A DNA stretch of 64,000 nucleotides from Styela clava (taxonomy: Eukaryota > Chordata > Ascidiacea > Stolidobranchia > Styelidae): assembly GCF_964204865.1 (NCBI RefSeq), contig NC_135254.1, forward strand, positions 18,357,001 through 18,421,000. The letters are read 5' to 3'. The translations under genes were made by a program, and so were the position numbers. Positions 1-64,000 of this stretch are shown piece by piece; within the stretch, counting starts at the first letter, position 1; each line of letters begins with the position of its first letter. The notes under the pieces are model-generated. The model did no database searches and was not told where the DNA came from. It saw nothing but the letters and a program-made list of their open reading frames with translations.

Positions 1-700
1 TTTTTCTGGGGTCACTCTGGCGACGATCTCGCTATTCAAACCAAAAACGTGACATTTTATAGCCAATCCTTAGTTTTGTCACGCAGTTTTGTACATATAA
101 GTTAAGCTAATACAACAGTGCGTAGATATGTTATGTAGAATATAAGCGACTTAGTATTTATGATTAGGCTCTACAAGAAGCCTATAACGTGTTGGGCGGT
201 GACACTTTGCATTATTAACTTTCTTTGATGTATAACCTGCCAGGTTTCTCAATAATCAACATCTCCACCACTTTGAATATGATTGAAATATATTGCAGTC
301 AATGAAATACCAGTCTACATGCACAAGTGCAATAAAGACGATTAAATGTGATGAATGAAACGACGAAATTGTGTGACGATAAAAACAAATGATTCTAGTA
401 TGGTAGAAATAGACGTGTAAATAATTCTTGCAATGTAGAGGTCCAAATAAATTGATATAGTAATGTTGAAGGTTGCTAAAGTTTACGACCAACCCAACAG
501 GCAGGTTGATAACATATTAATTAATAATTAAAATACTTCCGATTTGCAACTGCAGTAACACCAGCGATCCGAAACACTACTTCAATAAAACACCCGGTAG
601 GGTATCGCCAACGACTAACATACCGCGCAGTTCACAACAACTCTTACAAATTGCCGCTGTTTTTCATTGTGATCACCAATTCGCACACAAGAAACGAATC
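1..700. other. AT-rich stretch without a recognised gene
   Basis: I see no splice-consistent coding exon or terminal-repeat pair here. The short open frames on the minus strand have no family-like motifs. The dispersed repeat annotated next begins near the right end. Confidence 0.5.
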
Positions 701-895
701 TATTTAGTCCACAGAAAATTTCGAAATAAATAAAAGTAATAGCTTTCTGGACAAAAATTCTATCTTTCACCACTGAAAATTTCAAAGCAATTGGTTCAGT
801 AATCAAAGAGAAAAGCGATTTCTTCAAAAGGTGTCAATGAACAAGAACAACAAAACCATCGTTGTGTTCACTACGTGTCCAACAAGAAACAAAAA
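700..895 (-). repeat. Dispersed repeat family Y, copy 1 (inverted)
   Basis: This segment is the reverse complement of sequence found again near 8.05, 17.9, 22.1 and 22.4 kb. Shared blocks include the equivalents of AATTGCTTTGAAATTTT, a TTTTTCTCC-AAGGCTATTACTT block, and a GGACAC-CATAACGATCG type end. It carries no open frame of interest. It is probably a non-autonomous mobile element or a piece of one. Confidence 0.75.
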
Positions 896-1620
896 ATATT
901 GTTACACACCGCAATCATAATGACCAAATTTTTCAACAAATCTTCAAATCTCACTGGATTAAGTTTTAGCTTTGTCTGACGTATTAGTATTTATTTACGG
1001 ATTACAGTCTAACTTACTGTACTAATTTAAAAAATAGCTTTTAAAACTCTTTTCAGTTTCTCTGTTTTATTTTATAATTAAATAACTCTTTACAGTAAAA
1101 TATAGGTCATACATAAATATTATAAAGTTAAAAAAGGCTCACTAGTGCCCTTTTCTCTCGGTATAGCTTTTTTCCAAAGCTCTTCATCTTTGTGATATTT
1201 AGGGAAACCTGTAAACTTTCACTTTAACTCCTTTTAAGTACTAGGATAAATATCAGTTGAATTTATACAAACTAATAAATCTAAATCACCGTTAACGATG
1301 TCTTATCCACAAGTTTCAACTTACTTCAATTTAAATTTCAAAAAATATTTGCGTGTATTACATCCGTTTCCAGTTTTGAACGAAGCCGACACGTTTACAT
1401 GGCCTCCCAGTTTGGAACGCCTTGGTTGTCAGTAAATTCCGGGACAACCGTAGCCCAGCCCGAGACACGGGACGCCAGACGTCAATTCCGTTACGGTTGG
1501 TAGCCCTACTTCTAAACAATTCAGTATGTGTATTGTAATTTTTGAGAGTTAATTAGCATCGTCGTGGGCTGTCATGAGTGGCGATGGTAATTAAATAAGA
1601 TTCTGGTACACCCGTTCTTT
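896..1620. other. Intergenic, no gene seen
   Basis: No coding exon is recognised. The segment 1380-1460 is more GC-rich than its surroundings but shows no reading frame or motif that I can name. Confidence 0.4.
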
Positions 1621-2160
1621 GTCAGTAGCGGTAGCGCATGGGGTACGTAGAGACTGTAGATTAAACATTAGGCCAGATATCAGGAGTTCGAACCCCACCG
1701 AGCTGTAGGGCAGGATCAGCACACCATACAGGTGGTTGTGCTGAAAAGGGAGCCGACGGCAGGATAGCGGGCCGGGGGAAATAAAAATGATAAAGGTGGT
1801 GGCACAAACATGGACAGACAGCAGCAGGCAAGCCGCCGAGGAAAAATGATAAGCCAACGAAGTGTCTCAAATGTAAGGGCAGCATCAGCGTACAATACAG
1901 GTGACAGTGTAAAAAAGAAAGCCGATGGTAGGGTGGCAGCCCAGGAAACTTAAAATGGAAAATGGTAAAGATGGGTGGTAGCTGGGTAGAAACAGCAGCA
2001 AGCAAGCCGCCGAGGAAGAGTGTAGAATCAGCGAGTGCGAGCACTGCCCCCAGGGTGGAAAATAATAAAAACGAGCAAGTAATAAAATATGGCAAACTCG
2101 GCAACCAGGCGAGTCCAGCTGGCAAACTGAGTAAAAGAAATTGAACGAACTATGGACAAC
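1621..2160 (+). repeat. tRNA-headed SINE-like element with tandemly repeated body
   Basis: The head at about 1624-1700 contains a Pol III A-box-like string (AGTAGCGGTAGCGCATGGG) and, about 50 bases on, a B-box-like string (GAGTTCGAACCCC at 1684). This is the layout of a tRNA-derived SINE promoter. The body then repeats in direct orientation: blocks starting near 1704, 1871 and 2020 share a GTA-GGGCA-ATCAGC start, and the first two also share an AGCAAGCCGCCGAGGAA-type end. The head does not fold as a complete tRNA, so I call it a SINE and not a tRNA gene. Confidence 0.55.
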
Positions 2161-2174
2161 TAACTGCATCCCCT

Positions 2175-2380
2175 AACTTCTAAACCGTGTGGACATTTGC
2201 ACACACGTAATTTTTCAATCATGTATGTACAATTGCACCCACGTAATTTTACAACATAGTTCGTATACATTTGCACCCCCGTAATTCGGCAACCGGGCAT
2301 TTACAAGCGCGTACATTTGCACCCATGAACATTTGATCCCACGTACATTTGCACTTTGCCTTGGACATTTCTATCTATGG
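2175..2380 (+). repeat. Imperfect tandem repeat of an ACATTTGCACCCACGTAA motif
   Basis: A motif close to GTACATTTGCACCCACGTAA recurs about six times with variable spacing (2187, 2224, 2267, 2307, 2327, 2343). It abuts the SINE-like block and may be its tail or a separate minisatellite. Confidence 0.65.
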
Positions 2381-3075
2381 ATATTATCATGTTTATATAT
2401 ATCAATTGACGCATTAGTGCAAGAGGCAGAATGGTGCGAATTACACACTAAGTATTTGACTTCGGTACCCCCAATAATATGTGAACCAATAGAGCGGACA
2501 ACGGGGCGTCCCGCATCATTCTTATGTACAAACTGAATTTACCTTTGATTTGAATTTGAACCGGTAACTAAAACCTACTTCTCATTGCTCCTGACCGAGC
2601 AGACACAGACTATATATGGCGTCATATGTCTCGTCTGCAAGTTTGCATATCTTATCAGGTTGAAATATACCATCAGTGTCCCAGGGCCCAGATAAGTTTC
2701 CGGTGAAGTATTGGAATACAATACGATAGCGAAAATTTTTCCCTGTTAATCCTACAATTCTGGTCAAAAGATAATCGGGTTAGAAAAGAGAAAATCATGA
2801 TATATATTTGTAGCCACAACTTAGCAAAATCAACTACAGGAAAGATAGCTGGGTCTGTCGATTTTTTTGCTAGAATTCCAAATCCAACATTCTGCGGTGA
2901 TAGTTGATGGTAATGTTGGAAATCACGAAAAGTTTTAGATTTTTTGCTCAATGGATTCTTAAAGAAAATAAAGCCCAAACTATTTGGGCGACAGCAAAAA
3001 GTTGCCAAAATATTTCCGTCGCCCGAATACAGCGAAAATAACCCCGTGTTGTCAACCAAATCGATAAAATATGAA
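2381..3075. other. Intergenic, no gene seen
   Basis: No supported coding exon. Open frames are short on both strands and show no recognisable motif. Confidence 0.4.
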
Positions 3076-3097
3076 TGTATATATATATATATATATA
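3076..3097. repeat. TA microsatellite
   Basis: A run of TA dinucleotides directly precedes the left side of the mariner remnant. TA is the mariner target, so this may be the insertion site. Confidence 0.7.
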
Positions 3098-3342
3098 CTC
3101 AAGGAGTGGCTAAAAAGAAACGGGACTGACGTCACAGATTGTGCAACACGAGTACCATCGGTAATCATCACTTTTACAGTGTGGCGTAACTTGTGTTCTT
3201 TGTTTAACAGCTGTTTTGACACAATATCGCAATTATTTTTGCTATTTAGGAGCCATAGGTAAATGTGAATAATTGCTTGTTGAAAAAAATTGCCGTGCAA
3301 ATTCTGATTGAGTTTTTTGGCAATAGGGGGTTCAATTGCAGA

Positions 3343-4373
3343 ATGACGATTGAGCAAAGAATTAACATTAAATTTATTTCAAACTAGGAAAAACAGCGAC
3401 TGATACTTTGAAGATGTTGCGTGATGTTTATGGAGACTCTTCCATGTCTAAAACAAGAGTTTTTGAATGGCACAAGCAATTTGTGGAAGGCAGGGAGGAT
3501 GTGGAGAGAATGATCGGAAGTCAGGGAGGCCTTGTACCACAACTGATCCCAACATCAACAAGTTCGGCAGTTGGTTTCGCAGTGACTGTCGCTTAACAAT
3601 TCGCGTCATTGCCAACAAAGTTGGAAGAGACAAAGAAACGGTCCGCACCATTTTGGTTGACACTTTGGACATGCGAAAGGTGTGTGCCAAATTGGTGCAA
3701 AGGCTCTTGACTGAGGAGCAGAAAGCTCATCGATTGAATGTATACCGAGACATCCTACAACAGATTGAAGCAGACGAAAAACTCTTGGAAAACATCATCA
3801 CAGGAGACGAGTCATGGGTCTTTCAATATGATCAGGAAAACAAAACGACAGAGTCGTCTGTGGAAAAGTGTGTCCTCGCTCAGTCGGTATGTTAGTCGTT
3901 GCTCAGACCAAAAACAAAACCCGCATGGAACATTCACAAGTGAAAGTGATCGCCTTCTTTGATCATCAGGGAATGGTGCAGCATGAGTTTGTTTCTCAAA
4001 GACAAACATTGAACCAACATGTTTACAAGGAAGGAAGTTATGACTCGTCTTGTTAACAAAATCCGTCAAAAACGAGGAGTTTCCTGGGCAGGAAAAACTT
4101 GGACATTGCATCACAACAATGCTCTTGCCCACACAACTCTCAGCGTGAAAAACAGTTATTGGTCTTGCATCATCCACCTTATTCGTCGGACTTAGCCCCT
4201 TGCGATTTCTTTCTAGCCCCTTCCAAGGAGTCGAGGATATCAAGACCAGCATGGTGAGACACCTCAAAACTATTACAAAAGAAGAATTTTCACAGTGCTT
4301 CAAAACGTGGTCAAAAAGAATATAAAAAGGCTTCAAAGCCAATGGGGAATATTTCGGAGAGGTCAAGTAGAGA
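3343..4373 (+). pseudogene. Decayed mariner transposase (D,D34D type)
   Basis: Three broken frames together cover a mariner/Tc1-superfamily transposase. The start near 3343 (MTIEQRINIKF) is followed by a stop. The helix-turn-helix portion then reads KTRVFEWHKQFVEGREDVER, and a frame change near 3510 leads to DRKSGRP, GMRKVCAK-like text and TGDESWVFQYD near 3804, which holds the first catalytic Asp of the family. A second shift near 3840 breaks the frame. Later pieces include HHNNALAH and HPPYSSDLAPCDFF, the region of the remaining catalytic residues. Several stops and shifts show it is dead. A likely left terminus lies near 3097-3130; I could not place the right terminus, because a hAT element begins at 4447. 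Confidence 0.85.
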
Positions 4374-4789
4374 TGACTTAAGACTTGTGACTCAAGACTT
4401 GTGTATGTGTTGGACAATGGGGACATTGTACGATATCCATCTAAATCAGGATTTCTCAACCTGGGGTTCGCGGACCCCCAGGGGTTCACGAGAAGATTTC
4501 CAGGGGTACTTGAATGACAGTTGAGTTTTTATGTGTTGCTATTTTTAATGTTCTTTACTATCAGAGGAAAATGCGTGCCGATTGAAACTCAGCATGGATT
4601 TTCCCTGAAATTGCGTTGTTGTGACTCAACAATGTGAAATCCACAGCTTTGCAGCCAAACTGGGAAATTTCGAAAGACAATGTGTTGTTTGCTCCTCCAA
4701 TTGAGAAACTTATTTGCAATAAACAGAGACAGCTGTCACACTAATGTCCTGTATAAATGGCATGAATTCTTTTGTTTAATATTCTTTAA

Positions 4790-5676
4790 CAGTGGCTCCC
4801 AAACTATCTGGCGGACCGGTAAAATTAAATAAAATGTACTCGCGGATTGGCAAAATTGAAATGAGTGGAATAGAAAATAATAACATATGTTTGCGAAATG
4901 TAATGCAATGGTGGGCACTTTAAAACATTTCACATGAATAAAATCAAATAATGCACCGGCCAAAAATTGATATAAGTAGATCAAACTTTCACCAGAAGAA
5001 ATTTATTCTCCTCGTTCTTATTGCAAAATATCAAAATGCTTTGTTGGTCAACTGATCTCATATTAAAACAAATAATGCGCCGGCCAAAAATTGATATAAG
5101 TAGATCAAACTTTCACCAGAAGAAATTTATTCTCCTCGTTCTTATTGCAAAATATCAAAATACTTTGTTGTTCAACTGATCTCATATTAATCCTCCTGCA
5201 GTTAACCGACGCATCAAACAAACCTGCGAGGTCGCAACAAGCTCATATTTTACTGGATGTCATGGCGAAGCCCTGGAATATTATACTGTCCATGACTGTT
5301 TTCTGGTTTGAACAAAGGATTATTTATAACCTTTTAATTGGAAGTTCATATCAAACAGGAAAAGCATGCAGAACAGAAAAAATACATGTGCCGATCTATG
5401 GATTTCTGAATCTTGCCAGATTTGACTGGCGATTCAAGATGAATCGGAACTGAAAAAGTGAAAAGTGAGATTACTCGGCACCAAGACGTCGTCGGGCCAT
5501 TGATACCACAAACAGAAATATGTCGGCGAAAGAGAAATTGCGTAATGAACAAACACAACGTGGTTATTTCGGGTTCGGGTAAAGTGATTGAGACGACTGA
5601 AAAACAACAAAATTTTTCGCAAAATGACAAAAAAGCTTCCAGTGCCGGTCCGCCGACTAGGGGTTGGGAACCACTG
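4790..5676. mobile_element. Nested hAT-type element B
   Basis: The left end CAGTGGCTCCCAAACTATC with CTGGCGGACCGG following is mirrored at the right end by GGTCCGCCGACTAGGGG then TTGGGAACCACTG. The 8-base flanks (TTCTTTAA, CTTCAAAA) do not match well, so the target duplication has decayed or the ends are slightly off. The terminal design matches the element at 16553-17790. No transposase frame is present. It lies wholly within element A. Confidence 0.75.
4945..5190 (+). repeat. Two-copy tandem duplication, 124-bp unit
   Basis: The block starting CAAATAATGCACCGGCC at 4945 recurs at 5069 with only a few changes and ends CTGATCTCATATTAA in both copies. It lies inside hAT element B and probably arose by slippage or unequal exchange after insertion. 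Confidence 0.92.
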
Positions 5677-5814
5677 CTTCAAAACACAGTTTAAAAATTA
5701 TGAGTTAATATATTCCAACTTTATTTGGTGTCTGATTACTGGGGGTTCGCGTTGATTATTTCATGACTAGGGGGTTAATTAACAAGAAAAAGGTTGAGAA
5801 CCCCTGATCTAAAT

Positions 5815-6177
5815 AAACTTTTAAATTCAATAGTCCAGTATATATATATATGGGGGAGGGGTCAAAAACATGGCCAGATATATGCAGCAACTGATATCTA
5901 GGGTACTCCACATTTGTACACCTCTGTGGAAGTTGTACAGGCGCACAATTTTAATTTATTTCGGTTGGTTCGTTAGGGGTAAGTATTGGCAGTAAGTGTT
6001 ACGACTTCGTGTTGCGACCGCTATCCCAAACGCGGCGGTCAATTTGTTAGTATGTAGTTCAAGTCAGTGCATATGTTATATATGTCTCAGACCGTGGATG
6101 GTTCAAATATGAGTAATACTTTCTGCGGTAGTGTATATTCAAACGACATAGGCTATCGTGTACGCCTAGATATCGAA
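5815..6177. other. Intergenic, no gene seen
   Basis: A short TA run and otherwise unique-looking sequence; no coding exon. Confidence 0.4.
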
Positions 6178-6402
6178 CAAGAGAGTAATGCTCAAATATA
6201 TGGACACGCAGACCAACACCCCGAAACTCATATATATGCGGTAACCTACTAGTACCTGTATCGGGGTACTGTGACGATACATGAACTGTTCAGGTTCTTT
6301 TTCAGGATCAGGTATCGCAGTCAAACATTTCCCATAAAAACGTCCCAAAATCATATGCTTTAACAGGCCTTGAATCGGGTTACAAATAAGGGTAACCTAC
6401 AG
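6178..6402. repeat. Fragment of dispersed repeats
   Basis: The stretch CTCAAATATATGGACACGC near 6191 is the inverse of CGTGTCCATATATTTGAGC, found near 18207, 22290 and 24482. The following GGTACTGT-rich text resembles 7855-7930. This looks like a repeat mosaic and not a gene. Confidence 0.55.
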
Positions 6403-6823
6403 CAAGGGTCGGCAACCTTTTGTCACTCGCGGGCCAAAATTAGGGATTGCAAGTCATTGGTGGGCCGCACATATTTCTAGAAAGTTAAAAACCGAACGGA
6501 TGGGCGATGAATCACACTTTTTCTCACATATAAGAAGTCAAATATTAATCAGTGCGCGATGACCATTTGAATATTTTCTGTGCCATTAAACCAACTTTTC
6601 TGCGGTTTGCTGCCATTTGTCTAATTATAATTAAATTAAATAAACGCGTAATTGTGAATTATATACTTGTTAGGTTATAATATAATTTAGTCTACATGTG
6701 TTTCAAAATAAAGTCTGTTTTGTAAAGAATATAGTCGTCCAAACAGCTGTTTTGGTATTATAATTCAGTGAAGTGTCGCGGGCCGGATTATATTGGCCCG
6801 CGGCCGTAGGTTGCCGACCCCTG
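6403..6823. mobile_element. Small non-autonomous hAT (MITE), 421 bp
   Basis: The left end is CAAGGGTCGGCAACCTTTTG with CGCGGGCC inside. The right end is its inverted partner, GGCCCGCGGCCGTAGG then TTGCCGACCCCTG. Flanking 8-mers ACCTACAG (6395-6402) and GCCTACAG (6824-6831) differ at one base, as expected for an old hAT target duplication. No coding capacity. Confidence 0.88.
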
Positions 6824-6989
6824 GCCTACAGGGACTGCCATGGCTCTTCCATTTCCTGTGGTAATGATCTGTTATTCTTTTCTTCTCCGTCCAATTTCAA
6901 CGTGAATGGAAGTACCAATTGAACCGAGTCATTTCTTCAATACGGTACCAGGGCAAAATAAAAGAAAATATCGATTCCCCGATAATCAT

Positions 6990-7310
6990 ATGTGGTACGG
7001 TACGGTAACTTACCAGTAGGCCTACCTAATATTCGTTTGCGGAACGGTTCTACCTTGTCATATAAGAACTCAATTTATTTCTTCTTATCAAATAAAAAAA
7101 ATGGGGTAGGCTGCAAAATTTATGTTGTTTACATCAGAACGGTAACGAAAAGATGAAAAACGTAATTCACTGCGGTACGGTACCTTACCAGCACATGTTG
7201 CTGTAGACCTGCTATTCGATCGTGGAACGGTTCTTCTCTGCCATATAAAAACTCAATTGAATTTGCTCTTATTAAAATCATCAAATACGGTAGGCTAGAA
7301 AACCTACATT
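6990..7310 (+). repeat. Diverged tandem repeat, about 176-bp period
   Basis: Two blocks share in order: a GGTACGGTA-CTTACCAG start (near 6995 and 7173), a GCGGAACGGTTCT or GTGGAACGGTTCT core, a CATATAA-AACTCAATT block, and an ACGGTAGGCT-like end. Confidence 0.65.
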
Positions 7311-8029
7311 ACTGCAATAGTAAGATTGATATACTCTTTACAAAAATCACTTAGTTTATGACTGAATGAAATTCAAACCCGTCTGGATTCTTCGACTTGT
7401 CCGTAAACTTGAGTTACAATTTATTAGTATTAGACTGTGAAAAAGAGATCACAACTCAAATATATGGACGCGAAAGTTATTTATCAACTGTAATAATTTA
7501 TAAATGTAACTCAACGTATCAATTTGTTCACGAGGCTGCAGTCCAGCGATGATTGCTGGGGCGTTTTAAAATCAGAAATCAATTATTGCCGTGCTGTAGA
7601 TGTAGTTTGTTAATTCTTTCAACTTAATTAATTTACCTATTGGGTCGCTTGCTGTTAGCATCAGCAATTCGCTACATATTTGTTTTCTTGTTTATAATAC
7701 CAGTTATTTGTATTATATTTTACTTTAGATTCATTCTAAGCGTGCTTCAGATTTATGCTGAATAAGGTCTTATATCAAATTACTACATTACTCATTCATT
7801 ACATCCGCATATCCCCAAAAATCATATCCTGAACGAAGTTAGAACTGTGGAACAGGTACGAAAACTTACCGGCATCTGTATCATGGTACTGACGTTTCAA
7901 GATTGTCCTAGGTTCCCAGGTCATGCTTCCAGTCCCAACGTGAATGAAATACGAAATGATCCAAATCACAACTGTATTATCAAATATTGTACAGTACCGA
8001 TATCGTAGTCTACCCTACCCAACCCGAAT
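7311..8029. other. Repeat mosaic, no gene seen
   Basis: The inverse of the CGTGTCCATATATTTGAG motif appears in altered form near 7455-7475, and GGTACTG-rich text near 7855-7930 resembles 6240-6320. No coding exon is supported. Confidence 0.4.
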
Positions 8030-8180
8030 GGAACAGAGCCCACGGAAAGTTTTAAAATAAATTGAAGTAATAGCCTTCTAGCAACAAAAACAATCTTTAA
8101 CCACAAAAATTATAATTAGTCCAATATTTAATGAGAAAAGCGTTTTTTCACAACAAGAAGAAAAAACCAAGGGCCAGAAC
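8030..8180 (-). repeat. Dispersed repeat family Y, copy 2 (inverted, diverged)
   Basis: It shares the block order of copy 1: an AAGTAATAGCCTTCTAG part, an AATCTTTAACCACAAAAAT part and a GAGAAAAGCGTTTTTTCA part. It is more diverged than the other copies. Confidence 0.6.
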
Positions 8181-9670
8181 GATTTATAGGTGTACAGGTG
8201 TCGACCACGCAGATATTTAGCTCAAAACCCCCAGTCGTAATAATTTATGTCTATGATATTTCGTGACCCTTAGCAGTAAGCCCATGAGGCGCTATAAATA
8301 AAAAGTTTACCCAGGCGTAAAATATCTGTGGCGATATGAGCTTTGATGAAGTATATACAATTTAAGGTTCAACAGTCCTATACAGACCCCACACAAATTG
8401 CGCGAAGCCGCACACTGTATCATGAGTTGTTTAAACGTGTAAGTTTGTATATCTACGATGAACTGTAGTTATTTTTGCCTAATTAGTAGGCTAAGTAATG
8501 AGAAGGTTTCATGATACACAACTCATTCTGAAGACCTGGTATAGCTCCATCTAACCATAGGGGTTCGATCGAACCCGGGTCAAAAATTACTGTTCTAGTG
8601 CAGTGGGCGATACTGGAAATATCGTGTCGTGTCTCTTAGGCAATTAGTCTATGTCGTTCAATTGCGGAACTGTGCTTACAATTAGTTATATAATTATTAT
8701 ATTAGTTATAGTAATTATCATTTTCATAACAATGTCCTGGAAACGGAGGGTAGAACGTTCCGAAAATATTGCTTTGTTGAGCATTATTCAAAACCTGTTT
8801 GCTCGATAAGCCAGCATCACATTCAATATTGAGTTTAATGTAAAGCGTCATTACGAAACGTACCATAGATAAAGCGAAGAATATGTTGGATAAATTCAAA
8901 GATAATGAATTCAAAATGTGGATTTGAACATCCAGCTAAATAAATCCACCTATCCTCACTTGTATGACAATCTAGCGTGTAATGTGTTCGTTCGCAAACA
9001 CATATTGTTGTGAGCAGCATTATCCGAAATGAATTACAATAAAAACATCATCCATCACATTGGTGACAAATAAATAGGAGAAATGTATTGTGTTTTATAA
9101 TGAATAAGAAACGATCTCACACCCGTCATCATTGTGACATGCTTTTATCACCGGAATAGAAGTCGCGAGAGCGTCATAATCTAACGTTTACGGCGGCAAT
9201 TGATTATTGATGGAATTAATGCGACATACACAATAACCGAAAATGTGTATAGTATACTTTTCTTCATAAAGTTTGCCCACCACTGTCCTATAGTGCAAAA
9301 ACGATTCTGGAAACCGTATCTTTCAAACGTATTTCGGTGTCAACCTTGTTGCAGTATATATGTACCGCCTGGCTTTTTACCCTTGGTGTGTTTTGATGAT
9401 AGACTTGGTCCTATGTTTCGCCTCTCGATAACCAGTACTGGTTCAGTGTGTCTACCGTTGCCATGAATAACCATTTTAATGCACTATACACTCTGCATGT
9501 GTAAAGTTATCGAGCCCATTTGTCTGAACAAAACCTTTTAGCGGGAATGCTGATCTGTAGTTATTACGAAACGATTATTTCAAATATTTCCGGTTATTAT
9601 TATTACCGAAAGGCATTGTTAGCATTTACCGAAAAAATGACAACTTGAAAATTAATTGAATTTAAAAACA
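8181..9670. other. Intergenic, no recognised gene
   Basis: Open frames near 8702-9020 (minus) and 9200-9466 (plus) have no motif that I recognise. I see no phase-consistent exon set. Confidence 0.4.
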
Positions 9671-9681
9671 ATGTCCTAATG

Positions 9682-11190
9682 CAGGGGTTCTCGAACTTTT
9701 GGTGTTGCGGAGCCCTTGAAAAGGTTGACTATTATTCACGGAGCTCAACAAAATAAATGTTAAAATTGTTACTTTCAGATTAATATTCCTGAGCAAGTTG
9801 AAGGTACTTTACTTAATTTGAATGCTGAACCTTTTTTTTAATAGGGTTAATACAAGTCATACATAAATCTAAATTTCAAACATAAATTATATATACCAAA
9901 GCTGTAAATTTGACACTTGACAAACATATTAATAAATTAGGGGTCGAATCTTTTCCCTTTTGACATTTTTGGAAGGCTTAAAAGGCCGCTAATAACGTGC
10001 GCGATTGCATTTGGTTACAATCGCCGTTTTTTTTTGTCAGCATGACGTGTTTTTGAACCTTTTAACATCTACACGCCGGTGTTTATTCTCCCTAAAATCA
10101 AAAATTTCCCTCAGCATATACATGTATTGTTACACAATGACGACGTTATTTGCTTTTTTGTTCTCGTGGGGAATTATGAGTTCAATGTGAAAAACATGTT
10201 ACCATATTATAGTCATCGGTGACGAAAAGCTAAAAATAATAATTACTAAAGAGGTAAATCCGCAACACAAATTTCTTGATTGAAAAGCGGCATTCTAAAA
10301 TATTAAAACTGAAACTCAAAATGAAAGATCACACGTTTGGTTTTAGCAGACTCACCTCAGATTGAAAACGTTTTTATAGACATTATGAATCGCAAAATTT
10401 GGTGGTATGTTAGGTTTTCATCGTAGTAACTGCGAAATCGAAACACAGTCAATTGTGCGCGCGATGTACTTTTTTCCCCATTATAAAACTAACGACGGAG
10501 CCGCACGCAATCAATTGTGCGCGCTCCGCGATGTACCTTTTTTTTCATTCTGAAACTACCGACGGAGCCGAATGCAATAAAATAAATTTCAATTGTTCGT
10601 ATTTTGCCCAGACATTGTGATTTTTTAAACGGCGATATCTTGCTTAAAAATAATCTCAAGTGCGAAAGAAGAAATCAAGTTTGACAAATCCCAAGATCGC
10701 AAAAATACGATTCCAATTTATTTATAGTTGACAGTTTATCACATGTTTTATGCTATTTTAGATCAGTATTCTTTCATTTTAGTAATCTCGAATCAAACGT
10801 GAGTAACGATGAGCACAATTACATTATGACGACGAGACACGTTAAATGCTCGCATCGGTCATTGATTCAATATTTTACGCAACAGAAACCTCGTTATCCG
10901 TTTTTTCAATCGCGAAGAATGTCGCGCGGAAATTTCCGATTCCAATTTTGAACCACCTCCCTCATATGAATCCTGACTGCACTTCTGCTTATAAATAATG
11001 TCATTTTTCAATTCCACCTCTTTGCCATATTTCGAGGCTATATTGTTGTCAGATTTTATCAAAGCTTTTATTGCTTCTTCGAACAGTTACAAAACTAGTC
11101 GGTATTTTGAAAAGTAATCCAATAGCTCGCGGAGCCCCTGGGTTACTCTCACGGAGCCCTGGGGCTTCGTACGGAGCACTTTAAGAATCT
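9682..11190. mobile_element. Composite hAT-like element containing repeat X
   Basis: The element starts CAGGGGTTCTCGAACTTTTG and ends with an imperfect inverse (GGAGCACTTTAAGAATCT); GGAGCCC blocks lie near both ends. An identical 11-mer, ATGTCCTAATG, flanks it (9671-9681 and 11191-11201), a little longer than the usual 8-bp hAT duplication. The middle (about 9935-10985) is a second copy of the sequence found in the SLC22 gene's last intron (35305-36474), so one element probably sits inside another. No transposase frame is seen. Confidence 0.72.
9935..10985 (+). repeat. Repeat X, copy 1
   Basis: Colinear with 35305-36474: both contain a GTGCGATTGCATTT or GCGATTGCATTT block followed by AATCGCC, TTTATTCTCCCTAAA, a GAAAAGCGGCATT-TAAAATA block, and a CCGATTC-TTGAACC-CCTCC end. 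This copy also holds an internal tandem duplication at about 10439-10575, period about 67, built on TCAATTGTGCGCGC and GACGGAGCCG. Confidence 0.8.
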
Positions 11191-11201
11191 ATGTCCTAAT
11201 G

Positions 11202-12811
11202 TATAATTGTTGAATAAGATTTTAGCCGAATTTTCAGAACGTGATGAAGCAGTGCGTATAGCTTACATGTCGTTCATGATGATATAATGATAGTCTGCAC
11301 TCGAATGGGATCTAACAAAAGACTACACGAAGTTCGATTCAAAAATATTTTTCTTCTAGATCACTCATCTGAAAGTAATTGCGGCAGAGATTTGACCTGC
11401 TAACATCTTTTAATCTGAACTTATATACAATTTATTGATAAATGATTTGCACGATATTATTGACGATTAATCCGACTCATCTGCCTGCCCTCTCATAAGA
11501 TGTATCCGAGTGTCATTTGAGATATTTTGCGTTTCAACGCTTGAGCATTAAATGATCAGTATTCAATAAATCGATAAATATATGTGTTATGTAATACAAA
11601 GAAAAATATTGCAACCTATAAATGACTCTTTTTAACTATCTTCAATTAATGATATTGAGTAATTTTAACGATTTTGATCAGACGGCAATCTTTCAGGCTT
11701 GGCGCCTATATTTTTGCAAAAGAATGCTTTAAATGATGATTAATACTGGACTACTTTACAATATTTTTAAAAGCGTAGACAAAGAGGCTCTGCATCAAAT
11801 ATCATGTCTCTGATGATTTATCGAACGTCGATATAGCAGATGCACATACCATAAATATCGATTTGTTATTGAATTAATACCTGTATATTTTTGTATAAAA
11901 TGATTGACTGATTGATGTAAACCATCAGTTATGACACATAACGAGGTAGCTGGTATTTAATGCTTGGTATGTGATTGCAGTGATGTTATGTAGAAGTATA
12001 TTGGTCGCTTAGAGAGGTTTTGTGCTCTGCTGTTTGAAAGTTTCCACTTACACTGACAAGCTGATAGATATTGATTAAATGAGGTAAAAATAGGGTTCTC
12101 AGGTTTATTCATTTCCACCTATAACTTTTTTAAATTCTTCGTGTTTAATTGTTTTGTTATAGGAAAAATAAAATTTTGTCTAACTAACTATCGTCAATAG
12201 CGTTTTGTTTCTGAACTGGTTTCAATCAAATTTAGGATGTTAGTTATTCAGATATTAGTCATCAATCGCTGGTGTCAACATATGTCTCCGTTTTGACAGG
12301 TATATCCGCTTCAGGGTGATATTATATGAATATTAGCTGATATCATATAAATATTATTTCGGAAATTGTCAGATGCTTTCAACGAAGTGACCATAAGGAT
12401 ATCGGCGACTGTAAAGTACATTGTTTTTATGCTTGCTCACTCAGTAAGAGCAGCTGGTCGCCATGACATGGTATATACAGGTTCGGTTTGACTTTGGTTT
12501 AAATGGAGCCTTTCAGGTTCAAGTAATCAGTTTATTTGAAACTTTCAACCCCTTAATGGCTATGTGTTCAATGTGCTTATGGATGTTCATGAAGATATAT
12601 ATATTATTAGGTTATCTCATCTAAGTCTTACATTCATCCTTTTAGTCAAATACAATCTGCGATGTAAATATAGTTTTTGAGGAAATAGGAAAAAAGGCAT
12701 GGCCGTTATCGAACAGAGACTTGGGTCGTTTAACAAAATTAACAACATGTTTAAATTATATATTTAGATTCATTAGATTATAGCCTTAATATAAATTAAA
12801 AATTGCATAAA
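11202..12811. other. Intergenic, upstream of calmodulin
   Basis: No coding exon is recognised. The last few hundred bases presumably hold the calmodulin promoter and 5' UTR, but I cannot place a start site. Confidence 0.4.
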
Positions 12812-13349
12812 ATGGCAAATCTCAGTGAAGAACAAATTGCTGAATTCAAAGAAGCGTTCTCACTTTTTGACAAAGATGGTGACGGCAAAATCACAACAAA
12901 AGAATTGGGAACGGTAATGAAGTCGCTCGGACAAAATCCTTCAGAATCGGACTTACAGGTGAGAATATGATATGCTGCGAAGAATGAACTTCTCTGCGAC
13001 CTTATTGACTCAACAAACGTCGTTTATATTTTATACGTTATTTTTACAGGACATGATCAACGAAGTGGATGCAGATGGAAGTGGGAGTGTGGACTTTTCT
13101 GAATTTCTGACAATGATGGCAAGAAAAATGAAGGATACCGACGCTGAAGAAGAGATAAAAGAAGCGTTCAGAGTTTTTGACAAGGACGGAAACGGTTATA
13201 TTTCAGGGGCTGAACTTCGTCACGTTATGAATAACCTTGGGGAAAAGTTGACGGAAGAAGAAATCACAGAGATGATTCGAGAAGCGGACATGGACGGAGA
13301 TTCTCAAGTTAACTATGAAGAATTCGTTAAAATGATGATGTCAAAATAA
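12812..13349 (+). CDS. Calmodulin-like protein, two coding exons
   Basis: Exons 12812-12958 and 13050-13349 join across a 91-base GT-AG intron to give 148 residues. Four EF-hands are visible, with loops at about 20-31, 56-67, 93-104 and 129-140. By family, this is a small cytosolic calcium sensor that binds target helices. Identity to animal calmodulin is high, including the [22 protein letters not shown] and [12 protein letters not shown] stretches. It is one residue shorter near the N-terminus and has many substitutions, mostly conservative. Loop 4 reads [12 protein letters not shown], so the nearly invariant glycine at loop position 6 is serine (residue 134), which could weaken calcium binding there. 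The start is the ATG before [15 protein letters not shown]. It may be the main calmodulin of this species or a diverged paralogue; the substitutions favour a paralogue. Confidence 0.95.
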
Positions 13350-13546
13350 ACTTAGAACAAATAATACACTATACTCGGGAATTTAAAAAAGATAAAATTA
13401 ATTTATTAGGCTTAGTTCTTATATTTTATTTGTTGCTCTACGACAGTATCATGGTTGAAAGAACATACAAATCGATTACGAGAGCCTATTTTTATGTTAA
13501 TAAAAAGATTTTAGAACTATAGTGTGCATGACTATTTTTAAGAGTA

Positions 13547-13552
13547 AATAAA
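13547..13552 (+). terminator. Candidate poly(A) signal of the calmodulin-like gene
   Basis: AATAAA lies about 200 bases after the stop codon. Another AATAAA occurs near 13499, so the cleavage site is not certain. Confidence 0.45.
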
Positions 13553-13559
13553 AAACTGA

Positions 13560-16150
13560 ACTGTACAAAAAACAAGTTGGGTATTCATTTAACTTTTGAT
13601 GGCACATTCAGGATTGTCGTTATTCTAAATAATTTTTTGTTCGGTTGAAGTCCATCCTAGAGATTTGAATGAAAAACAAAGAAGATCGCCACCGTGGAGA
13701 AACATTTTTTGTCACAACCTATGAATAAAGATGTACAAGTCAGACCCCGAAGTAAAAAAATTCTCGACGCACATGGCTTTGTTGTCCCATCGTCTAATCA
13801 TACAAGGTACAGTAATTCGAAACCCCCAAATTATCCAATTTTGCTTGAAATTCTCAGTTTTCATAGAGTTTTTGAATATGTTTTAGTGTTTCGAAGCGCA
13901 TTAATTGTAGCTCACTGAGGAAACACTTATATAAATATGAAGCTATTTGTGCATTGAATACACATACGGAAATAAAAGATTCGAAGCAGTTATCCATAAT
14001 CTGCAACTTCAAAATACGAAGCAATTCATATGAAATATATATGAAAGAATTTCTGCGAGAGCATAGTTTACTTTTGGATAAAAAGTAATATGGATAAAAA
14101 AAATAAATGTTCAATCGGATAGACATACTTCGCTACATTTTGAATAATTCAGATTTAGAAATATAGGAATTTGTTATCATAGCCTACTATATAAATTCAA
14201 TACAATGGCTGGCAAACTGAAACAGAAAATAAAAATAATATTCTGAATAATCGATATAAGAGATCTTTCGTTTCAATACAAAGGCGGCTGTCACACATTG
14301 AGATAATTCCAGGTAGGATATATATAGAGACGTTGCAGTAACCGTGATGACATGCATCGCAGCATGCGGTTTGTGTGTTTGCTTGCCGAACCTTCAATTT
14401 GACCCAATATATATTACTTGTAACGCTGTGGTAAATGTAAGTCGTTTGGGCTGATTCACGTATGAATATATGGTTACGTTAGCGGGTGCGAGAGAGATTA
14501 AAACATCAGAAGAAACAAGCATGGCAAAACATGTTATTTTCTCCGTTCTCTAGTCATAAATTTGCGGCCTTTCTGCAGCATTTTGTATTTAGTTGTGATC
14601 CATTTTCAACCGCTGGTGGGCGACATTGGGATATAATTTTCTTCCCTACAATCGTGCATGATGCTTACAAACGTGGTATCTGAATAAATCCCAACTCAGC
14701 CGGATGGCATATACTCAGTATTATTTGGCCTAGGCCAACTCTAAAATTAATGGTGTTTTACAGTTAATGTTCTATAGTAGAGTCGTATATTTCACGAAGA
14801 AAGAGACTCCAGCCGTGACGCAAAGTGCGAATCGTATAAATAGCGTGGATTTATTATTGGTTTACCATGTATTTTCAGTCATATATATCATCCCTGGCAC
14901 TGTGATGTTTTGATAAATATGATTTCGACTGCAGCATACTTGGCGGAGGTATCGAGATTTTTTAAACGTGAAAAAAACGTAAAATTAATGGTAATTTTCA
15001 CGCGTAGCGGCTCGCATTAGAATGTTTACATCTTTCTACGCGCATTTCCGTCGGAGAAAGTAACATTTTTTGCATTGAGGGGGGCGTGTGCACTAATAAT
15101 TAGAGGGGTGACGTCATCAAAATTGTCAGTTGAAGCCTTGAACCCAAAAATTCTGTAAATAAAATCGTGAATTTTGGACTAACCATTCTTGCTATAATAG
15201 TGATTTTAGTGTTGTTCTGTTTGAAAATAACACAAGAAAACGTTGAAATAAAAATTAATTATTTAAGAATAATTATTAACCCTATACTAGACACAAAATC
15301 GCGCAAATTCAATGGAAATTTTGGAATTTTGGCGTAAAATTTTTTTTTTTAGATGAGTGCGTTTTACATGTATTGCTGGATAGGGCTCTATCACACGCTA
15401 ATAAAAAGCCATGAGTGAAGCTTTAGGGCCTAATGGTTGACAAAAAAATAACCCAGGTAAAATGCCACCAGAACGACCGACTGGGGAGGGGTCAGGATTT
15501 TGTTGTTCGCACTTTTGGAATAGTTGGACGTCGTACTTAGGGCGTAATATACTGCTTGATATATGATTGAGAGGGTTAACAAACAGTACGGGCGTGTTTT
15601 AGGAGTTGAGAAGTAACGAACGCACTACAACTTCAACTTAAAACTAAACAATATCTACACTTGGTTATTGAAAATTCACGTCATTCGAACCATTCAAATC
15701 ATAACGATTGTTTTCATTATTTTAAAACTATATAAAAATGCGTGCGTCTGCTCAACAACAACAGGTTGTGCTCGACTGGGAAGATTTTGAGCAGTTTTGC
15801 AGTAATTACTATTTACGTTTGCGCAAATATACATTTTCAACAGTTTGGTCAATTTTATTGTGCCAAAATTGACTTTTGCTTTCCGAGAATAAATTTTGCC
15901 GAATTATTGACCCAATTATAGGTGGCGCGAGTGTTGAATTGCGCTGAGCACACTATATTTTGTACTAAAAATTGCCCCAGACTTCATTGCGCCAAAGTTT
16001 CTCGACTACATAAAATCGTCATCGTTATCTGTGGCACACTTCACATTTGCTGGTGTAGCCAATTAGTTGATATGTAACTACAAAACTACACCAAATTGAC
16101 CCAATTCAACCGAGAACACCTCAAAAAAAAAGACATTCTTATCACCAGAA
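13560..16150. other. Intergenic, no recognised gene
   Basis: A possible isolated exon (13721-13806, beginning MNKDVQVRPRSKKILDAHG and ending at GTACAG) looks protein-like, but I found no partner exon. The rest is AT-rich with scattered short frames and no clear terminal repeats. Confidence 0.35.
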
Positions 16151-16438
16151 TTGAACACTTTCAACACTTACAGTCACATATTTCTACGTGTTGATGCAGT
16201 TAGAAGACCACTAGTACCGCCTTATCAAAGACTTTTTCGTGTTATACAAAAATACGATAAGTTATTTAAGATTGATTTCAAAGACAAACCTACCACGGTT
16301 TCTATTGATAGAATTAAGCTGGCTCATGAAGAGATTTTTACTTCTGATTTCCAGGACATTTCTTATTCAAATACCCCAACTACTGAATCTGACGTACTAA
16401 TACACAGATATAACGCCTCGTATTCAAATTCAGTATGA
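16151..16438 (+). pseudogene. Fragment of a Ty3/gypsy-type Pol, C-terminal end
   Basis: The frame contains FLRVDAVRRPLVPPYQ, then a RVIQKYDKLFKIDF block and TVSIDRIKLAH. This resembles the segment after the integrase core of Ty3/gypsy-class polyproteins, where a phrase like V-R-DAVR-PL-PPY, a K-F-ID stretch and TVSIDRLKPAH is usual. No reverse transcriptase, integrase core or LTR is seen nearby, so this is a dead remnant. A hAT element begins about 115 bases downstream. Confidence 0.6.
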
Positions 16439-16552
16439 TCCTTTTCATGGGGTAATGATAGGTACTTTCTCATCAATTCTCCCCTGCAACATATAACTGG
16501 GACATGCACGTTAGGAAGTCAAACTTTAATTTGGAAACACCACCCTTTAATT

Positions 16553-17790
16553 CAGTGGTTTCCAACCTCCGGTCCGCGGACCGGTGCCGGTCCGCGAAGC
16601 TTTTTTGCCGGTCCGCTAGAAATTTTGTTGTTTTGTTGTTTTTATGCCGTCGCAATCGCTTTACCGTAGACAAAGTTGCGTTGGATCATTACGCAATTCT
16701 ATTCCGCCGTCCTATTGCGACGTCTTTTGCGACATGTTGGCGCCGACCATTAACACTTTTCGCTTTTCCGGCTCCGATTCATCGCGAATGCGCTCCATCA
16801 AATCTCGCAAAATTAAGAAGCCTAAATATCGGCACGCGTGCTTTTTCTTTTCCGCGTACTTTTCCTGATTAATATGACCATATATAAAAAACGTGATGCA
16901 TATCTCCTTGTTTAAACCAGAAAACCGCCAAAAACAGTATAATATTCCAGTAAGATATGACCTTGTTGCGACCCCACAGGTGGTCACGTGACGCGCAAAA
17001 AAAACATGGGCCGCAGAGATCTTTTCCAGACACAGTAGGATTTTGAGCTTGTTGTCAAGTTGTCGACGACCCTGTCATTGTAATGCAAATTCATTTCGTT
17101 TGAGGCGTCGATCAACAGCAGAGGGATTAATATAATAAACCCAATGAAAAAGAAAAGGCTTGATTAAAATGGTGATTCTACTTTACAGTTCAGATTAAAA
17201 AAGAATTACTTGTCACAATTTTAGATATCTCTTGATAACGAATACCCATCGCCAGGTAATCGAGCAATCAAACTGTTGTCCGTCTACTAGCCAATTACTG
17301 CGTAATGCGAAACAACATTTTCATCACGAAATTCAATTGAAACTAAGCAAAGAAATCGGCTGCACGCGGCTGCAGGGCTACGTGTTGCAAAAACTTCTTT
17401 GAGGCCTCGTTTGCAATTTTTATATTGGAAACGAAACAGCAGCAAAATTCTCACATGAGTTAATTGTGCATGTTTTTAATGTGAGATATTCTATGCGTGC
17501 CTTTTTTACGCATAATGGGTGCCCAGCACTGCATGTCATTACGCAAATATATGATATTATTTTATGTTTCACCCATTTTTAATTTTTGGTCGGCACATTA
17601 TTTGATAGTTTTTCTCCGTGTGAAATGTTTTTAAGTGTGCTTTTTTGTCTAGAAGCTTATTGACTGCCCGACATTGCATTATATTACGCAAATATATGTT
17701 ATTCTTTTATGTTCCGGCCATTTCAATTTCCGCGAGTAAATTTAATCCAATTTTACCGGTCCGCCAGGGTAGAAAGGATGGGAACCGCTG
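16553..17790. mobile_element. hAT-type element, same terminal design as element B
   Basis: The left end CAGTGGTTTCCAACCTCCGG with tandem GGTCCGCGGACCGG motifs is mirrored by ACCGGTCCGCCAGGG and GGGAACCGCTG at the right end. Flanks CTTTAATT and CTTAATTG resemble a decayed 8-bp duplication. No intact transposase frame is present; the open frames inside have no hAT motifs that I can see. Confidence 0.75.
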
Positions 17791-17849
17791 CTTAATTGAT
17801 TGTTCTCAATACCAAACAACTGTTACCGAACTTATTTTACATTATTGGA

Positions 17850-18240
17850 CACGTTTAGCAGACATAACGATCGTTTTGTTGTTATGTTGTTCTTGTTGTT
17901 CTTTGACACTTTTTGAACACCTAGTGGAAATATCAAAAAACCGCTTTTCTCTTTGATCCCTGAACCAATTGCTTTGAAATTTTTAGTGGTTAAAGATGAA
18001 ATTTTTCTCCATAAGGCTATTACTTTCATTTATTTCAAATATTTCTGTCAGCTCTGTGAGACTTGTTTTTGTTTGCTATGACGTCATGAACGTTCTGCGG
18101 GCATCGGACGCCGTTTTGTGTCCAACTGTACTGCTTCGCTTGGTGTGAATAGATTTGTAGAATGTGATCTCACGGTACGGTAAACCGTACTGTACTGCGA
18201 ACAGACGTGTCCATATATTTGGGCGTAGCTCTCTTGTAAT
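17850..18240 (+). repeat. Dispersed repeat family Y, copy 3
   Basis: It runs from an ACACGTTTAGCAGACATAAC start through the shared AATTGCTTTGAAATTTTTAG and AAGGCTATTACTTTCATT blocks, a TATGACGTCA site and a TACTGCTTCGCTTGGTGTG block, to CGTGTCCATATATTTGGGCG near 18207. This is the longest single copy and gives the block order of the family. Confidence 0.8.
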
Positions 18241-18321
18241 TCTTCTAATCAGATTTATCGCTTAGATTTTTCAAGACTTGGTCAATCAATCCATGATCGG
18301 GGTTCATGTGGAAAGTCAGTT

Positions 18322-18346
18322 TCAAGTCAAGTCAAGTCAAGTCAAG
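18322..18346 (-). repeat. LINE 3' tail: five TCAAG units
   Basis: Read on the minus strand, this is five CTTGA repeats directly after AATAAA (the complement of 18347-18352). Short tandem tails of this kind are typical of CR1/L2-type LINE 3' ends. It marks the 3' terminus of the LINE. Confidence 0.8.
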
Positions 18347-19144
18347 TTTATTTTTTCCAATCAGTAAAAAACAAAAAACACGTGCAAAGATATATAGAAA
18401 AAATGATATTTAAATTACTGGGGAAGGGAAGCCGCGGGGAACCAAAACTGGTTATCGAGCTGCGACACCCAAGGTTCTAACACCTAGTTTGACAGATCGG
18501 GGAAAGAGTTTCAACGAATAGATACCATATAAGTTTTACAAAAGAGCTAACTAATTGCAATTGTTGTATATTATTACTAAAATTAAATGTGCCATAATAG
18601 CAGCGAATAACGGGGGATTTCCCGTTTGCATAGACCTAGCTGTAGCGAAATGTTGTTCTGTAGAATAACTGGGGAATTTTGAAGGTGACCTGACCACAAC
18701 GTGGTTGTGCTATGACAGTATGAAGCGATATAGCAATGGACACCGATCAGGTAATTAAATAAAGTGAAATTAGCACGCTGGATGTTGAAATAAATATTCA
18801 CCATTGGTGTCCTGACGCGTTATCTCAGTACCAGTACCGTACTGCTTGTAAGCTAACAAGAAAAATATTAGGAACAAATATAAATGATTTGATACTGTCA
18901 GACTGTGATAAGAATACAATGAAAAAATAATATTGACATTTGTTGAGGTGAAAATAAATGTTGGTATAAAATCACTAGACTATGGAGTCCTTCAATGATA
19001 GAAATATCTGAATATAGGAAGCACTGTGATAGGAATACTCCATTGCTTAAACTGGTAAATTGATGTTAACTAATACTAAAATATGAAACATAATTTGTAA
19101 TACTTTTTCATGTAACATAGCACAATTAATAGTTTTTGTCCATC

Positions 19145-21997
19145 CTAAAGTATATATTGAGACACTAAATGTCTTTTTAGATTTGATTTGAATATCTGGT
19201 GGGACATGCTTTTTAACTCACTTGGTAAATTGTTCCACATTTTTGCTCCAGTGTACTTTAGGCAATTTTGGGTTATGGAATGTGACAAACGACGTAAATA
19301 AAAAGAGTGTGTGGAGGCTGATCTTGTGTTATGTGTGTGTATAGTACTTTGTCGTATAAAATAACCATCAAAAGCACTTGGTAGACAGTGGTTGTGATAT
19401 TTGTGCATAAGCTTGCAGATCTCTAATTTATAAATATCTGCAAGCTTTAAAACATTAATTTTGTTATAAATTATGTTAAGATTTATGCGAGCAGACGAAC
19501 GATAAAGGATTTTAACCGCCCTGTTCTGAAGTACATTGATTCGATGCAAAATTGATTGAGATGTGGATCCCCAAGCTACAATAGCATATTGGATATATGT
19601 TTGAAAAAGTGAGAAATATACCAATTTAAGGGTTGCTGTATCTATATAGTGTTGAAGTTTACCTAACATACCTACAGTTCGAGAAAGTTTTTTACGAATA
19701 TCATTAACATGGACATCCCAACGTAAGCAGTTATCTATATTTAGTCCTAGATATTTGTAAGAAGGGACAGATTCTAGCTCTGTTCCATTGATGTTAATAG
19801 AAATTGCGGTGACTTGATGACGTTGTTTAGGGCATATATGAACAATTTTAGATTTATTAATATTGATTGTTAGCTTGTTGCTAATCATCCATTCGAATAC
19901 CTTTGCCATCTCGATATTTACATGTTTTTCTAAGGTCAACACAGATTTCGCACTGTTGAGAAGACCGGTGTCATCTGCGAACAATTTTGTCAAGAGGTCA
20001 GAGCAATTTGAGATGTCATTGATATATAAAACGAAAAACAGTGGGCCAAGACAGCTGCCCTGGACAATTCCTGTTTTTATGGGAAGCACTTCAGACCGGT
20101 TAGTGCCAATTTCAACATATTGCTGTCTACCCGTGAGGTAGTCTTTGAAAAGGTTGTTGGCACAACCGCGGATTCCGTAATGGTGGAGTTTATCGAGTAG
20201 GATATCATGGCTAACAGTATCAAAGGCCTTTTTCAAGTCTAAAAATACGCAACATGTATGTTCACCACGTTCAAATTTTTCGTAGATGTATTCAACTAAG
20301 TCGATAATAGCATGATTTGTAGAGTGATTATTCTGAAACCCAAATTGGTATTTATTAATAAGGTTGAAATTTTGACAAAAATCCATTAACCTGCGATATA
20401 AGAGTTTTTCAAAGACAATAGCAATACTTGATAAAATAGAAATGGGTCTGTAATTTGATGGATCTGTTTTATTCCCAGATTTAAATAATGGAATGACGCG
20501 GGCTAGTTTGAGGGCTGATGGGAAGATGCCCATTATTAAAGAAGCATTGAAGAAGTACACAATGATCGGGGAAATAATGTCGGCAATGATCTTGAGAAAG
20601 TAAGAGGAAATGTTGTCATCCCCAACCGCTTTTCCCTTTTTCAATGCTAATATTGTGTTAAAAACCTCATTAACAGTGGTAGCTCGGAGGTATATTGATT
20701 CCTTGGTGGTGGAGCGAAGAAATTCTTTGAAATTTTTATTAGAAGGTGGCACACTGTCAATAAGATTTTTACCGATGCTTGTGAAAAAATAGTTAAGTTC
20801 GTTGGCAATTACAAATGGGTTGGTGCTTTTGGAGCCATTTCTAAGGGTAAGTTCTGGAATTGAAGTACTTGAATTCGATTTTACATTCACAATTTCCTTA
20901 ATTGTCCGCCAAGTGTGTTTTATGTCCCCCCTATTATTTTGTACTTTAATAAGGTAATGATTTTGTTTGGATCTTCTGATGATGTGGGTTAAGGTATTCT
21001 TATACTTTTTGTAGTTTCTTCGTTGACTTGGGGTGCCTAGTATGTAATGCTTTTTATGCAACAAATTCTTGTTCCTTATCGATATTAAGATACCTTTGGT
21101 TATCCATGGTTTGTTTGCCAGTCTAGTCACTTTGCGTGAGCATTTTCCCATGGGTGCGTTCCTGTCAAGTATGCATTTTATTATGCTAATAAAAGTGTTA
21201 AACCTCTGATTGAAGTTGGTATTAGATAGTTCTGTGGCCATGAAGTTGTCAAAGGCGTTTTCCGCATCGTGTCTAAAATTTTCTTTATTAAAGTTTGACA
21301 TTTTACGTTTTGTGCGAGCCGTATCAATTCTATTCGCTACATTAATATTGGGAATGCAACATATTATGGGAAAATGGTCAGAGATATCGTCTAGTAAAAT
21401 GTAAGACGAGTAATCATGATCTATAATGTTTGTGTAGATGTGGTCTATTAGGGTGTGGGATGTGGGAGTAACTCTTGTGGGGTGAGTAATTATGGGAATA
21501 GCCAAGTGAGATAAGAGCATGTCCATGTATTGAATGGTTTGTATATCATGGGCTAGAAGATTAATATTAAAATCACCCATAATTATAAATTTACTATTAC
21601 GATTCTCTAAATTGCAGAGGCATTGTTCCATCGCTTCAGTGAAGTTCATAATGTCACTACGAGGGTGTTTGTAAACAACGCCAATGATGATGTTTTTCTT
21701 GGTATAGGTAAGTGGAGGACTAATCTCAATCCACAGTTCCTCACAGTTTGAGTAACTTAGGTCACATTGGTGAATTTCAGTGAAGTGGATATCTGATCTG
21801 ATGAACATGCCAACACCTCCAGATTTTGTGGGAGAAGGGTTATGAATAAAGTTGTATCCAGTAATTCTAATGTTGCAGATAGGTGAATTGGACAACTTGG
21901 TTTCACTTAATGCGATTATATGGGGGGCATGATGGAAGCAAGTTAAGAGTTGGATTAGGCTATCAATATGTTTTGAAATTGATCTAACATCTAACAA
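19145..21997 (-). CDS. LINE endonuclease-reverse transcriptase, open frame
   Basis: About 950 residues are uninterrupted. The N-terminal APE-type endonuclease shows SETKL (Glu near 32), MGDFNINL (141-147) and SDHFPI (206-211). The reverse transcriptase spans about 490-750: YRPIS, VFLDLKKAFDTVSHDIL with the first catalytic Asp near 587, GIVQGSCLGPLFFVLYIND, and FADD at 673-676. The C-terminus has the QNRAVKILY and WNNLP motifs seen in CR1-like elements. In family terms, the enzyme nicks target DNA and primes reverse transcription from the element's RNA. The frame opens with a non-ATG codon at the truncation, so the true start is lost. The absence of stops suggests recent insertion. It cannot jump as an autonomous unit if the promoter is gone. 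Confidence 0.92.
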   Translation of the reverse strand: MLDVRSISKHIDSLIQLLTCFHHAPHIIALSETKLSNSPICNIRITGYNFIHNPSPTKSGGVGMFIRSDIHFTEIHQCDLSYSNCEELWIEISPPLTYTKKNIIIGVVYKHPRSDIMNFTEAMEQCLCNLENRNSKFIIMGDFNINLLAHDIQTIQYMDMLLSHLAIPIITHPTRVTPTSHTLIDHIYTNIIDHDYSSYILLDDISDHFPIICCIPNINVANRIDTARTKRKMSNFNKENFRHDAENAFDNFMATELSNTNFNQRFNTFISIIKCILDRNAPMGKCSRKVTRLANKPWITKGILISIRNKNLLHKKHYILGTPSQRRNYKKYKNTLTHIIRRSKQNHYLIKVQNNRGDIKHTWRTIKEIVNVKSNSSTSIPELTLRNGSKSTNPFVIANELNYFFTSIGKNLIDSVPPSNKNFKEFLRSTTKESIYLRATTVNEVFNTILALKKGKAVGDDNISSYFLKIIADIISPIIVYFFNASLIMGIFPSALKLARVIPLFKSGNKTDPSNYRPISILSSIAIVFEKLLYRRLMDFCQNFNLINKYQFGFQNNHSTNHAIIDLVEYIYEKFERGEHTCCVFLDLKKAFDTVSHDILLDKLHHYGIRGCANNLFKDYLTGRQQYVEIGTNRSEVLPIKTGIVQGSCLGPLFFVLYINDISNCSDLLTKLFADDTGLLNSAKSVLTLEKHVNIEMAKVFEWMISNKLTININKSKIVHICPKQRHQVTAISININGTELESVPSYKYLGLNIDNCLRWDVHVNDIRKKLSRTVGMLGKLQHYIDTATLKLVYFSLFQTYIQYAIVAWGSTSQSILHRINVLQNRAVKILYRSSARINLNIIYNKINVLKLADIYKLEICKLMHKYHNHCLPSAFDGYFIRQSTIHTHNTRSASTHSFYLRRLSHSITQNCLKYTGAKMWNNLPSELKSMSHQIFKSNLKRHLVSQYIL

Positions 21998-22011
21998 GAT
22001 GTTTTAAGTAT

Positions 22012-22330
22012 GATACTAATTGGACACGTTCAGTGGACATAACGATCGTTTTGTTGCTATGTTGTTCTTGTTGGACACGAAGTGGACATAACGATCGTTT
22101 CAATATTATGTTGTTGTTGTTGTTATTGTTCTTGTACTTTGACACGTTTTTAAAAAGTCGCTTTTCTCTTCGAATACTGGACCAATTGCTTTGATATTTT
22201 CAGTGGTTAAAGATAAAATTTTTCTCCAGAAGGCTATTACTTTTTTTCGCTATGACGTCATCAAAATTATTGCCACTCGGTGGCGCTACGTGTCCATATA
22301 TTTGAGCATAGCTCTCTTGTTGTTCTTTGA
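22012..22330 (+). repeat. Dispersed repeat family Y, copy 4
   Basis: It starts TTGGACACGTTCAGTGGACA and contains a local duplication of the GGACATAACGATCGTTT block, then AATTGCTTTGATATTTTCAG, a TATGACGTCA site and the CGTGTCCATATATTTGAGC end near 22290. It abuts the 5' truncation of the LINE. Confidence 0.8.
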
Positions 22331-22560
22331 CATTTTTTGGACACCTAGTGGAAATATTGAAAAACCGCTTTTCTCTTTGGTCACTGGACCAATTGCTTTG
22401 AAATTTTTATTGGTTAAAGATGAAATTTTTCTCCAGAAGGCTATTACTTTTATTTATTTCAAACATTTCTGTTAGCTCTGTGAGATTTGTTTTTGTTTGG
22501 TATGACGTCACTGAACGTTCCGAGGACGCATGTGCAGGCACTCCTCTTTTTGTTCACGTG
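22310..22560 (+). repeat. Dispersed repeat family Y, copy 5
   Basis: It begins again at CTCTCTTGTTGTTCTTTGAC, with GGACACCTAGTGGAAATAT, AATTGCTTTGAAATTTT and AAGGCTATTACTTTTATT, ending near GGTATGACGTCACTGAACG. It closely follows copy 4, which gives a tandem arrangement. Confidence 0.8.
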
Positions 22561-22675
22561 CAATCGAACGTTGGCGAGACGGCGTGACGATTCTGAAAGT
22601 CGTTACTCAAAAATCGCAAGTTTTTCGAGGTTACCGGTGAATGGCGGTGATGCTAGCTGAAGGTACGGTAGACCG

Positions 22676-22800
22676 TACTGTACTGCTTCGCTTGATGTGA
22701 ATATATTTCCGGTACTGTACTGCTTCGCTTGGTGTGAATATATTTGTAGACTGTGGTCGAAATGCTTCGCTTGGTGTGAATATATTTGTAGACTGTGGTA
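22676..22800 (+). repeat. Three-copy short tandem repeat, about 40-bp unit
   Basis: TGCTTCGCTTGRTGTGAATATATTT occurs at about 22684, 22721 and 22763, the last two followed by GTAGACTGTGGT. The same block occurs once at 18129 in repeat Y copy 3. Confidence 0.85.
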
Positions 22801-22862
22801 TCTGCTGTTATAATACCGTGATAAAACGAATAAGTTGGTTTTGCAAGGAAGAAGCGTCTGGC

Positions 22863-22985
22863 TTTACAGGTAGGGGGGGGGGGGGTGCGCATTTTCAATA
22901 CGTCGATAATATCTTTGTCAACCAATTTGCGACCACGTGTTTTTGTCTGTTTGATTGCTGTGATGGGGTGCTTTGTTTATAATTT
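22863..22985 (+). repeat. Repeat Z, copy 1 (uninterrupted)
   Basis: A poly-G run is followed by GTGCGCATTTTCAATACGTC, ACCAATTTGCGACCACGTG and GTTTTTGTCTGTTTGATTGC. It matches the second copy at 23231-23332 plus 24403-24440, which is interrupted by a transposon. Confidence 0.85.
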
Positions 22986-23230
22986 GACGAGTTTTGTTCT
23001 TAAAATATATGACGGTCAGAAATGCAATTAGAAGCCCAATTTTTTCAAAGATAGAGAGGTTCTGGTACCGTAACACAGCGCGGTGACACTGAACTAACTC
23101 GTAGCTGTCAAAAGATTGAATATCTATACAAATATAGGAGATAAAAGGATGAAACTTGGCAGGTGGGTAGAGTTGTGTTTCTTTTGACCATCTTTGAAGT
23201 TTTCGCGTTTTTACATTCAAAGGAGGGGGA

Positions 23231-23290
23231 ATAGGGGAGGTGCGCATTACCAATACGTCGATAGGGGAGGTGCGCATTACCAATACGTCG
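23231..23290 (+). repeat. Exact two-copy 30-bp tandem repeat
   Basis: The 30-mer starting ATAGGGGAGGTGCGCATTAC and ending CAATACGTCG is present twice with no mismatch. It opens repeat Z copy 2. Confidence 0.95.
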
Positions 23291-23332
23291 ATAATATCTT
23301 CGTCAACCAATTTGCGACCACCGTGTTTTTGT

Positions 23333-24394
23333 TAGAGATGTACCAATACCACCTTTGTCGCCGATACCGATACCAACTGAAAACCCCGATACCGATACAC
23401 CGTTATTACAAAAAGGCCGATATTCCGATACCGATACTATGTAATTATTACCGTAATTAAGTGTGCTGTGTAGGGCAGACGGGTTAAAACTAAAACAATG
23501 GTCTTTGAGCGTTATTCATAGTACACATTATTTCAGATTGAAAAAGAGATATATCACATATGAAATTGATGTTTGGTATCCAGATGCATTAATTGATTCG
23601 GATGCATTGTATGCTGATGCTAGTAATCTCGGTGTCCAATTAGAAAACTCATATTCCGGAATGTCCAATTCCAATTTAATATTAATATCGCGACCTTGGA
23701 ATATCGTTTTTCGTGTTTAAAAGAATATCGAATATACGCAAAAATATTTTATTTTGTGTTTAATCGTGATCGTCGCTGCAATAAATTACATCCAAAATGA
23801 AAGGATATCAATCAGCGTCGATATCATACATCAATAAGTCTATAAAGAAATTGTGTATTTAAACAAAATTAAAATTATTATAATCACAGTATTTATTACC
23901 TGTGTACAGAGATAATTGCGTCGGAATTTAGCTTAACGATGTCGATGAACTAATTGACACTCGCTCTTGACGATAAACAGTCAAAATTAATAACCGTGCC
24001 AAAAAGTGCATGTGCTGTGAAAAAGGACTCCGATTTCACGGTATGATTTAAAACAGGGCGCCTAGTTGCTTTCTTTTCTGTGCCGTGTTGATATATTTCT
24101 TCATATTCAATATGTAATATGTATTCAAAATGTCAATATACAAATTTGGCAGCGAAAATAGCCGAATTAAATGAGCTAGTTCCGCTAGTAAATATTTAAA
24201 AACAGGTGAATCCCATTCCCGTTACCACTCGCGGGGGTGAAGACATGCATGGCTCATAGTTCACGATCTCTCCGGGCAAAAAATAAAAATTAAAAGTTAG
24301 ATGTTAAGTTATCTTTTAAAACATTCTAGATCATATCAAAAAGGCAAATATATATAGCCGATATTGCCGATACCGATACATCGGTACATCTCTA
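23333..24394. mobile_element. hAT-type element with perfect target duplication and empty-site control
   Basis: Left end TAGAGATGTACCAATACCAC and right end CGGTACATCTCTA are inverted repeats. Both contain repeated CCGATACCGATAC motifs. The identical 8-mer GTTTTTGT flanks it (23325-23332 and 24395-24402). The paralogous segment at 22927-22981 carries the same flanks with a single GTTTTTGT, that is, the pre-insertion state. No long transposase frame is present, so it is non-autonomous. Confidence 0.93.
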
Positions 24395-24439
24395 GTTTTT
24401 GTCTGTTTAATTGCTGTGATGTGGTGCTTTGTTTATACA

Positions 24440-25550
24440 GGTACTGGTAAGTCACCGCATATGATTTTTGGGGAATTGTCTGCGTGTCCATATATTTGAG
24501 CATTGCTCTTTTGTTGTACAAAATTGTTTTAATATTCGAAACGCAACATTGCATTGTACTTAATGGTTTATCCCGTTTTAATCTTAAATATCTTGCCTTT
24601 AATTACGATTATACTGTTAAAAGAATTTTTCAGAATCTTCTCCTCAAGTTGGTTTTATTCAAAAAAGCACTGATGGGGTTTCCGGGGTAATTAACGAATT
24701 GACAGATATTAATTATTTGGCATGCCAAATTGAAAGCGTTCCAACAACTAATATTTAACTCTAAACAATACCTCGGTAAGATCCTTAGTCAGTTATTAGG
24801 TGGGAACAGAGCAGCTATCACCGTAGGTGATATATTGACCGAAATTGAATGCCAACGTATTAACGTAACCGTTTTTAGGTTCTATTTTTACAGGTTAAAT
24901 ATGCTACCCGACTTTTAGTGCACGTTATTGATAATAGCAATGAAACAATCATTGCACAAATATTCCCTGACATTGTTGCGTCAAAAAAATAACCATAAAA
25001 ATTTTCTGACGTATTGTAACATTCCTAACGTCATTGTTATTGCCCTGGGACAGGCAGTAGACAATAATGATGTTGATAGGGTGGTTGAATAGTGTGCCTG
25101 AAAGGCCTTAACCAGCTCAAATCACTTTTTGTTCAATTTCGACGGCCTTAAATCACTATTGATTCAATCCTCTCCTTCGGGAATATCCGCTAGCAATATA
25201 TCAATAGACTTCATAGACAATTAAATTGGGTCTAGCACTATACTCCCTGTCGCATTGTCCTCTTTTAACCTGCTTAAACAGTAACCCAAAAATGAATACA
25301 TACATGCATGCATGAATACAAAATTAGTAAATACGAAAGAATGGTATAACGATATTACCCTCATTTGCCGAAATGTAATTAAACGATCAATCTGCAGTGA
25401 TTTCTAAGTCACTTTATAACATGAGTTTGGAAAGAAATCTGATCAATATAAATTTTTTTTTAACTCGAACCGGAAGAGTACGTGCTTGCGGAAGGAGTAA
25501 GCCTCAATGCTTTGTATGTTTACAAGTCGCATCGGCGACAAAAGAATATA
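24440..25550. other. Intergenic, no recognised gene
   Basis: A further CGTGTCCATATATTTGAGC block lies near 24482. Weak protein-like frames at 24484-24918 have no motif that I can name. Confidence 0.4.
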
Positions 25551-25558
25551 ATCATGAA

Positions 25559-25833
25559 CAGTGTTCCCTCTAAGGTGTGCGCGTGTGCGTGCGCACACAG
25601 CTCTCAGAGGCTGCGCACACGCAAAGATTTACTGCGCACAGACGTATTTCGATGTAATGTAACAATGTGTTCGGTTGGCAGGTTGAGAAAGTTTGTTGTT
25701 GGCCCACTTTTACCCGGTTAGAACGCCAAAATTTCTTCATTGGTTTTTGCACAAATATTAGTCATTTCCAAAAAAGTGCGCACACACCAAAATTTCTGCG
25801 CACACATACTACAAAAAATTAGAGGAAACATTA
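25559..25833. mobile_element. Small hAT MITE, 275 bp
   Basis: Left end CAGTGTTCCCTCTAAGGTGT and right end TTAGAGGAAACATTA are imperfect inverted repeats, with GCGCACAC blocks inside both ends. The 8-mer ATCATGAA flanks it exactly (25551-25558 and 25834-25841). It is too short to encode anything. Confidence 0.9.
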
Positions 25834-25841
25834 ATCATGAA

Positions 25842-26841
25842 CAACATTTCGGAAGATTGTGAGCAACGTGCAGTTTGCAAAGTTAGGGGACTTTGCTTTG
25901 AGAATGTTATCGATATTCGGGTACATCGAAGTACATTTACTAAATCATTTTTCCGGTATAAAGAGACTGAAATTGTAATAAAAGACTTTTGATGTCTGTC
26001 AAATCAACGCTCGACATAAATTTTTCGTTTTATATTGTGCTGTTCAGCTATTCTTGGCATTAATGTGACCCGCGAACGATACAAAATTAATATTGTGGCC
26101 CGATATGCCGACTACCTTGGACCACCCTGGATGTAAGTCTATAATACCCGAAAGGACAATTAACTTAAAACTCAATCCCGGCTACCTGATCCTTCGGAAG
26201 TGAGCAACAAAATCACTCCCTGGAATGCAATTTTATTTTGAGCCCGCGCAGTTAATTAAAGAGTCTGGCTGTCCCGCCGCGATGAAGGTAAAAAATAGGC
26301 TGAAAAACATTCGGAAAATCTTATCACGTTCTGTGATGCAACTCGCACACTATTTCGGCATTTGTCTGGTGTGTAGCTTCAGACGGTGGAATTCATAGGC
26401 GCAATGTATATATATATCAATGGTATAGGTTAGATCCGAAATTGTAACTTGAAAAAATATCGGTCTGACCTAATTTAGTACCAATACTTCTCTGTGGTGA
26501 AAAGTCTCGACTGTGGGCAATAATATACCAATGTCAATTGTTTACGCGCATTATTCCTAGATTCAAGCATAAGCAAATCCGCTTTGAAGTGCAGATCAGA
26601 TCAATAAACAGTGAGGAAATATACCAATACAACATTAGGCTAAAGATATAACCGTTAGTCGACTAGCTTGGAATGTATTTTGATCTCTCGTCAGATGTTG
26701 TGCTGAGAGTTGTAAAAGCGATTGACTTGACTCAGAATTTTGCTTGCAATGTGCTGTGCGAACTAGTTATACAAGTCAAAGTCTATTTATTCTGATAATT
26801 TATCTCTAGTCACTCTGTTATTGATTAAAATTGAAATAAAC
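25842..26841. other. Region upstream of the SLC22 gene
   Basis: A fragment near 26065-26130 (GTGACCCGCGAACGATAC, GTGGCCCG, TTGGACCACCCTGG) looks like the right end of another hAT MITE; I see no left end. The rest is unannotated and presumably contains the promoter of the transporter gene. Confidence 0.4.
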
Positions 26842-29800
26842 ATGCACGCAGAGGAAGAAATAATCTCAGTCAAACTCAACATAAGCAAAAAAGACAAAGA
26901 TGGCATCGAATTTGATGATTTTTTGCTCGATGAATTAGGAGGAATGAGCCGTTATCAGTTATTGTCTGTATTTGCGACCACCGTGCAAGTATTTTGTGCA
27001 TTTTCAACAACCACTCTTCCATTTTACCTAAGCGCAACGCCAAAATTTAGGTATACTTCATTTTGCAATATCAATTGCCTCAGATGTAGCATGCGTTTTA
27101 CTCTAGCTTGGAAAAATATTAGTTCTAACGATTGGTACTCTAATTAGAGTCTAATGAGCATGTTGTGTATGTGAAGGATTTTCTATACCAGTAATTATTT
27201 TAATCTTCGAAGGTGTGCATCGCCGTTTGATGAGGACTTCATCGGTCAAAATAATGTATCTGACGAGTTTCTACGATCTATCCGGCCTTCAACTTCCAGC
27301 CAAGTGAGTAAAACAGTCAGTATAGATGATATTATCATATATCAAACTTGTTATCAGATGCAGACATCAGTTCTAATTGCTGCGGAAGTTGTATAATATG
27401 GTCGCTAGTGTGCAGATACATCCGATTATCCGTTTAATCAGAACATAGTCACTATGCACCTGTCAAGAACGAACGTTATAAAAGGAACCTGACGTGACAT
27501 TTCACGTTCAAAGTTAATGAAATAAACAACTAGAATTTTGAAAAGCGTTCTTTTCCAGAATGCATATATAAAAGTAGGGACAATCCATTCCAAACTGGCA
27601 TGGGCGTAAAAGGCAAAACCAATGAAGTATGTTGAAGTATAACTGGATTGGCATCTTCTGTATAACATAAAGTTATATAACGATTTGGGGTGTCATCTAA
27701 CAGCAAATAAAGATGTCTCCAATCGATTATCAAATAAAAAGATCAGTATTTTACATATAAACTTAATACATGGATCACATATCAGTTATTGTGTAATATA
27801 TATATTAATAGTTGTACAGCAATATCATTTTTCCCCGTGATATAAAAGTTTTGATTCACTTGCAGCATATTGTCGGAAATATAAACATTGACGTAACGTA
27901 GAAACTAAGTTTATTCTACAGTATTTCATGAACGCGTCATACCAACAACGTGCGTTTCCCCAAACAAACTGTGTGATGCGTATCTAGTATCTATCTACTT
28001 TAATGTCTATGGCCATGTCCGGTAGAACGATATCTCACTTAATCAATAACACATTTCTAGGCATTGATAGAACGCCAATAGATGTTCGGGCCAAGTTTGA
28101 ACTTGAGCACCTGATATGTCTTAGAAATGCGCGAAGACATTCAGTGCTACACGCCATGGTGTTTTGATTCTTTCAAATTACTAGCTATATGTTTATTGTG
28201 ATGTTGCAGGGATAATCGGACAAATAGTTAATCATACCAAGGTTGCGCCAAAGGTAGATAGATTGCACTCACAATACACGAATGCGTGAGCGAAACGACA
28301 TTTCACACTCTGGTAGTTTTTATTTGGTGTATTGGGCCCCTTTGGGCGTACCTATAAATTCCATTGTGTGTTGTTCTAGCACCCGATCACCTTAGAAACA
28401 TTCTCAAGTGAAGTCAGGCGCATTATCATCGGAACTTTATAATTGTAAATCACCATACAATCATACAAAAAGAAAATATTTCACCTGAAAAAGTTTCATT
28501 CTGTGTGTGAATGACAATTTGACGCATTTTATAATAGAAACACTGCCATCAGTTTTCTTATGAATATAACTGATATTGTCCACAGCAGAGTACGTTCGAC
28601 TATATGAATTCATTTCGTATCAGTTGACACGGTGATATTTGGTACTTACTGCCTACTATATTAAATGTAGATTAGACTTTATTACCCTATAACTTCATTC
28701 TACATGCAATTATTACAGAATTACAACTCATGTCATGAACGGCTTTACAACTATTCCTTATGTAATGGGAATTGGAATACTTCGTGTTTGAAAAATCAAA
28801 CGGATGCACCGCTGGTGAAATGTGATAAATACGTCTACGATGACGACGTATACAAGTCCAGTATCACAACCGAGGTAAATTGTGTTTTGAATGTCTTTTG
28901 TAAACATGAGTTGTGCTGCTTGCTCACAAAATCTTCTTAATCATGCGCACACTTTGAACAGCATTTAATTGAAAACCTTTCATTGAAGTGAGCGTCCAAA
29001 AGCTACCGCTTTATTTCTATAGCCATATGTTGCCAGGTACTGAGGTCACATTTAAAAATGATCTTTTAATGGCACTTTGAAACCACTTTCATTTCATGAA
29101 AAATGCTTCATCATAATCCTTCGATTTAGTTTGATCAACCTTATTACAATTTGGATCAAATGAAAAATAATCTTGCTTGTCACTGTGCGTAGGAAAGCTA
29201 TAATCAGTCAAAAACTAAATCAGCACTGTGTTCTGTAACGAAATACACTTGATCAATCCTATAGAAATTTTTTATATCTTACCAGACATAGAGTAGGATT
29301 TCAATATTTGATGTGTTAAAAATAAGGTGGATGACGTAGTTATAAAGAGCGAAACAGCATTAATAATATACTACGTGAAGGGGCTGATGGACACTTGTAT
29401 AATAGTTATAAATATAAGGTTAACAAAGTCCGTAAATTTTGTTGTTCTGCATGTCTCCTCGTACATGTAGTCCTATTTGGTAGACGCTTAACTGAATTTT
29501 ATTCCGATGGGAATCCCATGGGCTGGGATGGGACAGGCATATTTGCAATGGGATTGAATGGGAATGGGACAGAAAAATATGTCCCATAGACAAGCCTGGT
29601 ATTTGTGCTATTGTTTAGAAACGCTTACAAACAGGTATGAAATAGGCTTAAATGCACGACCGAAAACTGCTTATCCAACATACGAGTGTATTAAAGTAAC
29701 TCACAACTCAAGTAAGAAGAATAACGACGAATCTAATTTGAATCCAGAGGGTACACGTTTAAATACAGTTTTACGAGAGATGAATTGGGCTTCACATATC

Positions 29801-32800
29801 CGGATACTCGCGGAGGAATATTCAAATCGAAATTTGTTTTGCATTTTAGTCTCAATATGAAAAAAAAAACTTTAAAATCGTGTCACGCTTTAACGTTGGC
29901 CCATAGAAAGCTGCTCATAAAATGAGGTATTTGGGTCGTTTTATACAACATGCTGAACTTGGTATTTTTAACTCATTATAGAAACTATCTTATGTAGCAA
30001 TAGCATTGACATTTGACAATTTAGAAATATGTTTCATTTTCAATATTTTTTATATATTCAGTGGGACCTGGTATGCAACAGAGCTGTAATGAAGACTATA
30101 GCAAATTCTTCAATGTTTTTCGGATTCCTCATTGGAGCAATCATTTCGGGCATTGTTACTGATCGGTATGAACAGGTTTTCATGACAGAATTTGTCCTTA
30201 GTTCTTGATTGCACTGTATATACGTGCGTACGTACGCTAATCCCCGAAATCTTGATTTCGATTTAACCTCAACATTTATTTACCTAAATATTGAATTCAA
30301 ATGCAGATGATAATAACATCACAAGTTCAACAAATTGTACTGTAATACAGTCGTTGTTCAGGTCAAGAAAATGACGTGATGTTTCAGACTCTATGATTTC
30401 GTATGAATAACTAATTTCATCTGCTTTTGATGCTGCATTATTTCATGTACCTACAAAGTGTTTTGAAGTGCATAGAATATTATGAACGCCCTTGGCTATT
30501 TATTAAGTGTTGTCGGTGTAACTCATTATTTTTGCGTTTCTAACTCTTTAAAGGTAGGCATATTAGAGAATGAACATAAGCCATATATGAAATTCGATGA
30601 TCATTAAATTTCAGACTGAAACAGAAAGTTTATTATGAATATCAATTGCGAATCTCTCTTTTAACGGTCAATCAAACACACGAAAATTTCACATTTCACA
30701 GGCATATCCCACAGGCGAAAGCTATTTATATACGTTGTTTAGAAAACAATTTCAAGGTTTTATTATCTAAGTTTACAAAGTATGGTATTCGTGAACATAG
30801 CACCTTAGTGACGCCGTAAAGATTATTATAAGAATTTACTTATATTTTACCAATTTCAAGATGATTCCAAATTTCTTCACAGCATCGGACGCAAAATGAC
30901 AATGCTACTTATATGTATTTTATCATCTTCTTCGGGGTTCGCGTTTGCATTCAGTCAAAGTTATCATGTTTACATTGTGTTCTTCATTCTCTTTTCAATT
31001 GGAATCTCTGGACAATATATTGTTACCTTCACTTATAGTGAGTAGATTTTTTTGGTTGGAACTGATTAGTTCAATTTTTATTGATCATGTTACCAAAATT
31101 TTATTTTGATTGTAACGCTTACCAAAAAGTGTTATAAAAGTTTATGACGAGTTCCTTTTTATACCATTTTTAAAAATCTGAATTTTTTCAATAAATCCAA
31201 CCTATGGTAAAAATATATATTTATATACCAATGATATAATACCATTTTATTAATACGCTAGTTTCAGGAACATTAGCAACTTACTAAAATTTGATTTCTA
31301 TTTATGTCTCGGGGAACCTTTGTGCACACATTTAGATTCACCACCAAACAAAATATTTATGTATATTCATGCATACCATCGTACATAATTCTAGTGACTT
31401 GAAGAAAAAATTTTCCACCCAATAATATGATTTTATAATGCGTCTTCAAAATCGCATTAAATTCTTCATAGCCAGCAAAGTTTGTGATTTCTTTCACGCA
31501 TAAAAAATTGAGTGTTCAAACAATATCATCGTATTATTGGTAACATGTAAAAAATGACTTAATATTTTTTATTATAAATATGTTATTATTTCTTCATCTA
31601 TCTTAAATCATCCTTAAAGATTCAATGATTATACGAGTATATATACCTTGATGTTATACGACAGCTTCAGAACCCTCTGCTTGTTTGTCTATTTTCATCT
31701 TTATTTTGAAATGCACAAAATACAATTCATTCGATTATTATTTTTTGTTTATTTTCAGTGAGTGAAATTTCATGTAAAAAAGGAAGAGGAAAATTAATTT
31801 TCACCGTTTCATTACTGGCAATAATTGGAGACATTCTGATTTCACTCGTAGCTGTTATTTATCGAAATTGGAGATATATTGCAATATATAGTGTCGTGAT
31901 AAACTTGCTTTATTTACCAGTGCATTTTTTCATTTCTGAATCACCAAGGTACCTTATTATTATTGTTTCAAATTGTTGATGAATCTGCCTTCCTATATAT
32001 ACTCTTGCTGTAAAACACACTTTGAAAGTCGTTTCTCCTTGAACCAATTTTCACATTATGTCTCAATAATGGTATATGAGTCAATGTAATAGAAGTGATG
32101 AAGTGTACCACTATAGTTAAACGTGTAAGCAAAAGTTTTCTTCAAAGGTGGCTGTTATCGATTGGCAGAACAGAGAAAGCACGAAAAGTTGTGATGAAGT
32201 ATTTTAAATCTAGTGGGAAAAACTTCAATGAAGAAAAATGGCAATCTGTGCTGAAATCTTTTGAGGTAGAAATTAATCGTTCGTAAATTACATGTCATTT
32301 TGACTGCTGGTTAGAAAATAGTCATGTACTGTTATCAGAATAATATATATGTTTTATTTTTACTATCTTCCTACCAAATGTCAAATGTATTTTGATACTT
32401 GCCGTGTTTTTCTCATACCTAATTTTGGGATCCTATTCACCTACGGTTTTTAATGTTTTTCAGTCGCAAAGGTCAGAAGATGAAGTACAAAGCAAAACGT
32501 ACTCGTTTATTGATTTGTACAGATTTCCTCATGTTCGAATAATATCGATGAATGTTATGTTTTCGTGGATGGTTATTTCGCTTGTTTATTATGGACTCAT
32601 ACTTAATACTGGATACCTTGCAGGTTATTTTTAAAGTAAAATTATCATAACGCATAAAGAAGAATGACATATTAACATGTATATTTAAATAGATATCATC
32701 AAAAATTGAATCAAATTGTGTTCGAGTTTCATGGATTTCAAGACATGCCGAAAGAGGTACCACTATTGTTAAGATACAGCTGAACATTGAGTGCAAATAT

Positions 32801-35800
32801 TTGCCGGGAGCGTACTTTCGACGTACCATAATACGCGATGTAATTGCATGACCAAGTTGCTCATGATACAGCAATATTTGGCGCATGTATATGTTAAAAA
32901 CTGTAAACAAAAATTCAATTAGATATTCAATACGTAGTGCATATGATTGGCAAAATTCAAAAATTACCGCGAACATTGGAATATCAACATCATTTTCTAT
33001 CAAATTTTACATGGTTTTGAAGTCAACATTAGGAACTAATGTGACAAGACTATGTGTCGACAAGGCACCGGTTACATAACCATAAATGTTCTGTACTCCT
33101 AATTTACAAAATTGAGATTTCGATTCAACGGAGTAGTCTTTTCTTAAACCCTACTTTGTTACCATTCAAATGTTAACTTCCTACTTGCATTTTTGTATTT
33201 CATACTTGTATTAAAAAATTTCAGCGTATATTAAATGAGTTTTTGCCTCGTGCAGTTTTCCATGGCGAATTACGAAGATGCTGGACAGTAGTTCTAGAAT
33301 AATTGTTCGCGATTTCAACATTAGACTTCAGAATTGTTTCATTTGTGTCATTTTATTCAGGCACCGAAATTCAATAACAAATATTTCTTCAGCCACCACG
33401 TTTTCGCCACATTGCCCCATGCTACACGCGTCTCTTGCTACCCGCCATTAAAAACCACAGAAAGGGAAAAACGTTACATGGCGTTACATATCACTGTATT
33501 ACATGTTCACCATGCAAACTGAGAATTGCCCTCTAAAAGTGCGTTTCAATTTTGACAGGTAATCCTTACGTGAACGGACTTGTAAATTCAACACTTGATT
33601 TTATTGCAACAATTGCTGCACTGATTGGAGAAAGATATTGTTCGAAAGTTTATTTACTAAGTGGATCGTACGCGATCGCTGGTATAAGTTGCATATTGAG
33701 CATGTTAGTTTTGGATTTTGGTAAGTATCATATATGTATCATACTTGTTTGTTGGATGAAAAAACAACGCCATATTATCCGTTTGTTGATGAATGAGTGC
33801 ACATAAAAGTTTTATTGTTAATTTATCTTTGACAAAAGTTGATGCGAGTTTTCAATTGTTAAAGTATTGGAGGAAATGGTTGTGCTAACATTGCATGCCT
33901 GCTTCGTTTGTTTTCAATAACCATCTGGTATCGTATCGGCCAAATTTTATTCCATTTTAGGATACGCCACTGCAAGCGTTGTGTTCGCGTGCGTTGGCAG
34001 GCTTGGAGCAGCTAGTGTTTACAAAATCATTTATGTTGTGACACCAGAATTATTCCCTACATTGCTGCGGTAAACATTGTTTTGAAGTTACGTTACTGAC
34101 CAGTTGTTTCTGTCTGAATCGGAATACAGTTTGTAGAAATATTATTTATTATGTTACTATTTGAGTTACCATAACCCAACGTATATACTCGAATAATTTG
34201 AACTAGCGCTCACAGCTCTCAGAAGAGAACATTTGAAGGACATCTTAGTATTAAAATTGAAGTTTTCAGAAATTAATCTCTCGAAACTACATTTGTTGCA
34301 ATCTTTTCTTGGTGGGGGTACTGCAAATCTTCAAATTTGAATTTTTTGTTCAATTATGCAAGACAACTCTGTCTTATTTTCACATTCAACTAGTGAATTC
34401 TAATTCTACGTTTATCTACATCTAACTCGATACTGAAAATTTGCGTCTGTATGGAAACTATCGTTAAAAATTGATCATACTATATACTTTTAATAGCTCA
34501 TAATTGCAGTATTTAACGGACAAGCAACAGAGTTAACTTGTTTTATTTTTTATTTTTGCAATTGCCAGCGGGACTGGAATGAGTATTTGCACGGGAACTT
34601 CAAGAATTGGAGGTATGATTTCACCTTTCATCGTACAATCCCAGGAAGTGATACCATGGCTAATGCAGGTAGTTTTCTAGTTTTTGTTTTATTGAATTTA
34701 GAAATTTTCAACTTATTAGCTCTAGCTATATTGTTTTTTTCTTGCATAAACTTATATGAGTTGAAGCATGGTAGTGGTAGTAGTGGTTTTGATATAGATT
34801 TATACAAAAGTTTAACGTAATTTTCTGAATTGGATGAAGCAATCAACCAAGAGTGGCCAACACAAATATGGTCTAGGCTAGGGTTTTTTCTTCCTATATA
34901 TATGATAGAGCAGACTGCATAATACAACGCTGTAAGAATCAGCTCATATAGTCTGAATCAACTAAAGCTGAGTGTGAGTGAACTGCCAATCGCAGTACAA
35001 TACCATAATATGGATTACTAAAATGCATTCCATGACGATGAATCCACGTTTAGATACATTTTCGTTGGTTATTTTTGGAATATGATTTATGTGATCATCA
35101 TTGTTTTTTTGATACATTCACTTAACAATAAAACAATCTATATTTTAGTCCATTTTTGGCGTACTCAGCATCGTGGCAGGATTTCTGGGCTTGATCTTCC
35201 CAGATACCAAGAATGTTGCTCTAGTAGCAACCCCTGAAGACGCTGAAGACTTTTTTAAAGACAATATGGCTCTGATTTATCGCCGCAGGTGAGTCCCAAG
35301 AGCGTTGCCAGAGGTTGAGGGTCGGACCCCCCTTCGAAATTTTTAGAAGCGATTAAAAAAGTCGATAAAAACGCGTGCGATTGCATTTTGTTAAAATCGC
35401 CGATTGTTTTTGTTAGCGCGACGTGCTATTTAGACCGCAAACACTTTTTCGTCGGTATTTATTCTCCCTAAATTACGCCTATTTCCACCAACTTATGCAT
35501 GTCTTGTTCTACGAGGTCGAAGTTAATTACTTTTTAATTCTTGCACGGAATTGTGAGTTTGTTGTGAAAAATCAGTTATTTTATTATAATCATCGGCGAC
35601 TAGATACTAAAGATAATAAAGGAGTGAATCCTCAAGCCAAATTTTCTTATTGAAAAGCGGCATTATAAAATACTAAAAATAAAACGAAGGAAAACACCAT
35701 AAGTTTTGTTTTTGGAGGCTCGCGACAGATTAAAAATGCTTTTTAGACTTTGTATATCGCAAAATTTGGTGTGCATAAACGGTACACATTATGTTGAGCT

Positions 35801-36795
35801 TCCTTTGAAAGTTTCATCGCTTATCGGGAAATACGAATTGAAACAAGGTATGATCGTACACATTACCACAGATTTTAATGACAGCGGCATTTGAAGTAGA
35901 AATGATTTTATATTTTTAGTCGACGCAACAGCAGGTCACATTGAACACAATTAAATTAATAAAGCAAGACATTTAAAATATGCGTATGTCGGTCATGGAT
36001 TGAATACTTTGCGCAATGCGGAGTGTAATTTTCTGGATTTTAAAGCAAGCAGACCTTGGGATTTTTCTTACACCGATATCTTGAAAATAAGCTAAGAGAA
36101 TAGCTCAAAGTTGACAAATCACAAGTTGCAAAATCCGAATCTAATTTATTTATAATCTGAAGTTTATCGCGTATTTCATGTCCGCAGATTATCATAGTAT
36201 TTTGGAGCAGTGCTGCTTTCATTTCAACGCAAGTCGACTCAAAGGCGAGTTACGATTAACAAAATTAAATTAATATAGCAAGACATTTTAAATACTCGCA
36301 TCGGGTTTGAATATTTTACGGAACAGAAAGATCGTTATCTGATAAAGAAGTCGGTTATTTTAACGAGTGGCGCAATCGCGGCTCCTGTTTTAGAAGCCCT
36401 TGCACAGAAATTTATTATTCCGATTCTTGAACCCTCCTTCCTCCCCCCTCCCTTTTAAAAATCCTGGCAACCCCTGGTTAGTCCTTTACATGCTGAAATA
36501 CTAAAATAAGTTGAACATAATATAACTTTTGAATATTCCAAAGTAGAAATGGGAATTGCGAACACGAAAAATCTATCTAATAATAAATTATCTCTTCGTC
36601 ACTACTTATTCAGCTGACCGATGCCATAACATTGCGCTGCCTGGTAGTAGTACTGGTACTGACTCCCCATACCTCGTTTTGTTCAGGAATCCAAAAAGAC
36701 ACAGAAAGTTTACCTATCCCAGACTGCGTAGTAATAATTCCAATTTAGTGGAAGACGTAAAGCTATCAGAGTGCGATCAAGTCGAGGAGCCATAA
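26842..36795 (+). CDS. SLC22-family organic cation/anion transporter, 13 exons
   Basis: Exons: 26842-27050, 27192-27303, 28719-28874, 30062-30165, 30883-31037, 31759-31948, 32148-32265, 32464-32623, 33559-33720, 33961-34069, 34569-34668, 35149-35288, and probably 36648-36795. All phases agree, giving about 620 residues. This is a major facilitator membrane transporter, likely plasma membrane, for organic solutes; the substrate cannot be read. Evidence: a first membrane helix near 40-62; a long extracellular loop with many cysteines and NYS, NTS and NQT glycosylation sites; KCDKYVYDDDVYKSSITTEW then DLVC; the DRIGRKMTML MFS loop; ESPRWLLSIGR after helix 6; and ELFPTLLR before helix 11. The last exon is least certain: its acceptor may be three bases later, and a 1.3-kb intron holding repeat X separates it. 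Confidence 0.9.
29500..29590 (+). repeat. G-rich GGGATGGGAC repeat segment in an SLC22 intron
   Basis: GGGAATCCCATGGG, GGGATGGGACAGG and GGGAATGGGACAG follow one another in intron 3. It reads as a degenerate short repeat, perhaps part of a mobile element. Confidence 0.4.
35305..36474 (+). mobile_element. Repeat X, copy 2, in the last SLC22 intron
   Basis: The left end GTTGCCAGAGGTTGAGGG and right end AAAAATCCTGGCAACCCC are short inverted repeats. The interior matches 9935-10985 block for block. No target duplication is convincing and no transposase frame is visible. Confidence 0.75.
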
Positions 36796-39560
36796 AGGAT
36801 CGCAAGCAACAATGGTATATTCTACTTGAACATAATGTAACAATATTCAAAATGCTTTATTTCTTTTTCTATGTTAAACGGAATGAACAATTATCGACTA
36901 ATGAATGGAAAAATACCCAAAATTCAATGCTGGAATTTGCTTGCACCTCATTAATATAAATTGAGTGTACAGAATTTTCAATGTTTATTTCTAAACCCGA
37001 ATAGTTACAATATATTATTATGCTGTCTTGATATGTTATAAACATTTGCAAGCTGTATTTACTCAATTTTTTATGCTTGTGCACTAATAAATTATTACCC
37101 CACACGAATGTTTGAGTATTTTGAAGTCAAATTATTGTGGAAACTACAAAACTGACTGTACAATCAGTGTTGATCGAATCTTCACAAATGTCTGATTGTA
37201 TACATACTCATATGCTAACTTGGTGTAGTGCAAAATCTCCCGAAACAAAAATCAAATTGAACTTCGATTGAATTTTTGAAGGCACGCATTTTTTTTAATG
37301 AGAATGATTCTTACATATTTTTTTTGCTGCAGTCGCTATTTTTTTTCGCGCTTTGCTTGGTGCGTGTGTTAAGTTAGCTGATGAAGTCGAAATCTAGAAT
37401 GTGTGGTATGAAGATATGCTAAGCTATGCATCGCAGGTTCAGTTTCTCGAATGCATATAAGTATGCTTGTCCATTTTGTAGCAAAACCTCAGAAGATTCT
37501 GCGTTCTTCGAAGCCAGACAATAAATAAGATAGTTTGTGACGCAAGTTGAATCGGTGGTCAACCAGATGGAGGTGCTCGGAGTCGGCCATGAATACTCTA
37601 GTCTAGTCTTTCTAACTCTCAATACGGCTACGTCATGACCCTGCGATGATACAAATGAAAAAGAGCAATTTTCAATTCCGTTACACCAAAAAAATCTTAT
37701 AGCGGCTCAGTGCTTGCTTGCAATAGAAGACATTGCTTTGAGCAAACTTATAAAAACTCCTTTATTTTAAATTTATACACATGCACATTCCAAATAAAAA
37801 AAATTGTATTCTTAAAAGTCCAATAATCGTTATCCATGTTTTCAAGAATAAATATCACGTAATTTAGTTACATTGATTGTTACTCTGTGTATTGATAAAC
37901 TTTTTTATAAGTCGACGGGAGACGACTGCGTTGACTTGCAGAAAGCTGTAACACAATTATTAAATACTCATCAGATCGCCATTATATATAGGTTGCGTTA
38001 ACTAGAGAAAAGTTATCTCACAGCGATCGTAAAAACAGCTCTGCGTCAGTTATGTCTATTTATTGCTATTTATCTTTTTGAAATAGTAACATTAAATTTA
38101 GGAAAATGTAGTAACGTGAATGTACATAGACACTAAGTGAATAAAAGATTGCAGCCAGTTAATTATGACAAAACAGCAAGCTGAGAATGCGTATTATATA
38201 AATTGAATTGGTTTGAAATCTTCCAATGCCGGCTCTACTAAAATAAGCTGTTGTCGAAATTTTCTACTTCGAAATATATAGAGCGAATGTTGATCGGTAT
38301 AAAAGAAAAGGCTAAGTATATAACGACAATTTGATGATATAATAGCATCTTTGATTTTAAGAGGTGCTTTATTATTTATCAATACAGAATAATAAACGTT
38401 TACTCAAATAAATTTTTAATAACGCTTACGTACTGTCTACAGTTCGTTGATTTGAAACAAAAACCGGCAGACAGGGTATCCTCTTTCGTCGGGTCAGAAA
38501 TATGTATATGAGTTATATTATATCTCACGATATTGCTGGCCATTTATAATATCAACTGAAAGGCATTGCTGAAGAATGACGTCTCTGAAAGGTTAATTTA
38601 TATAAAACATATCTAACTATGCCATCAATGTTTCTCACTGCTTTTCCTGACTCATGACGCTGGGCAAATGTATGTACAAAAATAGGCGCAACGTGAGTGC
38701 GTCATAGCATCTACCGTTTTCCACTATGCTGTTCTAATGCGGCTTACATTCCCTTGCTTACTGTGCATGGTGGTGATCAATAATGTCAGAATTTCGGTTA
38801 TTATAGAGACTGCTTTCATGATATAGTCGGCTGAAAGTTAATTGTCACGCATCTCGATGATGACGGTTGAAGTTTAGTTCTTGAAACAGTCATAACTAAT
38901 TCATATGCGAAGCATATTCTACTGGAGTGTAGTCGATTTGTTGTCAATGAGTAAGTACATATTGGTCGCGAAGATGTCCCTAAAAAGTCCTATAATGCAA
39001 AAACTAGAAAGTTTTACAATCAGGCTTAACGGTAACGAAGTATATGATTAGAAATAAAATTATTACATGCTGAGTGAAATATCGCTATGTTCAAGAAAAA
39101 ACTGTAGTTTTGAAAGTTTAAAATTTGAAATTACGGCGGTATTTAAACAATTAGTTAAATTTAAATTAATGGTATTGAAAGATTGTTGTAAATGTGTAAG
39201 TAATAATAATGAGTAATTTCAAAAACACTTAGCAAAATATCATAGCCAAATACCAGGAAGTTGTTTGATCGACATTGGGCAGATATGAGAAACGCTGTGT
39301 AAGTTATTCTGAGTCAAAACTGTCAGCTTTTGGACCTAATCAGGATATAGGTTCAATTTGAATTAAGCAAACTAACATGCTTTTAAGTTAGATGGTAAGT
39401 TGTGAGTCAACAGTACACTCTAAAACGTATTGAACCTAAGCGAAGTAACGTTCAGAAGAGACGTGTTTGTCTTACGGTGTCGAATTTTGGCCGATTTCGG
39501 GTTAAAGCAATCCGAGCCACTCAGAGAGCTCTGTGAAGTGTTTAGGAAATAAGGATAACA
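36796..39560. other. Intergenic, no gene seen
   Basis: Presumed 3' UTR of the SLC22 gene at the left (AATAAA near 37086). The remaining sequence has only short frames without motifs. Confidence 0.4.
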
Positions 39561-39562
39561 TA

Positions 39563-40388
39563 TCGTCACGCTAATAACCGAATTGCGTAAGTCATTTTTA
39601 GCAGTTTTGAGAAAAACGTAAAAAACTTCCTAATGATATCGTTATGCCATTGAGAGTCAATAATTTGCCATGGTTCAATTTTTTGATCGTAGCCGGATTT
39701 AAGTTAATTTGTATGACGCAGTTAAGTGACGTCATAATGGCGCACTGTGACTTAGGCAGAAATGTGTCTATGACTTGGGGACATACGCAATTTTGCAACT
39801 TTACTATATGCACCAGTCCTGAAAACTAAACATTCAAAAAACGAATGTAATCCTCAGTATCTACAATGTCTAATCCCCAAAATAGCTAATCAGTTTCATT
39901 TACATTATTTTTTATGTTCAAAAATATATATTTCATCAATATAACACGTTTTGCACACCCACCGAAATAAGACTAAGATTAAATATAAAGAATAAAACAG
40001 CAATGCACCCAATATAAAAGCCAACCAAGGTGAATTGGACTCGGACAGTGAATATCACAAGTGCACGCCTTCCTATACTGTAGTATAAATTCAAATTAAT
40101 ACGCGCTAAGCTAGAATCCGAGATGCAAAAACTCGAAAATACGTCGTCGTGGTTATTTTGCCTTTGTGACGTCACAATAGTCTTGCGGTAACAATGATAA
40201 TTCATTATGACGAAACAATTGCACAAATGTGCATGTCATACTAAATCTCCATTTTTTTGAGGTTTCGAAATTCCTAAAATAAAATCTGAGTTAACAGACA
40301 GGTGCGCAGCATTACATAAATACCTATTTTAGAAAAAACTCAAAATTGCCAAAAATGACTTACGCAATTCGGTTATTAGCGTGACGAT
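39563..40388. mobile_element. 826-bp TIR element (MITE-like) upstream of the BTB-Kelch gene
   Basis: A 49-base left end starting TCGTCACGCTAATAACCGAA (39563-39611) recurs inverted at 40340-40388, with two mismatches. TA dinucleotides flank both ends, which suggests a Tc1/mariner-type target. No transposase frame is seen inside. High similarity of the two ends suggests recent activity. Confidence 0.85.
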
Positions 40389-40623
40389 ATATTGTTTTGC
40401 TTTATTTAAATATTTCATTTTGGAAAAAATATATAATATAAAATTAGCAGCTGTATACATGCAATTTTCGGTTTATTCGGGACAAAAATTGTCATTCCAT
40501 ATATTCTAGCTACTTCCCCAAATAATATTGACCTAATAGTTTGATTTAATTCCATATTTTTCTAGACTTCAAGTTTTGGGGAATTTTATTTTTATATCAA
40601 TCAGTAAGACAAAAAAAAATTCG

Positions 40624-42666
40624 ATGACGTCCACTGATGCTGAAAGGAAAGCTGACCATGCTGTGAATGTCATGCTATCAATGGAACAGATGAAAAATCG
40701 AGAATTTCTATGTGATTTCATAATAAACGTCGATAAATATTCGTTTAAAACTCACCGCGTTGTACTGGCTGCTTGCTCAAGTTATTTCAATGCCATGTTT
40801 TCAAGTAATATGAAAGAAGTTCGAGAGGGATCCGTCACTATGATGGACATTGAATCGGATGCAATGAGGAAATGTATTGAGTACATGTATGTCGGTGAAG
40901 TAGATATTTCGATGGAAGAGGTGGAAGATGTTTTGCATGTTTCAAAATTGATTCAGTTAGACGGATTATCCGAGGAATGTTTCAAATATTTACAAGAACA
41001 CCTTTCCGCCGATAACTGTTTGTCGTCAATGAGTTTATCTCAAATGTACGGTAGGGAAGACGTTTCAATTGTCATAGAAGAATATATTCGACAAAATTTA
41101 GAATTCGTTATTACAACCGAACTCTTCCCATACATAAATACGACTAGTCTGATGCGTTACGCTGAGACAACTACGAGTGGCTACTGGGTTTCGTGGAACG
41201 CTATCTCTACTTGGTTGCATCACAACGGAAATAAAGTCAAAGAAAGAGCGGACATGGAGAATGTTATGAAGTTTATGAATCCAGATGTTTTTCCGTTTGA
41301 ATTTCTGCTCAGTACGGTATTGAATGATTTATTTGTGCAAAATTGTGAACATGGTGTGGAGCTGTTACTTCACAACTTATTTTTTAACACACAAGCTTTG
41401 AAAGAAAATATTAGCATTAGCAATTGTTTTTTACTTCAAAGTCTGAGTTCATCACCACGACTAAATTCTTTAACATCCCTTTTAGCAGATGAAGTTATAA
41501 CTGATTTCATGGCTACGAATATTCATGAAATATCCAAAAAGCACGACTTCCTTTTAATGCCCAAAAGGACCGTTCAAAATATGTTTAACAATTTACACAG
41601 TAAAAATGCTCCCCAAGAGGTAATTTGGGACGCATTGACAAAGTGGGTCAAATTCACTGACGAAAGAAATTCATATTTCTCTGATTTATTTTGTTCAGTC
41701 AAGCTGCTTAATTTTACATACAGTTTTCTGAAGCAGACGGCTTTAGCTAATAACTTTGTACGCCAATCTCGGGATTGTCTGCAGCATATTTTACGGGCAA
41801 TATGTGAGCGTTCAATTAGTGGAGAACCCATGTCCCATATCGCCCTCTTGCAACAGGACACCACCGAAATTAAAACGTTCGAACTGTCGTGCAGAACTTG
41901 GGAAACAATGAACTCACTACCAGAAGGGGATTTTAAACGGATAATTTCCGTAGACAGAAAACTTTTTATTTTGAATGACGGACATTTTTCTTGTTATAAA
42001 AAAGATCATTGGATCCAGAGCACTAGTTTAAAACGAAGACGCCCGAGCCCCTGGGCGCAAATAACTACTTTCGGAAGTTTTATTTATGTTGTCGAAGGAA
42101 AATGCATGTCTTACTACGACACAGTTTTGGACTGCTGGGTGGAAGATTTACCTGGGTGCTCAATTGTTATGGGATTTTGTGTTTCTGCAAATCAAAGATA
42201 CATTTATGCTATTGGTGGCAAAAGCGCTAAAAGATATGAATCAAAAGAACACAAATGGAAATCAATTGCACCTTTACATATTGAACGATATGACGCTTCT
42301 GCAGCAGCTCTACAGGAGCGAATTTATGTAATGGGAGGAAATGTTTTTGGTAAAATTTTAAACTCCGCTGAATGTTATTCCCCCATAAACGATACTTGGG
42401 AAGTTATTCGGAATATGTTACTGCCGCGTTCTCATTTTAGCGCATTTGCAATAACTGATAAGTTGTACGCAGTCGGTGGAAATAGGAACGTAAATAATGA
42501 CGGTGATCAATCAGACTCCATCGAAATTTTTGATGCGTCATCTCAAAAATGGAAAATGTTGACTAAAATCCCAGAAACGAAAAGTCGAGTGCTAGCCTGC
42601 CATTACAGTCCTGATGAAGTCGAAGTAATTGAAGAGATTACAAGAATAATAGGTCTCATATCTTGA
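40624..42666 (+). CDS. BTB-BACK-Kelch (KLHL-like) protein, single exon
   Basis: One uninterrupted frame of 680 residues from the first ATG (MTSTDAERKADHAV). By family, such proteins are substrate adaptors of Cullin-3 ubiquitin ligases: BTB binds Cul3 and dimerises, and Kelch blades bind the substrate. BTB spans about 20-125 (CDFIINVDKYSFKTHRVVLAACSSYF, split here by position, then a MYVGEVDI stretch near 88-95). A BACK-like region follows at about 130-240, and a second at about 285-395 with WDALTKWVKF near 335. Five or six weak Kelch repeats span about 420-665: YAIGG (528), YVMGG (568) and YAVGG (615) mark the clearer blades, each with a W-x-x-I or W-x-M end. The first two blades are degenerate. 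Upstream in-frame codons to 40576 lack an ATG. A 5' UTR intron is possible. Confidence 0.93.
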   Translation: MTSTDAERKADHAVNVMLSMEQMKNREFLCDFIINVDKYSFKTHRVVLAACSSYFNAMFSSNMKEVREGSVTMMDIESDAMRKCIEYMYVGEVDISMEEVEDVLHVSKLIQLDGLSEECFKYLQEHLSADNCLSSMSLSQMYGREDVSIVIEEYIRQNLEFVITTELFPYINTTSLMRYAETTTSGYWVSWNAISTWLHHNGNKVKERADMENVMKFMNPDVFPFEFLLSTVLNDLFVQNCEHGVELLLHNLFFNTQALKENISISNCFLLQSLSSSPRLNSLTSLLADEVITDFMATNIHEISKKHDFLLMPKRTVQNMFNNLHSKNAPQEVIWDALTKWVKFTDERNSYFSDLFCSVKLLNFTYSFLKQTALANNFVRQSRDCLQHILRAICERSISGEPMSHIALLQQDTTEIKTFELSCRTWETMNSLPEGDFKRIISVDRKLFILNDGHFSCYKKDHWIQSTSLKRRRPSPWAQITTFGSFIYVVEGKCMSYYDTVLDCWVEDLPGCSIVMGFCVSANQRYIYAIGGKSAKRYESKEHKWKSIAPLHIERYDASAAALQERIYVMGGNVFGKILNSAECYSPINDTWEVIRNMLLPRSHFSAFAITDKLYAVGGNRNVNNDGDQSDSIEIFDASSQKWKMLTKIPETKSRVLACHYSPDEVEVIEEITRIIGLIS

Positions 42667-45600
42667 TATCAAATCGATATTAAATGCAAAATTAGGACGA
42701 AATTAACGCGGGCAAAATATTTCTATCTACAAGCGTAGCAGTATCTGGCGGTAAATTGGATAAAAATAAATTGTCTGGAAATAAGATATCTATCAATGTC
42801 CACTACGTGTATTGCTGGCATATAATTAGTGATACAAATATATTTTACTGAAAAAAAGAAATAGATTAAATGTTGATTATGATATATTAGTATGTTTATC
42901 GTATCCAAATAAAAAAATAACCGCATTTTTACCTAAACAATCCTTTAGGTAAATAGTAGAAGAATTGGTTGTATGACCTTTATTCTAAAAACTAATTTTT
43001 TTCGAAACAAAATTGACTTTTTTTGTATTTTATACAGTTTTCTACATATGTATATAACAAATTCAAAAAGTTGTTCAATTATAGCATAAATATTTTGAAG
43101 AAATAAATACTTCTAAATATCAGTTTATTGAGTTTATCGACTAATTTACTATTAAGTCGAGAAACTACCCGACATTTTTTGCCATGCTATAGAAGTTTTG
43201 AAAATCTGTGCACTTGGCGTATATATAATAAAACGCCTAAGTACCGAAAACTTGTTAAATCTTTAAATTTGGTTTAATTTTTCACAAAACTTTATACTTT
43301 GAAATTATCATAAACTAGTGGAATATTTTATAACTGACGGAATTGATTTGTATTTGAGATATTTTATTTGCATATTCTCAGCAAGCACAACAAAAGGCCA
43401 TGGTCAGGAACGTTCTATATGTTTTTGCGTATTGGGAATTGTTGAAATTAATTTCGCAGAAATGAAATTACTTGTGAGTTATTGCGCTTACATGGATCAC
43501 GTATTCAAGACTCTTTTGCAAGCCTGTGTTCTTTCATAACTGCGAAGGAGAATATCATATGTCCTGAAAATGGAATATTTATGTGCTATCACTTTTCATT
43601 TACCATATACGAGTGAAATCTAACACTATTTGATTGAACAGTACGACGTGTTTGTTATTATGAAATATAGATGACTTTACTATAGTATGCAACTAGACTA
43701 CCAGTCAAAACCAATTTCAGCTAAAAATTAAAATTAAAAAAAAGGTCACTGCGATGAAACTTATTATTTTCAATGATGTAAACTATTTTTTGGGCGCTAT
43801 TTCAAGATTCCATGACATTATTTTTTCCAAAAAACATTTAGCAAATTTATCAATTTTTCTGCACAGGTGGTTATTATCCAAGATGACAAATATTAGTCCC
43901 GAGTTAAACACGGCGCAAACTATATCACATTCTTACGTAGATTCGTCAAAATCCATGATTGACTGCTTATTAATTAGCAATACTTTGTGATTGATTACAT
44001 ATTTATCAAAAAAAAAGTAAAATAAGCATTTGCTTAGTATCAATCATTCGAAAGCCAAATATTTTTCAAATATTGAGTAGAATTTTTTTTTACAAATATG
44101 TACTCTTCTATGTCTAAATTTATTATCTCATATTTACCTGCTTTTTATCTGCATTTTTATTATATAGTATAATTTTTGTAAATATTTCCAATTTAATAAA
44201 AGGTTATAATAAACTGTTGTTTTAAATATTGGAAAAATTAAATTATCAGTTTTCATTTTACAAATATATCACCGTTTGTCGAACATTTTAGAATGATAGT
44301 AAATATTTTAGTAGAGATCAGTAGTGTGGTGATTTTGACGCAAAATATAATTAATTAATTGCACCGGAGTCTAAAATGAGATTTGACAGACAAATCTGGT
44401 GTCTTTCGAGTTACTTTGAATCAGAATTCATAGTTAATCCGCTGTCGGAATTTTATATTGAAAATAGCTCGAAAATTCTTGTTTTGGAAAATGAAATAAT
44501 GGACAATCAGATTTGTTTGGTAGAATAGAAGCTTCATCCGATTCAGTCGATCGTCTACCTGCCACTCAAAAACCGATTACAGTTTGACAAACATATAGAT
44601 TTGGGATTGGAAAAATTGCCGCCGACTTTTTTAAATATTCTTCAATTCGGATTCTTGGTTTGAGTAAAAATGGCCATGACATGATTCTTATGACGGTCTA
44701 ATTTGGTACCAAAAGAGAATATTGGTACTCAAAAAACAAAAAAGAATAAGTCTTTTTAACATGACTAAAGCAAATTTAATAAAATTTTGAATTACCAAAT
44801 GTCCAACAGTACTGTGTAAGTTTTTGTTTATAATGATCTCATAAATTAGTGTAATGGAAACCGCCATGTTTGTATATGGTGTTAAAGCTATATACTCGGG
44901 AAATAACAAGTTCCACCGAAAAGTTTTGGACTTAGCAAAATGTAAAAGAACGAATGTGTTAACACTCTTGATAACTTTGTAAATCGCAATAAGACGCAAC
45001 CGGTACTGGTCTACTGATACTGGAGTGTAGGCAATAAAGCTCTACCTGATCCATACATTAGATATTCGATCCATACTTATAATGAGCACGATCGATTTGT
45101 GAGAAAAAGGGATTTAATTAAAGTGCTCCCCATAGTCCGTAAAATACGGTAATATTTATTCTACTTACAACTTCCAACATTCCGCCTGTATGTTATGAAT
45201 TTTTTGTGAATTAGAATTTTACCTCTTCTCGACCGACCTCATTTGTTAGTGTTGGTTTGAAGTTATATTATGGCCTGAAACATTCCATTTGTTATTTCCG
45301 ATTATACCATCACATTGTGTCGTGTCTTGGAATTTTTGTGGCATGACTTCATGAACTTTTTTGAATCCGAATTACGGAAAACTAATTTTACGCACTTATT
45401 TCATTCGGTAAGGAGAAGTATGGAAATCTTGAGATGGTACCGGCAGTTGGAAGTAAGAATTCTTGTTATCCACATTAATTTAAGTTGCCAAGAGAATTAC
45501 CGAGAACTCGTTATATACAGATAGATGTGGCAGCTTGTTTTAAATACAGGAAAATAGCCTGGAGAACCCAGATTTTCATTTTCAGACTAGGTTTCCATAT

Positions 45601-46221
45601 GGGCATGAGCCCCAAAAATTTGAACAATAGCGATTGTAATGAAAGTCAAATAATGTAGTTGGCACAAATGCGTTGAATGGAATGCATGCAAGTACCAAGA
45701 GACAAGAAAGAGACAAGAATAAATATAGGTAGAATACAGCTCGAATCTTGAAGAAGGAAATTCACAATGGAAATCGTGGCACTTTCAAGGAGTCTGCTTC
45801 ATCGTAGTCATAGTTGTAGTCAAACACGACCCTCTAGTTTATTGATCAAACTTCAATTTACTCTGTTTCTGTGACACTTTTTTTGTAGACTCTATTTAGG
45901 ACTTTTTTGTTGTAAAAGTCCGTCCTTTGAAAGCTACATAAGCAGGAACTTCACACATACAGTTTGTTTCTACAAAGCATTTTCTAACTAGTCACTATGA
46001 CATTTGTGAACGATCAGAGATGCTAGGTTTTAAATGATTACTTCTTACTAACGATATATATGTATATGACGCCGATTGTGCACAAGCCAAGTTTTGGCAC
46101 ACAAACGCGAAACGTATATGAAACAGTAAGTAATCAAGATTGACTTCTTAAAAATTCATATATATATTAAACTGAAGCATACAAAAATATATGAAAGAGA
46201 TGTAATATATATAGTAATTCT
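42667..46221. other. AT-rich intergenic stretch, no gene seen
   Basis: Likely 3' UTR of the BTB-Kelch gene at the left (AATAAA near 42908). Several open frames (43318-43539, 44688-44999, 45315-45524) lack motifs and most lack an ATG start. Confidence 0.4.
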
Positions 46222-49105
46222 TCAAACTATCACAACAGGACGTTTACAGCATTGTCTGTGCGTTTTTGGTGACTTTCTATGTCCTTTTTTATGCAACGGA
46301 AGGCTCACAGGAAAAGATCCGGGACCTGTAGCTGGTGGATTCTTTCCTTCCGTATATGGGTGGGGCCGGATGTGGAAGATTCGTGTTGTTGATTGCGTTC
46401 GATTTCGTTTGTGCTTGTCTCGAGGATGGGGGTCTTGCTGTCGGTTTGAGGGCTTCACTCGGAACTCCACTTTTGTCACCCCTTCTGGGTAAGCACTTGG
46501 TGTCGGTGCTTGGAATACGGGAGATGACGTTCGGGACTAAAAAATGTTTGCATTTCTGATTGGAAAACAATTGGAATACCAAATTTTTCGATAAATTTAT
46601 AAATGTAAGTTCACTTCAACTTTTTCTGCTAATATTGCTATTTGTGTCATATTTGTTAATTTGTATAAACTATGGGGATTCTCAGTATATGAAGTGAATA
46701 TTATCTTCATTTTTATTATCTAGTCTTACCAATGCCTACCGCTGGTCCTTCTCCGTATGGAGTGTGGCCAAATCTCGTGTGCTTCACCATTCCTTGGAAT
46801 TTTTCTGGTACCTCTGGTGGCCATTTATAAGATTTACGTTGAATTGTCCATTGTTTAAATTTTATCTCAGGTTCTTTTCGTTGTACAGGAGCTGCGAGTG
46901 AAAAGGAATAATAACCGTAAATAAGCTTTGACTTGTTTTCGTTTTTTTGACTGTTATTTGTCATTTCTCAGTTATAGGAGTATGTCATAAATTTATGTAC
47001 AAATCAAATAACCTAGAAGGTATTTTGTCTCTGGGAGAGTCTGAATCGAGAAAAAGTTCGGAGGCAAGTGGTTGAAGATTTTGATTTAATATGGCAGATT
47101 TGTGCATGCCACCAATTCGTAAACGCAAATTCGTGAAAAAGCGCATTCAAATTTTAAATAATATTGCTATGTCAAAGGTTGTGAAAGCATCTATTGTATG
47201 GAATCTTACTTGATTAAAAAATAATTTAAACTGAATTCAAGCTTTGTTTTAGTTGTATTTCTGGGGTTTTATTCTATCAATTTGGAACATTGTTGATATT
47301 TTTGTCAAAGGTAAATGTAAACCAACCTCCGGGATCAGCGGGAGCCATATATCTCTTGAGTAATGATATATCATGTTGGCACGTGAAGTTAGTTCGCCCT
47401 TAAATATGAAAAATATATCTTAGCTATAGCAATCATTCCGAGCCGAAAATGTCCATGTGCAGTACATTGCTTATAGCATACAAACCACCTTACGTTGCTT
47501 AATTTACAATACATTAGGTTACGATAAATCAAATCTGAAAAGGTTCAAGGGTACTTTGTAGCAATGGATTGAATATAGCGATGATTGTAACTTGAGAAGT
47601 TTGTCTATAAACGGCCGTGTTTTGCAAATATGTGTTATCAAAGTTTTTTCCTCAAATCGGTGTGACACGGTTAGTCAGTAATACTGAAATTCTAGACCAT
47701 AAGGTATGTCTATTTAAAGAGGGTGATCCGATACTGAGCATGTCGCACATCCAATTTTTGGCAACAGTAATTTTAGTAATTATTAGTAATATGTTATCAA
47801 CTAAATTTGAATGTATTTTATCTATTTCTCAAAAGAATATTCGTACTATCTTTTGTTTATCAAAATATCCTGAACTTGGTGCAGCGATGGCGACTGAATC
47901 ATACGTCCCGTTTGTGTTAAACGGAAATAGACAGATGTAGTCAAAATATTTTAATTCTCTGCTGCACTGCTAAAACGTAACCAGACCGCCTTTCCGGAAC
48001 AAGCAAGAAGCTTGTAAGGTGACTGTCTTCATGTGCAGCATTGAAACAAGAATGCCTTTATTTTGTTGAAATCAGACTAGAAACTAGAAGAAGGACAGGA
48101 ATTTTGTGTCTTGGTCGAATGGTGATTATAATCTCGTATTTGGACAAAATTGAAATTAATTGTTTTTATTTGGTGGAGCATTAGACAAAATTTTTTGTAC
48201 AGTTTTTATGTTAGATGGAATAGAGAGAGATCTCCATAACCGCGGAAAACCAGGGCAAGAAATACTCACTTAAATGTGGGAGAGTTTGTTCGCATCTCAT
48301 CACAGGCATCATTTGGTTTGGATTCCATATTCCAAATACCTATAAAATAATATTGTAGTTAGGAGCAAGAATTAAATTTGTTCCTAGCTGACAATGCGCT
48401 GTTGCATCGGGATAGTATAGCTAGGTATCCCCCATATTGTATACCAAAGTGAAAAGTAAGTTTTGGGTAGAGCTGAAGTTATGGTGACAACACTCTTATC
48501 AGCATCGCATTTTATTGCTCGAGTGCTTCAGATAAGCGAATTTAAGCATATGAAATATTATTTTTTTTCGAGGTGTTTTTTTTATCACACGTGCCAAATC
48601 AGACAGTTGCAGGAATTGACCCACTAAATTAGTTAGATCGTGTCACAAAATATAGGCTTGTTTCAATATAGAGATATTCTAGTACATATTTTCTTTTCTT
48701 TTTATTTTTTCTTAATTTTATTGGTATGAAACTGAGATAGACAAAAGACAGCAAAAACAATGGTTTGAGGAAAGTTTTCCAATTTATAGATTATAGTTTA
48801 AACTTGTGGTTATAGTCGCGCAGCTTAAAGGAATACTTTAGGCTACTGTTGTTCAGCAAAGCTTGACACCTCATTGTTATATACAATAGACTCACGTTAT
48901 TATATCTGTTATAAGGACTCTGATAAACCAGACCGATTGGTTGGGGATTCTGTCGCCTTGTTGGTGATAGTATTCTCGTTATCTCTGGTCCTTTATCTTT
49001 ATTTAGCGATATGTTGAGTTGTCTTAATGCTTGACTTCGATATCCAAAATCACCCAATGTAGTAGAACGAGGTATCTTACTTCTTTTAGTAAAGACGTTT
49101 GCCAT
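46222..49105 (-). CDS. Unrecognised small basic protein, five exons
   Basis: Exons on the minus strand: 49105-48896, 48339-48270, 47398-47327 and 46891-46730 join in phase with GT-AG ends, starting MANVFTKRSKIPRSTTLGDF. A last exon near 46.2-46.5 kb is ambiguous. An acceptor before 46508 gives a frame ending at 46222 (266 residues in total, containing GPGSFPVSLPLHKKG). One before 46536 gives 253 residues, and one before 46555 gives 197. The product is rich in Arg, Lys, Pro, Tyr and Trp, with phrases such as IGLVYQSPYNRYNN, KQWTIQRKSYKWPPE and TRFGHTPYGEGPAVGI. I see no signal peptide or membrane segment. The style recalls short proteins of ciliary or sperm microtubule lumens, but I recognise no specific family, so function is open. 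Confidence 0.72.
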
Positions 49106-49987
49106 TGTTTAATGACTTCCTAGGCAGATTTCTGTATAATCAGAGACCAAAAATTTCTATGATATCTTCGTTTTGCTAGTTTGGTAAACGGTACAAATTG
49201 AGTTGCCATTGTAACCAAATAAAAATTCGCATTGTCTCGTAATTTCGTCCCTTTTTGACCGAAAAAATGGAATTTGCTTTAGATACGTAACGTATGTTTG
49301 CCATTTAATAAATAAATAATATATATTGCCCTATAACTCGATTCCTTTTATGCGAATATATATTTTAAATAAAAATACTAACATTGCTATAAATTTGGGG
49401 TGACCTATTCATTGTGAATTACAATTTGTTGCATTTGAATTTTTGAAACAAATATTTTATTGAAAAAATCATTATAGATAATTAAATTATATTTATTTAT
49501 GACATATTGCCACACGTAATCAATTATTAACGACATGTGATTTATTTAGCTACGTGACGGCGTCTGAAAATACCCGCCTAGAGGTTGCCATCTCTGTTTG
49601 CAACTGCAAAATAGAACTTTCTACAGTTATGGTTGATTAATATATCTTCATTAATATTGCTATTTTATTTTATTTTTCTATACCAACAATACCTTTTACT
49701 TGATTGTACTTTATTTTTATGGTAGTGTTGTTTTGTGATAGGGCCTGTCATCTGAATTCATAATAACTATTTTATTTTTCGAATATCATTTACTCGATAT
49801 TGTACTATTGTAAAATTGTACCTTGCTTATTGAATTGGGAAATAAACCTAATGATACACTAATTAAACACCTAACTTAAATTCTCTGTGTATTTAACAAT
49901 ACGTAGATCTGACTAATTCTTTCACATTAAAAATCTTGAGACTATAAATCTCGAATGTAAATGCTCTTGTTAATAAATAGGCGTTGT
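49106..49987. other. Intergenic between two oppositely oriented genes
   Basis: AT-rich, no coding exon. It presumably includes the promoter of the minus-strand five-exon gene, which starts at 49105. Confidence 0.4.
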
Positions 49988-50347
49988 TCATTGAAACCGA
50001 CAGTCTCCCGTGGCGAACCTGTGTCTACATGGCCTGAGCAAATATAATTTGCCATTTAACAACGATTTGTGGTATTGTTTGACATATGAAAGCAAACAAT
50101 TATTTGTCTGAATGTTAGAATCTTGGGCTGTTGAAAAGTACGCAATTATTGGGTTGCTTTTTTGCGTTGTGCAAATTGTAGGGTATAAAATTAGAAAATT
50201 TATACAAGGCTTATTTTCGAGAAACGTACTGTTTGAAGCAATTTGTGTAGCAAGTTCGAGTGTAATGCTTAATGCATCACCAAGGGTGTGACATAAATTT
50301 TCTAAAAATTCCAACGTTGTCCTGAGCAGTACAAGACTTCTACGCAA
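49988..50347 (-). CDS. Possible isolated terminal exon, unrecognised
   Basis: A 119-codon frame on the minus strand starts after a plausible acceptor (TGAGCTTTAG near 50360) with RRSLVLLRTTLEFLENLCHT and ends at a TGA. Composition is protein-like, with helical leucine-rich text at the start, but there is no ATG and I found no upstream exon in phase on that strand. It could be a remnant or a chance frame. Confidence 0.25.
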   Translation of the reverse strand: MRRSLVLLRTTLEFLENLCHTLGDALSITLELATQIASNSTFLENKPCINFLILYPTICTTQKSNPIIAYFSTAQDSNIQTNNCLLSYVKQYHKSLLNGKLYLLRPCRHRFATGDCRFQ

Positions 50348-51417
50348 AAACTCTAAAGCTCATATTTACAGATAAAATTGAAACAAAATTCAGGTCCTAC
50401 TTCACAAAAATCTTCATTTCACATTGTGCAAAAGTACATCTTCGAAAAATGAAAAAAAAGTCAAATGAGTGAATGGTCGAGTAGTATTGGCAAGTGTTAT
50501 AAATTGCAATAAATTTAATCATATTTTGATCATTGCCAAAGACTGATATAAACATTGGGTTAGCTATTCAAAATAAAATGTTACGCAAAAGACTTAATGT
50601 AATGGAATATGTCCAACAAAAATAAATGAAAAATCACCAAAATCATACTCACTAGGACTCCTTATGTGAAAGCGTCCTAAAATCGCCTAACTTTATTTTC
50701 GAAATGCCTTTGCGTTTCTTTCTTGAAAATATTTCTTAATAATGAAGTCGAATGCATGGTCGTTAAATGAAATTTATCTAGGATTGAATTTTATAAGCTT
50801 TGATTGTTACATCATAATTCGATTTATGGCTCAATCATTTAATATGGTACAAACAATTCTAAATCCCTTAAAAACTCGTGTATAATAAGCTATGCAAAAC
50901 CTTAGATGATTTTAAGTGGGCATTTGTACAACTTCCGTGGAGCGAATATATCTATCGATTATTCAACCTTCAAAATTGTAGATTCAAAAAATAAATTTAA
51001 ACTCTTAGTATATTGCTGTTCTAACAAATTTCCATATGGAACCGAAGCTTATGCGTACGATAGGCAGCATAAGATTCTCAACTGTTAGAAGTTCCGAAGC
51101 ATTCCGAAGAACAGTGATTGACTTTTCAATGCCTTAGTCGCCAATGTAGATAATGATTTTGAAAATAGTTTTGCTTGGTTTCACTTTTATGTCCAATTTT
51201 TCTTTCATCGTTTCAACACATGTTTTATTAGACCTAAAATTCATAGATATTATATAGTATGATGTCAAATGCCATTTTAAAGTGCTTCCGAGTAAAGCAC
51301 GGAAACATTAACTTTACAGTGTTGATTTTTCAGATTATCTCACAAATATAATTTCAAATGTTGTGTTTCTCAAAATGGTAACAAGTGTGTATTACTGGAA
51401 GATATCATTATTTCGGA
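50348..51417. other. Region upstream of the Shisa-like gene
   Basis: No coding exon is supported. A second ATG with a hydrophobic leader occurs at 51153 (MILKIVLLGFTFMS), but its only in-frame donor (GTTTTA) is weak, so I prefer the start at 51418. Confidence 0.4.
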
Positions 51418-54400
51418 ATGTTACTTAAATTGATCATTTTGAATCTGTTTTTATTTTCATGCGTTAGCTGCAACACGGTATTTATATGTCTTGTTTATCT
51501 TCAAAATTAGAATATTACGACGTGAAATATTCTATTTATTATTTTAGGATTCTGACTTGTGCGCAGTTTACCGCGATGGAACAATATACAATTTCAACTG
51601 TGATGGTAAGAGACACTGGCGATTACATCATACAATTTCATTTACAAATATTGGGTATTTTTTAACCTAGTTATTATTGGTTGATGGTAGCTTAGATAAG
51701 CCGACTCACTTTTGAACCGTTACCCAAGCCACTATTTTATTGAAACCTATCGTAAAAAATGCTAAGTAATAATCATAGATTATAATTCATCTAGACATAT
51801 ATAACAAATACCCAATTTGTTCAGGAAATAACATGGAATACCGTGTTGCTCCTTCTCCAAACGCTGGGTCCCACTAAATATACTTAACAACAGAATAGAT
51901 CGGCGCCTGCTATTGAATTTAGTTTTCTATATTCACAATTTTGTAATAAAACAGTTTCTCTTCCTCGATTATTACTTCCAGCAATATAAATTACGTATTT
52001 TTTGAAAAAATTTGATAGTTGGTCATCATTATTTTGGTTTATTTTATATTTTCAAAAACAGGTGGGTACTGTTGTGAAGAAAATACATCGGGATGCTGTT
52101 TATATGATACTGAGATCGGAGTTAGCACAATTTGTAAGTTTTGAATATATTGGTGCTGATATTATCTTCATATAATTAAATATTCCACAATTTCGTTGTA
52201 TTTTGTATGTGCAAAAGGCGCACAATAATTACCATGTCCATCTTCCATTTTATCCAACGGACAGGTGGGTGTTTTACGGAAATATTTTTATATCGAAAAG
52301 ATCGTGTTTTTGCGTCGATTTAGTTTCTCTAAAAACATTTATTGTGGAATTTAAGTTGCTTTTATAAGTGCATGTGGGCAACACTCTTAATTAAGCTTAG
52401 CGAATCAGCATCATTAACAAAGGTGCATTATATTTAATAAAGGTATTCAAAATATCTCTATTTTCTCGCCAGTAAAACAGCCTCGAAATGATGCTGGTTA
52501 CGGCTTCCATGTAGCTCAAACCATTTTATCTGACAATATACTGTCTTCATGTATACATGAAACTTTATTTAAACACTATCTTTGTGCACTGTGTAGATCA
52601 CCAATGCAAGTCCATCATACATGAATGCCACTGTTAACCTTAAAATTAGTGGTAATCTCAATTTAAATCAACGTTTGCGGTGCTCTTCTTTTGTATGATA
52701 CATGATAGATTCCATATCTTGTCCTATAGTATAAGCAGCTAGGCAGTTTCTTTATACGAACCACCTTTATCGTCTTGATCAAGTTATAGATTGGAAATTC
52801 TAAAATACTTCATACCACCTAATTTTGTATTTCAGGGCTTGTTGTTGGAATAGTTTTTGCTGTTTTCCTACTGTTGACTCTTATCGGAATATGTTGTTAC
52901 TATTTATCCCGAAGTTCCTTTTGTCGGTGGTTGTCGTGGTCAACTTCATACTCTTCGACGCATATACGACCTCTGATTCTCGGGTCAAAAAGTAATGAAT
53001 CAGAACTGTCGAGTTCCGCTGAAAAAGATAACCAAGTTTGTTGGAATATATGATATATCCCTTTATTTGGAAATAATATTAGTAGTCGTTTGACGAGCAT
53101 CACAGCAATAATTGCATCCGTATAGCGCCGTCCATTATTTATATTTGACTTTACTAAATACCAAAGTGAATCTTTACAATAAATTAAGTTTTACAATACC
53201 ATACACTTGACAGATTCTTAAACTGATATATCAGCTAATATTACAGAATATTTGTTAAATATTTAAAAATAATATTGAACTCCCTGAATCCGAGTTCTAG
53301 TTGTGATTAATAAACAGTTAAAACCATATCCCTTCACATCATCTAAGGATTGGGAAATAGGTTTATCGTAGCCAAACAAAATAAGTTCTCAGTACAACTC
53401 CGTATCTGTTCACTCAGACTCTTTGTTACGATATCACGCTTTATGAAATCATGTGTACAAGTAATTATTTTACCAGGATGTTTGGCGATAATTTAGTCAA
53501 TCACATATACGAAATATATGTATATATATAAACAATGAAATCTTTATGTAACGATGATATTTTGAAATCATGTTTCTGTACACAGGAAGCCGTATACGAA
53601 GAAATAAACGGCTCAGACTCCTTTACTTCGACTATATCAACGACCACAACGACAGAAGATGATTTAACCGCAGACAAAATGTCATGTTGTCCTACCCTCG
53701 ACTGTTTATGTCCTTGCCCATCATTGCCCAGTTTTGATTGGCTGACAAAAAAGAAAACTCGCAAGTCACTACCTTGGGATGACGAAGAGGCCATGATGAT
53801 TCCAGGTTCTAAGGGACGACGTAGAATGGGCAGGTCAGGAAAATCTATTATAGATGGGATTACGCTTGAAAAAACAGAGTAGGCACAATGCTCAGTTATG
53901 AGTTTTGTAGAACTGTTCTCATATGCTATATACATTGATGATAAACGGTATTCAATTCACTTAGTTTTGTCGTGTCATCAACTGATTTGTTCAGTATGCT
54001 CTGGTATTTGCGATTGTTCTCAATAAGAAACCGACTTGAGTATATGTTAGTTAGGATTTAGAATTTTATAGGCTCTGAAGATACAAGCGTATTATAACTA
54101 ACATAATATATTAAGAAAATAAGTGAACCTCGCAAACCTCAATGTCGCTCAATCTTTGACTTGATTGATTGCTTTTTCAATCGCATTACAGAGTTTTTGG
54201 ATGCAAAAAAATGATGTTTATCCAACATGCCTACAATATGTTTGTTTTAAGTTATTGTTGGGAACATTACAAAGCAATATAGTGATTTTTAGTAAATCTT
54301 AAAACTTGGCCCAATATCTAGATTTTGAGTATCAAATCAAAACAATCCTTACGAACCTTAGTTCTCCAAAATCAGGAATTTTTTTCAGACCAATCCACTG

Positions 54401-56359
54401 GGTTGGATCATCTCCAGCACAAGCAAAACCACCCCACCCGACGAAGATCAAAAAACTTCGATCACTGCAGAACGTGCCTGTAAAGTCGTTTCTACAAGAA
54501 CCAAAATGGAAAAGATCAAAAAGAAGTAAAAAAAGACGCAGAAGAATAAAACAACTGAGAAAAAGAAGCCACGACGATATGAGCGTTCAAAGCCAGAGAA
54601 TCGAAAATCGTTATTATCAATTCAAAGGGTAATTACAAGATGCAGTAATTTCTAAGTTCTTTATAAGACTAGTTAGATTTTTTACATTTCCTTCGAGTAT
54701 TATTTAATTTACCTTTGAAGATTCATTAAAGATTGTCTTCAAGGTCCAGGGAACCTTCTGGCACTCACGTTACGTAAATATAAATCCCAGTTTCCCAGTT
54801 AGCAATTACTGTTTCTAGAAAAAAAAAATTGTGATTATTCCAACAAGCAATTGTGGAATTTTCATATACGCTTATATCGATTTATGTAGAATTTTATATT
54901 ACTTCAATATTATTAATTAATTTTGCACAGAGTCGAATCCAAAAAATTGTCTATGTCCGAAAGCAACTTGTTCGAATTCAAACGAGAAGGTGGACCGATA
55001 GAAATTATAACTGGGGAAAGAATTCCTAATCAATCAAACCAAATTCCAGATGAGTGGGCGCACGTAATGATGCAAGTAAGAATACATTATAGTTGTAAAA
55101 TTAGGCGTTTTATGCAAAAGTATGCGTCAGTGTCACTAGAGCAAATCGTTTTTAAGCAGCCTGATAAAAAATACATTTGCATTGACCACACTATGAAACA
55201 ATGTACGGTACATTTTTTTGTCGTGAGAATTAGATCAGGGTTCAAAGTCTTCTTTTTAGTAAATTTGTCATCGCTTCCCGTCGAAGAAGTTTTTTTTTCA
55301 AAATTAAACAAAATTCGATGATTTAGTCGCTCAATATATTATTTCCGACAATGACTATATTTTATTGGACTCGTCTTCAAGAAATTTCGTAAACACCTTT
55401 GGTTAGTATTTTGAACTAAGTGGTTTGCATTTTAAATTGTTAGAATTGCTGTTGAAATCAAACTGTGAATAGCATAAGACCAATACATACACCTTAGTGG
55501 AATAGTTCACGTAGAACACTGATTAAATTATCAATATAGATATCAAATTTATTTACATTGTTCTCAGCTCAAAGCCGTCGATGGCGGAGAGAACAAGTAC
55601 AAATGGCTGGAGAAACATTACGGTAGGCATTACCGCCCACGTCGGCGAACAACTTGCCTTGATTCTAGGCAAGCTGATCGCATAGTTCAGACGCTCAGCG
55701 CTTCAGGAAAACGCCGTAAGAAGAAACGACTGTCAGGACCGCCTAAAGTAAGTTTTGGAAAGCGCAGAAAATCTACGAAAAAATATTATTCGGAAGGATA
55801 TGCATCCCCCAATGAAAGTTCTGAATATTCAAACTTGCCTCCTCCACCGCCTTCGATGTTAAGCAATCATGGATTTCCCGCCGCCGATGCCAATTTAGCC
55901 GGAATAGAATCATCATTTGCTGACGTTCTTACGCAGTCATCATCCGACGAAGACGATACACTGCATGGCCGTAAAAGGAATACTTGGTACAATATGTTAA
56001 TGCCATCCCCAAGAAGTAGTCCATCTTCAGAAGAACTGCCTGGCATGATATCGGAAGCAAGTTCAATTGTAGATTTTCATACTCCTAGAGATCAAATTAG
56101 TAACCCTGAGTCTCCGACACAGGACCCATCATTCTCGAGATTAAGACCACATTCGGGATCCTTAAATTCAAATCAATCTGTGGATACACGTGCTCTCGGA
56201 CTGTTAGATATAGGTGTATGGATGACAGAGCAAATTTTAAAAGAAGAAGATGACAGAAACGAAATTAAAGAAGGCAACGAAGAAACTGAAAATATGTCAA
56301 CACCAGCTCGACCTGATATTGTAATTGTGAGTGATATTGATGACCAAAACAAGGAGTAG
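51418..56359 (+). CDS. Shisa/CYYR1-like single-pass membrane protein with long tail, eight exons
   Basis: Exons 51418-51477, 51548-51605, 52062-52133, 52836-53035, 53586-53833, 54389-54628, 54931-55075 and 55568-56359 join in phase to 604 residues. The first is a clean signal peptide (MLLKLIILNLFLFSCVSCNT). The short ectodomain has exactly six cysteines in the order C, C, CC, CC (25, 38, 43-44, 51-52) and one NTS glycosylation site. A membrane helix spans 64-88 (WLVVGIVFAVFLLLTLIGI). This is the layout of the Shisa-like group (Shisa, CYYR1, WBP1, VOPP1), trafficking or signalling adaptors. The tail is about 515 residues, far longer than CYYR1: VYEEI at 133, a cysteine cluster CCPTLDCLCPCP at 164-175, a strongly basic stretch near 252-273, another near 385-410, LPPPPPS, and serine/acidic runs. 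The exon 4 donor (CAA-GTTTGT) is weak; reading through gives a stop at 53054 and a short form ending QVCWNI. Confidence 0.8.
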
Positions 56360-59215
56360 TGTGTTTTGAGGTGCTGTCACAATCACACTCTAGTACATGT
56401 TAAATCCGTTGCAATTGTTTTCAACCTATCTATTGGAGCAAAACGATCGATAGAACTTGTTCGATTTTGCAATTTGATCTTTGACAAGCAAAATGAATAG
56501 ATATTTTTGTCATTCAAATCTCTAATTTTTAATAAGCAGGGGCAAAAATAACATTTAAGAGACCATAATTTCAGAGTAGTTTTTCTCTTATCCCAGTAAA
56601 TTCCTCTTTTTTTATGATGTTCTAAAAGTTTCAATTCATTCGATAATAACATTTAACCTTGATTTGATTTAGTACTTTCCAATTCAATATTTATATCTGG
56701 CCATGTACAAACTCATTTTAGTAGTAGGAAAAATGTAAACTTCTCACTTTCAATTTTTATTCCCATCTTCCCACTGGTTAGGAACCCCTGTCTCAATTAT
56801 TCGATGATACACCTGCTTATACATTTTTTACCACTGTAATGTGCAAAATATTATCTACATGAAATATCAATTGTAAAAATCCCCTTTATCATGCGATTGG
56901 TAACTATGTGACTGAGGAAAGATTTCAGGCCCAGGAAACTAAACAAAGGATTGCCGGAAATCAGATCTGCCAAACTTTATTATTTGATACAAAAACTTGC
57001 TTGCCATTTATTTCCACGGTGCTATTTGTATTTTTAGTGTAAAATGGTCAAGAGCAATTGTCCATATATAAGGTATATCCAATATGATTGGCAATAATTT
57101 TTATTAAAGAGTTTTCAATTTAAATGTATGCGGTATTTTATTCTTTGTGTATAAATATTACAAACATTGTTGCCGTGTTACTTCTCAATGTCTTAGTATT
57201 TTAGAATTGACTCAATGCGTCGCGATATTTTCAAGACCATAAACCAAGGTACGCAAATACACCAAATTTAAATGATCGCATCGCAATGTCAGCAATATTC
57301 TAATCGAATGTAGGAACAAAAGTTACTGAAAGCTATAGAAAGGTGTGTCACGAATTATAAAAAACAACATGTTGTAGAATGAAATGTCGGACTCATATAC
57401 TACTCCAGTAAGTCTTTCAGGCGACACACTGAAGAGTTGGAACTTAAAACCCGAGTCGCGACTCATCAGTTGACGCCCGAACAAGCAGGAGAACAAGTCC
57501 AGTCGAGCTATTGCACATTTCATAAGCAACAGGCAAATACATACGACATGCTAAAACTACATGAAACCTCACTACTTATCTAATAATGACCGCGTTTATT
57601 TTGGCATGAATATGACATTTTCTGGGTTATAACTTATTACTAATGTAGATTAGCGGTATTTTGTTTTTTCAATACGACACTGAGCGGAGTAGAGTAGTAA
57701 ACCCTATTTCACCACAAAAGCTTTTCCATTTTTTTAAGTTTTAGTTATATTTTAGTTATAACAAAATGTATTTACAAATGAGTCACCTCTATAGATTTTA
57801 TAGGCAACTTATATTATTTGCAAATTATTTCGTGTAGTTTTTGAAGTTATTAGTCTCTGATGTATTGTTATACAAAAAACTACCAATAATTCCATACTAA
57901 TGCGAATGCGAACAATGGTTATTTTTTGAGATAGGCAGAGACGTGACGAAGACAACTATTGATTACACGATAATTTTCTTATATGACTTAAATATGAAAT
58001 CTGTTCGTTAAAATATGTTCAATATCAACATAGTATTTCATCCAATCAATAACATAATATCGCCAGGTGGCGGGAGAGAGCAATTTTCAAATGCTCAATA
58101 TCTCATTAGTTTGTAGATTTTGCGAACGTCAAATAATGTATAGGACTTGCATGAATAGAATATAAATGATTGAATCGCAAAACCAAAGCATACTAAAATG
58201 TCATTTCCTGTTCTATAGCTCTTGCTGTTTCCATTTAGTTAATTTGTATATGGAGTAACGCATATGATGAGATTGATCAATACGAAGTTAAAAGTACTTA
58301 GAATTACAAGACAAATTACCACAAAGTAATGCAATAAACCGCTGAAATGATATAGATATGATTCGAATTAAATCGCCCTTTATGAAAATTTTAACTGTGT
58401 GAAAATGTTGATTGTGACAGCGTTTTTTCCCCTTGCAGATATTTTATATCTTTTCTCAACAACCATTTGCAATACTCGACTGGAAGTCCAACCCAATACT
58501 CAATGATAACGATTTGTTGAATAATCACCGGCTGCGTCACAACTAATATATAAATTGATTTGTACAGTATGAGAATTGACCCATTTTTTGACAATCAGCA
58601 ATTTAATGACACTAAACCCCGGGAAAACAGTTGTTGCAAAGATGAATTCTCCGATTCCCTGACATAATATTGCCACTATTACCATGGTGCAGGGCAATAC
58701 CTCAAAACATTGAACTATGGATACACACTCAACAAAAGAATATTGAGTTTCATGACTGATTTCTCCTTTATTAGTGTTACCCCCTATGAATTAGAAGCGT
58801 AATACGAAACGTTCAATAAACAAAACGATGGCCAGCAAATGACGTCTGAAACTAATGAAATTATTGTTTCCTGGTTTGTAAAGGCGCAAGTAACTTGTCT
58901 CTTGTAAACACCTTTTGTCTGCAATGTGATTTTATTAGTGTCCGTTTAGTTATCAAAGTATTTATTGTTCGTATGATGACGGTTTTGAAAAAAAATGTTC
59001 GACCTTCACAGTTAATAATTCACTGTTGGTTCAACAATCAACTGATGTTGTGAAAGCCAAGTTTTATTTTTAGTCTCTTTGTGGATTCACGAAATTAACT
59101 TTTTTTCCCATTTTGAAAATTGTGAGTAAGCGCTATCAAACCAACTAGTTATTGAAAGCAACCTTAAGTTTCTGTCTGAAAGAAGTCTTCATTTATTCAT
59201 TAATATTTTATAGGC

Positions 59216-59515
59216 ATGTCACAGTGCCTAAATGTCGTAACAACCAAGTTCGTAAAATCCGAGATACTTGTTTTTGATTTCGTTGAGGTATATACGAATA
59301 TCATCAACACATTTGTAAGTTTAACTAAGTGTTGTGTTGAATTACAGAAGCTTACCTCACTTTTAAAGAGAACTGTCTTGTGCGTCAACTGCGATCGATG
59401 GAGAAGACATTTGCGGCAGATTGTATGCCGATATTATAGATACACTGACGCAATTCGAAATGTAGTGTTTATATATTATGAGAAAGACTACTTTACATCG
59501 AATATTCTCCTTTGA
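59216..59515 (+). CDS. Weak candidate small open frame, 99 codons
   Basis: ATG directly follows a TTTTATAG acceptor-like string. The frame runs MSQCLNVVTTKFVKSEIL to a TGA and includes a Cys/Arg-rich part (LCVNCDRWRRHLRQIVCRYY). A strong donor-like GTAAGT and an acceptor-like TTACAG lie 33 bases apart in frame, which is too short for a usual intron. No family recognised; it may be noncoding. Confidence 0.25.
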   Translation: MSQCLNVVTTKFVKSEILVFDFVEVYTNIINTFVSLTKCCVELQKLTSLLKRTVLCVNCDRWRRHLRQIVCRYYRYTDAIRNVVFIYYEKDYFTSNILL

Positions 59516-62191
59516 AACGAAATGTCGAGTTAAAAAGGGCGCTAGGACAGATGTAATATATAATCAATTTTATACAAAAATATGAAAAAATCTATGAACA
59601 CTTTGCATGTCAGTTCAAATAATTTCTAGATATGCTAGGCTTTAGAGAACCCAATGTCAGAACTTAAATTTGCGAAAAAAATAATTTGTACTCATTGCAC
59701 GATATAAATGATTGTGATTATCAAACTTAGCTTCAAATCACTTCTTTAGTAAATATAATTTAGAAGAGAACTTAATGATAATAAATTAATTAACTTAAGC
59801 GCTACTCGAGGAGGCTTAAACAATCGAAAGTGAAATTCAGTTCAGTGAAACAAAGAAACAACATCTTGAAGTGACTCAAACCCTAATGCGTTGAAAGATA
59901 ACCTAATTTGACATTTCCTTCAACCATTTCCCAAAGGGAAACAGATCGTGTAAAAAATCAGTAATTTTATACTTCAGTGCATTGATACGAAGCTTGTGCC
60001 AAGAAATTGTTTTTAAAGCACAAGTTATCTGTATCCAAATCAAATAATATGTTTATATTCACAGCATACTTCATTATCAGTGAGGACTATTTTATCGCTC
60101 TTCAGATTATTAACTGTAAAACTCCAATCAAAGTTGCTGATTTTTTAATAGAAACCCCCACTCTTAGCTAAGATGTTGTCGCGCATTGATTCGGGGAATG
60201 AGAATACACAAACGTTATGATTAAATTGAGAAATTCTTCAGAATTGAGTAACTATTATTCGAGGGGATTTCAAACGCTTCAAAAGCTTTCTTCAAAAGGC
60301 GGTTTTTAAGATATATAATCGCGACGCTCAAGCGATAGGAACAAGGAAGAAGAATTTGTTTACAAGTTTGATCGAAGTAAAATAAGTTTTGTTTGATTTT
60401 ATAGTAGAATGATAATTTTTTTGCCTATTTTAACGTTTTTTTCAAATCACAATTACCGTGTTTTGAACGAGTTGATTGAAGATCTTATTTACAAGATTTT
60501 TAGTCGTCAGGTCATGAATATGCAGAACAATAGTTGGTTAATAGTTTTAATTATGATGTATTGACAGAAGTAACTGGTAACGAAACAAAAATTATCTTAT
60601 CATCAAGTGGTGAACGTGCGCTTTTGTCATTCCCGTACAAAAATGAAAAATTTAAAACTTACAAATATTTTCAACTCCTAAGCACATTTTTAAAATAATG
60701 AGTTAATCAATAATAAAATTGATCTTTTGTAACACTCTTTATAAACGGCCCAGTTTCAAGGAAAACCTCATTCATGTAATATCACCAGAATATTAATATT
60801 GAGTCACACTTTAAGAGGGGAAATTCGTTTGAACTGCAAATACAAGTTAACAAATGCGTTTTACTTTCATCTATATAGTTATTGCCTTATTCCGCCTTTT
60901 TATTTACTTCTCCCCATCTGTAAGTACGTCTTTTATAGAAATAATCGAAAGATATAATACTGCTAAGGCATAACAAATATTATGTCTAAAAAAATAAACT
61001 AATTGTGGGTTCTCTTAATCTTTTATCTCATCAAAACGAGATATAAAATCATATTTTAGCAGCAAATTATACTAAAAAATCTCCTATCCAAGTGGACATT
61101 GTTGGAAGATTTCAATAATATGCAATTTCGTTGAATGATAACATAATAAATATAATAGTTATATGCATTTCAAGTTTTAACTATGAAGATTCAAATCGAA
61201 CTATTTTAATCAATTGTATCGATTACTTCATAACTGGAGCAATTAGGCCAATACAACATTGCAATTAAAGGTGTTTTCCTCATTTAATGGAGCATTAACA
61301 AAATGAAAAATGTATTTGTTTATCTTTGTATAATAATATGCAACGCAAACATCTTATAAATCAGGTTACAATTGCAACCAATCATGAAACTATGGAGCTA
61401 AGACAGTGGCTTGAAACCTTCTTTTTTTTTTAATTACTCCTTCGCGTATTTTGGAACTCTTATTCCCCCCTCACTTTGCATAAAACTATATTATTTGTCA
61501 ACTATTCAATGGATAACTCACGGGTGTTATGCGCATGTTCCCACTTTTGTACAGTTTAAGTAGTTTATACGTAAGTCTAAACAAGTATATTAGTAATAGT
61601 GTAATTATTCATAAGAACTGGAAATCATTGGTAATACTATAGCAAACAAGAAGCACAATTCCTCCTCATGAAACACAAAATTCCTGATGAGAAATTACCC
61701 ATCGTTAGGAAACGTGGAGCTAAGCTTTAAATAAGCAGTATATATTTTATTTGTAGTTTGGGTGAAATAGATGAAAATTACCAAGATGACGTTCCAAACG
61801 AGAGTCGACATAAATATAATCGTCATAAAATATCCCTTCAACAGTATGAGGCGTGCCTTTTTTTCTCTCACTCACTTCTCTCTAATATCTTATCATAAAT
61901 CCCTTACATGTGACGACGAATTGTAGTCGGTTGTCGATAACTCGATGGGGATGTAGTTGTCCGTCGGGTCGAGCCCGGTCAACCGTGAGCTGTTGTACAA
62001 TTGGTCCACGCTTAAACATGTTTTTCTTTAGCATGCTACATCGTATTAGTAGAAAGTAGACTCAGCTGCAAAATATAATCAAATTTCTAATCTTTTATAG
62101 CAAAATGTCAAATTGGGTAAATTGAGAACTCTGTAAGGTCGTTTTGCAATTTCAATTCTGTAATTACTCGAAAACCAGCGAAGGACAAAGT

Positions 62192-62319
62192 ATATTTTTA
62201 GTGATCTACATGTGCTTTCCACAAGCTGTTCATGGATATGGATTTACAAAATGTCACGACTCGAAATACAGGATATGTTCCTCTTTCGGAACTGGACTAC
62301 ATTGTAATAGATTCAAAGG
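62192..62319 (+). CDS. Weak candidate phase 1-1 exon, cysteine-containing
   Basis: Between an acceptor-like TTTTTAG and a donor-like AAAG-GTCAGA lies an open segment with CFPQAVHGYGF, KCHDSKYRIC and GLHCN. Four cysteines in about 30 residues and symmetric phase 1 ends would fit a secreted-domain exon, but no partner exon was found up to the window edge. Confidence 0.2.
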
Positions 62320-64000
62320 TCAGATAGATCGTATATATTATAACTCTTCCTGATCAATTTCAATAGCCTTTTTTGTAACCGACAATCAGTTTTGTTTCAC
62401 TATATAATTATGTATAATCATAAATATAATTAATTAAACGCTGGATAATGCCGGTGTTTCATACCTTCACATTGAATAATGAGATCAGACAATTAACCAA
62501 TGGTATGGCTCATCTGTGTTTATGGGCTGGAATACTTCAGGTTTTGCATTTTACGAAACCAATTTAATACATCTGAAAAAGGTGGCAAACATAGAATATC
62601 AATCAGATATTTTAATACCTTTAAAGTCAAACAGTTAAAATTTTATATATGCACTATCCATTAGGCCAGTTGAAAAATATTCATTTCCCGCATGAATAGT
62701 TCGATAATTATGTAGCTGTTTTATGTCATAAAAGCTGTATCTTTGTACAAACAAGAGGCTTTCCAACTTGAGTAAACGACACGGAACACAAGTAGCGTTA
62801 AGAAAATATGAGCCCAATCATTATATTTCAAAATATTTAATTTAACGGAACCAAGATCTTGTTAGGCAGCAATGTTTGTTACAAGGAAATAGATAACATG
62901 TAATCCATGCTACATGTATTCAGTTTGGAATTTATTCGTCGACTTTTTCAAATACATATATGTTTTCAAATACTATGTGTCTGTCCAATTGAAAAGTATA
63001 TCGAAGACACACTAAAAGTTGCTAGTTTAGTCACAGAAGTACAGTTTATTTTGTGCGTTCAAGTTATGTAAGAAACAATTCCGAGTGTTCAAATTTCGAT
63101 AACAGATATATAATAAACACTTGGTATAAAGGGTGCTAAACAAACAAATGTTGTGAAGCTTATTTTGTGCTTTGTCAAAGCTGGTTCCATGACTAATGCA
63201 TTGAGTTACTACATTTATTAAATACAATCTGTGTCAAATAGGACTGAACTTTGACGAATATTTTTTATATAAACGCCACGAAAAAAGATTGATCCTTCTT
63301 TAAACTGCAAGCTCCAAGAATATCCTGTAATATGATTATATGATTCCATAATTATATCTATATCGACATATGTAGCAACCGGTCGATGCAGAATTTAAAC
63401 AAAGATTGTCCAGCAACGTCTCCCACAAATTAAAATGCAATTATACTCAGCTGTACAAACTATCTGCAGCAATGAAATGCAGAATTTATTACCATTTTGC
63501 CAGACCGTCGCCCCAGCATAAATTACGTAAAAAGACTCCGTGAGAAAAGAGTGTCGAATTTATTTATTATATAATTTTAATTTTAATACTGATGCACGAG
63601 ACGTTTCTTGTTTATTCATTTTAGGTTATGGTATTTGTTGAGGACAACATCTCCGTTTTTTCATCAGCACTTACTATTAAACTATATAAGTGTAAATGTT
63701 ATAGTTTGTAAAGATTTTTTGTGATATGTTAATAAACACATGTAAATGTAATTCAATTCGAACTATAAGCGTTTGAGGAAAAATCTTTGGATTAAAAAAC
63801 TCATGCTTCTATCATTTTAAAATAAATTGGATGATTCGTATATAAATTAATTATATAAATTAAGTAGTACACGAGTTACGCCGTAAAATGGCATTCAATT
63901 TTTTTTTTCAAATACCAAATGTGACGTGATGCTTATGTTTATAATACAACAAGCGTAGACTCATCTCTTTTGTTGACGTAAAATTTCCTATCTATGGAAT

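Follow-up and report, generated by a model that had tools for sequence, protein, structure and literature searches.

The region at 51418-56359 (+) of the 64-kb stretch of DNA analysed here (the window) raises the question of whether a short cysteine-rich membrane head and a long tail belong to one gene and, if so, what kind of protein they form. Our analysis indicates that this animal gene probably codes for a small membrane protein, rich in cysteines and belonging to a known adaptor group, whose inner tail is unusually long, and that the tail is likely part of the same gene as the head.

An eight-exon gene model

A preliminary description had proposed eight exons for this locus, and that model stands: splicing them yields an uninterrupted 604-aa frame, and each of the seven introns (70-702 nt) has GT-AG ends. 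An in-frame stop lies upstream of exon 1 at 51379. The exons, together with two rival starts for exons 5-8, are as follows.

Exon 1, 51418-51477 (+): start codon and presumed signal peptide (MLLKLIILNLFLFSCVSCNT)
Exon 2, 51548-51605 (+): ectodomain cysteines 1 and 2
Exon 3, 52062-52133 (+): CC-x6-CC portion of the cysteine module
Exon 4, 52836-53035 (+): IW pair (I from exon 3), transmembrane (TM) helix, juxtamembrane CCYY, start of the cytoplasmic tail
Rival first exon for exons 5-8, 53443-53460 (+): MKSCVQ, donor CAA/GTAATT at 53461
Rival unspliced start for exons 5-8, 53535-53585 (+): MKSLCNDDILKSCFCTQ; GC 0.27, codon score -0.03
Exon 5, 53586-53833 (+): YEEI tyrosine motif and cysteine cluster CCPTLDCLCPCP
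Exon 6, 54389-54628 (+): first basic block (KWKRSKRSKKRRRRIKQLRKR)
Exon 7, 54931-55075 (+): tail
Exon 8, 55568-56359 (+): second basic block, PPPPP, acidic/Ser-rich stretch, possible C-terminal helix, stop codon

Splice sites were scored with a generic matrix, and percentages give the rank (for acceptors, among AG sites). Six of the seven acceptors fall within the top 3.5% of AG sites, the remaining one being that of exon 6 (top 12.9%). Exons 2 (acceptor top 0.6%, donor top 0.9%) and 5 (top 1.7% and top 0.7%) are well bounded on both sides, and the donors of exons 2, 5, 6 and 7 all lie within the top 2.8%. Donors 1 (ACG/GTATTT, top 11.2%) and 3 (top 9.7%) rank lower, and donor 4 (CAA/GTTTGT, top 13.9%) is the poorest of the seven.

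The 3' end of the model is beyond chance. Exon 8 sits in a 278-codon stop-to-stop frame, and no plus-strand frame in any of 300 third-order Markov simulations of the same length is as long (95% level 125 codons, maximum 145). The frames with exons 5, 6 and 7 (116, 109 and 134 codons, respectively) are inside the simulated null range, and no frame above 123 codons occurs in 43000-51400 or 56400-64000. Codon scores favor exon 7 (0.19 per codon, where 1,207 windows of 50 codons reach at most 0.13) and exon 4 (0.05, where 562 stop-free non-coding windows of 65 codons reach at most 0.03). Exon 1 (-0.18), the later part of exon 5 and exon 6, which is not above background, gain no support from this measure, and exons 2-3 (0.05) stay below the 95% level of 0.11 for 17 codons.

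Two other readings of exon 5 were considered and set aside. We dismissed the antisense frame at 53501-53956 (151 codons, lying over exon 5) as a shadow frame on account of the good plus-strand acceptor and donor of exon 5; the best Pfam match of the antisense frame has an E of 0.16 and its whole-frame codon score is -0.04 per codon. Two observations run against the shadow-frame reading: within exon 5 the antisense frame scores +0.04 vs +0.06 per codon for the sense frame, and 151 codons exceed the simulated plus-strand maximum of 145. A start of exon 5 at its own in-frame ATG at 53679 is unlikely, since an out-of-frame ATG at 53659 comes first and the stretch of exon 5 before 53679 looks coding (0.19 per codon, against a 95% level of 0.05 and a maximum of 0.23 in 3,932 null windows).

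Wider searches yielded nothing that we retained. Rfam (at the gathering threshold) and a tRNA scan returned nothing in the 64-kb window, and a search of the same window for second protein copies found only the gene's own exons and one chance match (E 4.9, 2109-2201). The solved-structure search gave one match at chance level (E 0.48). NCBIfam, searched with the short form described below, the antisense frame and exon 8, gave two weak bacterial matches, both with the short form (the better one having E 0.007 at residues 4-33), which we disregarded. For exon 8 alone, relatives were sought in viral contigs (4 pattern hits) and in prokaryote genome contigs (26 pattern hits), where those of an animal gene were hardly to be expected; no hit was confirmed.

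The head is probably related to WBP1 and CYYR1

Two of the structural features first reported for the head, six ectodomain cysteines and one membrane helix, hold up. Exactly six cysteines lie within residues 19-62, the presumed mature ectodomain, in the spacing C-x12-C-x4-CC-x6-CC, and the presumed signal peptide holds two further ones. Hydropathy shows a single peak, with a 19-residue mean of 3.04 at residue 65 and values of at most 0.82 past residue 90; the N-terminus, judged by hydropathy alone, is also hydrophobic (19-residue mean up to 1.89). The cysteine pattern and the helix agree with the STMC6 proteins, for which PMC5578492 describes the cysteine arrangement C*C*CC*CC. As in that group, there is one helix-grade stretch besides the N-terminus, and the TM segment starts with STIWLVVG, which supplies the aromatic pair (WY, WF or IW) that PMC6125347 gives as an STMC6 rule for the residues adjoining the TM.

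The profile search proposed in the preliminary description for the cysteine module returned WBP-1 and CYYR1 matches, all of them below the Pfam cut-offs, an intermediate outcome. If the donor at 53036 is unused, exon 4 runs five codons further (VCWNI) to a stop at 53051-53053, and with this 135-aa short form WBP-1 (E 0.0021, residues 37-89) and CYYR1 (E 0.12) were the top two among 24,736 Pfam models. They remain the best two for the bare head (0.035 and 0.062); with the full 604 aa, WBP-1 weakens to E 0.014 and CYYR1 is absent from the matches listed. Scores for WBP-1 (PF11669) were 19.1 bits for the short form, 16.4 for full length and 15.2 for the head alone (cut-off 28.1), and those for CYYR1 (PF10873) were 13.2 for the short form and 14.1 for the head alone (cut-off 31). 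Shuffled decoys match unrelated families down to E 0.03, so that the WBP-1 value is not overwhelming, and the CYYR1 value is barely better than that of the unrelated TMIE in the same short-form search (E 0.22).

When the cysteines were held fixed, only 1 of 10 shuffles reached the WBP-1/CYYR1 families (best E 1.8). Because these families supply the top two models and are mostly lost on such shuffling, the head, as judged from its sequence, probably counts as a remote relative within STMC6, of the WBP1/CYYR1 kind, rather than as a strict Shisa. The CYYR1 half of the original Shisa/CYYR1-like label is thus supported. The Shisa half is not, since zebrafish Shisa proteins have the ectodomain pattern C*C*CC*C*CC*C according to PMC10531659, unlike the pattern here. 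No Shisa model was among the Pfam matches listed up to E 10, a search in which HMMER filters discard many weak matches. Membership in STMC6 is probable; we use only the wording STMC6-like because the proline-rich PPxY/LPxY tail, typical though not universal in members, is absent. Neither motif occurs in the 604 aa, nor in the short form, whether in its first 130 residues or its last five.

A predicted long tail with several short motifs

The predicted tail of 518 residues, 474 of them from exons 5-8, contains every element earlier listed for a tail of about 515 residues: a cysteine cluster, two basic blocks, a proline run (PPPPP at 432-436; the tail is 7.3% Pro) and a tyrosine motif, the single Src-SH2-type YEEI at 134-137 (context EAVYEEI). 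This YEEI is one short motif, chosen after the fact. The Src SH2 domain is described in PMC2888578 as a high-affinity binder of pYEEI. No Pfam family matched the tail portion from exons 5-8. The view that so long a tail is rare among Shisa-like proteins was overstated, because CKAMP proteins, as described in PMC4733035, have large intracellular domains and reach 399-541 aa, compared with 197-295 for the Shisas set beside them.

One gene or two at the exon 4/5 joint

The joint between exons 4 and 5 is the weak point of the model, and sequence alone leaves it unconfirmed. A pair of neighbouring genes, perhaps operon-like, is on the unlikely side: exons 1-4 would give a 135-aa STMC6-like protein that ends at 53053 and has 49 tail residues, and exons 5-8 would separately encode a basic protein of the cytoplasm or nucleus, with its start either at 53443 (and a 125-nt intron) or at 53535. 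A trans-spliced operon partner was considered as well. Pointing to this division are the poor rank of the exon 4 donor and the mere five codons that separate it from a stop. In addition, the donor at 53461 outscores it (1.4 vs -0.6) and follows an in-frame ATG (MKSCVQ) in the right phase. The highest profile scores come from the short form, and the synonymous-codon score, trained on one Kelch gene and one calmodulin-like exon, flips sign from +6.1 bits in exons 1-4 to -12.4 bits in exons 5-8. The basic blocks also seem to resemble nuclear signals. One AATAAA/ATTAAA signal occurs at 53178 and another at 53309, yet intron 3 also has two. On the other hand, the intergenic gap of ~390-480 nt would be unusual if the apparent spacing is real (the flanks might hide short-exon genes), the short form would lack PPxY/LPxY, and the sequence at the 53535 start has 27% GC, lacks coding signal and ends at a top 1.7% acceptor. 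Crude odds, computed with priors of our own choosing, place the joined version ahead by 0.4-2.8 bits for the 53443 start and by 4.7-7.0 bits for the 53535 start. Were there two genes, the locus would hold a short divergent STMC6-like gene adjoining an uncharacterised basic protein, and nothing more.

Alternative splicing within one gene, with intron 4 either retained (135 aa) or removed (604 aa), overlaps with the joined model and seems to us quite improbable. A weak donor right before an in-frame stop is the expected look of a regulated choice, but chance would also be expected to yield a donor of this strength: among the 48 GTs in 52837-53585, 5 score -0.6 or better, the exon 4 donor included, and the four others equal or beat it.

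Proposed function of the joined protein

For the joined eight-exon model, we give about an even chance to a type I single-pass protein that belongs to the STMC6 group, has WBP1/CYYR1 as its nearest profile matches and acts as a membrane adaptor; this estimate covers the joined STMC6-like adaptor and excludes any Src step. A more specific scheme, which we infer and consider unlikely, has three parts. Like those of other STMC6 members, the ectodomain and TM would pair with another membrane receptor. The cysteines adjoining the TM and in exon 5 would be palmitoylated and, together with the basic blocks, would keep parts of a flexible tail on the membrane. Tyr134, when phosphorylated, would dock a Src-family SH2 domain, giving a scaffold like Cbp/PAG instead of PPxY-based recruitment of NEDD4-type ligases.

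An overlapping alternative, which we hold as a tentative possibility somewhat short of even, is an STMC6 adaptor that controls how a partner receptor is trafficked or degraded through other tail contacts, the YEEI being incidental. Consistent with this, CYYR1 recruits WWP1 at late endosomes (as described in PMC11399591) and Shisas keep Frizzled and FGF receptors off the surface (as described in PMC5578492), but the protein here has no PPxY/LPxY for WW-domain binding.

The boldest version of the adaptor model starts from PMC11399591, which describes members of the WBP1/CYYR1/VOPP1 branch of STMC6 as adaptors that serve WW-domain ligases through PPxY. Here the PPxY/ubiquitin-ligase tail would have been swapped for a long, doubly membrane-anchored phosphotyrosine scaffold linking a Shisa-like head to Src-family kinases, possibly with a PPxY-less short form that retains intron 4. 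We regard this as very doubtful; if true, a PPxY-less member with a cysteine-rich, phosphotyrosine-type long tail would show the same head attached to a different signalling machine.

Comparison with known systems

WBP1/WBP1L resembles the protein here in CC-x6-CC and the TM, the span of the best profile match; the query differs in scoring below the curated cut-off and in lacking PPxY. The WBP1 tail is shorter than the tail here. CKAMP proteins, which we take to be Shisa6-9, share a single TM, a Cys-rich ectodomain and a large intracellular domain. They differ in their eight-Cys knot and in the C-terminal EVTV PDZ ligand described in PMC4733035, where the protein here has six Cys and ends in DDQNKE. 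Cbp/PAG, which according to PMC3968143 is palmitoyl-anchored and binds the c-Src SH2 domain once phosphorylated, would be alike in its proposed working as a lipid-anchored scaffold docking Src-family SH2 domains by phosphotyrosine. We claim no homology, and the protein here differs in its Cys-rich ectodomain and lone YEEI. CYYR1, the second-best profile match of the short form, likewise has a single TM after the Cys module, but at 154 aa it carries a CCSYYAY box and three PPPY motifs (as described in PMC1863428), where our protein has CCLYDTE and no PPPY. By the same account, the first PPPY of human CYYR1 lies just beyond the exon 3/4 junction, so that in both proteins the tail motifs start past an exon junction.

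A single reading frame across eight exons

Eight forward-strand exons between 51418 and 56359 can be joined, through introns that are all GT-AG, into one uninterrupted frame of 604 amino acids, which ends in a TAG at 56357-56359 and whose start codon is preceded by an in-frame stop 39 nt upstream. The 3' end of this exon chain exceeds chance, because the frame of exon 8 runs to 278 codons, compared with a plus-strand maximum of 145 in 300 simulated third-order Markov sequences of equal length. The frames of exons 5, 6 and 7 (116, 109 and 134 codons) lie inside the simulated null range, and the flanks (43000-51400 and 56400-64000) contain no frame longer than 123 codons.

Codon frequencies were trained on the Kelch gene and the calmodulin-like exon of the window, which are listed here with its other features.

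Features of the window outside the eight-exon model
3467-3895, forward: fragment that we take to resemble a mariner transposase; nothing in Pfam under E 0.1
4939-5190, forward: two tandem 124-nt copies, 96% matches
12963-13349, forward: calmodulin-like exon with three EF-hand stretches, presumably somewhat diverged from textbook calmodulin
19145-22003, reverse: LINE-type endonuclease and reverse transcriptase frame, 952 codons (Pfam RVT_1, E 3e-32; Exo_endo_phos, 6.7e-10)
26767-27147, forward: frame that looks to us like the start of an SLC22-type transporter; its only Pfam match is alpha-2-MRAP_N, sub-threshold (E 0.0003)
40540-42666, forward: BTB-BACK-Kelch gene whose one frame is unbroken over 708 codons from stop to stop

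Null windows were drawn from 43000-51000 and 57000-64000. At 0.05 per codon, exon 4 scored above all 562 stop-free 65-codon windows (maximum 0.03), and exon 7 in its correct frame (0.19) above the maximum of 0.13 in 1,207 50-codon windows. In exon 5, the opening third (0.19) passed the 95% level of 0.05 for 3,932 windows (null maximum 0.23). No rise over background was seen for the remainder of exon 5 (-0.02), exon 1 (-0.18), exon 6 (-0.15) or exons 2 and 3 (0.05 each, under the 95% level of 0.11 for 17 codons). Exon 8 scored 0.07, a value for which null windows of matching length were lacking. A 151-codon antisense frame also overlies exon 5 (53501-53956, reverse); it has a negative whole-frame codon score and no family match of note in Pfam or NCBIfam, scores near the sense frame within exon 5 (0.04 versus 0.06 per codon), and is probably a shadow frame.

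Probable joining of the tail to the head

Splice sites were scored with a generic matrix, so ranks weigh more than scores. The acceptors are good overall, six of seven falling within the top 3.5% of AG sites and that of exon 6 within the top 12.9%, while four of the seven donors are good (top 2.8%) and donors 1, 3 and 4 are mediocre (top 11.2, 9.7 and 13.9%). If the exon 4 donor is unused, the frame reaches a stop after five codons (53053), and exons 5-8 could then be a neighbouring gene beginning at 53443 (MKSCVQ, with a donor at 53461) or 53535. The exon 4 donor (CAA/GTTTGT) is the weakest of the seven, which favors two genes, and is one of 5 among 48 GTs scoring at least -0.6 in 52837-53585. 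On the other hand, crude odds that sum the information in the sites and the length densities, and that take introns to outnumber gene ends by 7:1, place the joined version ahead of the 53443 version by 0.4-2.8 bits and of the 53535 version by 4.7-7.0 bits, when genes are assumed to lie 1-7 kb apart on average. A purely synonymous score (+6.1 bits for exons 1-4, -12.4 bits for exons 5-8) gives joining no help, and the training set is too small for it to carry much weight. In human CYYR1 the first PPPY likewise begins just beyond an exon junction (PMC1863428), as the tail motifs here do. Overall, we consider it likely that exons 1-4 are joined to exons 5-8. Our confidence that the joined product is an STMC6-like adaptor is moderate, a rating that leaves aside any Src step.

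A probable but remote likeness of the head to WBP-1 and CYYR1

Residues 19-62 contain exactly six cysteines, spaced on reading the sequence as C-x12-C-x4-CC-x6-CC, followed by an IW pair and a stretch with a mean hydropathy of 3.04. The same C-C-CC-CC arrangement is reported for most Shisa-like (STMC6) proteins (PMC5578492), whereas zebrafish Shisa proteins are given as C-C-CC-C-CC-C (PMC10531659). For the 135-aa form obtained by reading exons 1-4 on to 53053, the top two Pfam models were WBP-1 (E 0.0021) and CYYR1 (0.12), followed closely by TMIE (0.22), an unrelated family. The same two led for the bare head (0.035 and 0.062), and WBP-1 came first for the full protein (0.014), with CYYR1 unlisted. 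All of these WBP-1 and CYYR1 matches fall below the curated cut-off. When each cysteine was fixed and other residues were shuffled within segments, one of ten shuffles matched these families (CYYR1 1.8, WBP-1 6), and unrelated families appeared as low as E 0.03. Given the top-two ranks below cut-off and the shuffle result, the likeness is probably real but remote. Of the Shisa/CYYR1-like head proposed in the preliminary description, the CYYR1 side keeps sub-cut-off profile matches to the cysteine module, while the cysteine pattern of the head departs from that of zebrafish Shisa.

A long tail lacking PPxY

The modular tail described earlier was recovered, at 518 residues after the membrane helix compared with about 515 claimed: CCYY sits at the inner end of the helix, YEEI occupies residues 134-137 (exon 5 residues 4-7), and CCPTLDCLCPCP, two basic blocks and PPPPP are also present. 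A motif search found neither PPxY nor LPxY in the protein. The portion encoded by exons 5-8 (474 residues) matched no Pfam family, and the whole protein had no credible match in PDB. For exon 8 (263 residues), a single-sequence fold prediction gave short helices and one longer helix close to the C-terminus, with a mean pLDDT of 54.6 (122 residues below 50, 44 at 70-90); made without an alignment, it is weak evidence for disorder.

The tail had also been put forward as a rarity among Shisa-like proteins, but length by itself is not novel in the superfamily, because CKAMP proteins (Shisa6-9) have long tails, at 399-541 aa in total versus 197-295 for the Shisas compared alongside (PMC4733035). 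Within the literature examined, it is unusual for a WBP1/CYYR1-type head to carry a long tail and no PPxY; none of the listed titles and abstract openings on the family names such a protein, which is weak evidence of absence.

CYYR1 and its kin are described as binding WW-domain ligases through PPxY (PMC11399591). Since the protein here has neither PPxY nor LPxY, it must, if it is an adaptor, work through some other route. The Src SH2 domain binds pYEEI with high affinity (PMC2888578), and Cbp/PAG is a palmitoylated membrane protein that holds c-Src through phosphotyrosine (PMC3968143). By analogy, a phosphorylated YEEI would dock the Src SH2 domain on a putative palmitoylated membrane scaffold of the Cbp/PAG kind, a mechanism that we regard as rather unlikely.
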